DNA from: Ruminococcus sp. | Lineage (GTDB): Bacteria > Bacillota > Clostridia > Oscillospirales > Acutalibacteraceae | Direction of reading: 5' to 3' | Length of the DNA: 49,747 bases | Assembly (NCBI GenBank): GCA_017473775.1 | Contig: JAFUJH010000003.1 | Coordinates: 1 to 49,747 of the forward strand | Shown: positions 1 through 49,747 of the stretch, in pieces | Numbering within the stretch: the first letter of the stretch is position 1 | Layout of the letters: each line of letters begins with the position of its first letter | The notes under the pieces: model-generated | Database searches by the model: none | The model's input: the letters and a program-made list of their open reading frames with translations, nothing else | Told to the model about the DNA's origin: nothing | Program-made: the position numbers and the translations under genes

Positions 1-417
1 CCCACAAGCGACTGTCAGGTTGAGGCAGTGTTCGTTGCAGAGGATGCAGAGATTGAGTATCAGATTCTGGTTAATGTAGATACAATTGATACAACATCAA
101 TTGCAGACAAGAATGTAACCTACTTCAGCTGGTATGTGCCAGAGGCAGAGCTTGGTATCACCTTCGTAGATGCAGGTATTCTTGCAGTGAACAAGGATAA
201 CTACAACGAAGCAACCTTCTATGTAGGTACAACCGACTCAAATGTTTATGACAGAGGACCTTCAGGTGCAGATATCAAGCCTGTAAACAGCTACACTTGG
301 ACAAAGTCCAATGTATCAGCAGGACAGACATGGGTGGCTATGGCTTATGTTCAGTACAGAACAGCCGACGGCGTACTCCATACTGTATATTCCGATTTAG
401 TTGAAGCCGCAAAGTAA
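1..417 (+). CDS. C-terminal fragment of a secreted or surface protein (5' end outside window)
   Basis: The frame is open from the first base to a TAA at 415-417 and encodes 138 residues, so the gene begins left of the window. The visible part is rich in beta-prone, Tyr/Thr/Val segments and has no catalytic motif that I recognise. Its last third (a stretch around AYVQYRTADGVLHTVYSDLV) resembles in layout the C-terminal region of the two giant proteins further right, where a VYFKVYAKLSDGSYVYSDM-type strand occurs, so it may be a related extracellular beta-sandwich. This link is by eye only. A strong terminator follows directly. An internal GTG at 28 has no ribosome binding site and is not taken as a start. 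Confidence 0.7.
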   Translation, partial: PTSDCQVEAVFVAEDAEIEYQILVNVDTIDTTSIADKNVTYFSWYVPEAELGITFVDAGILAVNKDNYNEATFYVGTTDSNVYDRGPSGADIKPVNSYTWTKSNVSAGQTWVAMAYVQYRTADGVLHTVYSDLVEAAK

Positions 418-432
418 AATATATTAACAGAA

Positions 433-470
433 ACAGGTCACTGCAGAGTTCCGCAGTGACCTGTATTTTT
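433..470 (+). terminator. Intrinsic terminator after the first gene
   Basis: A perfect 12-bp stem (433-444 with 453-464) and 8-base loop is followed by ATTTTTGT. It lies between two convergent genes. The minus-strand serpin gene ends at 474, so the hairpin may serve both, although the T-tract is better on the plus strand. Confidence 0.85.
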
Positions 471-473
471 GTC

Positions 474-1916
474 TCAGGGCTTATTTACCACGCCGATAAA
501 AAGGGGCAGGTTATCGCAGCCTGTTATTACAAATATAAAGGGTCTGTCAAGGACAAAGTCAATTTCTTCCTCAGAAGGCATTGCCGCTCCTGCAAATTTC
601 ATGGCTGTATATGCAGTGGCGGTGACGCCTTCTTCGTCAATGACAACACGGGCACCGTGGTCGATGCCTGAGATTGCGGCTGATTGCTCAGTGCTGAGCA
701 AAGGTGAGAAGTCAGCAGTTGAAAAATCAAAGCAGTCTGTAACGCCTAAGTTTTTTAGTCCCTCTGTTAAATCAAGATTTGATTTAACATCAAACTTTGG
801 TATCGACAAGTTTACTCTCAGGTTTGTGCTTTGCTCCCAATCCTCGGCTTCTGTAATAAATGCCAGAGCTTCCTCATCAGCGAGCAAGTCCCGAGGAGTC
901 ACACCTTCGTCAGGGAGGATAAAGTACATATATCCGCTGTCTGTAAGTCGCTTTCTTGTGGCACCGAATTTATCTCCCCAGTAGTAAGTCCCGTGAGAAT
1001 CGGTCTGATTCATAAATTCACAGGATAGGTCCTTGTCCGTGCTGTGAAAGACCTCGGTTGTGTTGAGCTTTGACTCAAACTCGTTATCCCATTTAGCCTG
1101 AAAATAAATGGTAGTTGCAAGAGTCATCAGGGTTTGAGCATCCATTTCTATATCGGAGGTATATTCGCTGAGGAGTCCTCCTGTCTGTTTGTTGAGCCAG
1201 CTTTGTAATGCTTTGTTGAAGTCACTGCTTCCCATTTCGCCCTGAAACACAGATGCATAATAGTTATTTGCCAAGGTGTTCACTGTGTTCTGATTAAACC
1301 CGATGTTTTCATTCATCCACAGAGAGCTTGCAAGTATGCTTGTCACAGCACCGTCATCGTTGTAGTTTGCATTCCATATGGCGTGGGCTTGTTTGCGAAG
1401 ATATTTTATATCCTCTGCATCAAGTAATGTGAGAATCTGCTGACGGCTGTTACCCTGCGTTGTTTCTGCCAGCATAGCCAGTGCCATGTATACATTCAGG
1501 GGAGAGTATACAAGATTTTCGCTTTCAGCGTCTTTAAGAAACTGTGAGGCGGTAGATTGGAAGAAATTGTCAAGATTTTCTCCTGCACCCATATATTCTC
1601 TTTGTTTGTTTCTGTATTCTCTCCAGGCTTCGTATCTTTCTTCAAATCCCGGCAGGAATTCACCCTCGGGGTAGCTTACCGTCTCAGGATACTGAGCCTC
1701 GGCTACTGCATATGCATTGAGTATTATGGGGTTGTTATTATTACCTCTCATAGAGAAGAACACTCCTAATCCTATTATTATGGCAAGTGCCGCCGCAATG
1801 GGAGCAGTCCACTTAATGTGGGCTATCTTTGATTTTTTAGCAGTGGCTTTGTGTGCACGCTCAATCAAATCTCCGTCTACCATTCCTATGGCGTCCTGAA
1901 GCTTTTCTGATTTCAT
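474..1916 (-). CDS. Membrane-anchored serpin with an anti-sigma-like N-terminus
   Basis: 480 aa. Residues 1-35 are cytoplasmic, 36-55 form one membrane helix (WTAPIAAALAIIIGLGVFFS), and about 100-480 form a complete serpin domain outside the membrane. The serpin call rests on the hinge DEEGVTATAYTAM at about 427-439, followed by FVLDRPFIFVIT, the usual serpin C-terminal signature. Taking Gly430 as P15 puts the scissile bond near Ala444-Ala445, which would suit an elastase- or subtilisin-like protease; this is inferred by counting. The first 35 residues (AIGMVDGDLIERAHKA, then KKSK) closely match the N-terminus of the anti-sigma-like protein at 29649-30194. The start overlaps the stop of the upstream sigma gene by 4 bases (ATGA), so the two are translationally coupled. 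Likely role: protease inhibitor or protease sensor that controls the sigma factor. The serpin fold is confident; the signalling role is inference. Confidence 0.88.
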   Translation of the reverse strand: MKSEKLQDAIGMVDGDLIERAHKATAKKSKIAHIKWTAPIAAALAIIIGLGVFFSMRGNNNNPIILNAYAVAEAQYPETVSYPEGEFLPGFEERYEAWREYRNKQREYMGAGENLDNFFQSTASQFLKDAESENLVYSPLNVYMALAMLAETTQGNSRQQILTLLDAEDIKYLRKQAHAIWNANYNDDGAVTSILASSLWMNENIGFNQNTVNTLANNYYASVFQGEMGSSDFNKALQSWLNKQTGGLLSEYTSDIEMDAQTLMTLATTIYFQAKWDNEFESKLNTTEVFHSTDKDLSCEFMNQTDSHGTYYWGDKFGATRKRLTDSGYMYFILPDEGVTPRDLLADEEALAFITEAEDWEQSTNLRVNLSIPKFDVKSNLDLTEGLKNLGVTDCFDFSTADFSPLLSTEQSAAISGIDHGARVVIDEEGVTATAYTAMKFAGAAMPSEEEIDFVLDRPFIFVITGCDNLPLFIGVVNKP

Positions 1917-2470
1917 ACAAAAATTCCCTCCTTCTCAAGATGGGCTGACAGCTTCTTTCTTGTTCTGAGAAGTGTCATCTTGACCTTGCTCTGAGTAAAG
2001 CTGTATTTTTCTGCTATTTCCCTTATAGACAGGAAGTGCCAGTATCTGTTGAGGAAGATATTGCACTCGTGCTCGGGCAGGTTGCGTAGGAAGTCCGAGA
2101 TAAGCCGTGCCAGCTCCTTTGCCTCTGTTTCCTCGGCAATGCTCATCTGTGCGGGTATGCAGTCCTCCAGCTCACAGAGGGATATGCAGACGCTGTCTGT
2201 GCGTTTGCGTGCGCTTCGCTTTCTCAGCCTGTCAAGGGACAACCCTCTTGTTATCATTCCAAGGTATGAGGACAGGGGAGAGGGCTTCTTTGGCGGAATG
2301 GTATTCCATGCCTTCAGGTATGTATCGTTCTCGCACTCTGAAGCATCTTCCTTATTCTGAAGAATTCTCAGGGCAATGCTCAGACAGTAGGCACCGTACT
2401 TTGCTTTTGAATGCTCTATGGCGGATTCGTCCCTTTGCCAGTACAGCTCTACTATTCTTTCATCATCCAA
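1913..2470 (-). CDS. ECF-like sigma-70 family RNA polymerase sigma factor
   Basis: 185 aa from a TTG at 2470. I chose this start because AGGAGG lies 8 bases upstream and because the product then begins LDDERIVELYWQRDE, matching MDDSKIIELYWQRNE at the start of the paralogous sigma at 30184-30750. The open frame continues about 39 codons upstream, but that part is hydrophobic and has no counterpart in the paralog. Region 2 is seen as NDTYLKAWNTIPP, and region 4 near the C-terminus as a helix-turn-helix (FLSIREIAEKYSFTQSKVK). It is the promoter-recognition half of a sigma/anti-sigma operon with the serpin downstream. A promoter-like site shared with the other sigma gene (2515-2539) suggests autoregulation. 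Confidence 0.88.
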   Translation of the reverse strand: MDDERIVELYWQRDESAIEHSKAKYGAYCLSIALRILQNKEDASECENDTYLKAWNTIPPKKPSPLSSYLGMITRGLSLDRLRKRSARKRTDSVCISLCELEDCIPAQMSIAEETEAKELARLISDFLRNLPEHECNIFLNRYWHFLSIREIAEKYSFTQSKVKMTLLRTRKKLSAHLEKEGIFV

Positions 2471-2790
2471 ATGTAACACCTCCTGTATCTGAAAAGGTCC
2501 CTTCACCTTTATAAACGGAAAAATTATGAAGCAGGTCACATATATATTATAAATGTACAGAGATAAATTACAAGAAATGCACAGCAAAATATTACTGTAC
2601 TAAATTTGAAAACGGAGACTTTCGTTAGTTTGTACAATATTATAGAAAATCTTTATATATAATGATAAAATTTATTTATTATGGAGTGGTTTTCCTTGAT
2701 TTAAGGAAGAAAATGGTGTATATTTATCATGTATCAATGTATAATGCACACAGTGTGTCGTGTGCAAATCAAGTCATAAGGAGGATACTT
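2471..2790. promoter_or_regulatory. 320-base divergent intergenic region with candidate promoters
   Basis: AT-rich region between the sigma/serpin operon (leftward) and the first giant gene (rightward). Leftward candidates are a sigma-A-like TTGTAA-N16-TATAAT (2573-2546) and an ECF-like GTGACC-N15-CCGT (2539-2515). Rightward there is TTGATT-N17-TATATT starting near 2697, and a clear ribosome binding site AAGGAGG at 2778-2784, 6 bases before the ATG at 2791. An imperfect dyad GCACAC/GTGTGC lies near 2748-2766. The promoters are read by eye and not proven. Confidence 0.5.
2515..2539 (-). promoter_or_regulatory. Candidate sigma-autoregulated promoter of the sigma/serpin operon
   Basis: On the minus strand GTGACC is followed, after 15 bases, by CCGTTTATA, about 45 bases before the TTG start. 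The other sigma operon has GCAACC-N15-TGTCATTA at the same place relative to its gene. Both are followed by a GTGA-containing stretch before the ribosome binding site. ECF factors commonly control their own genes through an AAC-type -35 and a CGTC-type -10, so the match is suggestive. Confidence 0.4.
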
Positions 2791-5700
2791 ATGAAACACA
2801 AATTTCTAAGGCGTGTTCTGGTGTTGGTGCTTTGCCTGTGCATGACTCTGTCTATGCTTCCCATGGGGATTCATATGGCAGATGTTGAGGCGGTCAGCGG
2901 CGTCAATTCACTGACTTGTGCAGGGTTTATCTCAAACTCTACAGCCAGAGCCTACATCGATGCAATGATGAAGCATTACATCAATAACAGCTCAACATTG
3001 CAGTCTACCCTTAACAACGGCAACTCTGTTGTCTTTATGTTTGAGGGCGGTTCTGACAACTATTGGAGCGGTACTACCTACTACAACAGTTCATACAATA
3101 CCCGTACTCAGGCGGTTTGTATTGTTGTAAAGATGAACTCAAGCGGTAACGCATACATTGCATATTACACCGAAAACTGTTCATCCGTTCCCGATGAGCC
3201 TACATGGTGCACCAATGGTGTTGCCTATTCAGGTTCTACCACTCTGATGGACGGCACATATTCCTTCTTTACATGGAACCATACAGGTCCCTATGCGGCG
3301 TTCCAGATTAATCTGAACTCCACAAGCGGACTTTGTTACTATACACCTACTGCAAACCTTAACGGCTACAAGGCAGGTGCCAGCGGTATTAATATCCATA
3401 CCCGTTCCACCAAAACCACCGGCGGAAGCGCTGTTGGTTGGGTATGGTCTGCAGGCTGTCAGGTTATCGGCTACGGCAACGACTCCAGCAACGAGTTCAA
3501 CGGATTTGTGCAGGCTGTTACAGGTATCACATGGAATCCTTGGATTTCATGGACAAGTAAGATTCTGAACACATGGACCAGTGCTCAGCTTTATGCATAC
3601 AAGGGCTACTATGTTCTGGACAGACAGCTTGCACTGTCAAACCCCAGCGGCGTTAAGTACGGCACAGGCTCTCTGGGCTCACTGTACAACTCCACAGCTC
3701 TTACAAATATCACAGCTGCATCTACTGCAGCAAAGACTGCGGCAGGCGCAACTATAGTTGACTACCTTTCAAAGTGTACCACTTATCCTGCACACGGCAA
3801 ACTTAAGTGCACAGGTACAGATGTGTGGTCAAGAACACTGCCCTGTTACTCAGACACAGACTCAGGTACAGTTGGCATTGAATCGTATAACGAGGGTGAC
3901 ACATTGACCTGTACAGGACTTGTGAAGAATTCTGTGGATGAATACTGGTATCAGGTAACTACCTCGTCGGGAAGTTCCGGTTATGTTCGAGCGGCGTATA
4001 TGGAATACACACAAGAACTATTGACGGATATCAAGCTTACATCACACACACCGCCTAACGGACATGTTAAGGGAAGTGCCTATATTGTAAGCGGTACTAT
4101 AGCATCTCCTTACAATGGCCTTACAGCGGTATCAGCTTATGTACACAGCGGCTTCTCAACCACGAGTGATACTGTAACCGGACACAGGGTTACACTGTCA
4201 AACGGTCATTCCTACACACTTGACAACAGTGATGTTGATGCAAAGGTTCTTATGGGTGCTCTGGACACCGGAAACTATACCCTTGTTATCAAAGCGGAGT
4301 ACAAGAACTGCTATGTCGTGGATGATACTACACTGAAAACAAATACTGGAACTATGATTTTGGCAGATGACTACTTTATGGTTATTCCCTCGGCTGTAAC
4401 CCAGAGCTCCTGTAGCCATACAAACAAGACCTATCAGATTACAGCAAGCACCTGTACACAGGCAGGTAAGAGCATCACAGCCTGTACCACCTGCGGACTT
4501 ATCGGCAGTACCACAACCACAACAGGTGCACATAAATGGGGCGACTGGGTAACTGTTGAGGCTACCTGCACCACTGCAGGCTCAAAGACCCGTACCTGTT
4601 CTTTATGTAAAGAAACAGAAACAGAGATACTAACAAACGGCGGACACAGCTACACAAGCAAGCATGTGGATGCTACCTGTGTAGATTTTGACAAAACCTT
4701 ATATACCTGCTCTGAGTGTGGACACTCCTACTCTGTATACACAGACAGTCCCTCCGAGTGGCAGGAGACAAAGCCTCAGGGCTATGCTGATTCACTGATT
4801 GAAACAAAAACCCAGTACAGCTACTCTGAGTATCAGACAGTGCAGAATTACAACACTGCTATGGACGGCTACACACTTGTCAGCAGTGAATGGGAGAGTC
4901 AGGGTAAAAAGACCTATGACTATGTGTCTGACTGGGGAGCAGGCGGCTTTGATAAAACAAACAGCCTCTATACTCAGTATAATGTGGCTCCTCTGACAGC
5001 CTCCACTGCGGCAGAAACCAAGAGGGAGATAAACGCCTCCACTCAGTACGGATATCTGTATTATCACTGGTGCTATGAAGACTCAGGCTCCTGTTGGGAG
5101 TATAAGACAGACGAGTATACTACCTTCCACGCATATTACGATGTTGCAAGTCCTGATAATTACACTTGCGACACCTTCGATATGAGCTACAAGACATCTC
5201 ACAGCTGTTGCTCCAACTCCAACTGGTTCTGTGCAGTTCCTATTACACGACAGACTTACACAGACTATAAGATGCTGTATACTCATTCCATCTGGACAGA
5301 TTACTCTGACTGGAGCGATACCGAGGTAACAGCCGCTTGGAACAAGAAGGTTCAGACACGCACAGTTTACCGCGTGATAAGCTCAGGTCAGCTTGCAGAC
5401 CATATCTATGTAAACGGCATCTGCTCCGTTTGCGGTAAAGAGGAGCCTGCATATTATCTGTTTGGCTTTATAAATGGTGCAGATTATGCCTGCGAAGGCG
5501 ACAGAGATAACATCGGCATCTACAAGTTCACTGACGGTATCCTCACTGCAAAGTTCACACAGGACAGCTATGTGGGCGTCAAGACAAGTGATAACGAAAG
5601 CTGGTATATGACAGACGGCTATCAGGGTGAGGAGGCTACCTCTGTAACCCTCTATAACACAAACAAGGGCATTAATGCTGATAAGCTCTTTGTCCCCGGC

Positions 5701-8700
5701 GGCAGAGAGATAATATTCAGCCTTGTGAAGAACAGCGACGGGTCCCTGAAGCTCAGCTACAGTGCAGGTGCCTGTACACACGATAACCACGATACATCAG
5801 GAATCTGTACCAACTGCTCAGCTCAGGTACAGCATAACTATGTTGACGGCTACTGCACAATCTGCTCAAAGGAAATCCCCACATATTATCTTGTAGGCTT
5901 CCTGAACGGTGCTGACTACGGCATCGGTGCTGATTCTGAGAATATCGGCGAGTATAAATTTGTTGACGGTAAGCTGACAGCTACCTTCACCGAGGACAGC
6001 TATGTTGCCTTCAAGACAGGTGACAACACCGAGTGGTACAACACCGACGGCTATAAAGGTAAGGAGTACACCTCTGCTACCTTCTACAATGCACAGAAGC
6101 TGGGCGATAATGCCAACAAGCTCTTTATCCCCAAGGGCAGAGAGATTACCTTCACACTTACTGATAACGGCGACGGCAGTTTTACACTCAGCTATGTTGC
6201 CGCCCTGTGTGACCACGAGTCCCACGATACTTCGGGAATTTGTACTACCTGCGGTGACGAGGTAGGCCACGAAAACGAAAACGGCGTCTGCACCATCTGC
6301 GGATATAACTGTGACCATAGCTTTGTAGACGGAGTGTGCTCCATCTGCGGTAAGGAGAAGCCCTACTACTATTTGGTAGGATTCATCAACGGAGCAGACC
6401 ACTACTCTGATAACTTCAGATTTGAGGATAATCAGCTGGTTACAACCTTCACTGATTACAGCTACCTTGCTGTCAAAAGCTCTGACGGCACCACCTATAT
6501 GACAAACGGATATCTGGGCGAAAACTGCACTGTTGCTCCTATGTATGACGCGGTGGAGCTTGGCAAGAATGCAGATAAGCTTTATGTGCCCAAGGGCAGA
6601 GAGGTAACCGCTACACTGGCAGAGAACTCTGACGGCAGTGTTACACTCTACCTTGATATCAAGGTATGCGAGCATACAAACCATAACTTAGACGGAATCT
6701 GTACTGCCTGTGACGCACAGGTACAGCATACCAAGGTTGACGGTGTCTGCACAATCTGCGGACATATCTGTGACCATAACTTTGTAAACGGCTACTGTAC
6801 AGTCTGCGGAATGACTCAGCCTGTTTACTATCTCTATGGCTTCATCGACGGCGAAAAGTACGACGGCGAGGAGTACAAGTTCAAGAACGGCAAGCTGGTT
6901 GCAGAGTTCACCGATACCAGCTACATTGCTATCAGAACTGCTGACGGCAACCGCTTCCTGACAGAAAGCGATGCCGGCGGCACATCAGCACAATTCTATA
7001 ACATTAAGACAGGTAAGGGTACAGATATGATGTACATCCCCTCAGGCATTGAGCTTGTGTTCACACTTACCTGTGCTCAGGACGGCGTGCTGACACTTTC
7101 TTACGAGATAACAGCTTGTACACACGATAAGCACAGCACTGACGGTAAGTGTCTTGCTTGCGGTGAGGCTGTAACCCATACCTACAAGGACGGCTGTTGC
7201 ACAGTTTGCCAGCGTCCCGAGCCTGATTACTACCTGTTCGGTATTATCAACGGCGTTGACTATGCCTGCGGCGATGACTCTGAGAATATGGGTATCTACA
7301 AGTTTAGCGGCGGCAAGCTTGTGGCAGTGTTTACCCACGATAGCTACATTGCTGTCAAGACCGATGCCAACGAAGGCTGGTATATGACCGAGGGCTACAA
7401 GGCGGGTGCAACCGAAGCAACTCTCTATAATACAGCAAGCGGTATCGAGGATGCTCAGAGACTCTTTGTTCCCAAGGGCAGACTTATCACCTTTACTGTT
7501 GTGAACAATGGTGATGATACCCTGACCCTCACCTATGAGGCGGCACCTTGCAACCATGTAACACATAATATCTCCGCTGAATGTACAACCTGCGGGGAGA
7601 CAGTATTCCATACATATAAGAACGGCATCTGCACAGGCTGCTCACTTAAATGCCAGCACTATTGGTACAACGGTGTCTGCGTAGTTTGCCAGAGTACCTG
7701 CAATCATATCTGGATTGACGGCGGCTGCGTGCTCTGCGGTGCACAGTGCACACACAGCTTCACAGATGGAGTCTGCACACTTTGTGACACAGTTTGTGAG
7801 CACAGCTTTACAGATGGTGTATGCACCGGTTGCGGTACAGAATGTGACCACAGATTCAGAAACGGCATCTGCAAGGATTGCGGATTTGAATGTACACACA
7901 GCTTTGAAGAAGCTAAGTGCACTCAGTGTAATTTTGTTTGCGACCACAGCTACGAACAGGGTGTCTGCACAGTTTGCGCCCATGTTTGCCAGCATAAGTA
8001 TGAAGACGGCAAGTGCACAGTCTGCTCCTACACCTGTGTACATACCTTTGAGGATTCAGTATGTACAGAGTGCTCCTACATCTGTACACATAACTACAAA
8101 GATGGCGTATGCACAGTTTGTGCTGATGTATGTGAGCACAGCTACAATCTCGGCCAGTGTACTGACTGCGGTATAGTTTGTGAGCATACTTACGAGGATT
8201 CAGTATGTACAAACTGTAAGAATCAGTGTCAGCACAGCTTTACAGACGGTGTCTGCACGGTTTGCGGATATAGTGCACAGTTCTATCTGGTGGGCTACAT
8301 TAACGGCGAGAATGTTGGTTGTGACGAGAATTCAGCTCTGACAGGTCCCCACAAGTTCACCGACGGCACAGTTACTCTTGAGTTTACACAGGACAGTGCA
8401 GTTGCTGTCAAGACAGAGGATAACGCTGATTGGTATCTGCCTGACGGTACTACAGTAGGCACAACCGTTGAGCTTTGCAACACAAAGCTTCAGGGCAGTA
8501 CTGATATGCTGTACATACCCGGAGGTGTTAAGGTTACCTTTATACTGACTACAGGCGACAGCGGCAAGCTGATACTCTCCTACGAGTTCTCAAATTGTAA
8601 GCATTCAAGCCACAGAACCGACGGTTTGTGCTCTGTATGCTCTGCTGAGGTTAAGCACACCTACCATGACGGCAAGTGCACAGTATGTGCAAAGAAGGAA

Positions 8701-10005
8701 GCCGTTTACTACCTGTTCGGTAACATTAACGGCGAGGACTACGGATGTGAGGCTGATTCTGAGCGAATCGGAAGCTACAGATTTGTAGACGGTAAGCTGA
8801 CAGCTACCTTCACACAGGACAGCTACATTGCTGTCAAGACAGGCGACAATATGAGCTGGTTTATGACAGACGGCGACCAGGGAGATTCCAATGTAACTAT
8901 TCTGTATAACACTATGGTTTACGGCATTGATGCTGAGAAGCTCTTTGTTCCCGGTGGTGTAGAGGTTACCTTCACACTTAAAGCCAACAGCTTTGACACT
9001 GTGACTCTGAGCTATACTACCTCTGATGCTAAGCCTGAGCTTACACCTAAGTTTACACGGGTTGCTTATGAGGACGGCATCTCCTATGAGGTAAGATTTA
9101 GCCATAAGAATCTTCTGGGTGTATCATATGAGGATATGGGACTTGCACTGTTTGACTCCAAGGACGCAACTGCTCCTTCACAGTATGTGGCAGGAGTTTA
9201 TGAGGAAGGCAGATACTTAGTAGCAAGCACAGAGAAGATTAATCCCAAGAATATGGGTGACACTGTATACTTCAAGGTTTATGCCAAGCTCTCTGACGGA
9301 AGCTATGTATACAGTGATATGATGAGCGAAAACGCAGTGGAGCACGCAAGTTCTGTTATTAAGAATCCTGCATCCTCCAAGGAGCAGAAGGCACTGATGG
9401 TTGCACTTCTGAACTACGCAACAGAGGCTCAGATATACTTTAATTATAAGACCGACAGGCTTGCAAATGCAGGACTCACAGACAGCGAGAAGGCATTGGC
9501 ACGAGGCTACAGTGCAGATATGCTGTCAAAGACTGTAACCGCTGACAGCACAAAGACTGCTGACTTCAACAAGACAGCAGACAAGGCTCTGCTGTATCCC
9601 ACAGTATCCCTTGACAGTGCAATGCTTACAGTTAATTACAACTGCGTTGCAAAGGATGCTCAGGACGAGGTGACACTTTACTACTGGACCTCCGATGTAT
9701 ACAACAGTGTTGAGAAGCTTACTGCTGAGAATGCATCAGGCAAGCTTACAATGACAAAGAACGCATCAGGAACCTATACTGCAAGTATCGGTGACATTGC
9801 GGCAAAGGATATGGATAAGACCATATATACCGCTGTGGTATATAACAGTGCAAAGGGCGAGTCTCTATGCACAGGAGTTGTGTCCTACAGCGTTGCAGAT
9901 TACTGCAGGCTTTACGCAGAGAAGAACAACTCTGATATTCAGGATCTTGCACAGGCGGCGATAGTTTACGGCTATTATGCCAAGAGCTGTTTTGCTGAGG
10001 CTTAA
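2791..10005 (+). CDS. Giant exported Cys/His-repeat protein with L,D-transpeptidase-like N-terminal domain
   Basis: 2404 aa; ATG at 2791 preceded by AAGGAGG and opening with a signal peptide (residues 1 to about 33). Domains in order: a possible YkuD/L,D-transpeptidase-like domain (about 40-270, His203 in NIHTRS and Cys223 in SAGCQVIG); an SH3-like domain (about 340-405); a beta domain (410-535); a CxxC-rich segment (542-650); a Trp/Tyr-rich module (651-867) also present in the next gene; seven beta modules of about 105 residues starting with a YYLFGFINGADY-type motif, joined by Cys/His linkers; 13 tandem 16-residue C-x-H...C-x-x-C units; and a C-terminal domain (about 2081-2404). There is no LPXTG motif, dockerin or C-terminal membrane helix, so wall attachment probably uses the SH3-like parts. 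The gene after it is a paralog with a different N-terminal enzyme. Likely a cell-wall protein that may bind metal; the enzyme call is tentative. Confidence 0.85.
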   Translation: MKHKFLRRVLVLVLCLCMTLSMLPMGIHMADVEAVSGVNSLTCAGFISNSTARAYIDAMMKHYINNSSTLQSTLNNGNSVVFMFEGGSDNYWSGTTYYNSSYNTRTQAVCIVVKMNSSGNAYIAYYTENCSSVPDEPTWCTNGVAYSGSTTLMDGTYSFFTWNHTGPYAAFQINLNSTSGLCYYTPTANLNGYKAGASGINIHTRSTKTTGGSAVGWVWSAGCQVIGYGNDSSNEFNGFVQAVTGITWNPWISWTSKILNTWTSAQLYAYKGYYVLDRQLALSNPSGVKYGTGSLGSLYNSTALTNITAASTAAKTAAGATIVDYLSKCTTYPAHGKLKCTGTDVWSRTLPCYSDTDSGTVGIESYNEGDTLTCTGLVKNSVDEYWYQVTTSSGSSGYVRAAYMEYTQELLTDIKLTSHTPPNGHVKGSAYIVSGTIASPYNGLTAVSAYVHSGFSTTSDTVTGHRVTLSNGHSYTLDNSDVDAKVLMGALDTGNYTLVIKAEYKNCYVVDDTTLKTNTGTMILADDYFMVIPSAVTQSSCSHTNKTYQITASTCTQAGKSITACTTCGLIGSTTTTTGAHKWGDWVTVEATCTTAGSKTRTCSLCKETETEILTNGGHSYTSKHVDATCVDFDKTLYTCSECGHSYSVYTDSPSEWQETKPQGYADSLIETKTQYSYSEYQTVQNYNTAMDGYTLVSSEWESQGKKTYDYVSDWGAGGFDKTNSLYTQYNVAPLTASTAAETKREINASTQYGYLYYHWCYEDSGSCWEYKTDEYTTFHAYYDVASPDNYTCDTFDMSYKTSHSCCSNSNWFCAVPITRQTYTDYKMLYTHSIWTDYSDWSDTEVTAAWNKKVQTRTVYRVISSGQLADHIYVNGICSVCGKEEPAYYLFGFINGADYACEGDRDNIGIYKFTDGILTAKFTQDSYVGVKTSDNESWYMTDGYQGEEATSVTLYNTNKGINADKLFVPGGREIIFSLVKNSDGSLKLSYSAGACTHDNHDTSGICTNCSAQVQHNYVDGYCTICSKEIPTYYLVGFLNGADYGIGADSENIGEYKFVDGKLTATFTEDSYVAFKTGDNTEWYNTDGYKGKEYTSATFYNAQKLGDNANKLFIPKGREITFTLTDNGDGSFTLSYVAALCDHESHDTSGICTTCGDEVGHENENGVCTICGYNCDHSFVDGVCSICGKEKPYYYLVGFINGADHYSDNFRFEDNQLVTTFTDYSYLAVKSSDGTTYMTNGYLGENCTVAPMYDAVELGKNADKLYVPKGREVTATLAENSDGSVTLYLDIKVCEHTNHNLDGICTACDAQVQHTKVDGVCTICGHICDHNFVNGYCTVCGMTQPVYYLYGFIDGEKYDGEEYKFKNGKLVAEFTDTSYIAIRTADGNRFLTESDAGGTSAQFYNIKTGKGTDMMYIPSGIELVFTLTCAQDGVLTLSYEITACTHDKHSTDGKCLACGEAVTHTYKDGCCTVCQRPEPDYYLFGIINGVDYACGDDSENMGIYKFSGGKLVAVFTHDSYIAVKTDANEGWYMTEGYKAGATEATLYNTASGIEDAQRLFVPKGRLITFTVVNNGDDTLTLTYEAAPCNHVTHNISAECTTCGETVFHTYKNGICTGCSLKCQHYWYNGVCVVCQSTCNHIWIDGGCVLCGAQCTHSFTDGVCTLCDTVCEHSFTDGVCTGCGTECDHRFRNGICKDCGFECTHSFEEAKCTQCNFVCDHSYEQGVCTVCAHVCQHKYEDGKCTVCSYTCVHTFEDSVCTECSYICTHNYKDGVCTVCADVCEHSYNLGQCTDCGIVCEHTYEDSVCTNCKNQCQHSFTDGVCTVCGYSAQFYLVGYINGENVGCDENSALTGPHKFTDGTVTLEFTQDSAVAVKTEDNADWYLPDGTTVGTTVELCNTKLQGSTDMLYIPGGVKVTFILTTGDSGKLILSYEFSNCKHSSHRTDGLCSVCSAEVKHTYHDGKCTVCAKKEAVYYLFGNINGEDYGCEADSERIGSYRFVDGKLTATFTQDSYIAVKTGDNMSWFMTDGDQGDSNVTILYNTMVYGIDAEKLFVPGGVEVTFTLKANSFDTVTLSYTTSDAKPELTPKFTRVAYEDGISYEVRFSHKNLLGVSYEDMGLALFDSKDATAPSQYVAGVYEEGRYLVASTEKINPKNMGDTVYFKVYAKLSDGSYVYSDMMSENAVEHASSVIKNPASSKEQKALMVALLNYATEAQIYFNYKTDRLANAGLTDSEKALARGYSADMLSKTVTADSTKTADFNKTADKALLYPTVSLDSAMLTVNYNCVAKDAQDEVTLYYWTSDVYNSVEKLTAENASGKLTMTKNASGTYTASIGDIAAKDMDKTIYTAVVYNSAKGESLCTGVVSYSVADYCRLYAEKNNSDIQDLAQAAIVYGYYAKSCFAEA
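7651..8274 (+). repeat. Tandem array of 13 x 48-bp units coding C-x-H...C-x-x-C repeats
   Basis: Thirteen consecutive in-frame 48-base units with no length variation. The coded consensus is C-x-H-[S/N/T/K]-[F/Y]-x-[D/N]-G-x-C-x-x-C-x-x-x. Only the first two units have Trp at position 5; the rest have Phe or Tyr. The DNA units differ from each other, so the array is old or selected at the protein level. One further unit without the first Cys (FHTYKNGICTGC) precedes it. Three Cys and one His per unit would be one tetrahedral metal site each. Confidence 0.9.
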
Positions 10006-10111
10006 ATTGCAAAACCCTTATTAAATCAATTAATTAACTATGGATAACATCAAATTTTATAAAGAAGGGAGAGCTGAGTGTATTAAGCCAATACACAAGG
10101 CAAAAGGCAAT

Positions 10112-13100
10112 ATGAAGTTTATGAAGAAAAGCTTGTGTCTGATTCTTTCTGTGTTTATGATGCTGTCAGTACTGAGCATTGTGCCTGTGCAGGTGTTTGC
10201 CGCTTCGGCAAGCGACTACATCGCACAGACCTATGCGTCAAGCCTCAGCGTCAAGACTAATAAGATTACAAGTCTTATGAAATACCCCACAACCGATTCT
10301 GCCTATTCTGAGTATACAGTTCCCTCGGGCACTATGCTCACGGTTAAGGCGCTCCATAAGGATAACTCAGGAAAATACTGGTATCAGGTGCTTTATTACA
10401 ACCTGACTCTGTATGTGGATGCAACCGCCGCAACACTGGTTGACCACCTGACAGGTGATGTTACAGCAACAGGACTCCAGTCTCCTGCGTCCCTTACATA
10501 CGGAGGCTCGTTCCCCATTGGGGGTACAATCACATCAACCCTTAATGATATCGGAACTGTCACTGCCGCAATGTATAACGGCTCTAATCTGACCAAAGCA
10601 CCTGCTATTGAGTCAAGCGACACAGCAAACGGCAAGAAATATGTGCTGGATGACAGTACAGTGGACTATTATCTGTATTTCGGCAACCTTGCAACAGGTG
10701 TATATACATATATGCTTTCGGCAGAGGCTGTCAGCTACTACATTGACAGTTCAGGTGCACTTAAAACATCAACAACCGATGTTGTGCTCCAGACAAAGCT
10801 GTGCGTTGTTACAACCAGTGCAAGCCCCAACCCCGTTCTTCATAACGGTATCGATGTATCTGTATGGAACGGTACCATTGACTGGGCTACTGTAAAGACT
10901 CAGATTGACTTTGCAATCCTGCGTGCATCCTGGGAGGAAACAGCAGATACAAAGTTCTACACCAACGCTAACGGCTGTACTGAGAATGACATTCCCTTTG
11001 GTGTTTATGTTTATTCCTATGCAGAAAACGCCGCTGAAGCAAAGGGTGAGGCAGAGTATGTTCTTACTCTTTTAGATGGCTACGACCTTGACCTGCCCAT
11101 CTTCCTTGACTTTGAGGATGAGATTCAGATGAACCTGAGTTCATCCTTACAGCAGGAGGTTGTAAAGACTTTCTGTGATACTATCTATGCTGCAGGCTAT
11201 CAGCCCGGTATCTATACATACCAGTGGCTCCTCAGAAGCAGCACTTTCTCAGACCCATATTATAAGACAATCCCCACATGGGTTGCAGAGATTAAGAGCG
11301 GATACACAAACTATCCCGGCGGTCTGTGGATGTGGCAGTATTCATGGGTAGGACAGTTCAGCGGTATGTCTGGTGATGTTGACTGTAACAAGATGTATGT
11401 GGAGCTTCCCGGTACAAACAGCAGTGATACATCTTACCTTGCAAGCTGTACATACTATCCCTCTAACCTGATGGTTACTACAGATGTTGATACAAATGTA
11501 CGCCAGTACCCTGCATCTACATACACCCTGCTTGAGACTATAGATCCTGGCACAAGTCTCCATGTTACCGGATTATACAAGAATTCCTACGGCAACTACT
11601 GGTACGAGATTGAAAAAGACGGAGAAGCAGGTTATATTTACGCAGAAGATGTAACTGTTTCCGAATATCTGTATGATGACATTGCCATAAAGAATGTATC
11701 AATGGCTACAAATCTTGAGCTTGGTAAGGGCTACTACATTCAGGGCGACCTGACCTCTCAGTACAATAACCTTTCTACTGTTTATGCAAAGGTTTATTCG
11801 GGTGAGAATACTCAGGAAACTCCTACCCTTACAAGCAGTTACAGCCCCAATGCAAAAGAGTACTCTCTCTATAAAAGCGAGGTTGACTACGGACTTCTTT
11901 TCGGTTCTCAGCCCAAGGGCTACTACACCTATGAGGTGTCAGTAGATGCAAAGAACTACTATGCAACAAATGCCACAACCCTTGCAAGCAAGACAGAGAA
12001 TGTGGTAGTCTGGACTGCACCCTACACAGTAGATAACGGATCTATCGAGCCTCCCAACGAGACTGTATGTAACCATGTTATTGTGGTACAGCCTGCCAAG
12101 GAAGCAACCTGCACAGAAGCAGGTATCACTGCGGGCTCCTATTGTTCCGAGTGTGGCGAGGTGTTTGCTACACAGGAGACAGTCCCTGCAACAGGTCATA
12201 ACTACACTGTTGTGACAGTACCCTCCAACTGTCTGGATTATGAGCACGCATATTATTCCTGCTCACACTGCGGTGATAACTACAAAACCTACCTGACAGA
12301 GGAAAATACCACGGATTGGGTAGAAACCCTGCCCGAGGGAACCCCCGAGAAGCTCTACGAGTCAAAGACGGAGTATCGCTATTCTGATTATGAGGAAATT
12401 CAGAATAACACTCCCTCAATGGCGGGTTATTCTCTCCTGAATTCAAAATGGCAGAGTCAGGGACAGAAAACACAGGAATGTGTCCTGTCTTGGCCCGAAG
12501 GATTCGATACCGGCAATTCCTTGTATACAAAATACAATATAACACCAAAAACAAACACTACAAGCACATCTGCAAAAACAGAGGTTAACTCGGAGCAGAT
12601 TGTGGGATATCTTTATTATCACTGGTGCTCTGACAATCAGATAGCAGGTGGTCCATGGAACCGCACAACCAGTAAGGTTAAGACCGATTATTATGTAGGT
12701 TTCCATGCTTTCTACAGCACCTCAGACCCCTCTACTATGACAACAGCCAGTGACAGCAGCGTTACTTATCCTAATGCAGACTGCTGTATTGACTCTCACT
12801 GGTACTACAATGTTCCTGTTTACAAGCAGACTTATACCGAGTATAAGATGCTTTACACTCACTACAGATGGACTGATTGGAGTGAGTGGAGTGAAACTCC
12901 TGTTACTGCGTCCGATACAAGACAGGTTGAGACACGGACTCTTTACCGCTACAGCACAGCAACTCTGGGCGACCATATATTTGCAGACGGTGCCTGCACA
13001 CAGTGCGGTAAGCCCTGCGACCACAACTGGGTTGACAGCGTATGTACTATCTGTAACCTGCGTTGTGAGCATAACTGGCAGGACGGCGGATGCTCAATCT

Positions 13101-16100
13101 GCGGTAAGGTATGTAATCATCATTGGGCAGAGGGAAGCTGCTTCCTGTGCGGTGTCCGGTGTGAGCATACATGGACAGACGGCGTCTGTGATACCTGTAA
13201 GCTCGTTTGCTCTCATGATTATAAGAACGGCAGCTGTACAATATGTTCTAAGCCCTGTTCACCTCATAACTTTGTAAACGGCATCTGTCAGGTTTGCGGT
13301 ATCGTCTGCCAGCACGAAAACTGGTACGAGGGCAGATGTGCGACCTGCGGAACAGGCTGTAACCACACCTTCTCTCAGGGTAGCTGTACCAACTGTGGTG
13401 CGGAATGCACACATAGCTGGGACGGCGGCGTATGTACTATCTGTCAGTTAGTATGTGAGCATTCCTGGTCAAACGGAGAATGTACAATCTGTGATGTTAT
13501 ATGTGAGCATACATGGGTTGACGGCAAATGCTCTGTCTGCTCCAAGATTTGCCACCATGACTTTATAGACGGCAGCTGTACAGTCTGCCACAAGCCCTGC
13601 GTCCATAAGTGGAGCAACGGCCACTGTACTGTCTGCGGATATGTATGCGTTCATACATGGGAGGACGGCAAGTGTACCTCCTGCTCACTGGTATGTAACC
13701 ATACCTATGAGGACGGCGTATGTACTGTCTGCGGATATACCTGTAAGCACAGCTGGCTTGCAGGTAAGTGTACAATCTGCTCCTATCATTGCGAGCATAA
13801 CTGGGTTGACGGCGTGTGTACCGTCTGTGCTATGATTTGCGGACACAGCTATGAGGACGGCGTCTGCACCAACTGTGGATATGCCTGCGAGCATAACTGG
13901 CGTGACGGAGTCTGCAGAGAATGCGGCATTAATTGTGAGCACAGCTTCTCTCAGGGCAGTTGTACTGCCTGCGGAACAACCTGCGACCATAAGTGGGAGA
14001 ACAGCATCTGTACCATTTGCTCCAAGGAGTGTACAGACCACAGCTACATCGACGGCTTCTGTGCAATCTGCTCCAAGGAGAAGCCTCCCTTCTATCTGTA
14101 CGGCTATATTAACGGACAGGACTACGGCTGTGGCGAGGATGCAGACAACATCGGCATCTACGAGTTCAAGGACGGAAAGCTTGTCGTGACTTTCACCGAG
14201 AACAGCTATGTTGCAGTTAAGGACGGAGAAAACAAGAATTTCTATGTGACAAACGGCTATCAGGGCGACAATGTTACTCTGGCTGTTCTTTATAACGAAA
14301 ATCTCATCGGCGAAAACGGCGACAGACTCTATGTGCCCAAGGGCAGAGAGATTACCTTTACCCTTATCGATAACGAAAACGATACTCTGACTCTCTATTA
14401 TGTTGCTGCTGCGTGCAAGCACACAGAACACAGCGAGCAAGGAGTCTGCACTGCCTGCGATGCTCAGGTTGACCATACCTACCGTGAGGGCAAGTGCTCT
14501 GTATGCTCCCTTGAATGTGAGCATACCTTTGTAAGCGGCAGATGTACTATCTGCGGTATGGATTGTAACCACAACTGGGTAGACAGCCAGTGCACAGAGT
14601 GCTCAAAGGTCTGCACACACCACTTCACTGACGGAGTCTGCACAGTTTGCTCCTTTACCTGTGAGCACAACTTTGTTGACGAGAAGTGCACAGTGTGCGA
14701 AATGGCTTGCGCTCATCAGTTTGTTGACGGAGTCTGCATAGTCTGCAGATATGTATGCCAGCATAATTACTCCGATGGCGTATGCTCTGATTGTCAGACC
14801 GTATGCGAGCATACCTTCAAGGATGGCATCTGTACCAACTGCAGATATGTATGTGCACACAACTTTGAGCAGGGCGTATGTACAATCTGCTCCTACACCT
14901 GCGAGCACAGCTTCTCTGACGGAGAGTGTACCTCTTGTGATGTGGGCCAGTTCTATCTGAGCGGCTACATCAACGGCGAGGCTGTAGGCTGTGATGATAA
15001 TTACCTTGAGACAGGCAGCTATAACTTTGTAGGCGGTGAGCTGACTATCACCCTGACACAGGATAGCTACATATTTATCAAGACCTTTGGAAACGGTAAG
15101 CTGTATATGACTCAGGGCGACACAAGCGGTACATCTGCAACACTTTATAACCTTACAAGCGGTAAGGTTGCAGGTCTGCATTGCCTGCCCGGCGGTACAA
15201 CATTGAAGCTTACACTGTTCTCAGGTAAGAACGATACTCTGGCATTGCTTGCGGATGTAGTATCCTGTGAGCATCACAAGCACGACACAGCAGGTAACTG
15301 TACAGTCTGCGGCGAAGCTACAGACCACATCTACGAAGCAGGCAAGTGTGCAGTCTGCGGTATAGATAAGCCCCTCAAGGATATGTACCTGTTCGGCTTT
15401 ATCAATGGTGCGAACTACGGTTGCGAGGAGGATGCCCAGACTATCGGTGAATATAAGTTCATCGACGGAAAGCTGACAGCCACCTTTACTGAGGATAGCT
15501 ATGTTGCAGTTAAAACTGCAGATAACTCCGACTGGTATATGACCAACGGTTGGGTCGGCTACGATACAGAGTTTGCTATTCTGTACAGCACAGCCACAGG
15601 CATTATTGCAGATAAGCTCTTTGTCCCCGGTAACACTCAGGTTACTTTCACACTTAACTACAACGGCAACGATACCTTCACTCTCAGCTATGTAGCCGAG
15701 GAGTTGCAGATTCCTGAGATTCTGCCCAAGTTTGCCCGTCTTTCCTACGAGGATGGACTCTGCTACGAGGCAGGATTCAGAGTAAGCAATATGGATGTTG
15801 CCTATGAGAATATGGGAATCGAGATTTTCGGCGATGATATGTCCGACGCTCCCACTCAGGTTATCAAGGGTGCAACAGCCGACGGCAGATATCTTGTTGT
15901 AAGAACAAATAACATTCATCCTATGGAGTTGGGTGACACAGTATACTTCAGGATTTACGCAATCCTCGATGACGGTACATATGTATACAGTGATATGCTC
16001 AGTGTCAACGGCGTGGATTACGCTAACAAGATTCTCAGAACCCCTGCATCCTCCAAGGAGCAGAAGGCATATATGGTAGCCCTTCTCAACTTCAGTACAC

Positions 16101-16669
16101 AGGCACAGCTCTACTTCGGCTATAACACCGAGAAGCTTGCAAACGCAGGTCTTGATGCTGAGCACAGAGCACTTGTGAAGAAGTACAGTGCCTCAATGGT
16201 GCAGGATTCATCAGTAGCAGACAGCACAAAGGCATCCGCCTTTGCAAAGACTGCTGTTGGTGCCCTGATTTATCCCACTATGTCATTTGCGGATGATACC
16301 TTTACAGTTAACTATAACTTCATTGCAAGCGGTGCACAGGGCGATGTGCTTCTCTACTACTGGAGCAGCGATGGTTACAATAATGCATCTGCCCTTACTG
16401 CAAGCAATGCTACAGGCATCATCACAATGACTAAGGATGCAAGCGGAGCATACACAGCAAGCATCAGCGGCATATCGGCACAGGATATGGACGAGACAAT
16501 CTATGTGTCTGTTGTATACACTGCATCAGGCGAGAGCCTGTGCACAGGGGTTATCTCCTACAGCTTTGCAGACTACTGCAAGGCAACAGCAGAGAAATCC
16601 TCCGATGCTCAGGAGCTTGCTCAGTCAGCGATAGTTTACAGCTACTACGCAAAGAAACTCTTTGGCTGA
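10112..16669 (+). CDS. Giant exported GH25 muramidase with SH3-like domains and Cys/His repeat arrays
   Basis: About 2185 aa. I chose the ATG at 10112 because it begins a signal peptide (MKFMKKSLCLILSVFMM... cleaved near Ala30); the ribosome binding site is weak (AAAAGG, 4 bases away), and ATG 10121 is an alternative. Domains: SH3-like (47-110); beta domain (113-235); GH25 lysozyme (244-432) with HNGIDVSVWNG (Asp248), PIFLDFED (Asp333, Glu335) and GDVDCNKMY; second SH3-like (443-518); beta domain (520-637); CxxC-rich segment (653-730); Trp/Tyr-rich module shared with the previous gene (733-951); 22 Cys/His units (969-1323); one beta module; nine more Cys/His units (1469-1612); two beta modules; C-terminal domain (about 1867-2185) shared with the previous gene. 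Expected role: cleavage of the N-acetylmuramyl bond of peptidoglycan at the cell surface. It lies 106 bases after the first giant gene with no clear terminator between, so co-transcription is possible. Confidence 0.88.
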   Translation: MKFMKKSLCLILSVFMMLSVLSIVPVQVFAASASDYIAQTYASSLSVKTNKITSLMKYPTTDSAYSEYTVPSGTMLTVKALHKDNSGKYWYQVLYYNLTLYVDATAATLVDHLTGDVTATGLQSPASLTYGGSFPIGGTITSTLNDIGTVTAAMYNGSNLTKAPAIESSDTANGKKYVLDDSTVDYYLYFGNLATGVYTYMLSAEAVSYYIDSSGALKTSTTDVVLQTKLCVVTTSASPNPVLHNGIDVSVWNGTIDWATVKTQIDFAILRASWEETADTKFYTNANGCTENDIPFGVYVYSYAENAAEAKGEAEYVLTLLDGYDLDLPIFLDFEDEIQMNLSSSLQQEVVKTFCDTIYAAGYQPGIYTYQWLLRSSTFSDPYYKTIPTWVAEIKSGYTNYPGGLWMWQYSWVGQFSGMSGDVDCNKMYVELPGTNSSDTSYLASCTYYPSNLMVTTDVDTNVRQYPASTYTLLETIDPGTSLHVTGLYKNSYGNYWYEIEKDGEAGYIYAEDVTVSEYLYDDIAIKNVSMATNLELGKGYYIQGDLTSQYNNLSTVYAKVYSGENTQETPTLTSSYSPNAKEYSLYKSEVDYGLLFGSQPKGYYTYEVSVDAKNYYATNATTLASKTENVVVWTAPYTVDNGSIEPPNETVCNHVIVVQPAKEATCTEAGITAGSYCSECGEVFATQETVPATGHNYTVVTVPSNCLDYEHAYYSCSHCGDNYKTYLTEENTTDWVETLPEGTPEKLYESKTEYRYSDYEEIQNNTPSMAGYSLLNSKWQSQGQKTQECVLSWPEGFDTGNSLYTKYNITPKTNTTSTSAKTEVNSEQIVGYLYYHWCSDNQIAGGPWNRTTSKVKTDYYVGFHAFYSTSDPSTMTTASDSSVTYPNADCCIDSHWYYNVPVYKQTYTEYKMLYTHYRWTDWSEWSETPVTASDTRQVETRTLYRYSTATLGDHIFADGACTQCGKPCDHNWVDSVCTICNLRCEHNWQDGGCSICGKVCNHHWAEGSCFLCGVRCEHTWTDGVCDTCKLVCSHDYKNGSCTICSKPCSPHNFVNGICQVCGIVCQHENWYEGRCATCGTGCNHTFSQGSCTNCGAECTHSWDGGVCTICQLVCEHSWSNGECTICDVICEHTWVDGKCSVCSKICHHDFIDGSCTVCHKPCVHKWSNGHCTVCGYVCVHTWEDGKCTSCSLVCNHTYEDGVCTVCGYTCKHSWLAGKCTICSYHCEHNWVDGVCTVCAMICGHSYEDGVCTNCGYACEHNWRDGVCRECGINCEHSFSQGSCTACGTTCDHKWENSICTICSKECTDHSYIDGFCAICSKEKPPFYLYGYINGQDYGCGEDADNIGIYEFKDGKLVVTFTENSYVAVKDGENKNFYVTNGYQGDNVTLAVLYNENLIGENGDRLYVPKGREITFTLIDNENDTLTLYYVAAACKHTEHSEQGVCTACDAQVDHTYREGKCSVCSLECEHTFVSGRCTICGMDCNHNWVDSQCTECSKVCTHHFTDGVCTVCSFTCEHNFVDEKCTVCEMACAHQFVDGVCIVCRYVCQHNYSDGVCSDCQTVCEHTFKDGICTNCRYVCAHNFEQGVCTICSYTCEHSFSDGECTSCDVGQFYLSGYINGEAVGCDDNYLETGSYNFVGGELTITLTQDSYIFIKTFGNGKLYMTQGDTSGTSATLYNLTSGKVAGLHCLPGGTTLKLTLFSGKNDTLALLADVVSCEHHKHDTAGNCTVCGEATDHIYEAGKCAVCGIDKPLKDMYLFGFINGANYGCEEDAQTIGEYKFIDGKLTATFTEDSYVAVKTADNSDWYMTNGWVGYDTEFAILYSTATGIIADKLFVPGNTQVTFTLNYNGNDTFTLSYVAEELQIPEILPKFARLSYEDGLCYEAGFRVSNMDVAYENMGIEIFGDDMSDAPTQVIKGATADGRYLVVRTNNIHPMELGDTVYFRIYAILDDGTYVYSDMLSVNGVDYANKILRTPASSKEQKAYMVALLNFSTQAQLYFGYNTEKLANAGLDAEHRALVKKYSASMVQDSSVADSTKASAFAKTAVGALIYPTMSFADDTFTVNYNFIASGAQGDVLLYYWSSDGYNNASALTASNATGIITMTKDASGAYTASISGISAQDMDETIYVSVVYTASGESLCTGVISYSFADYCKATAEKSSDAQELAQSAIVYSYYAKKLFG
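13016..14080 (+). repeat. Tandem array of 22 Cys/His units (48 bp, three of 51 bp)
   Basis: Twenty-two consecutive in-frame units of the C-x-H-x-[W/F/Y]-x-[D/N]-G-x-C-x-x-C pattern. Nineteen are 48 bases. Units 6, 7 and 22 carry one extra codon near the His (CSPHNF, CQHENW, CTDHSY). Trp at position 5 dominates here, unlike the array in the preceding gene, which points to homogenisation within each array. Confidence 0.9.
14516..14947 (+). repeat. Tandem array of nine 48-bp Cys/His units
   Basis: Nine exact-length units, again C-x-H...C-x-x-C, placed between the first and second beta modules of the GH25 giant protein. Position 5 is mostly Phe (Trp only in unit 2), which resembles the array in the upstream gene more than the 22-unit array in the same gene. 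Confidence 0.9.
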
Positions 16670-16687
16670 TAATACAATACTTTTCAG

Positions 16688-16721
16688 AGCACCTCTGTGG
16701 GAGACCGCAGGGGTGCTTTTT
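16688..16721 (+). terminator. Intrinsic terminator after the GH25 giant gene
   Basis: A 10-bp stem with one G-T pair (16688-16697 with 16708-16717) is followed by TTTTTC. Confidence 0.85.
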
Positions 16722-16755
16722 CGCAGTGAAATATACAAAAACTTTTACTTTTATC

Positions 16756-16784
16756 TTGATAACAGGGGCAGATACAGATATAAT
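16756..16784 (+). promoter_or_regulatory. Sigma-A promoter for the TIR-Sel1 gene
   Basis: TTGATA (16756-16761), 17-base spacer, TATAAT (16779-16784), about 47 bases before the start codon. It gives the gene its own transcription start after the upstream terminator. Confidence 0.75.
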
Positions 16785-16830
16785 TTATTTATATACAGCA
16801 GGGCGGTTTCCGCCTGTGAGGAGTCAGAAA

Positions 16831-19095
16831 ATGAGTAAGGATGTATTTGTAAGCTATGCTCATTCGGATATTGAGCAGGTTAAGAAAATTATAACAGCAC
16901 TGAAGGCAGTGCCCGAGGTGCAGGTCTGGTACGACAGCAATCTGCGTGGCGGAGAGCATTACTTCAGTGTTATTGCAGAGAGTATTCTCAAGAACGATTA
17001 CTTTGTCTTTGTGGTGTCACAGGCATCTGTCCATAGTGACTGGTGTCTCCACGAGCTGGAGTTTGCTATGTCAGAGAAGCGGAAGATTATCGCAATCTGG
17101 CTGGAGAATACAGATATTCCTGCAGGCGTCAAGCTTGTAATCCAGAACACCCACTACATAATGTGGACAGATGATGACGAGGAGGAGCTGGCTGAGGATA
17201 TAAAGAGAACCTTTGCAGAGGGCTACGCAGAGGTCCCCAGAGCCAAGCAATCAGCTCAGGATGATTCTCCCTTCCATGCAGAGAGGTACTTTATCCCTGC
17301 AACCAAGACCAAGCTCATCAAGGAGCTTTTAGCTTGTGAGAAGAAAAGTCAGTATTCAAAGTGCTTTGTGGCAGAGAACGCAGTGCTTCTAGGTATGGCG
17401 TATGAGCTTGGCATAGAGACAGAAAAAGACCTGAAAAAAGCGGAGTTCTACTATACAGTAGGCAAGCATAAGGGCAGTGTTGACGCAAAGTACCTGTATG
17501 CGGCACTGATGATAGAATCAGACAAAAACGGCAGAAAGCGGTATCTGCAGGAAATGGAGGAAGCCGCTGACGAAGGCAGTGTGCTGGCTATGACCTATCT
17601 GGGCGACAGCATCTACGACGGCAAGTGGGGGCTCCCTGCCAATAAGGAGAAGGCGTATCAGTGGTGGCGTAAAGCCGCCGATAACGGCGACCCTGCGGCT
17701 ATGTACTTTATGTCCTACGGATATCAGTACGGCGAATGCTTTGAGAAGGATTACGGACTTTCTCTTATGTATGCACTGAGCTCATCAGAATACCTGTTCC
17801 CCAGAGCATTCCGTACCTTGGGCAGAGCCTATGAAAACGGCAGGTTTGTGGATAAGGATTTGGAGCAAGCTCTCAAATATTTTGAGAAAGCCGCCAATCT
17901 GGGAGATTACCTGTCCCTTTGTTATATTGGCGGAATCTACTACTGGGACATGGAGGACTACCCCAAGGCGTGGGACTACTATTGTCAGGCAGAGAAGGCT
18001 GCCGACGAGGGTAAGACCAAGTCCGGACTTCCCTACAGGCGTGTGGGACTTTGCTACTACTATGGCAAGGGTGTAGAGATGGACGAGCACAAGGCGATTG
18101 AATATATGTTCAAGGCCGTCAAACGAAACCACCCCTATACAATGAAGCATATCGCAAAGGATATCGCTGTGTCAGAGACTATTACTCTTTACGATAAAAT
18201 CAAGTATCTTCGCGAGGCGTGCTTCTATCAGTGCAACGAGGCAGAACTGAGGATAATTTACTGCTTGCGGGGAGAGAAAGAGCCCGACCTTGAAAAGATA
18301 AACGATGCTCTGGATATGTTCGATATGAACCTTGAGGGCAGAAAGGCTTTGGTTACAGCCAATTCAAAAGCAGGCAGAAAACCTAACCACAGAGAGCTGG
18401 ACGAGATTGTCTACAGCCTTGCACACAAAGGTGCAGAGCATGGCGATATTGATTGCATCAAGGAGCTGTGCAGTGCAGAGTCATGGGTGCTGGGCGGCGA
18501 GAAGTTTGCCAACCGCGACAAGGCTCTCAAGAGCTTCCAGCTGTTGTTTTCTCTTGCAGGTGAGGATGAAATCGATGCTGTTTATTACTATTCTTACGCG
18601 GTTGAACTTGCAATTGACAGAGTAAATAAGAACCCAGACAAAGACCATGTTTTCTACTATTTTGAGAAAACACTCAAGTCTGATATGACCCTGTGGAATT
18701 CGGTTGTTTCCATCGGTCGTGAGTATCTTGTGGAAGAAAGCAAGGGCGCTTTGTATCTTGATGTAGAATTCGGTGAGGAGTTCCTGATGTTTGCGAAGCG
18801 TTACCTTGATGAACAGTCCCGTGAGCTTATGAGTGCTTACCTTGACAAAAAGAACGAGGGATTCACTGAGGGATGCGATTTGCTTATTAATGGACTGCGT
18901 CTGCTCAGCGACCACTACAACAGAGGTAAACATGTGAAAAAGGATAAGGACAAGGCACGAAGCCTCGAGCTTATGATAAAGAGCGTGGAGCAGAAGAAAG
19001 CAGAATTTTCTCAGAAGTTCCAGAACAAAAAGGAAAAAGGCGGCCTTGAGGCAATGGTTGCCGAACAGCTCAAAAAAAGAAATCAGAACACATAA
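16831..19095 (+). CDS. TIR domain protein with Sel1-like (TPR-type) repeats
   Basis: 754 aa from ATG 16831, with GAGGAG 7 bases upstream. Residues 1 to about 133 form a TIR domain: KDVFVSYAHSD at the start, VWYDSNLRGG, and SQASVHSDWCLHELEFA, where Glu75 sits at the position of the catalytic Glu of TIR NADases. From about 178 on there are Sel1-like repeats such as NKEKAYQWWRKAADNGDPAA and DLEQALKYFEKAANLGDY, each about 36 residues, then a helical C-terminus rich in Lys/Glu. No signal peptide or membrane helix, so it is cytosolic. TIR domains in bacteria often cleave NAD+ in antiphage defence or act as scaffolds; Sel1 repeats bind partners. It stands alone with its own promoter and terminator, so no Thoeris-like partner is visible. 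Function is inferred from domains only. Confidence 0.88.
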   Translation: MSKDVFVSYAHSDIEQVKKIITALKAVPEVQVWYDSNLRGGEHYFSVIAESILKNDYFVFVVSQASVHSDWCLHELEFAMSEKRKIIAIWLENTDIPAGVKLVIQNTHYIMWTDDDEEELAEDIKRTFAEGYAEVPRAKQSAQDDSPFHAERYFIPATKTKLIKELLACEKKSQYSKCFVAENAVLLGMAYELGIETEKDLKKAEFYYTVGKHKGSVDAKYLYAALMIESDKNGRKRYLQEMEEAADEGSVLAMTYLGDSIYDGKWGLPANKEKAYQWWRKAADNGDPAAMYFMSYGYQYGECFEKDYGLSLMYALSSSEYLFPRAFRTLGRAYENGRFVDKDLEQALKYFEKAANLGDYLSLCYIGGIYYWDMEDYPKAWDYYCQAEKAADEGKTKSGLPYRRVGLCYYYGKGVEMDEHKAIEYMFKAVKRNHPYTMKHIAKDIAVSETITLYDKIKYLREACFYQCNEAELRIIYCLRGEKEPDLEKINDALDMFDMNLEGRKALVTANSKAGRKPNHRELDEIVYSLAHKGAEHGDIDCIKELCSAESWVLGGEKFANRDKALKSFQLLFSLAGEDEIDAVYYYSYAVELAIDRVNKNPDKDHVFYYFEKTLKSDMTLWNSVVSIGREYLVEESKGALYLDVEFGEEFLMFAKRYLDEQSRELMSAYLDKKNEGFTEGCDLLINGLRLLSDHYNRGKHVKKDKDKARSLELMIKSVEQKKAEFSQKFQNKKEKGGLEAMVAEQLKKRNQNT

Positions 19096-19099
19096 TCAC

Positions 19100-19133
19100 A
19101 AAAGAAGCAGTTTACTACAACTGCTTCTTTTTG
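19100..19133 (+). terminator. Intrinsic terminator after the TIR-Sel1 gene
   Basis: A perfect 12-bp stem (19101-19112 with 19119-19130), 6-base loop and a T-run inside and after the second arm. Confidence 0.85.
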
Positions 19134-19199
19134 TAGGGGATAAAAAGTTTGTAACGAATTTTCTCTTTTGTAATCTTATATATGAAGGGCGGTGAGAGT

Positions 19200-19682
19200 G
19201 TGGCTGATATAGAGGGGCTTTATAAAGAATACTACAGCTTAATTTTCAAGTATCTGTTTAGTCTCAGCAAGGATTCTTCTCTATCTGAGGAGCTTACGCA
19301 GGAGACCTTCTATCGTGCTTTTGTGAATATCGCAAAGCTTCGGGATGATGCAAAGGCAGTAGCGTGGCTGTGCAGTATTGCAAAGAATCTGTACTTTGCG
19401 TGGTATAAAAATCACAAAAGATTTGAAACCTCTTTGGAACAGGATACCTTGTCAGCTGAGGATACAGCGGATAAGGTGGAGACAAAGTTTCTGACTCAGG
19501 AATGTATGTACTGTGTTAACAGATTACAGACTCCTTACAAAGAAGTTTTCCTGCTGTCAGTATTCGGCGGCTTATCGTTTAAAGAAATAAGCCTTGCTTT
19601 TCATAAAAGCGAAAGCTGGGCAAGGGTCACATTCTACCGTGCAAAGCAAAAGATAATGGAAAGATTGGAGGAGAAAATATGA
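19200..19682 (+). CDS. ECF RNA polymerase sigma factor
   Basis: 160 aa from a GTG at 19200; an ATG at 19182 in the same frame would add six residues (MKGGES) but has no ribosome binding site, whereas AAGGGCGGTGAG precedes the GTG and the product then starts VADIEGLYKEYYSLIFKY, as family members do. Region 2: ELTQETFYRAFVNIAKL; region 4: FKEISLAFHKSESWARVTFY, the promoter -35 recognition helices. Its stop overlaps the ATG of the anti-sigma gene by 4 bases (ATGA). A GTAACG motif near 19151 could be an ECF-type -35 for autoregulation. It belongs to a different ECF type from the two other sigma factors in the window, which have a YWQR start and partners without a zinc finger. Confidence 0.85.
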   Translation: MADIEGLYKEYYSLIFKYLFSLSKDSSLSEELTQETFYRAFVNIAKLRDDAKAVAWLCSIAKNLYFAWYKNHKRFETSLEQDTLSAEDTADKVETKFLTQECMYCVNRLQTPYKEVFLLSVFGGLSFKEISLAFHKSESWARVTFYRAKQKIMERLEEKI

Positions 19683-21031
19683 ATTGCAATATAATAAGAG
19701 ACCTGATTCCCCTTTATATTGACGGCTGTCTCAGTGATGAAAGCATAGAGCTTGTAGAGGAGCACTTGGAGCTTTGTGACGAGTGCAAAGGGCTTCTACG
19801 GCTTATGAAGGCGTCAGAGCCTGTGCAGGAGGTAACAGAAAGGATATCATCAGATGAATCTATAAAGAGAGTATCTGTGTGGAAAGCGTCCATACTTCAG
19901 GCGGTGCTTCAGCTCTTGTCCTTTTTACTGATAGTTTTCGGTGTAACAATAGAGGCATCGGATTCTGATATTAATAACGGCTTCTGGGCAACGGGATTGA
20001 TTGTGCCTGCAACCGGATTTATGTTGTCGATTATTAACTGGTATTTTATCAGACTGTATCGTGACAGAGACAAGTTTTCACTTGTGTCCTCTCTGTGCAC
20101 ACTAACCTTTATAATTGTCGGATATGTCTGGGCGGTGGGACACTACGGTTTTTCGTGTTTGGATGATTACACAGATTTCGGATTTAACGGTGTACTGTAT
20201 GGAATCCCCATAAGCATTATCCTGTGCATTTTTTCGGCTGTTTTTGCAGATAAATACGGCAAGCTTATCGGCAAAGAAAGAATGAAGCAGAGAAAAACTC
20301 CTGACCCTAAGATGTTTACTGTGCTTGCCTTCTTCTTCTGTGTAGCGAACGCATTTACCCCCTTGTCAATTATCATAACTGCGCTGACAGGCTTTACCTT
20401 TGATATACGCAGTTATCCTTTGTGGGTGGTGTTGCATTTACTGCTCAGCGGGCTACTTGCAGTATTGATGATCGGGCTTGAGAGCAAGGAAGCTTCAAGG
20501 GCAGACAGAATACTATTGACAGTAGCTCTCTTTATGTCTATCCTCAATTGGGCTGTATGTTTGTTTACAGGAACTCCTCAGTATAACAGAGCTCATAATG
20601 CGGTTGTAATCGGAACACTGATGGCGGTATCTGCAGTTGCAATATTTGTATCAGTTAAGTTTATAAAGCCTTTGGAAAAGGGGATAACAAGGTCAGTAAT
20701 AGCAGGTGTGTTTGCCGTTTTGCTGACATTTTTATCTTTCATTATTATTGTGTTTTCAGGCTTCGGAGAAAACGCAGTTGTGCAGTCGGTGGATTCTCCC
20801 ACAGGCAGATATACAGCGGAGCTTGTGGCTTCTGACCAAGGAGCCTTGGGTGGTGATACAGTTGTGTATGTTACAGATAATTTACTCAGAGTTGACTTTG
20901 GCTTATTTACTATTCATAAGGCTAAGGAAACCGTTTACTTTGGCGAGTGGTGGGAGTACGAGTCCGTCACCTTGCAGTGGGTGGATAATGACACCCTGAG
21001 TGTTGGCGGTCATCAATATAATATGAAATAG
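19679..21031 (+). CDS. Multi-pass membrane anti-sigma factor with N-terminal zinc-finger domain
   Basis: 450 aa. Residues 1-45 are a zf-HC2-type anti-sigma domain (MNCNIIRDLIPLYIDGCLS, then EEHLELCDECKGLL with the H-x3-C-x2-C ligands). About nine hydrophobic segments follow from residue 65 to 365, then a last exported part of about 80 residues (DSPTGRYTAELVASDQGAL..., WWEYESVTLQWVDND) that resembles the DUF5412 type of domain. It starts inside the stop of the ECF sigma gene, the standard arrangement. In the resting state it should hold the sigma factor at the membrane. The signal sensed is unknown. The gene ends in TAG, which is rare in this window. Confidence 0.85.
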   Translation: MNCNIIRDLIPLYIDGCLSDESIELVEEHLELCDECKGLLRLMKASEPVQEVTERISSDESIKRVSVWKASILQAVLQLLSFLLIVFGVTIEASDSDINNGFWATGLIVPATGFMLSIINWYFIRLYRDRDKFSLVSSLCTLTFIIVGYVWAVGHYGFSCLDDYTDFGFNGVLYGIPISIILCIFSAVFADKYGKLIGKERMKQRKTPDPKMFTVLAFFFCVANAFTPLSIIITALTGFTFDIRSYPLWVVLHLLLSGLLAVLMIGLESKEASRADRILLTVALFMSILNWAVCLFTGTPQYNRAHNAVVIGTLMAVSAVAIFVSVKFIKPLEKGITRSVIAGVFAVLLTFLSFIIIVFSGFGENAVVQSVDSPTGRYTAELVASDQGALGGDTVVYVTDNLLRVDFGLFTIHKAKETVYFGEWWEYESVTLQWVDNDTLSVGGHQYNMK

Positions 21032-21211
21032 ACCTGTGTTTCTTTGTGTGACGGAGAGGATTTTGCATCGAAAATGTGACCTGAATTTCGGCAATTTTTG
21101 TGTGAGCTTTGCTTTATAATAAAACTGAATACTGGTGTATGATACGAATATCTCGTTTTTTGAAACATATCTTCATCTTTTCATTTACAATAAAAGACGG
21201 AGTTGATAAAA

Positions 21212-21565
21212 ATGACATTTTCGGATATATTAAGATTGCTCATTGAGGAGCGAGGACTCACACAGAAACAGCTTGCCAAGGACCTGCATATTGCTGTATC
21301 TACATTAGGCGGATATGTGCAGGGCACCAGCGAGCCTGACTTTGACACGCTCAAGCGTCTGGCACAGTACTTTGAGGTGTCTGCCGACTATCTGCTGGAT
21401 TTCCGCACAGGTAAGGCAAAGTCTCACAAGGAGGACGATTTGCTCCGTGTATTCCGTGCGCTTACACCCCTTCAGCAGGAGGTGTTTCTGGAGCAGGGCA
21501 AGGCGTTTATCCGCGTTGGTGCAAAGAACAGTGATGCTTTGGATACTTCATCAGAGCAGAAATAA
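21212..21565 (+). CDS. XRE-family helix-turn-helix transcriptional regulator
   Basis: 117 aa. ATG 21212 is taken because GGAG lies 9 bases upstream; a TTG at 21203 in the same frame directly abuts that GGAG. The N-terminal 65 residues are a Cro/C1-type HTH (LTQKQLAKDLHIAVSTLGGYV, then TLKRLAQYFEVSADYLLDFR). The C-terminal half (about 50 residues) is helical and may dimerise. It stands alone between terminators. The target is unknown. Confidence 0.85.
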   Translation: MTFSDILRLLIEERGLTQKQLAKDLHIAVSTLGGYVQGTSEPDFDTLKRLAQYFEVSADYLLDFRTGKAKSHKEDDLLRVFRALTPLQQEVFLEQGKAFIRVGAKNSDALDTSSEQK

Positions 21566-21580
21566 TAAGATAAAACACAG

Positions 21581-21610
21581 AAGCCGTCAGTTATCAGCTG
21601 ACGGCTTTGT
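21581..21610 (+). terminator. Intrinsic terminator after the XRE gene
   Basis: A perfect 10-bp stem (21581-21590 with 21598-21607), 7-base loop, then TTGTTT. Confidence 0.8.
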
Positions 21611-21645
21611 TTATGGCGTGGTGAGTGTAGGCTTGTTTTGCATAG

Positions 21646-21688
21646 CACAACGCCCTTGCAGGTAAAGATGCAAGGGCGTGTGGTTTTT
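21646..21688 (+). terminator. Second intrinsic terminator between convergent genes
   Basis: Long GC-rich stem ACGCCCTTGCA/TGCAAGGGCGT, extended by CAC/GTG across one bulged A, followed by GGTTTTT. It probably also blocks transcription into the minus-strand gene ending at 21753. Confidence 0.7.
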
Positions 21689-21752
21689 GCGGTATTTTGT
21701 TTATTAAGTAAATGCTTTCGCCATGAAAGTGAGCGATTAAGCCTGACTTATA

Positions 21753-22085
21753 TTAATAGTATGCTACGGAAGCACCTGCAATGATTACGATAATAATGAA
21801 GTAGAGTACCCAGAATACGGTCATTACAATGGAAAGAATGAAACCGATTTTGCTGAGGATTGAGCCAACCTTTGCTTTGCCTGTAAGCTGACCGAAAGAT
21901 GCTGCATACTTTGCTGCTTCCTTTTTGCCAAGAATAGCAAAGATAAGACCGGGAATACCGAGCTCGGAAAGAACCAGAGCGATAATACCGAAAATCATAG
22001 CCTTCATAGAGTTGTCCTGTGCAGGAGCCTGGGGTGTTGCGTTGTATGCGGGCTCTACATTTACATTGTTATTCATGTTATCCAT
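21753..22085 (-). CDS. Small two-helix membrane protein (DUF4190-like)
   Basis: 110 aa; ATG 22085 with AAAGGAG 7 bases before it. An Asn/Pro/Ala-rich N-terminus (about 30 residues) is followed by a membrane helix (MIFGIIALVLSELGIPGLIF), a basic loop (GKKEAAKYAASFGQLTGKAK) and a second helix (IGFILSIVMTVFWVLYFIII). This layout is that of DUF4190 family proteins, whose function is not known to me. It is monocistronic, with a likely promoter at 22148-22176. Confidence 0.75.
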   Translation of the reverse strand: MDNMNNNVNVEPAYNATPQAPAQDNSMKAMIFGIIALVLSELGIPGLIFAILGKKEAAKYAASFGQLTGKAKVGSILSKIGFILSIVMTVFWVLYFIIIVIIAGASVAYY

Positions 22086-22405
22086 AGTGAAATCTCCTTT
22101 GATAAAAATTATTCAGTAACGAGTTAGTGCGTTAAACTGTTGAAGTGATTATACAACAAATAACAGCAAAAAACAAGCTTTTAGGGTAAGTTCTTGCAGT
22201 TTGACTAAAGATATTGAGCCTGTAATTAAAAAGAATATGTAATAATTCCTAATTTTCGGATATGGGTTGGTATTGTTTGCGGAATGTTGTGTCGATAAAT
22301 TATGATTTGCCTGAAAACTTGAAATTAAGCCTTGGTTGTAGTAACATATTATTATATATGCTTGATTGATTTGTTTATGACAGCTGTGCTTTTGGAGGGA
22401 TATAT
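22086..22405. promoter_or_regulatory. 320-base AT-rich divergent intergenic region
   Basis: Separates the minus-strand DUF4190-like gene from the plus-strand small membrane protein and ABC exporter. On the minus strand TTGTTT-N17-TATAAT (22176-22148) is a plausible promoter. On the plus strand TTGGTT near 22331 followed by TATATG is a weak candidate. No open frame, hairpin RNA or riboswitch is recognisable. Confidence 0.4.
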
Positions 22406-22693
22406 ATGAAAGAAAAATTCAAGCGGATGATGGAGGATGATTCTGCCCTCAGGGATATGGAGGAAAAGCGTCAGAAACGCCGAGAAAGCTCAGAGAAGGG
22501 CGTCAACGCCTACACGGTGTTCCTCAGTGTGATGTGCCTTGGAATCGCAGTGCTGTTCTTTGTTTATAAGGATTTGTGGTTTGGGCTGGGGTTTGTAGGG
22601 CTGTCGGCACTTCTGGGGGTTGTGGCGTTCTTTTCTTACCGCTCAGAATATAAGAACAGACAGAATAAAGAAGATAACAACAAGGATGAATAA
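22406..22693 (+). CDS. Small membrane protein of unknown function upstream of an ABC exporter
   Basis: 95 aa; ATG with GGAGGG upstream (TGGAGGGATATAT). The N-terminal 33 residues are highly charged (KFKRMMEDDSALRDMEEKRQ), followed by two membrane helices (AYTVFLSVMCLGIAVLFFVY and WFGLGFVGLSALLGVVAFF) and a charged tail ending NKEDNNKDE. I do not recognise a family. It ends 12 bases before the ABC exporter gene on the same strand, so they are probably co-transcribed. Confidence 0.7.
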   Translation: MKEKFKRMMEDDSALRDMEEKRQKRRESSEKGVNAYTVFLSVMCLGIAVLFFVYKDLWFGLGFVGLSALLGVVAFFSYRSEYKNRQNKEDNNKDE

Positions 22694-22705
22694 GGTGAGG
22701 TAAAT

Positions 22706-24457
22706 ATGAGAAATAAAGATAAAAAGCCCTCAAGGCTTAAACGGTTTATGCCCTATTACAAAAAGTATTTGGGCATAATGATAAAGGATTTGCTGTGTGC
22801 ATCCCTGACTACTATATGTGAGCTTTTATTGCCTCTTATTGTCCGCGAGATTACCACCCGTATTGGCGGCTCAGGGCTTGAGCTCACAGTTAATTATGTG
22901 CTTATCTTGGGGGCTGCGTATCTTATACTGCGGATTATCGACGCCGCCGCGTACTACTATATGGCTAACACAGGCCATGTTATGGGTGCAAGGATTGAAA
23001 CCGATATGAGACGGGATTTGTTCTCTCATCTTCAGCTTCTGCCCTTTAAGTATTACGATAATACCAAGGTAGGCACGCTTATGTCCAGAATCACTAATGA
23101 CCTGTTTGATGTTACAGAGTTTGCACATCACTGTCCCGAGGAATTCTTCATTGCAGGCATCAAGATTATAGCCTCCTTTGCTATACTCTGCACTATGAGC
23201 GTACCGCTGACGCTGATTGTGTTTGCGGTAATTCCTCCTATGATACTGGTGCTTTATTACTTCAACAAGCGTATGCGTGAGGGCTTCCGCACTCAGCGTA
23301 AGGAGTTGGGCGAGCTTAACGCATCAGTTGAGGACAGCCTGCTTGGTGTCCGTGTGGTAAAGTCCTTTGCAAACGAGGGTATTGAGGAAGAAAAGTTCAG
23401 AGAAGGTAACGGCCGATTCCTGAATATAAAAGCAAAGAACTACAAGTATATGGGCGGATTTCAGGCTTCTACCCGATTCTTTGAGGGCTTTATGTACATT
23501 GTGGTTGTAGTGGCCGGTGCTTTGTTTATGCTCAGGGGCACAATCTCCTCACCCGACTTTGTGGCATATCTGCTGTATGTTACCACCCTCTTTGCAACCA
23601 TCCGCAAGATTGTAGAGTTTGCAGAGCAGTTCCAACGAGGTATGACAGGTATAGAGCGATTCTTTGAGATTATAGACACCGAGCCTGAGATTAAGGATGC
23701 ACAGGATGCACAGCCCCTTGAGAATATACGGGGTGAGATTGAGTTCAGAGATGTTACCTTCAGCTATTCTGAGGACAACGAGGATGTTCTGCAGAATGTA
23801 AGCTTCAAGATAAAGCCCGGTGAGAATGTGGCACTTGTAGGCCCATCAGGCGGCGGCAAAACCACAATCTGCTCACTTATCCCCAGATTCTATGAGGCTG
23901 ACTCGGGAGAGATTACCATTGACGGCACAGATATCCGCAAGGCTACACTCAAATCCCTCCGTTCAAGCGTAGGCGTTGTTCAGCAGGATGTGTATCTGTT
24001 CTCAGGCAGTGTGTATGATAACATCGAGTACGGTGCCCCCGGTGCTACAAAAGAGCAGATTATCGAGGCGGCGAAATTGTCAGGTGCTCACGACTTTATT
24101 ATGGAATTGCCCGAAGGCTACGACACATATGTAGGCGAGAGAGGCGTCAAGCTCTCAGGCGGACAGAAACAGAGAATATCCATTGCCAGAGTATTCCTGA
24201 AGAATCCTCCCATTTTGCTTCTGGACGAGGCGACTTCAGCACTTGATAACGAAAGCGAGTTCCTTGTGCAGAAGTCTCTGCAGAAGCTGTCAAAAGGCAG
24301 AACTACCATTACAGTTGCCCACAGGCTTACAACTATCAAGAACGCCGACCGCATTTTTGTTATTACCAAAGAGGGCATTGCAGAGCAGGGTACTCATCAA
24401 CAGCTTCTTGCAAAAGGCGGTATCTACAGTGCTCTTTACAGCGCCTACGGCGGATAA
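22706..24457 (+). CDS. ABC exporter half-transporter (permease fused to ATPase)
   Basis: 583 aa; ATG preceded by GGTGAGG. Residues 1 to about 320 carry six membrane helices of the type 1 exporter fold. The C-terminal ATPase shows Walker A GPSGGGKTT, the Q-loop region SVGVVQQDVYLFS, the signature LSGGQKQR, Walker B ILLLDEATSALD and the switch His in VAHRLTT. Such MsbA/LmrA-type half transporters work as homodimers or paired heterodimers; only one half is present here, so a homodimer is likely. The substrate cannot be read from sequence. Confidence 0.93.
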   Translation: MRNKDKKPSRLKRFMPYYKKYLGIMIKDLLCASLTTICELLLPLIVREITTRIGGSGLELTVNYVLILGAAYLILRIIDAAAYYYMANTGHVMGARIETDMRRDLFSHLQLLPFKYYDNTKVGTLMSRITNDLFDVTEFAHHCPEEFFIAGIKIIASFAILCTMSVPLTLIVFAVIPPMILVLYYFNKRMREGFRTQRKELGELNASVEDSLLGVRVVKSFANEGIEEEKFREGNGRFLNIKAKNYKYMGGFQASTRFFEGFMYIVVVVAGALFMLRGTISSPDFVAYLLYVTTLFATIRKIVEFAEQFQRGMTGIERFFEIIDTEPEIKDAQDAQPLENIRGEIEFRDVTFSYSEDNEDVLQNVSFKIKPGENVALVGPSGGGKTTICSLIPRFYEADSGEITIDGTDIRKATLKSLRSSVGVVQQDVYLFSGSVYDNIEYGAPGATKEQIIEAAKLSGAHDFIMELPEGYDTYVGERGVKLSGGQKQRISIARVFLKNPPILLLDEATSALDNESEFLVQKSLQKLSKGRTTITVAHRLTTIKNADRIFVITKEGIAEQGTHQQLLAKGGIYSALYSAYGG

Positions 24458-24645
24458 AAGCCTTTCTCTGTGAGGAAGGTGGCAAAAATCTTTGATTTTT
24501 GACGAAAGGAGTAAAGCGGTACTCCCTCAGTCTTTTGCCGTTGGCAAAATCCAGCTCTTCTGCGAAGACGGCAACCCTTTTGTCTGCTTCGCAGACATTT
24601 CCCCTATCAGGGGAATTTCCTCAGTGAGGGAGCCTATACAGTGTT
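24458..24645 (+). repeat. Palindromic intergenic repeat element
   Basis: No gene. The stretch is a mosaic of short inverted repeats (for example TTTGCCGTTGGCAAA, GTCTGCTTCGCAGAC, TCCCCTATCAGGGGAA) and CTCCCTCAG/GTGAGGGAG blocks. One block, CTCCCTCAGTCTTTTGC... CAAAATCCA, recurs with small changes near 47259-47291. This is a non-coding repeat of the kind common between genes in Clostridia. It may fold in RNA and could attenuate transcription between the exporter and the next gene. Confidence 0.65.
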
Positions 24646-24658
24646 AAGGAGAAATATA

Positions 24659-25411
24659 ATGAAATTTATATCCTGGAATGTAAACGGACTCAGAGCGGTT
24701 ATGACTAAAGGCTTTGAGGAGATATTCAATACCTTGGATGCAGACATCTTCTGCCTGCAGGAGACAAAATTGCAGGAGGGGCAGATTGATTTTGCCCCCG
24801 AGGGTTACCACTGCTACTGGAACTATGCGGACAAAAAGGGCTACTCAGGCACTGCAATCTTCGCAAAGACAGAGCCTCTGTCTGTTACCTTCGGAATGGG
24901 CATTGACGAGCACGACCACGAGGGCAGGCTGATTACACTGGAGTATGAGGATTTTTACTTTATCACTGTGTATGTGCCTAACTCTCAGGACGGGCTGAAA
25001 CGCCTTGATTACCGAATGAAGTGGGAGGAGGACTTCCTGTGCTATATCAACACCCTGCAGGAGAAAAAGCCTGTGGTTTACTGCGGCGACCTTAATGTGG
25101 CACACAAGGAGATAGACCTGAAAAACCCCAAGACAAACCGCAAGAATGCAGGCTTCACCGATGAGGAGAGAGAAAAGTTCTCGTGTGTTTTACAGGTAGG
25201 CTATATTGACACCTTCCGTCATTTCTACCCTGATTTAGAGGGTGCGTACTCCTGGTGGTCATACCGATTCCACGCAAGAGAGAAGAACGCAGGCTGGCGT
25301 ATTGACTACTTTGTAACCTCGGGAGTGCTTCGTGACCGACTGAAAAGTGCAAAAATCCACTCGGACATCTTCGGCTCGGACCACTGTCCCGTAGAGCTTG
25401 TAATTGAATAA
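24659..25411 (+). CDS. xth: Exodeoxyribonuclease III (AP endonuclease)
   Basis: 250 aa from ATG 24659 with AAGGAG 7 bases upstream. Magnesium-dependent AP endonuclease and 3'-5' exonuclease of base excision repair. Family motifs: FISWNVNGLRAVM at the N-terminus, CLQETKLQ (metal-binding Glu), YSGTAIFAK, GDLNVAHKEIDL, RKNAGFTDEE, RIDYFVTS and GSDHCPVEL (catalytic Asp-His). The length is normal. The gene stands alone after the repeat element. Confidence 0.95.
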   Translation: MKFISWNVNGLRAVMTKGFEEIFNTLDADIFCLQETKLQEGQIDFAPEGYHCYWNYADKKGYSGTAIFAKTEPLSVTFGMGIDEHDHEGRLITLEYEDFYFITVYVPNSQDGLKRLDYRMKWEEDFLCYINTLQEKKPVVYCGDLNVAHKEIDLKNPKTNRKNAGFTDEEREKFSCVLQVGYIDTFRHFYPDLEGAYSWWSYRFHAREKNAGWRIDYFVTSGVLRDRLKSAKIHSDIFGSDHCPVELVIE

Positions 25412-25422
25412 TTTTAAGAAAA

Positions 25423-25466
25423 GAAAAACAGCTCAGTTTCCGATTATGAAAACTGAGCTGTTCATA
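25423..25466. terminator. Bidirectional intrinsic terminator
   Basis: A perfect 13-bp stem (25427-25439 with 25450-25462). An A-run on its left gives a good T-tract for the minus-strand PqqD-like gene ending at 25472; TTCATATT on the right serves exonuclease III. Confidence 0.8.
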
Positions 25467-25471
25467 TTATA

Positions 25472-25744
25472 TTACGGGAAATTTTCGATAAGTTTACTGT
25501 CTACAAGCTCACAAACAAAGATTTTTACATATCGTATTGCGGTTGCTTCGTCTACCTCGTAATGAGACATAAGAACTGCGACCAATTCACTTTCGGCGGT
25601 CTCCTTTTGCAGAGCTTGCCAAAGCAAAACACCTGCTTCGTCCAGAGTGATTATCGTATCTGTGTTGTCAATGCTTTTGGGGAGAGGGAAAATTACAAAG
25701 TTACCCCCATTCTCTTCCAGATAGCAAGTATCTTTTAATTTCAA
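25472..25744 (-). CDS. Stand-alone PqqD-like protein
   Basis: 90 aa from a TTG at 25744, chosen because AGGAG lies 8 bases upstream and the product (MKLKDTCYLEENGGNFVIFP...) then has the normal PqqD length; a longer frame to 25813 overlaps the promoter. Family signs: ITLDEAGVLLWQAL, then SELVAVLMSHYEVDEATAI and a helix ending in LVDSKLIENF. PqqD proteins hold the precursor peptide for radical SAM enzymes in the making of PQQ and other RiPPs. No peptide, radical SAM maturase or transporter is next to it, so its partner is unknown. It is transcribed from a consensus promoter and sits next to two XRE regulators with shared operator-like DNA. Confidence 0.75.
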   Translation of the reverse strand: MKLKDTCYLEENGGNFVIFPLPKSIDNTDTIITLDEAGVLLWQALQKETAESELVAVLMSHYEVDEATAIRYVKIFVCELVDSKLIENFP

Positions 25745-25786
25745 ATAGCTCACTCCTATATAATCTGCCCTATTATAAAGGCAAGC

Positions 25787-25802
25787 ACCAACAATCGTTG
25801 GT
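25787..25802. promoter_or_regulatory. Inverted repeat in the leader of the PqqD-like gene (possible operator)
   Basis: A perfect 6-4-6 dyad, ACCAAC-AATC-GTTGGT, lies just downstream of the leftward promoter. It is a good position for repressor binding by one of the neighbouring XRE proteins. It could also be a small RNA hairpin. Confidence 0.5.
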
Positions 25803-25811
25803 ATATAAAAC

Positions 25812-25840
25812 ATTATATTTCAGTACACTTATGTTGTCAA
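25812..25840 (-). promoter_or_regulatory. Consensus sigma-A promoter of the PqqD-like gene
   Basis: On the minus strand TTGACA (25840-25835), exactly 17 bases, then TATAAT (25817-25812): both hexamers are perfect. The -35 lies within an 11-base block (TTGTCAAGAAC on the plus strand) that recurs at 26140-26150. Confidence 0.85.
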
Positions 25841-25861
25841 GAACAATTGTAGGTGAATATG

Positions 25862-26074
25862 ATGAGAACTATTTTATCAGAGCGTTTGAGAGAATGCAGA
25901 AAAGCAAAGGGATATACACAAATTCAGGTTGCAACCCTGTGTGATATTACCGAAAAAACATACCAGAACTACGAGCTTATGTCCAGAGAACCTAAGCTTG
26001 AGATTCTTATCCGCATTGCAGATTTGTATGAGGTGTCTCTGGATTACCTCGTAGGAAGAACGAATAATAAGTAA
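25862..26074 (+). CDS. Small XRE-family regulator
   Basis: 70 aa from ATG 25862 (AGGTG 6 bases upstream; ATG 25859 and GTG 25853 are in the same frame but too close to that site). The whole protein is one Cro/C1-type HTH domain: LRECRKAKGYTQIQVATLCD, TEKTYQNYELMSREPKLEIL, then IADLYEVSLDYLVGR. It is divergent to the PqqD-like gene, with the promoter of that gene in the 117 bases between them, so it probably represses that promoter and its own. An 18-bp palindrome and a second leftward promoter lie just after its stop. Confidence 0.82.
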   Translation: MRTILSERLRECRKAKGYTQIQVATLCDITEKTYQNYELMSREPKLEILIRIADLYEVSLDYLVGRTNNK

Positions 26075-26093
26075 CTTATATTGAATTTTAGTG

Positions 26094-26146
26094 TTGCACC
26101 TATATAGGTGCATAAATATAATATCATCATAATATAATATTGTCAA
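26094..26146. promoter_or_regulatory. Overlapping divergent promoters around an 18-bp palindromic operator
   Basis: On the plus strand TTGCAC (26094-26099)-N17-TATAAT (26117-26122) reads toward the XRE gene at 26186. The perfect 18-bp palindrome TGCACCTATATAGGTGCA (26095-26112) covers its -35 and spacer. On the minus strand TTGACA (26146-26141)-N17-TATTAT (26123-26118) reads back over the first XRE gene. The core CCTATATA recurs within the identical 11-mer CTCCTATATAA at 26156-26166 and 25753-25763. A repressor bound to the palindrome would block the rightward promoter. Confidence 0.7.
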
Positions 26147-26185
26147 GAACTTTTGCTCCTATATAAGCACAAAAGGTGATTGACA

Positions 26186-26416
26186 ATGAATGTGGATATA
26201 GAAAAGAAGGTAGGCAGGAATATTCGCAATCTGCGGATTAAAGCCCACCTGTCGCAAGAGATGCTTTCTGAAAAGCTCCAGCTTGAGGGCTGTGATGTTA
26301 CAAGAAGTGCAGTTGCAAAAATTGAAGTCGGACAAAGGCATCTATATATTGATGAGTTGATTCTTATCAAGAAGATTCTGAATGTATCTTATGAGGATAT
26401 ATTCGTAATAGATTAG
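26186..26416 (+). CDS. Small XRE-family regulator
   Basis: 76 aa from ATG 26186 with AAAGGTGA 7 bases upstream. HTH of the Cro/C1 type: NIRNLRIKAHLSQEMLSEKL, then a DVTRSAVAKIEVGQRHL recognition part and ILIKKILNVSYEDIF. It belongs to the HTH type with an extended loop (LQLEGCDVTRS). The palindrome upstream overlaps its promoter, so it probably represses itself, or is repressed by the neighbouring XRE protein. Ends in TAG. Confidence 0.82.
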   Translation: MNVDIEKKVGRNIRNLRIKAHLSQEMLSEKLQLEGCDVTRSAVAKIEVGQRHLYIDELILIKKILNVSYEDIFVID

Positions 26417-26424
26417 CTTATATT

Positions 26425-26468
26425 ATAAAACGGCTCTGTTTCCTTTTTAGGTAACAGAGCCGTTTATT
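26425..26468. terminator. Bidirectional intrinsic terminator
   Basis: A perfect 13-bp stem (26428-26440 with 26453-26465) with a T-rich right side and an A-rich left side, between the plus-strand XRE gene and the minus-strand DHHW gene that ends at 26470. Confidence 0.85.
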
Positions 26469-26469
26469 C

Positions 26470-27570
26470 TTATTTAATTGTAATACTGTTGTTGAGGACG
26501 GATGTGCTGTAGATAAACAGTATGTCCTTACCCTCAAAGGTGATGAAGTTTTTGAGCATTTCGGGGGAGATGTAGCGGATATCCACCAAAGTTACCTTTG
26601 AATAGCCCTCGCACATAAGGGGTGCCAGTGAGCTTGTAAAGGAATCCCTGAAAATAATCAGCTCTTTGTCTGTTTCTGCCTTGGGGTTTTCTATTACAAG
26701 GAGAGACTTGGGCCCTGCAAGGTACATCTCATAGGGGTCGTTGCCTGTGAGTTTGTCTGTGTCATAAACAGGAATGTACGAGTCTGTCTCAAAGTCGTAT
26801 ACAGTGTAGCTCTGTGTGTATTCATTTTCAAGGTAGGTGACGGTGTCTGCCTTCAGGGGCAGTGCAGACTGACCTGAGTACACGCCATAGAAGGGGGTCT
26901 CCGCCTTAGTCTCGGTGTATTCACCCTTGAGGCTTACACCCATATTCTCAGCAAGATGCTGTGCAACAGGCAGGATTTCCTCCTGCTTCCAGTGGGAGTC
27001 TGTGGTGTAATAGTCAGACAAGGTGAGCTTGTCTGTTATATCAATGTACTGAGCATAGGGCATATTCTCTGTAACCTTGTTAATCATAGCGTTGTAATCT
27101 ATGGCAGGGTAGTTATTCTTCTGTGATAAAAAGAAGTTTTTATCGGGAATTACAGAGAGGTATACATTGCCTGCGTTGCCCTCAAGGTATGTGTCGTATA
27201 CATACTGAAAGCGGTCTGTAGCGTAATTTATTGAGTCCTCGTTGAGGGGGTACTCAAGCTTTGAGGCGTGACCCTCTGCAATAAAGATGTCGTTGCTGTC
27301 CTGCTGATTGAATACATAGAAAGCTGTCAGTGACTTGAGTGTACGGAAGTTGTCCCTCAGCGGAAACTGGTCCAGAGTGTAGGACTCAAAGCTTGTCATA
27401 AACTCACCTGACAGGATTGTATCTGCAGACAGGGTGGGGAATTTTGCAAGGGGTCTGCGCTCGCTTTTTGATATCTCTCCGTCGGGAGCAATAAGTCCCC
27501 AGATAAGGAAACCAAAGATAAATACTGTACACAGACCTACGAGGACAAAATTTTTGATTTTTGCTGACAT
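26470..27570 (-). CDS. DHHW/AlgX-like SGNH-type protein for polymer O-acetylation
   Basis: 366 aa; ATG 27570 with AGGAGGG upstream. One N-terminal membrane helix (NFVLVGLCTVFIFGFLIWGL), then an exported domain. It has the family layout: ERRPLAKFPTL after the helix, LDQFPLRDNFRTLKSL, IPDKNFFLS, and the motif YYTTDSHWKQEEI with the Asp-Ser-His-Trp core. Proteins of this DHHW/AlgX/AlgJ group work with an MBOAT acyltransferase to place acetyl groups on exported polysaccharide. The MBOAT gene lies 14 bases upstream in the same direction. The acceptor polymer is unknown. Confidence 0.85.
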   Translation of the reverse strand: MSAKIKNFVLVGLCTVFIFGFLIWGLIAPDGEISKSERRPLAKFPTLSADTILSGEFMTSFESYTLDQFPLRDNFRTLKSLTAFYVFNQQDSNDIFIAEGHASKLEYPLNEDSINYATDRFQYVYDTYLEGNAGNVYLSVIPDKNFFLSQKNNYPAIDYNAMINKVTENMPYAQYIDITDKLTLSDYYTTDSHWKQEEILPVAQHLAENMGVSLKGEYTETKAETPFYGVYSGQSALPLKADTVTYLENEYTQSYTVYDFETDSYIPVYDTDKLTGNDPYEMYLAGPKSLLVIENPKAETDKELIIFRDSFTSSLAPLMCEGYSKVTLVDIRYISPEMLKNFITFEGKDILFIYSTSVLNNSITIK

Positions 27571-27584
27571 TATAACATCCCTCC

Positions 27585-28985
27585 TCAGAATCTGAAGTAA
27601 AGAAACGGATTGAAAGAGCCGTCAATAAGAAACGCCGTGCATACTGTAAGCAGACCTACAAGGCACACAGGCTCTAAGATGTTCACAACTATTGTGCCTG
27701 CTTTGAGGGTCTTTGCTTTGTTCACAAGGTATGCGGGCAGGGGAGTGGAGCCTACTGCACCGATAACAAGAATAACCGCGTAGGATTTAAGGTAATATAC
27801 AGCCTCGGTGGATATAAGGGGGATACCTCCTGCGCCGAGCATTGCACCGATGTTGTGGAATGCATCGGCAATACTCAGAGAGTCAAAGAGCACAAAGCTG
27901 AGGATTACAAAGAACATTACATAAATGTGGTTAAGAACCTTGAGTTTCTTGAGCACTTTCAGCAGGAAAAGTTTTTCTATAATAAGGAGAACTGCAAACA
28001 TAAGTCCCCAGAGTATGAAGTTCCATGCGGCGCCGTGCCAGAAGCCTGTTGCCATCCATACTACAAGGATGTTGAACAGATGACGGGGAGTGGATACGCG
28101 ATTGCCGCCCATGGGGATGTACAGGTAGTCTCTGAACCAAGAGCCTAAGGAGATGTGCCAGCGTCTCCAGAACTCGGTGATACTGCCTGAGATGTAGGGG
28201 TAGTTGAAGTTCTCGATAAAGTCAAAGCCAAAGATTTTTCCCAGACCGATTGCCATATCGCTGTAGCCTGAGAAGTCAAAGTAAATGTGGAACAGGTATG
28301 CAAAGGCATACATCCAGTAGAAAAGCACCGACTTGTCGTCAGATGCCTTGAAGGTTGCCACAAGCTCACCTAAGATATTTGCAATGAGGATTTTTTTAGC
28401 AAGTCCCAGTACAAAGCGTCTGATACCCTCAGCACACTTCTCAAAGCTGTGGGAACGCTCCTCAAGCTGCAGAGCAATGTCAGAGTATCTGACAATGGGA
28501 CCTGCAATAAGCTGAGGGAACATTGCGATATAAGCCGCAAGATTAATGAGGTTTCTCTGAGCCGCTACATCCTTGCGGTAAACATCCACAGTGTAGCTCA
28601 GAATCTGGAAGGTGTAGAAGCTGATTCCTATAGGAAGTGCAATCCCTAAAAGAGGAACAGACATTCCTGTTAAGGCGTTGAAGTTAGTAATAAAGAAGTC
28701 TGCATATTTGCAGTAGCCTAAAAGCCCCAGAGAGAAAATAACAGAAGCGGCCAAAAACACTTTTGACCGCTTCGTGCCTTGGTGTTTTTCTATGAGAAGT
28801 CCGAATATATATCCTTGTAATATAGAAACAAGCATAAAGACTAAGAATCTGGGCTCACCCCAGCCGTAGAAAAACAGGCTTGAGAGGAGCAAAACCAAAT
28901 TCTTCAGCTTCTTGGGTACTGCAAAATAAAGCAGTATTACGATTGGTAAAAAGTAAAACAGGAAGGGAATACTTGAGAATAACAT
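27585..28985 (-). CDS. MBOAT family O-acyltransferase (AlgI/DltB type)
   Basis: 466 aa; ATG 28985, with GGAG upstream. Multi-pass membrane protein. Family motifs: NFNYPYISGSITEFWRRWHI, then SLGSWFRDYLYIPMGG, and the catalytic His in WMATGFWHGAAWNFILWG. MBOAT proteins of this kind move an acetyl group across the membrane for O-acetylation of alginate-like polysaccharide, wall polymers or D-alanylation. Pairing with a DHHW/AlgX-like protein, and no dlt genes, favours polysaccharide or wall acetylation over D-alanylation. The lipoprotein gene lies 48 bases upstream without a visible terminator. Confidence 0.92.
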   Translation of the reverse strand: MLFSSIPFLFYFLPIVILLYFAVPKKLKNLVLLLSSLFFYGWGEPRFLVFMLVSILQGYIFGLLIEKHQGTKRSKVFLAASVIFSLGLLGYCKYADFFITNFNALTGMSVPLLGIALPIGISFYTFQILSYTVDVYRKDVAAQRNLINLAAYIAMFPQLIAGPIVRYSDIALQLEERSHSFEKCAEGIRRFVLGLAKKILIANILGELVATFKASDDKSVLFYWMYAFAYLFHIYFDFSGYSDMAIGLGKIFGFDFIENFNYPYISGSITEFWRRWHISLGSWFRDYLYIPMGGNRVSTPRHLFNILVVWMATGFWHGAAWNFILWGLMFAVLLIIEKLFLLKVLKKLKVLNHIYVMFFVILSFVLFDSLSIADAFHNIGAMLGAGGIPLISTEAVYYLKSYAVILVIGAVGSTPLPAYLVNKAKTLKAGTIVVNILEPVCLVGLLTVCTAFLIDGSFNPFLYFRF

Positions 28986-29033
28986 AGTTTTGCTCCGCTC
29001 TTGAATTTTTAGTTAGTTGTTATTGGTGGCAGC

Positions 29034-29609
29034 TTATGATACGAGGGACTCCTCGCATACTACAGTTGCCTGTGTGTAGGATGTTGTGAGCTTTGCTGTG
29101 AAGTTGTCAACAATCTCACCGTTGCCGAAGTAAGAAACAAGGTAATCCTCAACAGCTACGATAACCAGCTTGTCGGGGAAGCCGCACATCCACTGTCTGC
29201 CGGTGATGTTTGTCTTGAGCTCAGAAACAACAGTGTCCTTGTCAGCAGCGTTTACAAGGTGATATGCACCGCAGGTGAAGGTGTTAGCGTTCATCATGTG
29301 CATAAGGGAAGCTGCGCTGTCAATCTTAGAGACAGATGCTGCAGGGAAACCGAGAGTAGCGTCAAGAGCCTCTGTGTCTGCAAGACCGTATACGCCGGGG
29401 CCTTCCATATTCATATTCTCCTCTGTCATATCGCCTCCTGCTGCAGGGAACTTCTCGTCCTCAGCGTAGGTTGCCCATACAGTGTTGAGAATCTCAACAG
29501 GGGATGCGATTGTGGATGTGGGCTCGGTTGTTGTGCCTGTGTTGCCGCCGCATGCTACCAGAGAGAGCATGAGCATTGCTGCCATAAGTACTGCGAAAAT
29601 TCTTTTCAT
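29034..29609 (-). CDS. Exported lipoprotein of unknown function
   Basis: 191 aa; ATG 29609 with AAAGGAG. Signal peptide with lipobox LSLVACGG (Cys at about residue 20), a Thr/Ser-rich linker, then about 150 residues that begin VEILNTVWATYAEDEKFP and contain two Cys (TFTCGAY, RQWMCGFPDK). I recall similar unnamed lipoproteins in related Clostridia, but no proven function. It lies between the sigma/anti-sigma pair and the O-acyltransferase genes, all on one strand with short gaps, so it may be part of the same envelope response. Confidence 0.8.
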   Translation of the reverse strand: MKRIFAVLMAAMLMLSLVACGGNTGTTTEPTSTIASPVEILNTVWATYAEDEKFPAAGGDMTEENMNMEGPGVYGLADTEALDATLGFPAASVSKIDSAASLMHMMNANTFTCGAYHLVNAADKDTVVSELKTNITGRQWMCGFPDKLVIVAVEDYLVSYFGNGEIVDNFTAKLTTSYTQATVVCEESLVS

Positions 29610-29648
29610 GATGTGTTTCTCCTTTGTTTTAAAAAAATTTTTATATTT

Positions 29649-30194
29649 TTATTTTTCAATAAAAATCATCCAGTTGTTCTGAGTCTCGTCGAATTCAAGG
29701 TTGAGAATCAGCGTGTCCTTACCCGTGAGTGTCAGGGTGTAGACTTTGTCGGTGTGAGGCTCCTCAATTATCCAGACAAGATTTACATCCTCTTGTGCTG
29801 TGTACGAGTCCCCTGAGTGAATCAGGCTGTCTGTGCCTTTGTGGTATATATCTATGGCACCCTGAGAGCAGGTGATTGTTGTCTGAGCTGAGAGCTTCAG
29901 CTCAAGGGGCAGGGTCAGTGCCATATTCAGAGACCTTTGTGAGCTTGATGCAAGGGACAGAGGCGAGGTAACCGCACAGGGGGTAGAGGTTATTTTGTCA
30001 GAATACATATAAACCTGTGTGCCTTTTGGTGACAGGGCAAACACTGCTGTGAATATAAGCACCAGACAAACCGCTACAGCACCGATGCTGTACAATGGGC
30101 GGAAGTTTCGCTTTTTGCTTTTTGCACTGTGTGCATCAATAATGAGCCGGTCGTCAATGCCTGTTATCGCCTTTGCCATTACTTCATTTGCCAT
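29649..30194 (-). CDS. Single-helix anti-sigma-like membrane protein
   Basis: 181 aa from ATG 30194 (AAGGAGG 8-9 bases upstream, inside the end of the sigma gene); ATG 30200 is too close to that site. Residues 1-35 are cytoplasmic (MAKAITGIDDRLIIDAHSAK, SKKRN), one membrane helix follows (YSIGAVAVCLVLIFTAVFAL), then an exported beta-rich domain of about 120 residues. There is no zf-HC2 zinc finger. The cytoplasmic part matches that of the serpin-bearing protein at 474-1916, so the two form a family with a shared sigma-binding end and different outside sensor domains. It overlaps the sigma gene by 11 bases. Anti-sigma activity is inferred from context. Confidence 0.75.
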   Translation of the reverse strand: MANEVMAKAITGIDDRLIIDAHSAKSKKRNFRPLYSIGAVAVCLVLIFTAVFALSPKGTQVYMYSDKITSTPCAVTSPLSLASSSQRSLNMALTLPLELKLSAQTTITCSQGAIDIYHKGTDSLIHSGDSYTAQEDVNLVWIIEEPHTDKVYTLTLTGKDTLILNLEFDETQNNWMIFIEK

Positions 30195-30750
30195 AATCAT
30201 ATCCCTCCTTCAACAGGTAGTCTCTCAGCTTCTCTCTTGTCCTCATTAGCATGGATTTTACCTTGCTCTGACTGAAGCTGAATCTTTGTGCAATGTCCTC
30301 TATGCTGTCGCAGTAGAAGTACCTGCACACAAATACATTTCTTGCGTCCTCCTTCTGAGTATAGAGAAAATCTGAGATACATCGGCTCAGCTGAGCCATC
30401 TCTGCTTCGTCCTCGATGTTTACACCCGAGGGAGTGTACAGGTCAAGCTCATCAAGTGAGACACTTGTGCTGTCAGCACTACGCTTTTGTGCATTTCTTG
30501 CCTTCAGCTTGTTAAGTGCCAGATTGCGTGCAAGCTTGCCCAGATATGCCATCAGGGAGTCGGGCCGTGCAGGGGGGATTGACTTCCACGCCTGCATATA
30601 GGTATCATTGACATTCTCGTCAGAGTCAGACAGGTCGGACAGAATATTGTAGGATATTTTCATACAGTATGAGCCGTATTTTTTCGCGGTGGTTTCAATT
30701 GCTTTTTCGTTGCGTTGCCAATATAGCTCAATGATTTTACTATCGTCCAT
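30184..30750 (-). CDS. ECF-like sigma-70 family RNA polymerase sigma factor
   Basis: 188 aa from ATG 30750 (AAGGAG 6 bases upstream); nine more codons upstream are in frame but lack a ribosome binding site. It is the paralog of the sigma at 1913-2470: both start with DDxxIxELYWQRxExAIE and share a VNDTYMQAWKSIPP-type region 2 and a C-terminal HTH (CDSIEDIAQRFSFSQSKVKS). It is the first gene of a possible five-gene minus-strand operon (sigma, anti-sigma-like protein, lipoprotein, MBOAT, DHHW). It may control its own promoter at 30785-30809. Confidence 0.9.
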   Translation of the reverse strand: MDDSKIIELYWQRNEKAIETTAKKYGSYCMKISYNILSDLSDSDENVNDTYMQAWKSIPPARPDSLMAYLGKLARNLALNKLKARNAQKRSADSTSVSLDELDLYTPSGVNIEDEAEMAQLSRCISDFLYTQKEDARNVFVCRYFYCDSIEDIAQRFSFSQSKVKSMLMRTREKLRDYLLKEGYDYGK

Positions 30751-30784
30751 TGTGTGCTCCTTATATTCATCCGTCACTATTAAT

Positions 30785-30809
30785 GACAGCGTTAAAATTA
30801 TTTGGTTGC
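30785..30809 (-). promoter_or_regulatory. Candidate sigma-autoregulated promoter of the second sigma operon
   Basis: Minus strand GCAACC (30809-30804), 15 bases, TGTC (30788-30785), 35 bases before the ATG. It parallels the site at 2515-2539 before the paralogous sigma gene. ECF-type; by-eye evidence only. Confidence 0.45.
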
Positions 30810-30944
30810 GTTTTTTTGCAAAAAATTTGTATATTTTTATTTTACCATAATATGTGCAGGTTTAATAGTATAACTTATGCTGACAAAGAGAAATTTCCTG
30901 TTGTATCAAAGCGAAATCCGTGGTACAATACTGGCGGTGATTTT

Positions 30945-31871
30945 ATGATATTTACAACTACGGTGTCCTCTGTGGCACTTCTGCTGATGTATGCAGTACC
31001 GGGCTTTCTGCTTATGAAGTCAAAGCTTGTGAGCAAGGACTCAATCTCTGCTTTTGCTAAGGTGCTGTTGTATGTATGTCAGCCCTGTCTGACCTTCTAC
31101 TCCTTTGACAAGGCTGATTTCTCTCCTGATTTGCTTGGGAATCTGGGAATATTCTTCCTTGTAGCGCTTATAGGTCAGCTTGGGCTTTTGATGCTGTTCT
31201 ACTTCATTTTCAGAAAACGCAGTACAGAGGATGTGCGGTATAGGGTGTATAACACAGCTATGGTGCTGGGTAATTGCGGATTCTTCGGAATCCCTGTGGT
31301 TGAAAGGTTATTCCCTGAAAGGTCTGACGCGGCGGTGTACTGCCTTGTGTTTACACTTGCAATGAATCTGCTGTGCTGGACTCTGGTGCTGTATATATTT
31401 ACAAAGGATAAAAAGTACATACAGGCTAAGCGGCTTCTGCTTAATCCCTCAACTCTTTCATTCATTGCCGCCTTTGTGCTCTTTGTGCTGAGCATAAAGC
31501 TTCCCTCACTTTTGTCAGAGGCAGTGTCACTGGGAGGCAAAATATCAACTCCTCTGTGTATGACAATCCTTGGAATGAGGCTGGGCACAGCGGCGTTTAA
31601 GGAAATATTCTGCAATTTAAGGCAGTATGCCGTTATACTTATCAAGCAGATGGGAGTCCCTCTTGTGATATTTGCATTGGTGTACTTCCTGCCTGTGGAT
31701 GAGTTTATCAAACAGCTTTCCTTTATACTTTTCTGCTGTCCTGTAGCAAGCAATGTGCTGAATTACGCAGAGCTGGCAGGCAAAGGACAGGAGACAGCAG
31801 GCAGTTGTGTATTGCTCGGTACAATACTCAGCATAGCTACAATGCCTCTGATGATGCTGTTCCTTTCTTAA
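30945..31871 (+). CDS. AEC (auxin efflux carrier) family transporter
   Basis: 308 aa from ATG 30945 with GGCGGTGA about 5 bases upstream; the in-frame stretch before it has no family similarity. About ten membrane helices in two halves. Family features: the N-terminal helix with YAVPGFLLMK, NTAMVLGNCGFFGIPVVERL in the first half (Asn/Gly/Pro-rich crossover), and CCPVASNVLNYAELAG near the end. Family members export or import organic anions such as malate; the substrate is not predictable. It is divergent from the sigma operon and ends at a strong terminator. Confidence 0.88.
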   Translation: MIFTTTVSSVALLLMYAVPGFLLMKSKLVSKDSISAFAKVLLYVCQPCLTFYSFDKADFSPDLLGNLGIFFLVALIGQLGLLMLFYFIFRKRSTEDVRYRVYNTAMVLGNCGFFGIPVVERLFPERSDAAVYCLVFTLAMNLLCWTLVLYIFTKDKKYIQAKRLLLNPSTLSFIAAFVLFVLSIKLPSLLSEAVSLGGKISTPLCMTILGMRLGTAAFKEIFCNLRQYAVILIKQMGVPLVIFALVYFLPVDEFIKQLSFILFCCPVASNVLNYAELAGKGQETAGSCVLLGTILSIATMPLMMLFLS

Positions 31872-31889
31872 AACTGAAATGTAAAAGAC

Positions 31890-31917
31890 AACCCCTGTGA
31901 ATTTCACAGGGGTTTTA
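31890..31917. terminator. Intrinsic terminator between convergent genes
   Basis: A perfect 11-bp stem (31890-31900 with 31904-31914), 3-base loop, then TT after the stem. A-rich sequence on the left may let it serve the minus-strand dockerin gene too. Confidence 0.85.
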
Positions 31918-31932
31918 GTGTGTAATATAGGA

Positions 31933-33777
31933 TTATTCGTAAATATAATCTTTTTCTTTGATTATAGAGAACTTGATGTCTGTTTTAGCCTCGTCATGGC
32001 AGGCAACGCCGATATAGTAGGTCTCGCCTGCGTCCACATATCCGTACAGGGCAAAGTTGAGCTTGCCCTCCTGGTAGAAGATATCGTCCTCATAGGCAAT
32101 GTAATTGCCGTAGCTGTCATAAATGCTTATCCATGGGTCGCCGTTGCCCTCTGAGTAGAAGATAAGCTCATCTGCAGAGGCAGGAACAAATCTATAGATG
32201 ATTTCTCCGTCCTCGGCACTGATGTTGAGGGTTTTGGTATCTCCTACAAATATATCCTCAGCCTCGGGGATTTCAATGGGCTTGGGAGGCTCTGAGCCCG
32301 ACTGCAGGTGTTCTTCCTGTGTGCATGCAGAAACTGTGACAGTAATTGAGTGAAGAGCATTGGGTGCTATAATGGGACTGTAGATATAGTAGGTTTTGCC
32401 TTCTTCCAGATAAGCAGTTACATAGTCAGTGCCTGATTTTTCAAAAACCATGGTTTTGGTACCTAGAATACTGTTTTCGTCATAGTTCAGTACTCTTTTG
32501 TCACATACCGTAAGGTTCATAGTTAAGGGGTCAGAGGTTGTTGTTGTGAAAGAGGTTGCTACTGAGAATTTGAAGTATCCGTTGTAAGCAGGGGTAAAGT
32601 CGAAAACCTTGTTGCTGTAATTTCCTGTTCCCCAATAGTCTTGCATATTAAGGTAATCGTAAGATTCTGTGGTTATAACGGCAGGAGTATTGTACTCAAG
32701 GTGGGTGCTGTTTTTTAGAAGGTGATGTGTCATGGTGTCAAGGCTCAATGTGATTGAGATATCTACACCTGCATAAGCAAGTACATAGTAATACTCGTCT
32801 TCTTTCAGATGGGAAGCATCAAGTATAACGGAGGCTTTTTCCTCAGCTTCACCAAAAAATCCCAGACATTCAAGATCTTCAGAGAAGATATAGACATACA
32901 GATTTTCTTCTGCGACTGCTTTGAAGATGAGAGCGTCATCTGTATCTGTATCGTTCCTGATTTTGTACACCTTCATAATATCATCCTTGCTTGTGGATTT
33001 ATGTATGAAGGTTTCGCCTGTCAGTAGCGGCATAGCAGATTCTTTATCGATTTTTAGAAAATCCTTGGCAACACTTATGGTGATTTCCTGATCAGAATAA
33101 CCGGCGTCACCTGTTGTGTAAATGAGAATTTTGTATGTTCCGCAATCAAGGTGTTTCAGAAACATGGGACCTGAGCCAAAAGGAAATCTTTCAGCAAAAG
33201 ATCTGCTGAATCCTGTAGTAATATAGTATCCGTTTTCATCACACAGAATTGCCTGAAGTTGTGCTTTCGACCCGAAACCGTAGCCGATGTAATACAAATC
33301 TGGTTCTGTGATGGTGAATTCAATTTCTGCATAACCCGAACCTGAACAGGAGTAGGTTGTTTTTTTGCTACCCTCGGGGATAGTATACTTTGTGAAAACA
33401 GGGAAGAAGGCTTCTACCCCTGCAATGTACTTCTGAATTGCGGTGGCATCGTTGATGGTTATGTAGAGGTCACCTGTAACATCTGCAAGGTACATTGCCT
33501 CCTGCTCCATTGTCACAAGCTGAGCAATTGCTTTCTGGATAAGGGTGGCATCCTTGATTGTAACGGTGTCGTCCATATCTGCGTCTCCGTACAGAGTGTA
33601 GAACACCTCCAGCGGCTCATCGTAGCAAGGCTCAAAGTAATCGCCTATGGGAGCCGTGTCTGTCTTGACCGAGAGGGGAGCTAATGTGTCAACTGATGCG
33701 GCACTTGCGGGCATAGCCCCTGCAAATGCGGCTATACTCAGTAACATAGCAAGTAAAAATGCAAAAGCTTTCTTCAT
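31933..33777 (-). CDS. Secreted protein with N-terminal type I dockerin
   Basis: 614 aa; ATG 33777 with AGGAGG upstream. Signal peptide (1 to about 27, ...PASAAS). A type I dockerin lies at about 63-122: GDADMDDTVTIKDATLIQK and, after a linker, GDLYITINDATAIQKYIAG. Each half is a calcium-binding loop plus helix. The remaining 490 residues are beta-rich, with no catalytic motif that I can see; repeated patterns of the FDFTPAYNGYFKFSVATS and IIYRFVPASADELIFYSEG kind resemble bacterial pre-peptidase C-terminal-like (PPC) sandwich domains, which bind proteins or sugars. A dockerin at the N-terminus is less common than at the C-terminus. Dockerins bind cohesins on a scaffoldin, so it is probably part of a cellulosome- or amylosome-like complex; no cohesin gene is in the window. 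Confidence 0.85.
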   Translation of the reverse strand: MKKAFAFLLAMLLSIAAFAGAMPASAASVDTLAPLSVKTDTAPIGDYFEPCYDEPLEVFYTLYGDADMDDTVTIKDATLIQKAIAQLVTMEQEAMYLADVTGDLYITINDATAIQKYIAGVEAFFPVFTKYTIPEGSKKTTYSCSGSGYAEIEFTITEPDLYYIGYGFGSKAQLQAILCDENGYYITTGFSRSFAERFPFGSGPMFLKHLDCGTYKILIYTTGDAGYSDQEITISVAKDFLKIDKESAMPLLTGETFIHKSTSKDDIMKVYKIRNDTDTDDALIFKAVAEENLYVYIFSEDLECLGFFGEAEEKASVILDASHLKEDEYYYVLAYAGVDISITLSLDTMTHHLLKNSTHLEYNTPAVITTESYDYLNMQDYWGTGNYSNKVFDFTPAYNGYFKFSVATSFTTTTSDPLTMNLTVCDKRVLNYDENSILGTKTMVFEKSGTDYVTAYLEEGKTYYIYSPIIAPNALHSITVTVSACTQEEHLQSGSEPPKPIEIPEAEDIFVGDTKTLNISAEDGEIIYRFVPASADELIFYSEGNGDPWISIYDSYGNYIAYEDDIFYQEGKLNFALYGYVDAGETYYIGVACHDEAKTDIKFSIIKEKDYIYE

Positions 33778-33811
33778 AATATTACCTCCTGTGAGTGATT
33801 TCTATATTATT

Positions 33812-33840
33812 AGTTTAGACCATTAGACGGGTATTGTCAA
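33812..33840 (-). promoter_or_regulatory. Sigma-A promoter of the N-terminal-dockerin gene
   Basis: Minus strand TTGACA (33840-33835), 17 bases, TAAACT (33817-33812), about 35 bases before the ATG. Confidence 0.65.
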
Positions 33841-33896
33841 TATAATTTCTAATTGATTAGCCTGAAACTTTTATCAGTGAAGATTACGCACACAAG

Positions 33897-33928
33897 AAAA
33901 GCCTCCTGCTCAGTGAGTCAGGAGGCTT
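33897..33928 (-). terminator. Intrinsic terminator after the SGNH esterase gene
   Basis: On the minus strand a perfect 10-bp stem AAGCCTCCTG/CAGGAGGCTT (33928-33919 with 33908-33899) is followed by TTCTTG. Confidence 0.85.
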
Positions 33929-33944
33929 GTGTTAATCTGATTTT

Positions 33945-34970
33945 TCAGGGTGAATAGGGAATCAGGGTGTTAATCTGTGACTCGGGGGTAAGCCCTGCAA
34001 GGTACTTCTGGATTGCGGTGGCGTCTCTTACGGTAACGATACCGTCTGCGTCTGTGTCAGCACACAGACGGACTACGCCGTCCTTAAACACCACGAGCTT
34101 TGCAAGATACTTCTGAATCAGTGTAGCATCTGAGATAGTAACCCTGCCTGATGCGTCAGGGTCGCCAAGGAGGTAATACTGACTTGCCGCCTTGGGCACA
34201 AGTCCCTCCTCCTCAAGAGTTGCTATCTCCTTGAGTATTACCTGAGCAATCAGGGCGTGACCCTGCTCAGAGGGGTGTATGCCGTCAGACTGAATTATGT
34301 TGTAATCCTGCATCTCTTTGTAATAATTATCAAAGGCTGTGTATATATCAGCAACGCGGATGTTGTCAAGCTGGTCTGATACATGGGCTATAATATCGGT
34401 GAATATGGGGGACAGAGTATCTGCCAGCGGAGCCAGCTGCTTGTACTGCTCGTGAGCATAAAGGGGATTGTACTGAGTCTGGAGTATAATGGAAACATCA
34501 GGATTCAGGGAGCGGATTTCCATACAAGAGAACAGGAGTTTTTCCTTGGCGTTGTCTACTGCCTTTCTGACATATTCCGAGTTTGTGCCGTTGCTCATAA
34601 TATCAATCAGCACAGCAGTGTCGGAGTCTCCGAGAAGACGGAGAATATCGTTGCCTCCGATAGAGATTATTACAAGGTCTGCAACCTCAAGCCCCTGCCT
34701 TGCTATCTCATCGTGACACACAACCCACAGCAGGTCTGCGGTGGTGTGTCCCGGGACTGCATCGTTGCTCAGAGCATAGTGCTTCTCCTTTGCAATCAAG
34801 GCACTGTAGCTGTTGTATATATCCTCAAGCCCATAACCCGAGGCAATGGAGTCGCCCAGTACCGACATATGAATCTGTGTGGGAGCAGGTGCACTATAGG
34901 CAGAAAAAACAGAAAGAATCAACAGAAGTATTGCTAAAGCTATAGCGATGTATTTCTTGGATTTTCTCAT
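33945..34970 (-). CDS. Secreted SGNH/GDSL esterase with C-terminal type I dockerin
   Basis: 341 aa; ATG 34970 with AGGAGG upstream. Signal peptide or membrane anchor (1 to about 26). The SGNH fold is seen in block I VLGDSIASGYG (Ser41), block III IGGNDILR and block V SDGIHPSEQGH with the Asp-x-x-His pair. The last 75 residues are a dockerin: GDPDASGRVTISDATLIQK and DTDADGIVTVRDATAIQKYL. Likely removes acetyl or other ester groups from plant polysaccharide while held on a scaffoldin by its dockerin. The M29 aminopeptidase gene lies 33 bases upstream on the same strand and is probably co-transcribed. Confidence 0.92.
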   Translation of the reverse strand: MRKSKKYIAIALAILLLILSVFSAYSAPAPTQIHMSVLGDSIASGYGLEDIYNSYSALIAKEKHYALSNDAVPGHTTADLLWVVCHDEIARQGLEVADLVIISIGGNDILRLLGDSDTAVLIDIMSNGTNSEYVRKAVDNAKEKLLFSCMEIRSLNPDVSIILQTQYNPLYAHEQYKQLAPLADTLSPIFTDIIAHVSDQLDNIRVADIYTAFDNYYKEMQDYNIIQSDGIHPSEQGHALIAQVILKEIATLEEEGLVPKAASQYYLLGDPDASGRVTISDATLIQKYLAKLVVFKDGVVRLCADTDADGIVTVRDATAIQKYLAGLTPESQINTLIPYSP

Positions 34971-35003
34971 TTTACTACCTCCTTATCAATTTATATACTT
35001 ATA

Positions 35004-36230
35004 TCAGAACGCCCAGTTGCCGTCCTTGAATATCTGCACCTGTGTGCCGTCTGAGGTTTTAGCAGTTATGCACAGGTCTTTTGTGCCAATCATAAAGTCC
35101 ACATGGACAATACTGTTGTTGATACCAAGCTCTCTGATTTCCTCCAGAGTGTACTTTTCGTAGTCCTTGACGCAGGCAGAAAATCCCTCACCAAAAGCAA
35201 GGTGACAGGCGGCGTTCTCGTCAAAGAGAGTGTTATAGAACAGAATACCTGAGTTGCGGATAGGGGAGTCATAGGGCACAAGAGCACATTCGCCAAGGTA
35301 GCGTGCACCTTCGTCGGTGTCGAGGATAGAGTTAAGGAGCTCCTCGCCCTTCTCTGCGTGAGCTTCTACAATTTTGCCGTTTTCAAATCTAAACCAGAAG
35401 TTTTCGATAAGTGCGCCCTGATAGGACAGAGGCATTGAAGCATATACTACACCGTCAGCACGGTTTCTGTCAGGAGAGGTGAAAACCTCCTCTGAGGGGA
35501 TGTTTGCGTTGAACTCAACATCGGAATTAAGGAGGGTCTCGCTGCCGCCCAGGAATCTGCCCTGAGGCAGAAGTCCGACAGTCAGGTCGGTGCCGTTTGA
35601 TGATGTGTAGTGAAGCTCTGTGATTGAGAGGGAGTTCAGATATTCATATCTGTTTTTAAGGTCTTCGTTGTGTTCCTCCCAGTTTTTGATGCCGTCGCCC
35701 TGTGCACGGGAAGTGTAAAGGATAGCCTCCCACAGCTTCTCAACTGCTACGGACGAACGCTCACCGGGGAACACCTTCTTTGCCCAGTCCTTGCCTGCAA
35801 CAGCGGCTATACACCACTGGTACTTGTTGTCCATCTCGTCCCTGTAGGGCTTGAACACACCGCGGCGGATACCAAGGCACTTTGCCATTTTCTTCTGATT
35901 GATGCCCTTGAGTCCGTCAGGATCCTCGCTCTCAAGATAAATCATAGCAGGCAGAGTCTTTGCTCTGTGCTTCATCTTCTCAATCTCCCAATCCTCAACA
36001 CGGGAGAGGACCTTTTCCTTCTGATATCTAACGCTTAATTTTCTCAGGGGCTGATAGCTCCACTCAACAGTAACTTTGCCTGCACCTGCGCGGTAGCATT
36101 CCTCAACCAGCATCTTTACAAATTCGGGCTGGTCAAGCTCGGCGACGATGACAACCTCCTGGTCCTTCTGTACATTAACGCCTTTTATTGCCAGAAGCTT
36201 TGCGTATTCTCTGAGTACGGTCTTTTTCAT
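35004..36230 (-). CDS. M29 family aminopeptidase (PepS/AmpS type)
   Basis: 408 aa; ATG 36230 with AAAGGAG. Cytosolic metallo-aminopeptidase that trims N-terminal residues from peptides. Signs: SSNGTDLTVGL, SEEVFTSPDRNRADGVVYAS (metal-binding Glu and the following conserved region), and HVDFMIGTKDL near the C-terminus with the conserved His-x-Asp. The length is normal for the family. It has its own promoter (36284-36311). Confidence 0.93.
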   Translation of the reverse strand: MKKTVLREYAKLLAIKGVNVQKDQEVVIVAELDQPEFVKMLVEECYRAGAGKVTVEWSYQPLRKLSVRYQKEKVLSRVEDWEIEKMKHRAKTLPAMIYLESEDPDGLKGINQKKMAKCLGIRRGVFKPYRDEMDNKYQWCIAAVAGKDWAKKVFPGERSSVAVEKLWEAILYTSRAQGDGIKNWEEHNEDLKNRYEYLNSLSITELHYTSSNGTDLTVGLLPQGRFLGGSETLLNSDVEFNANIPSEEVFTSPDRNRADGVVYASMPLSYQGALIENFWFRFENGKIVEAHAEKGEELLNSILDTDEGARYLGECALVPYDSPIRNSGILFYNTLFDENAACHLAFGEGFSACVKDYEKYTLEEIRELGINNSIVHVDFMIGTKDLCITAKTSDGTQVQIFKDGNWAF

Positions 36231-36283
36231 TTTATGTTCTCCTTTTGGTTTTATATTTTGTTTGCAGAGTTTCCTCTGATTTA

Positions 36284-36311
36284 ATTATACCATCACATAA
36301 ATTAAGGTCAA
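36284..36311 (-). promoter_or_regulatory. Sigma-A promoter of the aminopeptidase gene
   Basis: Minus strand TTGACC (36311-36306), 16 bases, TATAAT (36289-36284), about 54 bases before the ATG. Confidence 0.7.
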
Positions 36312-36342
36312 TACATAAACAGGTAAAAATCTCTTATATTCT

Positions 36343-36371
36343 TTGACATAAGAGCAGTACCAATGTATAAT
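36343..36371 (+). promoter_or_regulatory. Consensus sigma-A promoter of the YfhO-like gene
   Basis: TTGACA (36343-36348), exactly 17 bases, TATAAT (36366-36371). Both hexamers are perfect, which predicts strong expression. Confidence 0.85.
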
Positions 36372-36408
36372 GGTTTATGTAAATTCTAACAGATTGGGAG
36401 GCTTGTGT

Positions 36409-39189
36409 ATGACAGCTTCTGTAGGCGTAAAGGGAGCCGTCAAAAAGCTGAGAGACTTTTTGCACAGAAATATATTTATTATTCTGTCTTTCTTAGCTCC
36501 GATGGCTATAATGGCGTTGGTCTTTGCTGTGAAAAACTACTTTCCCTTTGGGGAACGAATGATTCCAACTTTTGATGCCTGGCATCAGTATTATCCGTTT
36601 CTGACAGAGTATCAGCGTATGCTCAAGGAGGGGGCGTCTGTGCTGTATTCTTGGAATACAGGCGGAGGAGCAAACTTCCTTGGTATTATCGCAAACTATG
36701 TGGCAAGCCCGTTGTATCTGCTCTCTGTATTTGTACCCTCGGGCACTCCGTGGCTTGCGGCATTCCTTGCAGGTACGGTTGCACTCAGAACAGGTATTGC
36801 AGGAATGTCCTTTGCTGTACTGCTCAGGAAGGTGTTCAGACGCAACGACCTATCGCTGGTGACTTTTTCTCTGATGTATGCTCTGTGTGCATATGTGCTG
36901 GGTTACTACTGGAATATGATGTGGCTTGATACAGTGGCGATTGTGCCCTTGGTTATCGCAGGCGTTCTGGCAGTGCTAAGAGAAAACAAGTTCTCTCTGT
37001 ATATAATATCCCTTGCTTTGTCTGTTATATGCAGTTTCTACATAGGCTATATGGTGTGCTTACTTGTGCTTATTTTCTGCGTTTGTTATACCATAGTTTC
37101 CTTCGTAAGCTTTAAGCACAGCCTTAAAAATGCAGGCAGGATGCTGGTGTATACACTGATTGCTTTTATGCTTACTGCGGCGGTGACGATACCTGCCTTT
37201 ATGATGTTGCAGGCTTCTGACAGTGCAGGCTCGGTAGCCGGTTTTTCCTTTGACTATAAAATCAACTATGCTTATGGTTACGGTGATGAAAATACACTGA
37301 TTCATACCCTTTCTGCAATAGTCCGTACTGCTACAAATATGCTGGCGTACACAAGACCCATTGTGGTTGACAAGGGACTGCCCAACATTGCCTGCGGTGT
37401 GCTGAGTCTGGTATTGATTCCTTTCTATATTTTTACAAAGAAGATAAAGCTCAGAGAAAAAATCGTGAGTATGAGTCTGCTTGTGTTCTTCCTGCTGAGC
37501 TTTGTTGTAAATCAGCTCAACTACATCTGGCACGGAATGAGCACCCCTGCAATGGTTTATTACCGCTGGAGCTTTATATTCTCCTTTGCGGTGGTTTTCC
37601 TTGCATACAGGGCGTTCACACTTATTGATGCATTCTCAAAGAAAACCTTTATCTTTGCGTCAATTCTGATGATGCTCTACCTTGGCTGTGCCTTCTTCCT
37701 GCAAAGGAAGCTGTCTGTGGCAATTACCCTTGCAGGTGCAGTTGTGATTATTGCAGGATTTGCTCTGTACAGGGCAGGCAGGATGAAGTATAGTGTTCTG
37801 TCAGTACTACTGTGTTTGTTTGTCATATGCGAGATGACCCTCAGTGCCTATTATGGTGTAACAACAGTCAGGTCAACATCAATTAATAATTATCCTGAAA
37901 GCTATGAGCAGGTTCAGACCCTTACTGAAATTGCAAAAGAAAACAGCGGCGAGGATATGATATACCGCACAGAGTTTATGACTCCTTACACACTTAACGA
38001 CGGAGATTTGTATTCTCTTTATACTATCACCACCTTCAACTCTATGGTGGATGATTCCTATGCAGATTTTCTCTCAGAATTCGGACTTGCCGCCTCAAAG
38101 GTGAACAACAGATATGCTTATTTAGAGACAACACCCGTGGCAAACCTGTTCCTCAATATCAAGTATCTTATCAGCAGAGAGGACGATGTTGTACTGGGCA
38201 CAAATTATCTTGATTTGGTTGCTACAACGGACGAGTGTACTTTGTATGAGAATACCGCCTATGTGCCCATGGGATTTATGGCGGATAAGAGCCTCCTTGA
38301 TTATAAGCTTCACAGCCAGTCCTACCTGTCAATTTGGGGTCAGAATGATATATTCCGACTTGCAACGGGTATAGAGGAGCCGGTGCTTACAGAGGTTGAG
38401 CCTGTAAAGGACATAGAGCTTACAGAGGATATAACCCTCAGAGAAGGCTTTGACCATAAATACATTTGTAATTTCAAGGAGAAAGAGGAGGAGACTGTCC
38501 TGACCTTGGATTATGAGGTGCCTGAGGACGGACTCTACTATGGCTGCTTCTATTCCTCAAGTGTTGATGATACAGAGCTTGTAGTAAACGGCGATGAGGA
38601 TAATGTGCTGACCTTTGACCAGAACTACTCGTATCTTGCTTCCCTTGGTGAGTACAAAAAAGGTGATATGCTCACAGCGAGGATATATTGCAAAGAGGGA
38701 AAAAGCAGTAATGTGACCGCATATCTTGCCCGACTTGAGCAGGAGGTATTTGACAAGGGCGTAGAAAAGCTCAGCAAAACAACAATGGAAGCAACCGAAT
38801 GGTCAGACAGAGGTCTCAAGGGCACTGTGAATGTGCAGGAGGAGGGACTTCTCTATACATCTGTGCTGTATACCGAGGGATGGAGTGCCTTCGTAGACGG
38901 AGAAGAAGTTGAGATTACTCCCGTGGCAGACAGCTTCATTGCCTTTGTATTGCCTGAGGGTGAGCATACTGTGGAGCTTCGGTATACACCGGTGGGATTG
39001 TATGCGGGCATAGGGGTGTCGGCTCTGGGTGTGGTTTTGTTTGCACTTCTGTGTGTACTCAGGAGGCAAAGCCCCACCTGCAAACAGACCACTGAGGAAA
39101 ACACAGCGGAATGTGTGGAAAACTGCTGTGATGCTTCTGAGGAGTCAGACGCTCAAAGTTGCATCAACGCAAATTGCACAGATAATTGA
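36409..39189 (+). CDS. YfhO-family large membrane protein (putative GT-C-like glycosyltransferase)
   Basis: 926 aa from ATG 36409, with GGGAGG 7 bases upstream; a GTG-type start before it would lie inside the promoter. About twelve membrane helices cover residues 20-490, with FDAWHQYYPFLTEYQRML and YSWNTGGGANFLG in the first outside loop, as in YfhO proteins, where Asp there is thought to be catalytic. An outside part follows (about 500-880) with a beta domain ending GEHTVELRYTPVGLYAG and a last helix. The tail after that helix is rich in Glu and Cys (TTEENTAECVENCCDASEES). YfhO proteins glycosylate wall or lipoteichoic polymers in some Firmicutes. The acceptor here is unknown. Confidence 0.85.
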   Translation: MTASVGVKGAVKKLRDFLHRNIFIILSFLAPMAIMALVFAVKNYFPFGERMIPTFDAWHQYYPFLTEYQRMLKEGASVLYSWNTGGGANFLGIIANYVASPLYLLSVFVPSGTPWLAAFLAGTVALRTGIAGMSFAVLLRKVFRRNDLSLVTFSLMYALCAYVLGYYWNMMWLDTVAIVPLVIAGVLAVLRENKFSLYIISLALSVICSFYIGYMVCLLVLIFCVCYTIVSFVSFKHSLKNAGRMLVYTLIAFMLTAAVTIPAFMMLQASDSAGSVAGFSFDYKINYAYGYGDENTLIHTLSAIVRTATNMLAYTRPIVVDKGLPNIACGVLSLVLIPFYIFTKKIKLREKIVSMSLLVFFLLSFVVNQLNYIWHGMSTPAMVYYRWSFIFSFAVVFLAYRAFTLIDAFSKKTFIFASILMMLYLGCAFFLQRKLSVAITLAGAVVIIAGFALYRAGRMKYSVLSVLLCLFVICEMTLSAYYGVTTVRSTSINNYPESYEQVQTLTEIAKENSGEDMIYRTEFMTPYTLNDGDLYSLYTITTFNSMVDDSYADFLSEFGLAASKVNNRYAYLETTPVANLFLNIKYLISREDDVVLGTNYLDLVATTDECTLYENTAYVPMGFMADKSLLDYKLHSQSYLSIWGQNDIFRLATGIEEPVLTEVEPVKDIELTEDITLREGFDHKYICNFKEKEEETVLTLDYEVPEDGLYYGCFYSSSVDDTELVVNGDEDNVLTFDQNYSYLASLGEYKKGDMLTARIYCKEGKSSNVTAYLARLEQEVFDKGVEKLSKTTMEATEWSDRGLKGTVNVQEEGLLYTSVLYTEGWSAFVDGEEVEITPVADSFIAFVLPEGEHTVELRYTPVGLYAGIGVSALGVVLFALLCVLRRQSPTCKQTTEENTAECVENCCDASEESDAQSCINANCTDN

Positions 39190-39303
39190 CTCCAAATATA
39201 GGTAAAATGTTAATTGAAAAGTATATCGGATTTATGATATTCTATATATGTAAAATTATCCCTTGAGAAGGTCGTTTCTATAAGGGAGACAGGAGGAAAA
39301 TTT

Positions 39304-42300
39304 ATGAAGATTAAAAGCCGTGCCGGAAGATTTTTTTCTATTCTTCTGGTTATCACAATGCTTATGTCTGTAGCCTCACTGGGTATTACTGCAGTATCAG
39401 CGGCAGGTGCAGAGCTTACTTATGATTTTAAGTATGCAAACGCCGGTTACGCTGAGGGCAGAATAACCCTCAAGGCAGGCTCAACTGCAGATTACGGTAC
39501 ATATAATCTGTACTGGGCAGACGACACAAAAGCACTCGACGGTTACGCACCCATCAAGTCCCTTAACCTGAACACAGCTGTAAATTATGTAGAGCTGGGC
39601 GAGTTTATTGCCATTCCTGCAGATGCAACAAAGGTAATTGCTGTTAAGGGAAGCACAAGCAAGACAGTAGCCGCTGCAACTGCAGTTTTTGACATCCCTG
39701 CAGATAAGCAGTTCAAGGCGTCAAGTTCTGAGAAGGAGTACGACTTCCAGGCACTTTCCGATATCCACATTCAGCACGATGACTCCTACTGGGTATACAG
39801 TAAGACTCACTGGGCAAACGCTCTTGAGATTGCAGCTCAGAGAGATGTAGAATTCGTTGCAGTTTGCGGCGACCAGGTTAACGGTTACGGCTACTCCAGC
39901 CTACAGAAGGAATGGCCTATATACCTGAAGATTCTGGCTGACTCCAGCTTCACAAACCCTGTTTTTGAGACAAACGGTAACCACGAACTCAAGGGTAACG
40001 GCGGAGACACTGCTCAGCAGCAGGACCACGATATCTACAAAATCGGATCAGGTCTTAATGTTGAGACAGGCACTATGCCTACCACTACTTACTATGAAAA
40101 GACAATCAACGGAGACCACTTCCTCTTTATGACTCTTGAGAACAGCGGCGCTCCCAACGAGTACTCAGAGTTCTCTGATGCACAGCTTGACTGGCTGGAG
40201 GGTCTGCTCAACAAGTACAAGAACGACGGCCACAAGATTATTCTGTTCCAGCACTCACTTATCAAGGGCTACGGCGCAGGTGATGATATTGAGACTCCCT
40301 TCTATGGCGGCGGACTCAATACAGACTTTGCTGATGTTCAGAGATTTATTGATATTCTTGAGGCAAACAAGGATGTAATCTGGTTCTCAGGTCACAGCCA
40401 TGTTGATTTCAAGTATAATTACAACTTCACCAATATGAACGGCACAAGTGCTTATTCTGTTCATATTCCTGCTACAACCTCAACAACTCATCCTAACCTG
40501 AGCACAGGCTCTAACGATTACATTATGAGCCCTGACAGCTCACAGGGTTACTTCGTAGATATGTACGGGGACTATGTTGTTATTAACGGCACAGACCTTG
40601 TGAAGAACGAGATTCTGCCTCTGTATACCTACCTTGTAGACTACACAGGCGAGACTCTTGTTGAGAACGATATGCCCGACCCCCCCATGGTAAACTATGA
40701 GAATGTACTTGTAGAGGTTGATGTAACCGCTCTGTCTGAGAATCCCTCATCCGTTAAGGTTATGCTTTACGGTGCTGATGACTCAACTCTCAGCAAAGAG
40801 GTTACAATGGCAAAGACCACCGATGGTACATATGCTGCTACAGTTTCCACTCAGTTTACAAAGATGAAGTTCATTGTAAACGGCAGCTCATCAGGTGAGT
40901 ATAATGTTGCAAACTGCAAGGTTGTACTCGGCGGAATCAAGGTTGCGGTTTCTCTGAGCGATATCAAGACAAAAGAAAACGGCAGCTGCACAAGCTGGGC
41001 AGTTGTGAATGCTTATGCATGGAATTCAAGCTCAAGCCAGAACACAGGTGCATGGCCGGGTACAGCTATGTCAAAGCAGTCAGACGGCACATATGCTATC
41101 CTGCTTCCTGAGGGTGTAAACCCCAATATGATTATCTTCAACAACGGTTCATCACAGACTGCTGACCTTGAGATTACTCCCTATGTTGTGTCAAGGACAG
41201 AGGGCAGCTACACACTCACTGACGGAAACGGCGAGATTGTAACACTGCCTCCCGTTACTACAGAGCCTGCTGACCCTGTAGAGACAATTACTGTTTACTT
41301 TGCAAAGGATAGCTCTTGGACAGATGCATATATCTACGGCTTCTATGGCGTTGAGGGTGGCACCGCAACAGGCGAGCCCTTGGGCACATATCCCGGTATT
41401 AAGATGACCTATGTAGAAACAGACGACAACGGTAAGGATATCTACTTCTGTGATGTTCCTGCTGATATCGATTATATCAAGTTCTCTGACGGCTCATCTA
41501 CTAACCGCCGTACAAATAACGCTCCCAAGTCTATGATTGCTGACGGAACCTGCTATTGCCTCGGCACATCTGCAGGCACTAACAAGTGGAATGTGAGCAC
41601 TTATGCATATGAGGCTCCCACAGACCCCACAGAGCCTGCTACCTCTGAGCCTGCAACAACTGTTCCTGTTACAACAGTTACAGAGCCTGTGTCTTCTGAG
41701 CCTGTATCCACAGATGCAACAGAGCCTTCTTCAACAGAGGATACCGAGCCTGTTTCTTCAGAGGTAATTACTACTGAGAACACAGAGCCTTCCTCAACTG
41801 CTCCTGTAGAGTACCTCTACGGTGACGCTGACTTGGACGGCGTTGTTACAATCAAGGACGCAACTCTCATTCAGAAGTATTCAGCAGAGCTTGCAGGTGC
41901 AGAGCTTGAGGGTACAGCCTTCACTCAGGCAAATGTAAGCGGTGACGCTGCAGTTAATATCAGAGACGCAACATACATCCAGAAGTTCGTTGCAAATCTC
42001 ATTGATGTGTTCCCCGTTGAAGAATCATCTGAGATTGCTGAGATAGGCGCAAGCGCAACTGAGCTTACTTCTCTCCTTGCAACTGTAAAGACAGCTCTTG
42101 AGGAGGAGACCTACTACGCATCCTATGTAGCATACACAAACCTGAAGAAAGCGTACTTCGCATACAAGGATGGCGCATCAGATGTTGATACCGCATACTC
42201 AGAGGTTAACACTGCACTTACAGCATATAACACAATGAAGAAGAACAATCCCAACCATGTGAACGCCTATGTAGGCTCCCTGGGCAATCCTTCAACCAAT

Positions 42301-42636
42301 GTGTCTTCAATTGACGGACTCACCTCCGGTACATATGCTATCAGAGGTTCCTTCAATGACTGGGGTAACGGTAATCCTTCTCTTGAGTATATGAACAAGG
42401 GTTCTGACGGTAAGTACTATATCTCTTATCAGCTCAACGCAGGTTCATACGAGTTCAAGTTCTACGACGGCAGCTGGTACGGCAACTCCGGCACAATGGA
42501 GGGCGGAGCCTCAGACTGGGTATTCACTACATCAGAGCAGAGCAACTGTTCACTTGATCTGACAGAGGACGGCGTATACAAGTTTGAGTATTATACCGAG
42601 TCCGGCAAGGTTAAGATTTCTGTTACAAAGGCTTGA
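39304..42636 (+). CDS. Secreted calcineurin-like phosphoesterase with starch-binding-like modules and dockerin
   Basis: 1110 aa; ATG with AGGAGG 7 bases upstream. Signal peptide (1 to about 33). A beta domain is followed by a metallophosphoesterase domain (about 148-440): ALSDIHIQ (154), VCGDQVNG (189), TNGNHELKG (225), ILFQHSLIKG (316) and SGHSHVD (about 362), the full two-metal set. Next come two CBM26-like modules (AVVNAYAWN...GAWPGTAMSK at about 566-620, and a second near 660-750), a Thr/Pro/Glu-rich linker, a type I dockerin (839 to about 905, GDADLDGVVTIKDATLIQK and SGDAAVNIRDATYIQKFV), a helical segment of FIVAR type, and a C-terminal X25-like beta module (RGSFNDWGNG, about 1011-1110). 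CBM26 and X25 modules are known from starch degraders such as R. bromii. The substrate could be phosphorylated starch or another phosphoester; this is inference. Confidence 0.9.
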   Translation: MKIKSRAGRFFSILLVITMLMSVASLGITAVSAAGAELTYDFKYANAGYAEGRITLKAGSTADYGTYNLYWADDTKALDGYAPIKSLNLNTAVNYVELGEFIAIPADATKVIAVKGSTSKTVAAATAVFDIPADKQFKASSSEKEYDFQALSDIHIQHDDSYWVYSKTHWANALEIAAQRDVEFVAVCGDQVNGYGYSSLQKEWPIYLKILADSSFTNPVFETNGNHELKGNGGDTAQQQDHDIYKIGSGLNVETGTMPTTTYYEKTINGDHFLFMTLENSGAPNEYSEFSDAQLDWLEGLLNKYKNDGHKIILFQHSLIKGYGAGDDIETPFYGGGLNTDFADVQRFIDILEANKDVIWFSGHSHVDFKYNYNFTNMNGTSAYSVHIPATTSTTHPNLSTGSNDYIMSPDSSQGYFVDMYGDYVVINGTDLVKNEILPLYTYLVDYTGETLVENDMPDPPMVNYENVLVEVDVTALSENPSSVKVMLYGADDSTLSKEVTMAKTTDGTYAATVSTQFTKMKFIVNGSSSGEYNVANCKVVLGGIKVAVSLSDIKTKENGSCTSWAVVNAYAWNSSSSQNTGAWPGTAMSKQSDGTYAILLPEGVNPNMIIFNNGSSQTADLEITPYVVSRTEGSYTLTDGNGEIVTLPPVTTEPADPVETITVYFAKDSSWTDAYIYGFYGVEGGTATGEPLGTYPGIKMTYVETDDNGKDIYFCDVPADIDYIKFSDGSSTNRRTNNAPKSMIADGTCYCLGTSAGTNKWNVSTYAYEAPTDPTEPATSEPATTVPVTTVTEPVSSEPVSTDATEPSSTEDTEPVSSEVITTENTEPSSTAPVEYLYGDADLDGVVTIKDATLIQKYSAELAGAELEGTAFTQANVSGDAAVNIRDATYIQKFVANLIDVFPVEESSEIAEIGASATELTSLLATVKTALEEETYYASYVAYTNLKKAYFAYKDGASDVDTAYSEVNTALTAYNTMKKNNPNHVNAYVGSLGNPSTNVSSIDGLTSGTYAIRGSFNDWGNGNPSLEYMNKGSDGKYYISYQLNAGSYEFKFYDGSWYGNSGTMEGGASDWVFTTSEQSNCSLDLTEDGVYKFEYYTESGKVKISVTKA

Positions 42637-42672
42637 TTTTTCCTAAGATAACATAAATTCTCCTATCAACGC

Positions 42673-42710
42673 AAATGGGCACTGACCTCCAAGGTCAGTG
42701 CCCATTTTGC
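42673..42710 (+). terminator. Intrinsic terminator after the phosphoesterase gene
   Basis: A perfect 15-bp stem (42673-42687 with 42693-42707) with a 5-base loop, then TTGC. Confidence 0.85.
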
Positions 42711-42732
42711 TTTACTGATGTATGCAGATATT

Positions 42733-42768
42733 AATAAAGGGAGCATCCGAAATCCGATGCTCCCTTTT
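42733..42768 (-). terminator. Intrinsic terminator after trxB
   Basis: A perfect 12-bp stem AAAGGGAGCATC/GATGCTCCCTTT (42736-42747 with 42756-42767), with an A/T-rich flank on the trxB exit side. Confidence 0.75.
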
Positions 42769-42785
42769 ATGAATGTGAGTGACGC

Positions 42786-43697
42786 TTATTTGCGATTGTC
42801 GATGTAGGCGCAAGCGGCAAGTGCGGCAACTGCTCCGTCTGCTGATGCAGTGGTAATCTGACGAATCTGCTTTGTTCTGCAGTCACCTGCAACGAATATA
42901 CCATCGGTGTCGGTGGTGCAGGTCTCGTCTGCAATTATATATCCCTGCTCATTAAGAGCGGTCATATCCTCAAATGCTTTGTTATCAGGTGCTAAACCTA
43001 TGGCAACAAACACACCCTGAGGATGTATTTCTGTTGTGGTGCCGTCCTCACCTTTCAGTACAACTGCCTCAAGCTCCTCTGTACCCTTGAAGCACTCAAC
43101 TGTAGTGCTCAGGATAATCTCTACATTATCACGGGCAGACAGTGCGTCGATGAGCTTCTGCTCGCCTGTAAGATAGGGAAGATTCTGGACGATGGTTACC
43201 TTTTTGCAGGTTTCTGCAAGGAGAGTTGCCTCAACTAAAGCTGAGTTGCCTCCGCCGATAACTGCAACCTCCTGTCCTGCGTAGAAGGCACCGTCGCATA
43301 CAGCACAGAAGGATATGCCTGTGCCGATGAGGTTTTGCTCACCCTCTACACCAAGTGTTCGGTGCTTGGCACCTGTGGCAATGATAACTGCCTTGGTTGT
43401 GTACTGACCGAAATCGGTTGTTACTGTAAATGTACCGTCCTCATTTTTTGTGATATTCTGAGCTTCCTCAAGCTCTACCTGTGCACCCTGACTGATAGCC
43501 TGGTCAACCATTTTGTCAGCAAGCTCTGTGCCGCTGATAGACAAAGCGGCAGGGAAGTTCTCAATTTTATGTGAGTAGGTAATCTGTCCGCCGAAGCCTG
43601 ATTTCTCAAGCACAAGGGCGGATTTGCCTGCACGGCAGGCATAGGTGGCGGCAGTGAGTCCTGCAGGGCCTCCGCCGATAATAACTATGTCATGCAT
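42786..43697 (-). CDS. trxB: Thioredoxin reductase
   Basis: 303 aa; ATG 43697 with AAGGAG upstream. FAD- and NADPH-dependent flavoprotein that reduces thioredoxin or related proteins. Motifs: FAD-binding IGGGPAGLTAATYACRAG, redox pair CAVCDG (CxxC), NADPH-binding IGGGNSALVEA and the C-terminal FVAGDCR with QITTASADGAVAA. It lies 77 bases after nrdD in the same direction and may supply electrons to the glutaredoxin-like domain fused to NrdD. A strong hairpin between the genes may reduce read-through. Confidence 0.95.
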   Translation of the reverse strand: MHDIVIIGGGPAGLTAATYACRAGKSALVLEKSGFGGQITYSHKIENFPAALSISGTELADKMVDQAISQGAQVELEEAQNITKNEDGTFTVTTDFGQYTTKAVIIATGAKHRTLGVEGEQNLIGTGISFCAVCDGAFYAGQEVAVIGGGNSALVEATLLAETCKKVTIVQNLPYLTGEQKLIDALSARDNVEIILSTTVECFKGTEELEAVVLKGEDGTTTEIHPQGVFVAIGLAPDNKAFEDMTALNEQGYIIADETCTTDTDGIFVAGDCRTKQIRQITTASADGAVAALAACAYIDNRK

Positions 43698-43725
43698 AGC
43701 TGATTCTCCTTTTTATAAATCCAAT

Positions 43726-43753
43726 TCCGCCGCAAGGGTATCCTTGCGGCGGA
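43726..43753 (-). terminator. Strong hairpin between nrdD and trxB (attenuating terminator?)
   Basis: A perfect 12-bp GC-rich stem (43726-43737 with 43742-43753) with 4-base loop. On the minus strand it is followed by AATTGGATTT, a poor T-tract, so termination is probably partial. It could also stabilise the 3' end of nrdD mRNA. Confidence 0.5.
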
Positions 43754-43774
43754 TGATGTGTTTATGTTTGTATT

Positions 43775-46156
43775 TTAGCCTGTCTGCTGAGTTTTATTCT
43801 GGATGTAGCCCTTGATTGCGACTACATTTACAAACTTCTCAGCGTTACCTGCCTTAACCTCTACCAGAGTAGGTGCCTGTCTCAGTGACAGCTCACGAGC
43901 AAGCTCCTCGTTATCCTCTACATAGATTTTCTCAAAGCTGATGCCTGCTCTGTCTAAAAGCTGAGCCATAGCCTTGCAATTGGGACAGCTCTTTGTAGCA
44001 AAGAGGTAAACGCCGTCTGCAAGCACAGCTGTGCTCTCTTCCTCAACCTTTACAGTTGTGGAAACGCCGTCTCTGCGGAGAACGGAATTCTCGATATTGT
44101 AAACCTTTCTGTCCTTGAACTCCTGAGCTTTGCCGTCGTTGAAGTTCTGAACAGGACGGTAGTAGCCTGTGATGCGGCTGTAAACCTCTGCCTTCTCGCC
44201 GCACTCGGGACAGTTGTAGTGCTCGCCTACAATGTAGCCGTGATTCTTACATACAGAGTATGTGGGAGAAAGGGTGAAGTAAGGAAGCTTGTAGTTCTCT
44301 GCAATAGTGCGGACAAGCTTTGCGGCACTCTGCCATGAGGGGAGCTTCTCGCCAAGGAATGCGTGGAATACTGTACCTGATGTGTACAGAGTCTGGAGGT
44401 TATCCTGAATATCAAGAGCAGAGAAGATATCCTCTGTGTAGCCAACAGGCAGGTGAGAGGAGTTTGTCTAGTAGGGAACGCCTGACTCTTGGTTAGCTGT
44501 GATAATGTCGGGATAATACTTCAGGTCGTGCTTTGCAAGACGGAATGCTGTACTCTCTGCAGGTGTTGCCTCTAAGTTGTACAGGTCGCCGTACATCTCC
44601 TGATAATCGGAGAGTCTCTCTCTCATATGGTTGAGGACTCTCTCTGTAAAGTTCTGGCACTCGGGATGAGTCATATCCTTTGCAATCCACTTTGCATTCA
44701 GACCTGCCTCGTTCATACCAACCAGACCGATTGTGGAGAAGTGGTTGTTGAAGGTGCCAAGGTAATGTCTTGTGTAGGGATACAGACCCTCGTTCATAAG
44801 CTTGGTGATAACATCACGCTTAATCTTCAGAGAACGAGCGGCAATGTCCATCATATGGTCAAGCTGCTTGAAGAAGTCAGCCTCGTCCTTTGCAGTATGT
44901 GCAATTCTGGGCATATTGATGGTAACAACACCGATAGAGCCTGTGCTCTCACCTGAGCCGAAGAAACCGCCTGACTTCTTGCGAAGCTCACGAAGGTCAA
45001 GTCTGAGACGGCAGCACATGGAACGAACATCGTTGGGCTCCATATCGGAGTTGATGTAGTTTGAGAAGTAGGGTGTGCCGTATTTTGAAGCCATCTCAAA
45101 GAGGAGACGGTTGTTCTCTGTGTCGGACCAGTCAAAGTCCTTTGTGATGGAGTATGTGGGGATAGGATACTGGAAGCCTCTGCCGTTGGCATCACCCTCG
45201 ATCATAATCTCGATGAATGCCTTGTTGATCATATCCATCTCTTTTTTACAGTCTTTGTACTTGAAGTCCATCTCCTTGCCGCCAACGATTGCAGGCATCT
45301 CTGCCAGATCGGGGGGGACTACCCAGTCCAGAGTAATGTTGGAGAAGGGAGCCTGTGTGCCCCATCTGGAGGGAGTATTAACACCGAATATGAAGGACTC
45401 CAGAGCCTTCTTTGTCTGCTCATATGTAAGGTTGTCTACCTTAACAAAGGGAGCAAGGTATGTATCAAAGGAGGAGAATGCCTGTGCGCCTGCCCACTCG
45501 TTCTGCATAATACCAAGGAAGTTAACCATCTGGTTGCAAAGTGTTGCAAGGTGGCTTGCAGGAGAGGATGTAACCTTACCTGTAATACCGCCCAGACCCT
45601 GCTGAATGAGCTGCTTGAGTGACCAACCTGCACAGTAACCTGTAAGCATTGAAAGGTCGTGAATGTGGATATCTGCACGGCGGTGAGCGTTTGCAATCTC
45701 ATCGTCGTATACTTCGGACAGCCAGTAGTTAGCTGTAATAGCACCTGAGTTTGAGAGGATAAGTCCGCCTACAGAGTAGGTAACTGTGGAGTTCTCCTTA
45801 ACACGCCAGTCGCTGATGTTAACATAATTGTCTACAATCTCCTTGTAGTCAAGGATGGTGGACTTAACTCGTCTGAGCTTTTCACGCTGGCGTCTGTAGA
45901 GGATGTAAGCCTTGGCAACATCGCCGTAGCCTGTCTGGATGAGCACATCCTCAACTGAATCCTGAATGTCTTCAACTGCAATCTTGCCGTCAACTACCTT
46001 GGGAGCAAAGTCAGCTGTAACCTTGAGTGCGAGCAGGTCTATAACAGAGGGGTGATAGTCCTTTTTAGTAGCCTCAAAAGCCATCTTGATAGCCTCGGTG
46101 ATTTTGGAAAGATCGAAGTCAACTATTTTGTTGTCACGCTTAATAACCTTATACAT
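43775..46156 (-). CDS. nrdD: Anaerobic ribonucleoside-triphosphate reductase fused to a glutaredoxin-like domain, with one in-frame TAG
   Basis: The frame of 794 codons has one TAG at codon 563 (44468-44470); otherwise it is intact. Class III reductase makes dNTPs from NTPs with a glycyl radical. Before the TAG: ATP-cone (1-90, MYKVIKRDNKIVDFDLSKI) and most of the barrel. After it: TNSSHLPVGYTEDIF, SVCKNHGY...CPECG (zinc site, Cys636, 649, 652), RITGYYRPVQNFNDGK with the radical Gly664, and a glutaredoxin-like domain (about 711-793, KSCPNCK). The usual family sequence at the stop is PYYTNSS, so TAG replaces a Tyr codon. If translation stops there the product (562 aa) lacks the radical Gly and cannot work. 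Explanations: sequencing error, real mutation, or amber read-through. Two other genes here end in TAG, so TAG is not plainly a sense codon. The start follows AAAGGAGAG, and NrdR boxes lie upstream. Confidence 0.9.
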
Positions 46157-46199
46157 AATCTGTGGTCTCTCCTTTACTTTAATTTATTGTTGCTACACA

Positions 46200-46252
46200 A
46201 TGATACACAAAAAATTGTGGTTTGTCAATAGACAAACCACAATATATTGTGA
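46200..46252 (-). promoter_or_regulatory. nrdD promoter with a pair of NrdR boxes
   Basis: Minus strand TTGACA (46228-46223)-N17-TATCAT (46205-46200). Box 1 ACACAAAAAATTGTGG (46205-46220) fills the spacer; box 2 CCACAATATATTGTGA (46237-46252) lies upstream of the -35. Centres are 32 bases apart, about three helix turns, the known spacing of NrdR sites (consensus near ACACWATATWTTGTGT). The region also forms a perfect 13-bp inverted repeat (46214-46226 with 46231-46243). NrdR should repress nrdD when dNTP/ATP levels are high. Confidence 0.8.
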
Positions 46253-46351
46253 CAATTCTGTTATCTTTAGTTGCTAATAAGAATTAAAAAACTCCCTCAA
46301 AATGCCGCAAACCCAGTGCCCATCGGCTTTATGAGGATTTAAGCACTGTAA

Positions 46352-46396
46352 CCACAAAATATTGTGGTGCAAACAATCCACACCAATATATTGTGG
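46352..46396 (-). promoter_or_regulatory. Second pair of NrdR-like boxes before nrdD
   Basis: CCACAAAATATTGTGG (46352-46367) and CACCAATATATTGTGG (46381-46396), centres 29 bases apart, slightly closer than the first pair. They lie between the nrdG stop and the nrdD promoter, 100-190 bases upstream of that promoter. A further CTTGTG/CACAAG dyad is at 46402-46418. Together with the first pair they could allow looping or stronger repression. Confidence 0.65.
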
Positions 46397-46433
46397 TATA
46401 TCTTGTGGTGTACACAAGAATTGCGTTAATGTG

Positions 46434-47123
46434 TTAAATTCCTCTGAGTTGTGTGCAGGGCAGGTGCTTCTTAACTATCCTGTACATTTCTCTTAGCTCA
46501 TCGTTTGTATAGCCTGTGGTGTCTGTATCAATCAGATTGCCTGAGTCAACAAACTGTTGCAGATAGTAGGCATCACAGCCTGAAATCCACTTTGCAATAT
46601 CAAGTAAATCATCTAAGGTGTGGAAGTCCCTTGTGACGGTTGTGCGGAACTCGTAGGGGATACTGCCTTTAATAAGGAAGTCTACGCTTTCCATTACAGC
46701 GCTCAGGTCAAAGAGCTTTTTGCCTGCGGTGGCGGCGTATTTCTTCTGAGAATTCTTTATATCCATTGCAACATAGTCCACAAGTCCCTGCTTGCAAAGG
46801 TGCTTGAGTTTTTGTGGGAAACTGCCGTTTGTGTCAAGCTTTATGAGGAAGCCCATATCCTTGACTTTTCTCATAAATTCCTCAATACCCTCCTGCATCA
46901 GAGGCTCGCCGCCCGTGATGCATACGCCGTCCAGCTTGCCCACGCGGCTTTTAAGGAAGGAGAGTATTTCTTCCTCAGATATAAAAGCCTCCTGAGGATT
47001 TGTCACAAGCAGTGCATTGTGACAGAATGGACAGCGGAAGTTACATCCGTGGGTAAATATAGTACACGCCATTTTCTGCGGAAAATCCAACAGCGTGAGC
47101 TTTTGTAATGCTTCTATTTTCAT
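46434..47123 (-). CDS. nrdG: Anaerobic ribonucleotide reductase-activating protein (radical SAM)
   Basis: 229 aa from ATG 47123 with AGGAGA 6 bases upstream; in-frame codons before it come from a palindromic repeat. It uses a 4Fe-4S cluster and S-adenosylmethionine to form the glycyl radical of NrdD. Motifs: CNFRCPFC (Cys27, 31, 34, the C-x3-C-x2-C cluster site), CITGGEPLMQ (GGE, SAM binding) and KLDTNGSFP. It is the longer NrdG form, also called pyruvate-formate-lyase-activating-like. It lies upstream of nrdD in the same direction, with 277 bases of NrdR-box DNA between. Confidence 0.92.
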   Translation of the reverse strand: MKIEALQKLTLLDFPQKMACTIFTHGCNFRCPFCHNALLVTNPQEAFISEEEILSFLKSRVGKLDGVCITGGEPLMQEGIEEFMRKVKDMGFLIKLDTNGSFPQKLKHLCKQGLVDYVAMDIKNSQKKYAATAGKKLFDLSAVMESVDFLIKGSIPYEFRTTVTRDFHTLDDLLDIAKWISGCDAYYLQQFVDSGNLIDTDTTGYTNDELREMYRIVKKHLPCTQLRGI

Positions 47124-47124
47124 A

Positions 47125-47382
47125 GGTTGTCTCCTGTGCAAAAAGGCTTCTCCTTGAGGAGAAGCTCGGTTTTTCGGCAAAGTTTCTCTCGTGGCTCCCC
47201 TTGCGAGGGGAGCTGGCGGCAAAGCCGACTGAGGGGTAGTAAACCATAACTTTTCTCTCCCTCCGTCTTTTGCTTCGCAAAATCCACCTCTAACTGAGCC
47301 TGTCTCCCTCTGTCACTTCGTGACATCTCCCTCACACTGTGAGGGAGTCTTCCCTCGTCAGAGGGAGGCGAGGGGAAGGCTT
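47125..47382 (-). repeat. Mosaic of palindromic intergenic repeats
   Basis: About 260 bases between the alpha/beta hydrolase and nrdG without a gene. It holds several hairpins (GGCTTCTCCTTGAGGAGAAG, GCTCCCCTTGCGAGGGGAGC, TCACTTCGTGA, CTCCCTCACACTGTGAGGGAG). The block CTCCCTCCGTCTTTTGCTTC ...CAAAATCCACCTC matches one in the element at 24458-24645. Such repeats are common between genes in this bacterial group. They may act as terminator-like or mRNA-stabilising structures. Confidence 0.65.
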
Positions 47383-47385
47383 GGA

Positions 47386-48351
47386 TTATACTTCGCTGAT
47401 TTCAGCAATGAACTTCTTTATCTCGCCGTCGTACTTTTCAGGTGCATTTATACGAAGATGTGAGTGTGCACCCTCATCAAACCACACAAGTCTTTTGTGT
47501 GTGCTTGAGCATTTGTCAAAGAGTGACTGGCACTTCTCCGGCAGAGAGAATACATCCTTCTTACCACAGAGCATCAGAATAGGAACATCAATCTTATCTA
47601 TATATGTAATAGGTGCCTGCTTCTTTATATCCACGCCCATATGAAGCTTACAGATAAGATGCATCTGCCACAGAATGGGATACACAGGCTTTTTCAGGTC
47701 AATCAGGTGTTCGCGGAAGCTCTCATAGAAGGAGTGGAAGGGTCCCTCTGCCACAATGCCCTTGACGCATTTGGGGAAGCTATCGTTTGCCGCCGCTAAT
47801 ATTGCCGCCGCAGAGCCAATGCAGATTCCGTGAATATAAAACTCCTTGTTATGAGGGAAGTTCTCTGTAATATGGTTTATCCATACAGGAATATCGCGGC
47901 TTTCATAAATACCTGCGCTGACATATTCGCCCTCGCTCATACCATTTGCTCTGGTGTCGATAACAAGCACATTACAGCCTGCATCCTTGTAGGGCTTTGC
48001 AAAGTAGTAATCATACAGAAGTGACTCGGCTCTGCCCTGCTCAATGAGAACACATTTGTCAAAGCCAAAGTCAAAGTATTCGCCCACAAGCTTCAGCCCG
48101 TCGTTTGTGATGCTGACTTCTGTTTTATACTCTTTGTTTTCTTCGCCCCACTCAAGTCCCATATTGAACATCCGAACATGTTCTTCGTTTGTAAGACAGC
48201 TGCACTCACGGCCCCATTTTGAAGGTTCGGTACGCACCAACTGATTTTTGAAAACCTCAAAGGTGATTTTGTAGGTGATAAGATACATCACCGCAAGGGA
48301 GATGATGATGAAATCCACAAGTCCTATTATTATGTAACCCCATACAGGCAT
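47386..48351 (-). CDS. Membrane-anchored alpha/beta hydrolase with Cys at the nucleophile position
   Basis: 321 aa; ATG 48351 with AAAGGAG upstream. One N-terminal membrane helix (WGYIIIGLVDFIIISLAVMY), then an alpha/beta hydrolase domain. The nucleophile elbow reads HGICIGSAA: G-x-C-x-G, with Cys177 instead of the usual Ser. The other triad members are Asp266 (LCGKKDVFS) and His296 (DEGAHSHLR), and an oxyanion-type strand VLIEQGRAES is seen. Cys nucleophiles occur in dienelactone hydrolases, so activity is possible. Substrate unknown; related proteins are often called alpha/beta hydrolases of the serine aminopeptidase S33 type. It is monocistronic, followed by palindromic repeats. Confidence 0.83.
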   Translation of the reverse strand: MPVWGYIIIGLVDFIIISLAVMYLITYKITFEVFKNQLVRTEPSKWGRECSCLTNEEHVRMFNMGLEWGEENKEYKTEVSITNDGLKLVGEYFDFGFDKCVLIEQGRAESLLYDYYFAKPYKDAGCNVLVIDTRANGMSEGEYVSAGIYESRDIPVWINHITENFPHNKEFYIHGICIGSAAAILAAANDSFPKCVKGIVAEGPFHSFYESFREHLIDLKKPVYPILWQMHLICKLHMGVDIKKQAPITYIDKIDVPILMLCGKKDVFSLPEKCQSLFDKCSSTHKRLVWFDEGAHSHLRINAPEKYDGEIKKFIAEISEV

Positions 48352-48502
48352 AGCTGATTCTCCTTTAAGTCTTTTTTGAAGTAATTGAACTTTACTTCTA
48401 AAACTATATTATAAAATGATATAAATGTAAATAAGTCTTGAGAAATAAAAAAAGACTTTTAGCTGTAAATTCTGGTATTTTACAGTTTGCAAAATAAAAT
48501 AG

Positions 48503-48531
48503 TTGAAAATGATGTCGGATATTGCTATAAT
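48503..48531 (+). promoter_or_regulatory. Sigma-A promoter of the DegV-family gene
   Basis: TTGAAA (48503-48508), 17 bases, TATAAT (48526-48531), 30 bases before the start codon. Confidence 0.75.
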
Positions 48532-48560
48532 TACTGTAGTTATAAAAAGAGGTGGATATT

Positions 48561-49505
48561 ATGAGCAAAAACTTCGTTATTATATCAGACTCAGCCTGCG
48601 ATCTTAACAAGGAACTGAGAGATCGTTTTGGTGTGGCAGATTATGTTCCGGGTCATGTTATCTGGCCTGATGGTTCTGACCATCTTGCAGACCTGGATTG
48701 GACCGAGGTAACTCCTGACGAGTATTTCACTATGATCGGCGATAAAAAGAATGTGTTTTCCACAGGTACACCCAGTATTGCTGATGTAATGGACTGTTAT
48801 GAAAAGTACCTTTCTCAGGGTCAGGATGTGCTGGCGATCGTGCTGTCTACAGGTATCAGCGGAACTTACGGCGTGTTTGTAAATGCCGCAAGAGAACTGC
48901 AGGAGAAGTACCCCGACAGAAAGATCATTGTTATAGACTCTCTCAGATATTCCACATCACTGGCACTGCTGTGCATGTTTGCCGCAGGACTCCGCAATAT
49001 GGGCAAGACTATTGACGAGGTTGCCCAGTGGGTAGAGAGCAACAAGGACTGCATCCACCAGATCGGCTGGATGGATGACCTGTTCTACTGCAAGCGTATG
49101 GGCAGAGTAAATAATGTTGCCGCGGTTATGGGTACACTGGTGGGTATCAAGGCAATGGCAGACTTCAACGAAAGAGGTCTGAGCCATGTTATCGGCAAGA
49201 CCAGAGGCTACGCCAATGCTTACACAGCCTGCGTTGAGTATATGAAGGCAACAATTATCAACCCCGAGACCCAGATAATATTTATTGCTCAGACTCTCCG
49301 CAAAAAGGAAGCAGAGGAGTTGAGAAAGAGAATTCAGGAGGAGCTGAATCCCAAGGAGATTATTATGACCACAGTAGGTCCCTCCTGCGGCCCTGCCATC
49401 GGCCCCGGCTTTGTTGCAGCTTTCTACTTCGGCAGAAAGTGCACCAAGGGACTTGAGAAAGAGCAGGAGATTCTCGGAAAAATCCTCAAGACCAAGTGCA
49501 AGTAA
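48561..49505 (+). CDS. DegV family fatty acid-binding protein
   Basis: 314 aa from ATG 48561, with AGAGGTGG 5-6 bases upstream. DegV/FakB proteins hold a fatty acid, and FakB-type members hand it to a fatty acid kinase. Motifs: N-terminal IISDSACDLN, FSTGTPSIADV, then VLSTGISGTYGVFVNAA and DSLRYSTSLALLCMFA, GRVNNVAAVMGTLVGIKAM, and a C-terminal GPSCGPAIGPGFVAAFYFG, all standard for the family. No kinase (FakA) gene is near. Has its own promoter and terminator. Confidence 0.92.
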   Translation: MSKNFVIISDSACDLNKELRDRFGVADYVPGHVIWPDGSDHLADLDWTEVTPDEYFTMIGDKKNVFSTGTPSIADVMDCYEKYLSQGQDVLAIVLSTGISGTYGVFVNAARELQEKYPDRKIIVIDSLRYSTSLALLCMFAAGLRNMGKTIDEVAQWVESNKDCIHQIGWMDDLFYCKRMGRVNNVAAVMGTLVGIKAMADFNERGLSHVIGKTRGYANAYTACVEYMKATIINPETQIIFIAQTLRKKEAEELRKRIQEELNPKEIIMTTVGPSCGPAIGPGFVAAFYFGRKCTKGLEKEQEILGKILKTKCK

Positions 49506-49525
49506 TTATTAAATAATGTATGCAA

Positions 49526-49570
49526 AAAGGCAGTGAGTTTTCGCTTGAACTCACTGCCTTTAGAGTTTTT
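49526..49570 (+). terminator. Intrinsic terminator after the DegV-family gene
   Basis: A perfect 14-bp stem (49526-49539 with 49548-49561), 8-base loop, then AGAGTTTTT. Confidence 0.85.
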
Positions 49571-49646
49571 GGTTCTTTGTCAATAGTTGGGGTAAAATCC
49601 GAAAAAATGGTTCTTTGTCAATAGTTGGGGTAAAATCCGAAAAAAT
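49571..49646 (+). repeat. Exact tandem duplication of a 38-base sequence
   Basis: Two identical copies, 49571-49608 and 49609-49646, each starting GGTTCTTTGTCAATAGTTGG and ending CCGAAAAAAT. No gene. The unit may be the left edge of a mobile or repeated element that continues beyond the window; this cannot be tested here. Confidence 0.85.
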
Positions 49647-49662
49647 GAATTAAATTGATAAA

Positions 49663-49696
49663 CAAGCGATGGCGTTAAGCTGTCGCTTGATTTTTT
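49663..49696 (+). terminator. Hairpin with T-run near the right edge
   Basis: CAAGCGA/TCGCTTG stem (49663-49669 with 49683-49689), extended by two G-T and two G-C pairs, followed by ATTTTTTG. It has terminator form but no upstream gene other than DegV, which has its own terminator. It may belong to the same repeated element as the 38-base duplication. Confidence 0.55.
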
Positions 49697-49747
49697 GAGA
49701 TGTTTGTAAGCTGATGAGAAAAGATATGTAAAATACGGTTGCGGAAA

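Follow-up and report, generated by a model that had tools for sequence, protein, structure and literature searches.

Small structural zinc sites, such as zinc ribbons, knuckles and rubredoxin-like folds, carry a CxxC knuckle on a short hairpin. A comparable layout occurs in the HMBD family (PF19335), in which a Cys or His is followed by G-x-C-x-x-C; we know of no tandem array of HMBD. In Gram-positive bacteria, repeat stalks of Ig-like or B-type domains hold a functional head off its anchor, using tandem domains of roughly 70–110 residues without metal-ligand cores. Metallothioneins have no fixed fold per repeat. In Giardia, a gut organism, surface VSPs with many CxxC motifs lose their protease resistance with chelators and regain it with metal; reducing agents and chelators each made the protein protease-sensitive, so disulfides also take part (in the portion of PMC6341118 cited here).

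Here we describe 44 units of the form C-x-H-x6-C-x2-C in two giant proteins, A and B, both exported by the look of their N-termini. They are encoded in a window of 49,747 nucleotides, the whole stretch of DNA that was analysed, from a Ruminococcus sp. Like small zinc sites, the units join a CxxC knuckle to a short hairpin and bring four Cys/His ligands within 13 residues, but they would be extracellular, stand dozens in tandem and follow the order C,H,C,C. With HMBD they share a Cys/His followed by G-x-C-x-x-C. Unlike Gram-positive stalk repeats, each unit spans only 16 residues and is putatively ligand-pinned; unlike metallothionein, it retains an aromatic residue and a hairpin turn and is predicted to be folded. 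The likeness to Giardia VSPs extends to CxxC-rich surface proteins of a gut organism, but VSPs are eukaryotic, and the cited portion of PMC6341118 describes no strict 16-residue C,H,C,C unit. At the level of search results, a literature search returned no described array of this kind. The features are as follows.

2791..10005, + strand: gene A, a 2,404-amino-acid protein within the open reading frame (ORF) 2662-10005
5773..5865, + strand: two-unit linker of A, between beta modules
6208..6348, + strand: three-unit linker of A: a long unit, one lacking the first Cys and a full one (aa 1217)
6667..6807, + strand: three-unit linker of A, whose full unit is at aa 1370
7117..7209, + strand: two-unit linker of A
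7549..7641, + strand: linker into array A; long unit CxHxxHx5CxxC (extra His), then Hx6CxxC without first Cys
7651..8274, + strand: array A, 13 units of C-x-H-x6-C-x2-C-x3 (ORF aa 1664-1871)
8596..8688, + strand: two-unit linker of A, 3' of the array and one beta module
10112..16669, + strand: gene B, within ORF 10040-16669; likely start 10112 or 10121
10850..11365, + strand: GH25 lysozyme domain of B (ORF aa 271-442; Pfam PF01183, E 3.8e-22)
13016..14071, + strand: array B1, 22 units, 19 exact and 3 with one inserted residue (ORF aa 993-1344)
14414..14506, + strand: two-unit linker into array B2
14516..14947, + strand: array B2, 9 units
15266..15358, + strand: two-unit linker of B, joining its final two beta modules

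A ribosome-binding site backs the start of gene A at 2791 that the first-pass annotation had given. Protein A runs from a conserved N-terminal domain (INIHT and SAGCQ motifs) through a weak SH3 match to seven beta modules and the 13-unit array. In protein B, GH25 lysozyme and SH3_3 domains, both found by Pfam, precede the 22-unit array, a beta module, the 9-unit array and two further beta modules; the C-terminal part is common to A and B. The two had been called wall proteins, which the GH25 and SH3_3 domains of B support in part, but neither protein showed an identifiable anchor. Only the three nearest genomes have serpin-like and sigma-like ORFs upstream of A; the A-B pair thus stands alone in the other fetched genomes, and these neighbours were set aside as partners. 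A Pfam scan of ten neighbours in the window found no metal transporter family and no redox partner family.

The earlier count of 13, 22 and 9 units of 16 residues was reproduced. Spacing, described before as kept to the residue, is exact in 41 of 44 units, but the other three, all in array B1, have one extra residue. Before B1 lies one more unit with three ligands, H-x6-C-x2-C. Single units had also been said to link the beta modules; units are indeed present in the linkers, but grouped as twos and threes. All eight linkers start with a long unit followed by a unit lacking the first Cys, after which two carry one full unit and two run into arrays. No run of at least two exact units arose in 2,000 residue shuffles of each protein. 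Within the arrays, Tandem Repeats Finder detected only one 2.2-copy stretch with 75% matches, by which the units are old at the DNA level. A three-unit super-repeat, looked for because array lengths differ by three, was not convincing (identity 3.16 of 12 at lag 3 versus 3.00 at lag 1).

Each unit is confidently predicted to be a small regular hairpin. In the AlphaFold2 array model (pLDDT 92.3), a two-residue strand pair (5-6 and 9-10) surrounds residues 7-8 identically in six of six units; the pTM, which bears on rod stiffness and shape, is only 0.63, and ligands are invariant in the alignment by construction because its rows were picked with the motif. PDB searches with the array, a two-unit stretch, the A N-terminus and a linker-module alignment gave nothing at a useful E-value, the last yielding no identification of the beta module; weak matches to L37, filamin and staphostatin were taken as chance. 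Among Pfam and NCBIfam models, none gives convincing coverage of the unit. PF19335 matches neither A nor B, whether whole or in pieces, but does match one of 67 array members (E 0.0013). The Notch LNR family (PF00066) matches 26 of the 67 at E up to 1 (best 2.3e-5) and scores 10.5 bits against array B2, relative to a curated cut-off of 21.2. The Giardia VSP family (PF03302) is absent from the Pfam matches of A and B and from the 25 families listed for array-member set A1. We set aside DUF1281_C (E 2.9e-4 for one piece of B1, under its cut-off), weak matches of other Pfam families to single array members and a weak NCBIfam serine-rich match in one of 67.

The ligand pattern is constrained. Units were anchored on CxxC knuckles 16 residues apart, an anchor independent of H3 and C1. 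In the distinct units of proteins that had themselves been gathered with the whole motif, H3 was present in 484 of 484 and C1 in 424 of 484, the 60 units without C1 each retaining H3. Across the 16 proteins of 8 gene pairs, counted from aa 880 of each protein, 439 of 454 knuckles fit the C,H,C,C scheme or a compensated variant (324 C,H,C,C, 58 long units, 57 compensated units and 15 other), among homologues gathered by array similarity, so that wholly degenerate arrays would be missed. The four ligands are thus not freely replaced in homologous arrays. When a long unit carries an extra His, C1 is absent from the unit that follows in 57 of 59 contexts, the 57 compensated linkers being related sequences and not 57 independent events; C1 is present in 353 of 353 contexts after normal units and in 4 of 4 after long units without the extra His. 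Because the extra His is coupled to loss of C1 next door, the ligand total per unit pair stays at eight, and this exchange of Cys for His is compatible with a metal site but not with a disulfide. Cys residues were not seen to be lost and gained in pairs: C1 goes alone, with a His gained.

In 12 of 16 proteins, the first unit after the N-terminal region shows only H,C,C and no visible fourth ligand; in the other four, this unit precedes the aa 880 cut and is hence uncounted. In the wider set, contexts that do not directly follow a knuckle lack C1 in 78 of 104 cases, those displayed including array starts and C-x-x-H variants. Among 276 exact units, 98.9% have an aromatic residue at position 5 and 82% have Gly at position 8. 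Comparing array A with L049, L055 and L029, 24, 25 and 26 of 52 ligand codons are synonymously changed (16 of 52 with L090); synonymous change of ligand codons is thus frequent between diverged arrays, which places the ligand residues under selection.

Scanning other genomes for the 16-residue pattern revealed the unit beyond A and B. With a three-unit residue pattern, 51 of 56 stretches were open-frame arrays in bacterial MAGs, 50 of the 51 labelled Clostridia or a group within Clostridia. Matches L050, L051, L068, L086 and L088, in low-complexity or stop-containing DNA, were dropped, as were the viral matches L094 and L095; a protein search of genome contigs with array B1 alone found no match. 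Complete units also exist in isolation (L043 and L072). Array placement is stalk-like in some relatives: among 38 other array loci, the array begins at a lipobox in 6 (shorter arrays of some other Clostridia) and lies ~80 residues before a C-terminal hydrophobic anchor in 4, while 28 have neither arrangement; contig or locus ends truncate 20 of the 38. The lipobox Cys of L047 doubles as C1 of its first unit, which could therefore lack a ligand. Other array proteins have a Pfam domain in 7 of 17 scanned, in each case a hydrolase, nuclease or CotH and not a redox protein.

We favour, as the probable reading of these sequences, a rod in which one metal ion, likely Zn2+, pins each unit and the tandem units form a compact spacer between domains. 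C1-x-H3-x-[F/W/Y]5 would turn at D/N7-G8 into C10-T-x-C13, and the side chains of C1, H3, C10 and C13 would hold a single ion. Dozens of such units would make a compact rod of fixed length outside the cell, spacing functional domains such as the GH25 lysozyme domain and the beta modules. In the anaerobic gut thiols can remain reduced, and metal pinning would give a stable stalk that is built without disulfide bonds and is hard for proteases to cut. The first-pass annotation had proposed a metal-binding array, either a rod or a metal store. From the ligand constraint and the Cys-for-His trade we infer, with good support, one ion per unit; isolated complete units and the absence of VKOR, DsbA and DsbB matches in the organism's own genome also speak for metal binding. 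The metal would probably be zinc, and the array may be stiff and protease-resistant. Array placement in some relatives suits a rod or spacer more than a store, the less likely of the two roles.

A disulfide-linked rod, with Cys paired within or between units and His serving another role, seems unlikely. CXXC-rich surface proteins can form disulfides, as in Giardia VSPs (in the cited portion of PMC6341118). As excerpted from PMC12453122, some Clostridia possess DsbA or VKOR and export proteins with disulfide bonds, and certain organisms rely on DsbA-like proteins that have no partner, but obligate anaerobes tend to keep Cys out of exported proteins. Moreover, the number of Cys per unit, three, is odd, H3 varies no more than the cysteines do, and loss of C1 accompanies gain of His, not loss of a partner Cys. 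In the own genome (94% complete), a search restricted to VKOR, DsbA and DsbB, three families of disulfide-forming enzymes, gave no match. VKOR and DsbA had no match in 59 of 59 genomes and DsbB a partial match in one (G010), while the same searches were positive in 3, 8 and 6 of 14 control genomes for VKOR, DsbA and DsbB, respectively.

Metal binding could also serve ends other than a rod. A Cys3His ligand set suits Zn2+, Cd2+ or Cu+, and one gene pair offers 44 sites, as a store or scavenger of many weakly held ions, an extracellular metallothionein-like reservoir, would have. We consider this very unlikely, because the units keep a hairpin turn and an aromatic residue that a store could do without, array lengths do not vary among the nearest gene pairs, some relatives put short arrays at membrane anchors and the ten window neighbours scanned with Pfam include no metal transporter family. 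A CxxC knuckle with three Cys and one His could hold iron as well, and rubredoxin-like Fe(Cys3His) centres passing electrons through the wall would be regularly spaced. Such a row of redox centres is barely credible given that the ten neighbours scanned lack a redox partner family, the Pfam domains found in other array proteins are not redox domains and nothing in the sequence favours iron.

Array lengths are conserved among the nearest gene pairs though most unit sequences have drifted, and A and B might be matched, metal-pinned rulers whose 13, 22 and 9 sites set a fixed envelope distance with the arrays of A and B keeping step, an idea that we regard as doubtful. There is nearly an even chance that the lengths are conserved without function, the units being merely too diverged to recombine: unequal crossing-over should be rare between old, diverged units, and on the B tree a single clade (87/92) holds the five equal-length pairs, so the lengths need not predate that clade. 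Lengths did, however, change elsewhere in the family, and in G369 each of the three arrays is shorter by exactly three, the case to which the matched-ruler idea points.

One metal ion per 16-residue step would be a simple answer to the question of how anaerobic gut bacteria make surface proteins that are long and stable but free of disulfides. The unit would then be a very small folded repeat, and the surface architecture of these bacteria would depend on zinc supply.

The arrays lie in two neighbouring genes, A and B, each encoding a giant protein:

2791-10005, + strand: gene A (open reading frame opens at 2662; AAGGAGG precedes 2791)
10112-16669, + strand: gene B (open reading frame from 10040)

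The first-pass annotation, which described 44 units in arrays of 13, 22 and 9, read the sequence correctly: A carries 13 units, and B carries 22 (array B1) and 9 (array B2). The 16-residue unit, C-x-H-x6-C-x2-C-x3, is exact in 41 of these 44 copies; shuffling the residues of each protein 2000 times never placed two units in a row. Cysteine content is 4.9% in A and 5.9% in B, and 0.4 to 3.5% in the other open reading frames near such pairs whose start resembles a signal peptide by a simple pattern. The remainder of the proteins includes beta modules (seven in A, three in B), separated by short linkers of C,H,C,C-type units that open with a long unit, C-x-H-x2-H-x5-C-x2-C, carrying an extra His. 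A and B share a C-terminal part (52% over query 1483-2208), and B also has an SH3_3 domain and a GH25 lysozyme domain (Pfam, E 3.8e-22). Eight genomes keep the N-terminal region of A, with GINIHTRS and W-S-x-G-C-Q invariant; it matched no Pfam family and gave only a weak match to an unnamed phage family (E 0.0011), and an L,D-transpeptidase-like domain is one candidate for its identity. Against Pfam and NCBIfam, the arrays and beta modules gave weak matches only.

Metal binding is the best-supported reading of the array, and the strongest clue came from units that break the pattern. Anchoring on CxxC knuckles (C10-x-x-C13) spaced 16 apart, we found the His at position 3 in 484 of 484 units and the first Cys (C1) in 424, an anchor that requires neither residue but was applied to proteins gathered using the motif. 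The 60 units without C1 revealed a pattern of compensation when 599 H-x6-C-x2-C contexts were sorted by the preceding element. C1 was absent in 57 of 59 units whose predecessor is long and carries the extra His, and present in all 353 that follow a normal unit. It was present in 57 of 61 units preceded by a unit itself without C1; the four exceptions come from lipoprotein-like relatives, where the preceding unit is longer still and, as read from the contexts, again has an extra His. Long units lacking the extra His were likewise followed by C1 in 4 of 4 cases, among which two are nearly the same sequence, and all 18 contexts that come after some other knuckle also have it. Where the preceding stretch holds no knuckle, C1 occurred in 26 of 104 contexts; as far as ten listed examples show, the other 78 are array starts and C-x-x-H variants. 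The Fisher value for compensation, 4e-68, is not a true probability because the sequences are related. Across these contexts, then, one Cys is exchanged for one His while eight ligands per two units are maintained, which fits a metal site and is meaningless for a disulfide.

The ligand conservation that the first-pass annotation proposed to examine extends across the 16 proteins of eight A-B pairs, a set selected by array similarity, which arrays with the motif wholly lost would escape. Counting from residue 880 on, with earlier knuckles excluded, 439 of 454 knuckles fit the ligand scheme; the remaining 15 comprise 12 H,C,C units, each the first past the N-terminal region, and 3 incidental CxxC. 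Complete units stand alone in some proteins (L043, L072), and the final unit ahead of a beta module has no C-x-H after it to borrow. Both observations favour a site within the unit over one shared by neighbours, and we favour one metal site per unit; the extra His of a long unit must then reach the next unit's site. Structure prediction of consecutive units, also suggested at first pass, gave a regular predicted hairpin: in an AlphaFold2 model of six units (67 rows; mean pLDDT 92.3, pTM 0.63), every unit has the same pair of two-residue strands with a turn at residues 7-8. Aromatic residues fill position 5 in 98.9% of 276 exact units, and Gly fills position 8 in 82% of them.

A disulfide-linked rod was weighed against the redox setting. 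VKOR and DsbA were not found in any of 59 genomes, the window's own included; DsbB gave one partial match among them, in G010, and was not found in the own genome. All three are likely absent from that genome, which is 94% complete. A recent paper states that obligate anaerobes tend to keep cysteines out of exported proteins, and also that some Clostridia possess DsbA or VKOR and disulfide-bonded exported proteins (PMC12453122).

A search for a three-unit residue pattern, following the first-pass suggestion to look for the unit in other genomes, returned 56 stretches among GTDB species genomes, 51 of them open-frame arrays and five spurious. Fifty of the 51 come from MAGs whose label is Clostridia or one of its subgroups, the remaining one is from an 'uncultured bacterium', and many originate from ruminant guts. 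The array-module stretch matched in 19 of 59 genomes (own included), mostly over the beta module alone. At E 1e-8 the array profile matched 10 genomes out of 161 in the genus; in a sample of 291 from the class it matched 2, the own genome among them. Eight of the genomes matched in these searches, again including the own, have both A and B; in G369 the two genes are known from separate contigs, each gene running off its contig end. Among other relatives, a 2157-aa protein of Oscillospirales phage PV036458.1 (L122, 5119-11592) has six tandem 17-residue units of like kind plus scattered others. A Lachnospira eligens plasmid protein annotated MucBP (L121, 3181-7353; 27% identity) shows a Cys/His knuckle pattern that is related but not the same. 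A clostridial lipoprotein-like frame (L073, 1585-2640) closes with tandem repeats, identical to one another, of a further C-x-H-x6-C-x2-C unit, CQHGNNPDTCPTCHPK.

Array lengths are kept in the five nearest pairs, all with CxxC runs of 15 in A and 23 in B1. B2 runs were 11 in three pairs and 12 in two; the twelfth is incidental, without unit ligands, so 11 are counted in all five. In distant pairs most cognate units hardly exceed non-cognate ones in similarity: identities out of 12 were 2.77 versus 2.52 (window-L055) and 3.77 versus 3.26 (window-L090) for array A, and 2.86 versus 2.93 for B1 (window-L078), with more memory kept in B2 (3.89 versus 2.90, window-L078). The midpoint split of the A tree divides the five equal-length pairs, so the lengths would be ancestral; in the B tree they form one clade (support 87/92), so the lengths need be no older than that clade. 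G369 (L119, L120) has runs of 12, 20 and 8, all three down by three from the nearest pairs; most of its B1 units are 17 residues long. G357 and G020 have shorter arrays in another arrangement (A, 11 and 9 or 6; B, 8 and 7). The kept lengths may reflect a length rule, or merely diverged repeats that no longer recombine.

Around the pair, a TIR domain fused to Sel1 repeats (16831-19095) lies directly downstream of B, and in G028 a frame of near-equal length and like start lies downstream of the pair. A sigma-70-family factor and then a zf-HC2-domain protein (19182-21031) are likely a sigma/anti-sigma pair. A serpin gene and another sigma-70-family factor (474-2587, minus strand) diverge from A; like-start frames occupy the corresponding position in G363 and G028, but the more distant pairs examined lack them there. 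An exported-looking protein (39304-42636; cysteine 0.6%) combines a metallophosphoesterase, two CBM26 starch-binding stretches and a dockerin-like stretch below the family cut-off. At 42786-43697 (minus strand) the start of an open reading frame resembles that of a thioredoxin reductase. Near the window end is a perfect 38-base tandem duplication (49570-49647, 2.1 copies).

We surveyed 38 array loci outside A-B pairs; 20 of these are truncated at an end. A lipobox (simple pattern) occurs in 12, the array starting right at it in 6, and in 4 the array lies ~80 residues ahead of a C-terminal hydrophobic stretch ending in lysines. Pfam matches were found in 7 of the 17 loci scanned: metallophosphoesterase in three of the four C-terminal-stretch loci (the fourth, L089, was outside the scan), and elsewhere CotH, esterase, GH20 and endonuclease I with CBM26. 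This anchor-side placement, with an anchor visible in a minority of loci, could match the behaviour of a spacer stalk. CXXC-rich surface proteins of Giardia are a case of similar kind: chelators or reducing agents take away their protease resistance, and metal restores it (PMC6341118). Judging from the literature listings searched, which show no such array, and from the lack of a convincing family model, these units appear to form a repeat family of gut Clostridia not yet described. Our preferred reading of the array, ahead of both a metal store and a disulfide rod, is a metal-pinned spacer stalk, the metal probably being zinc.
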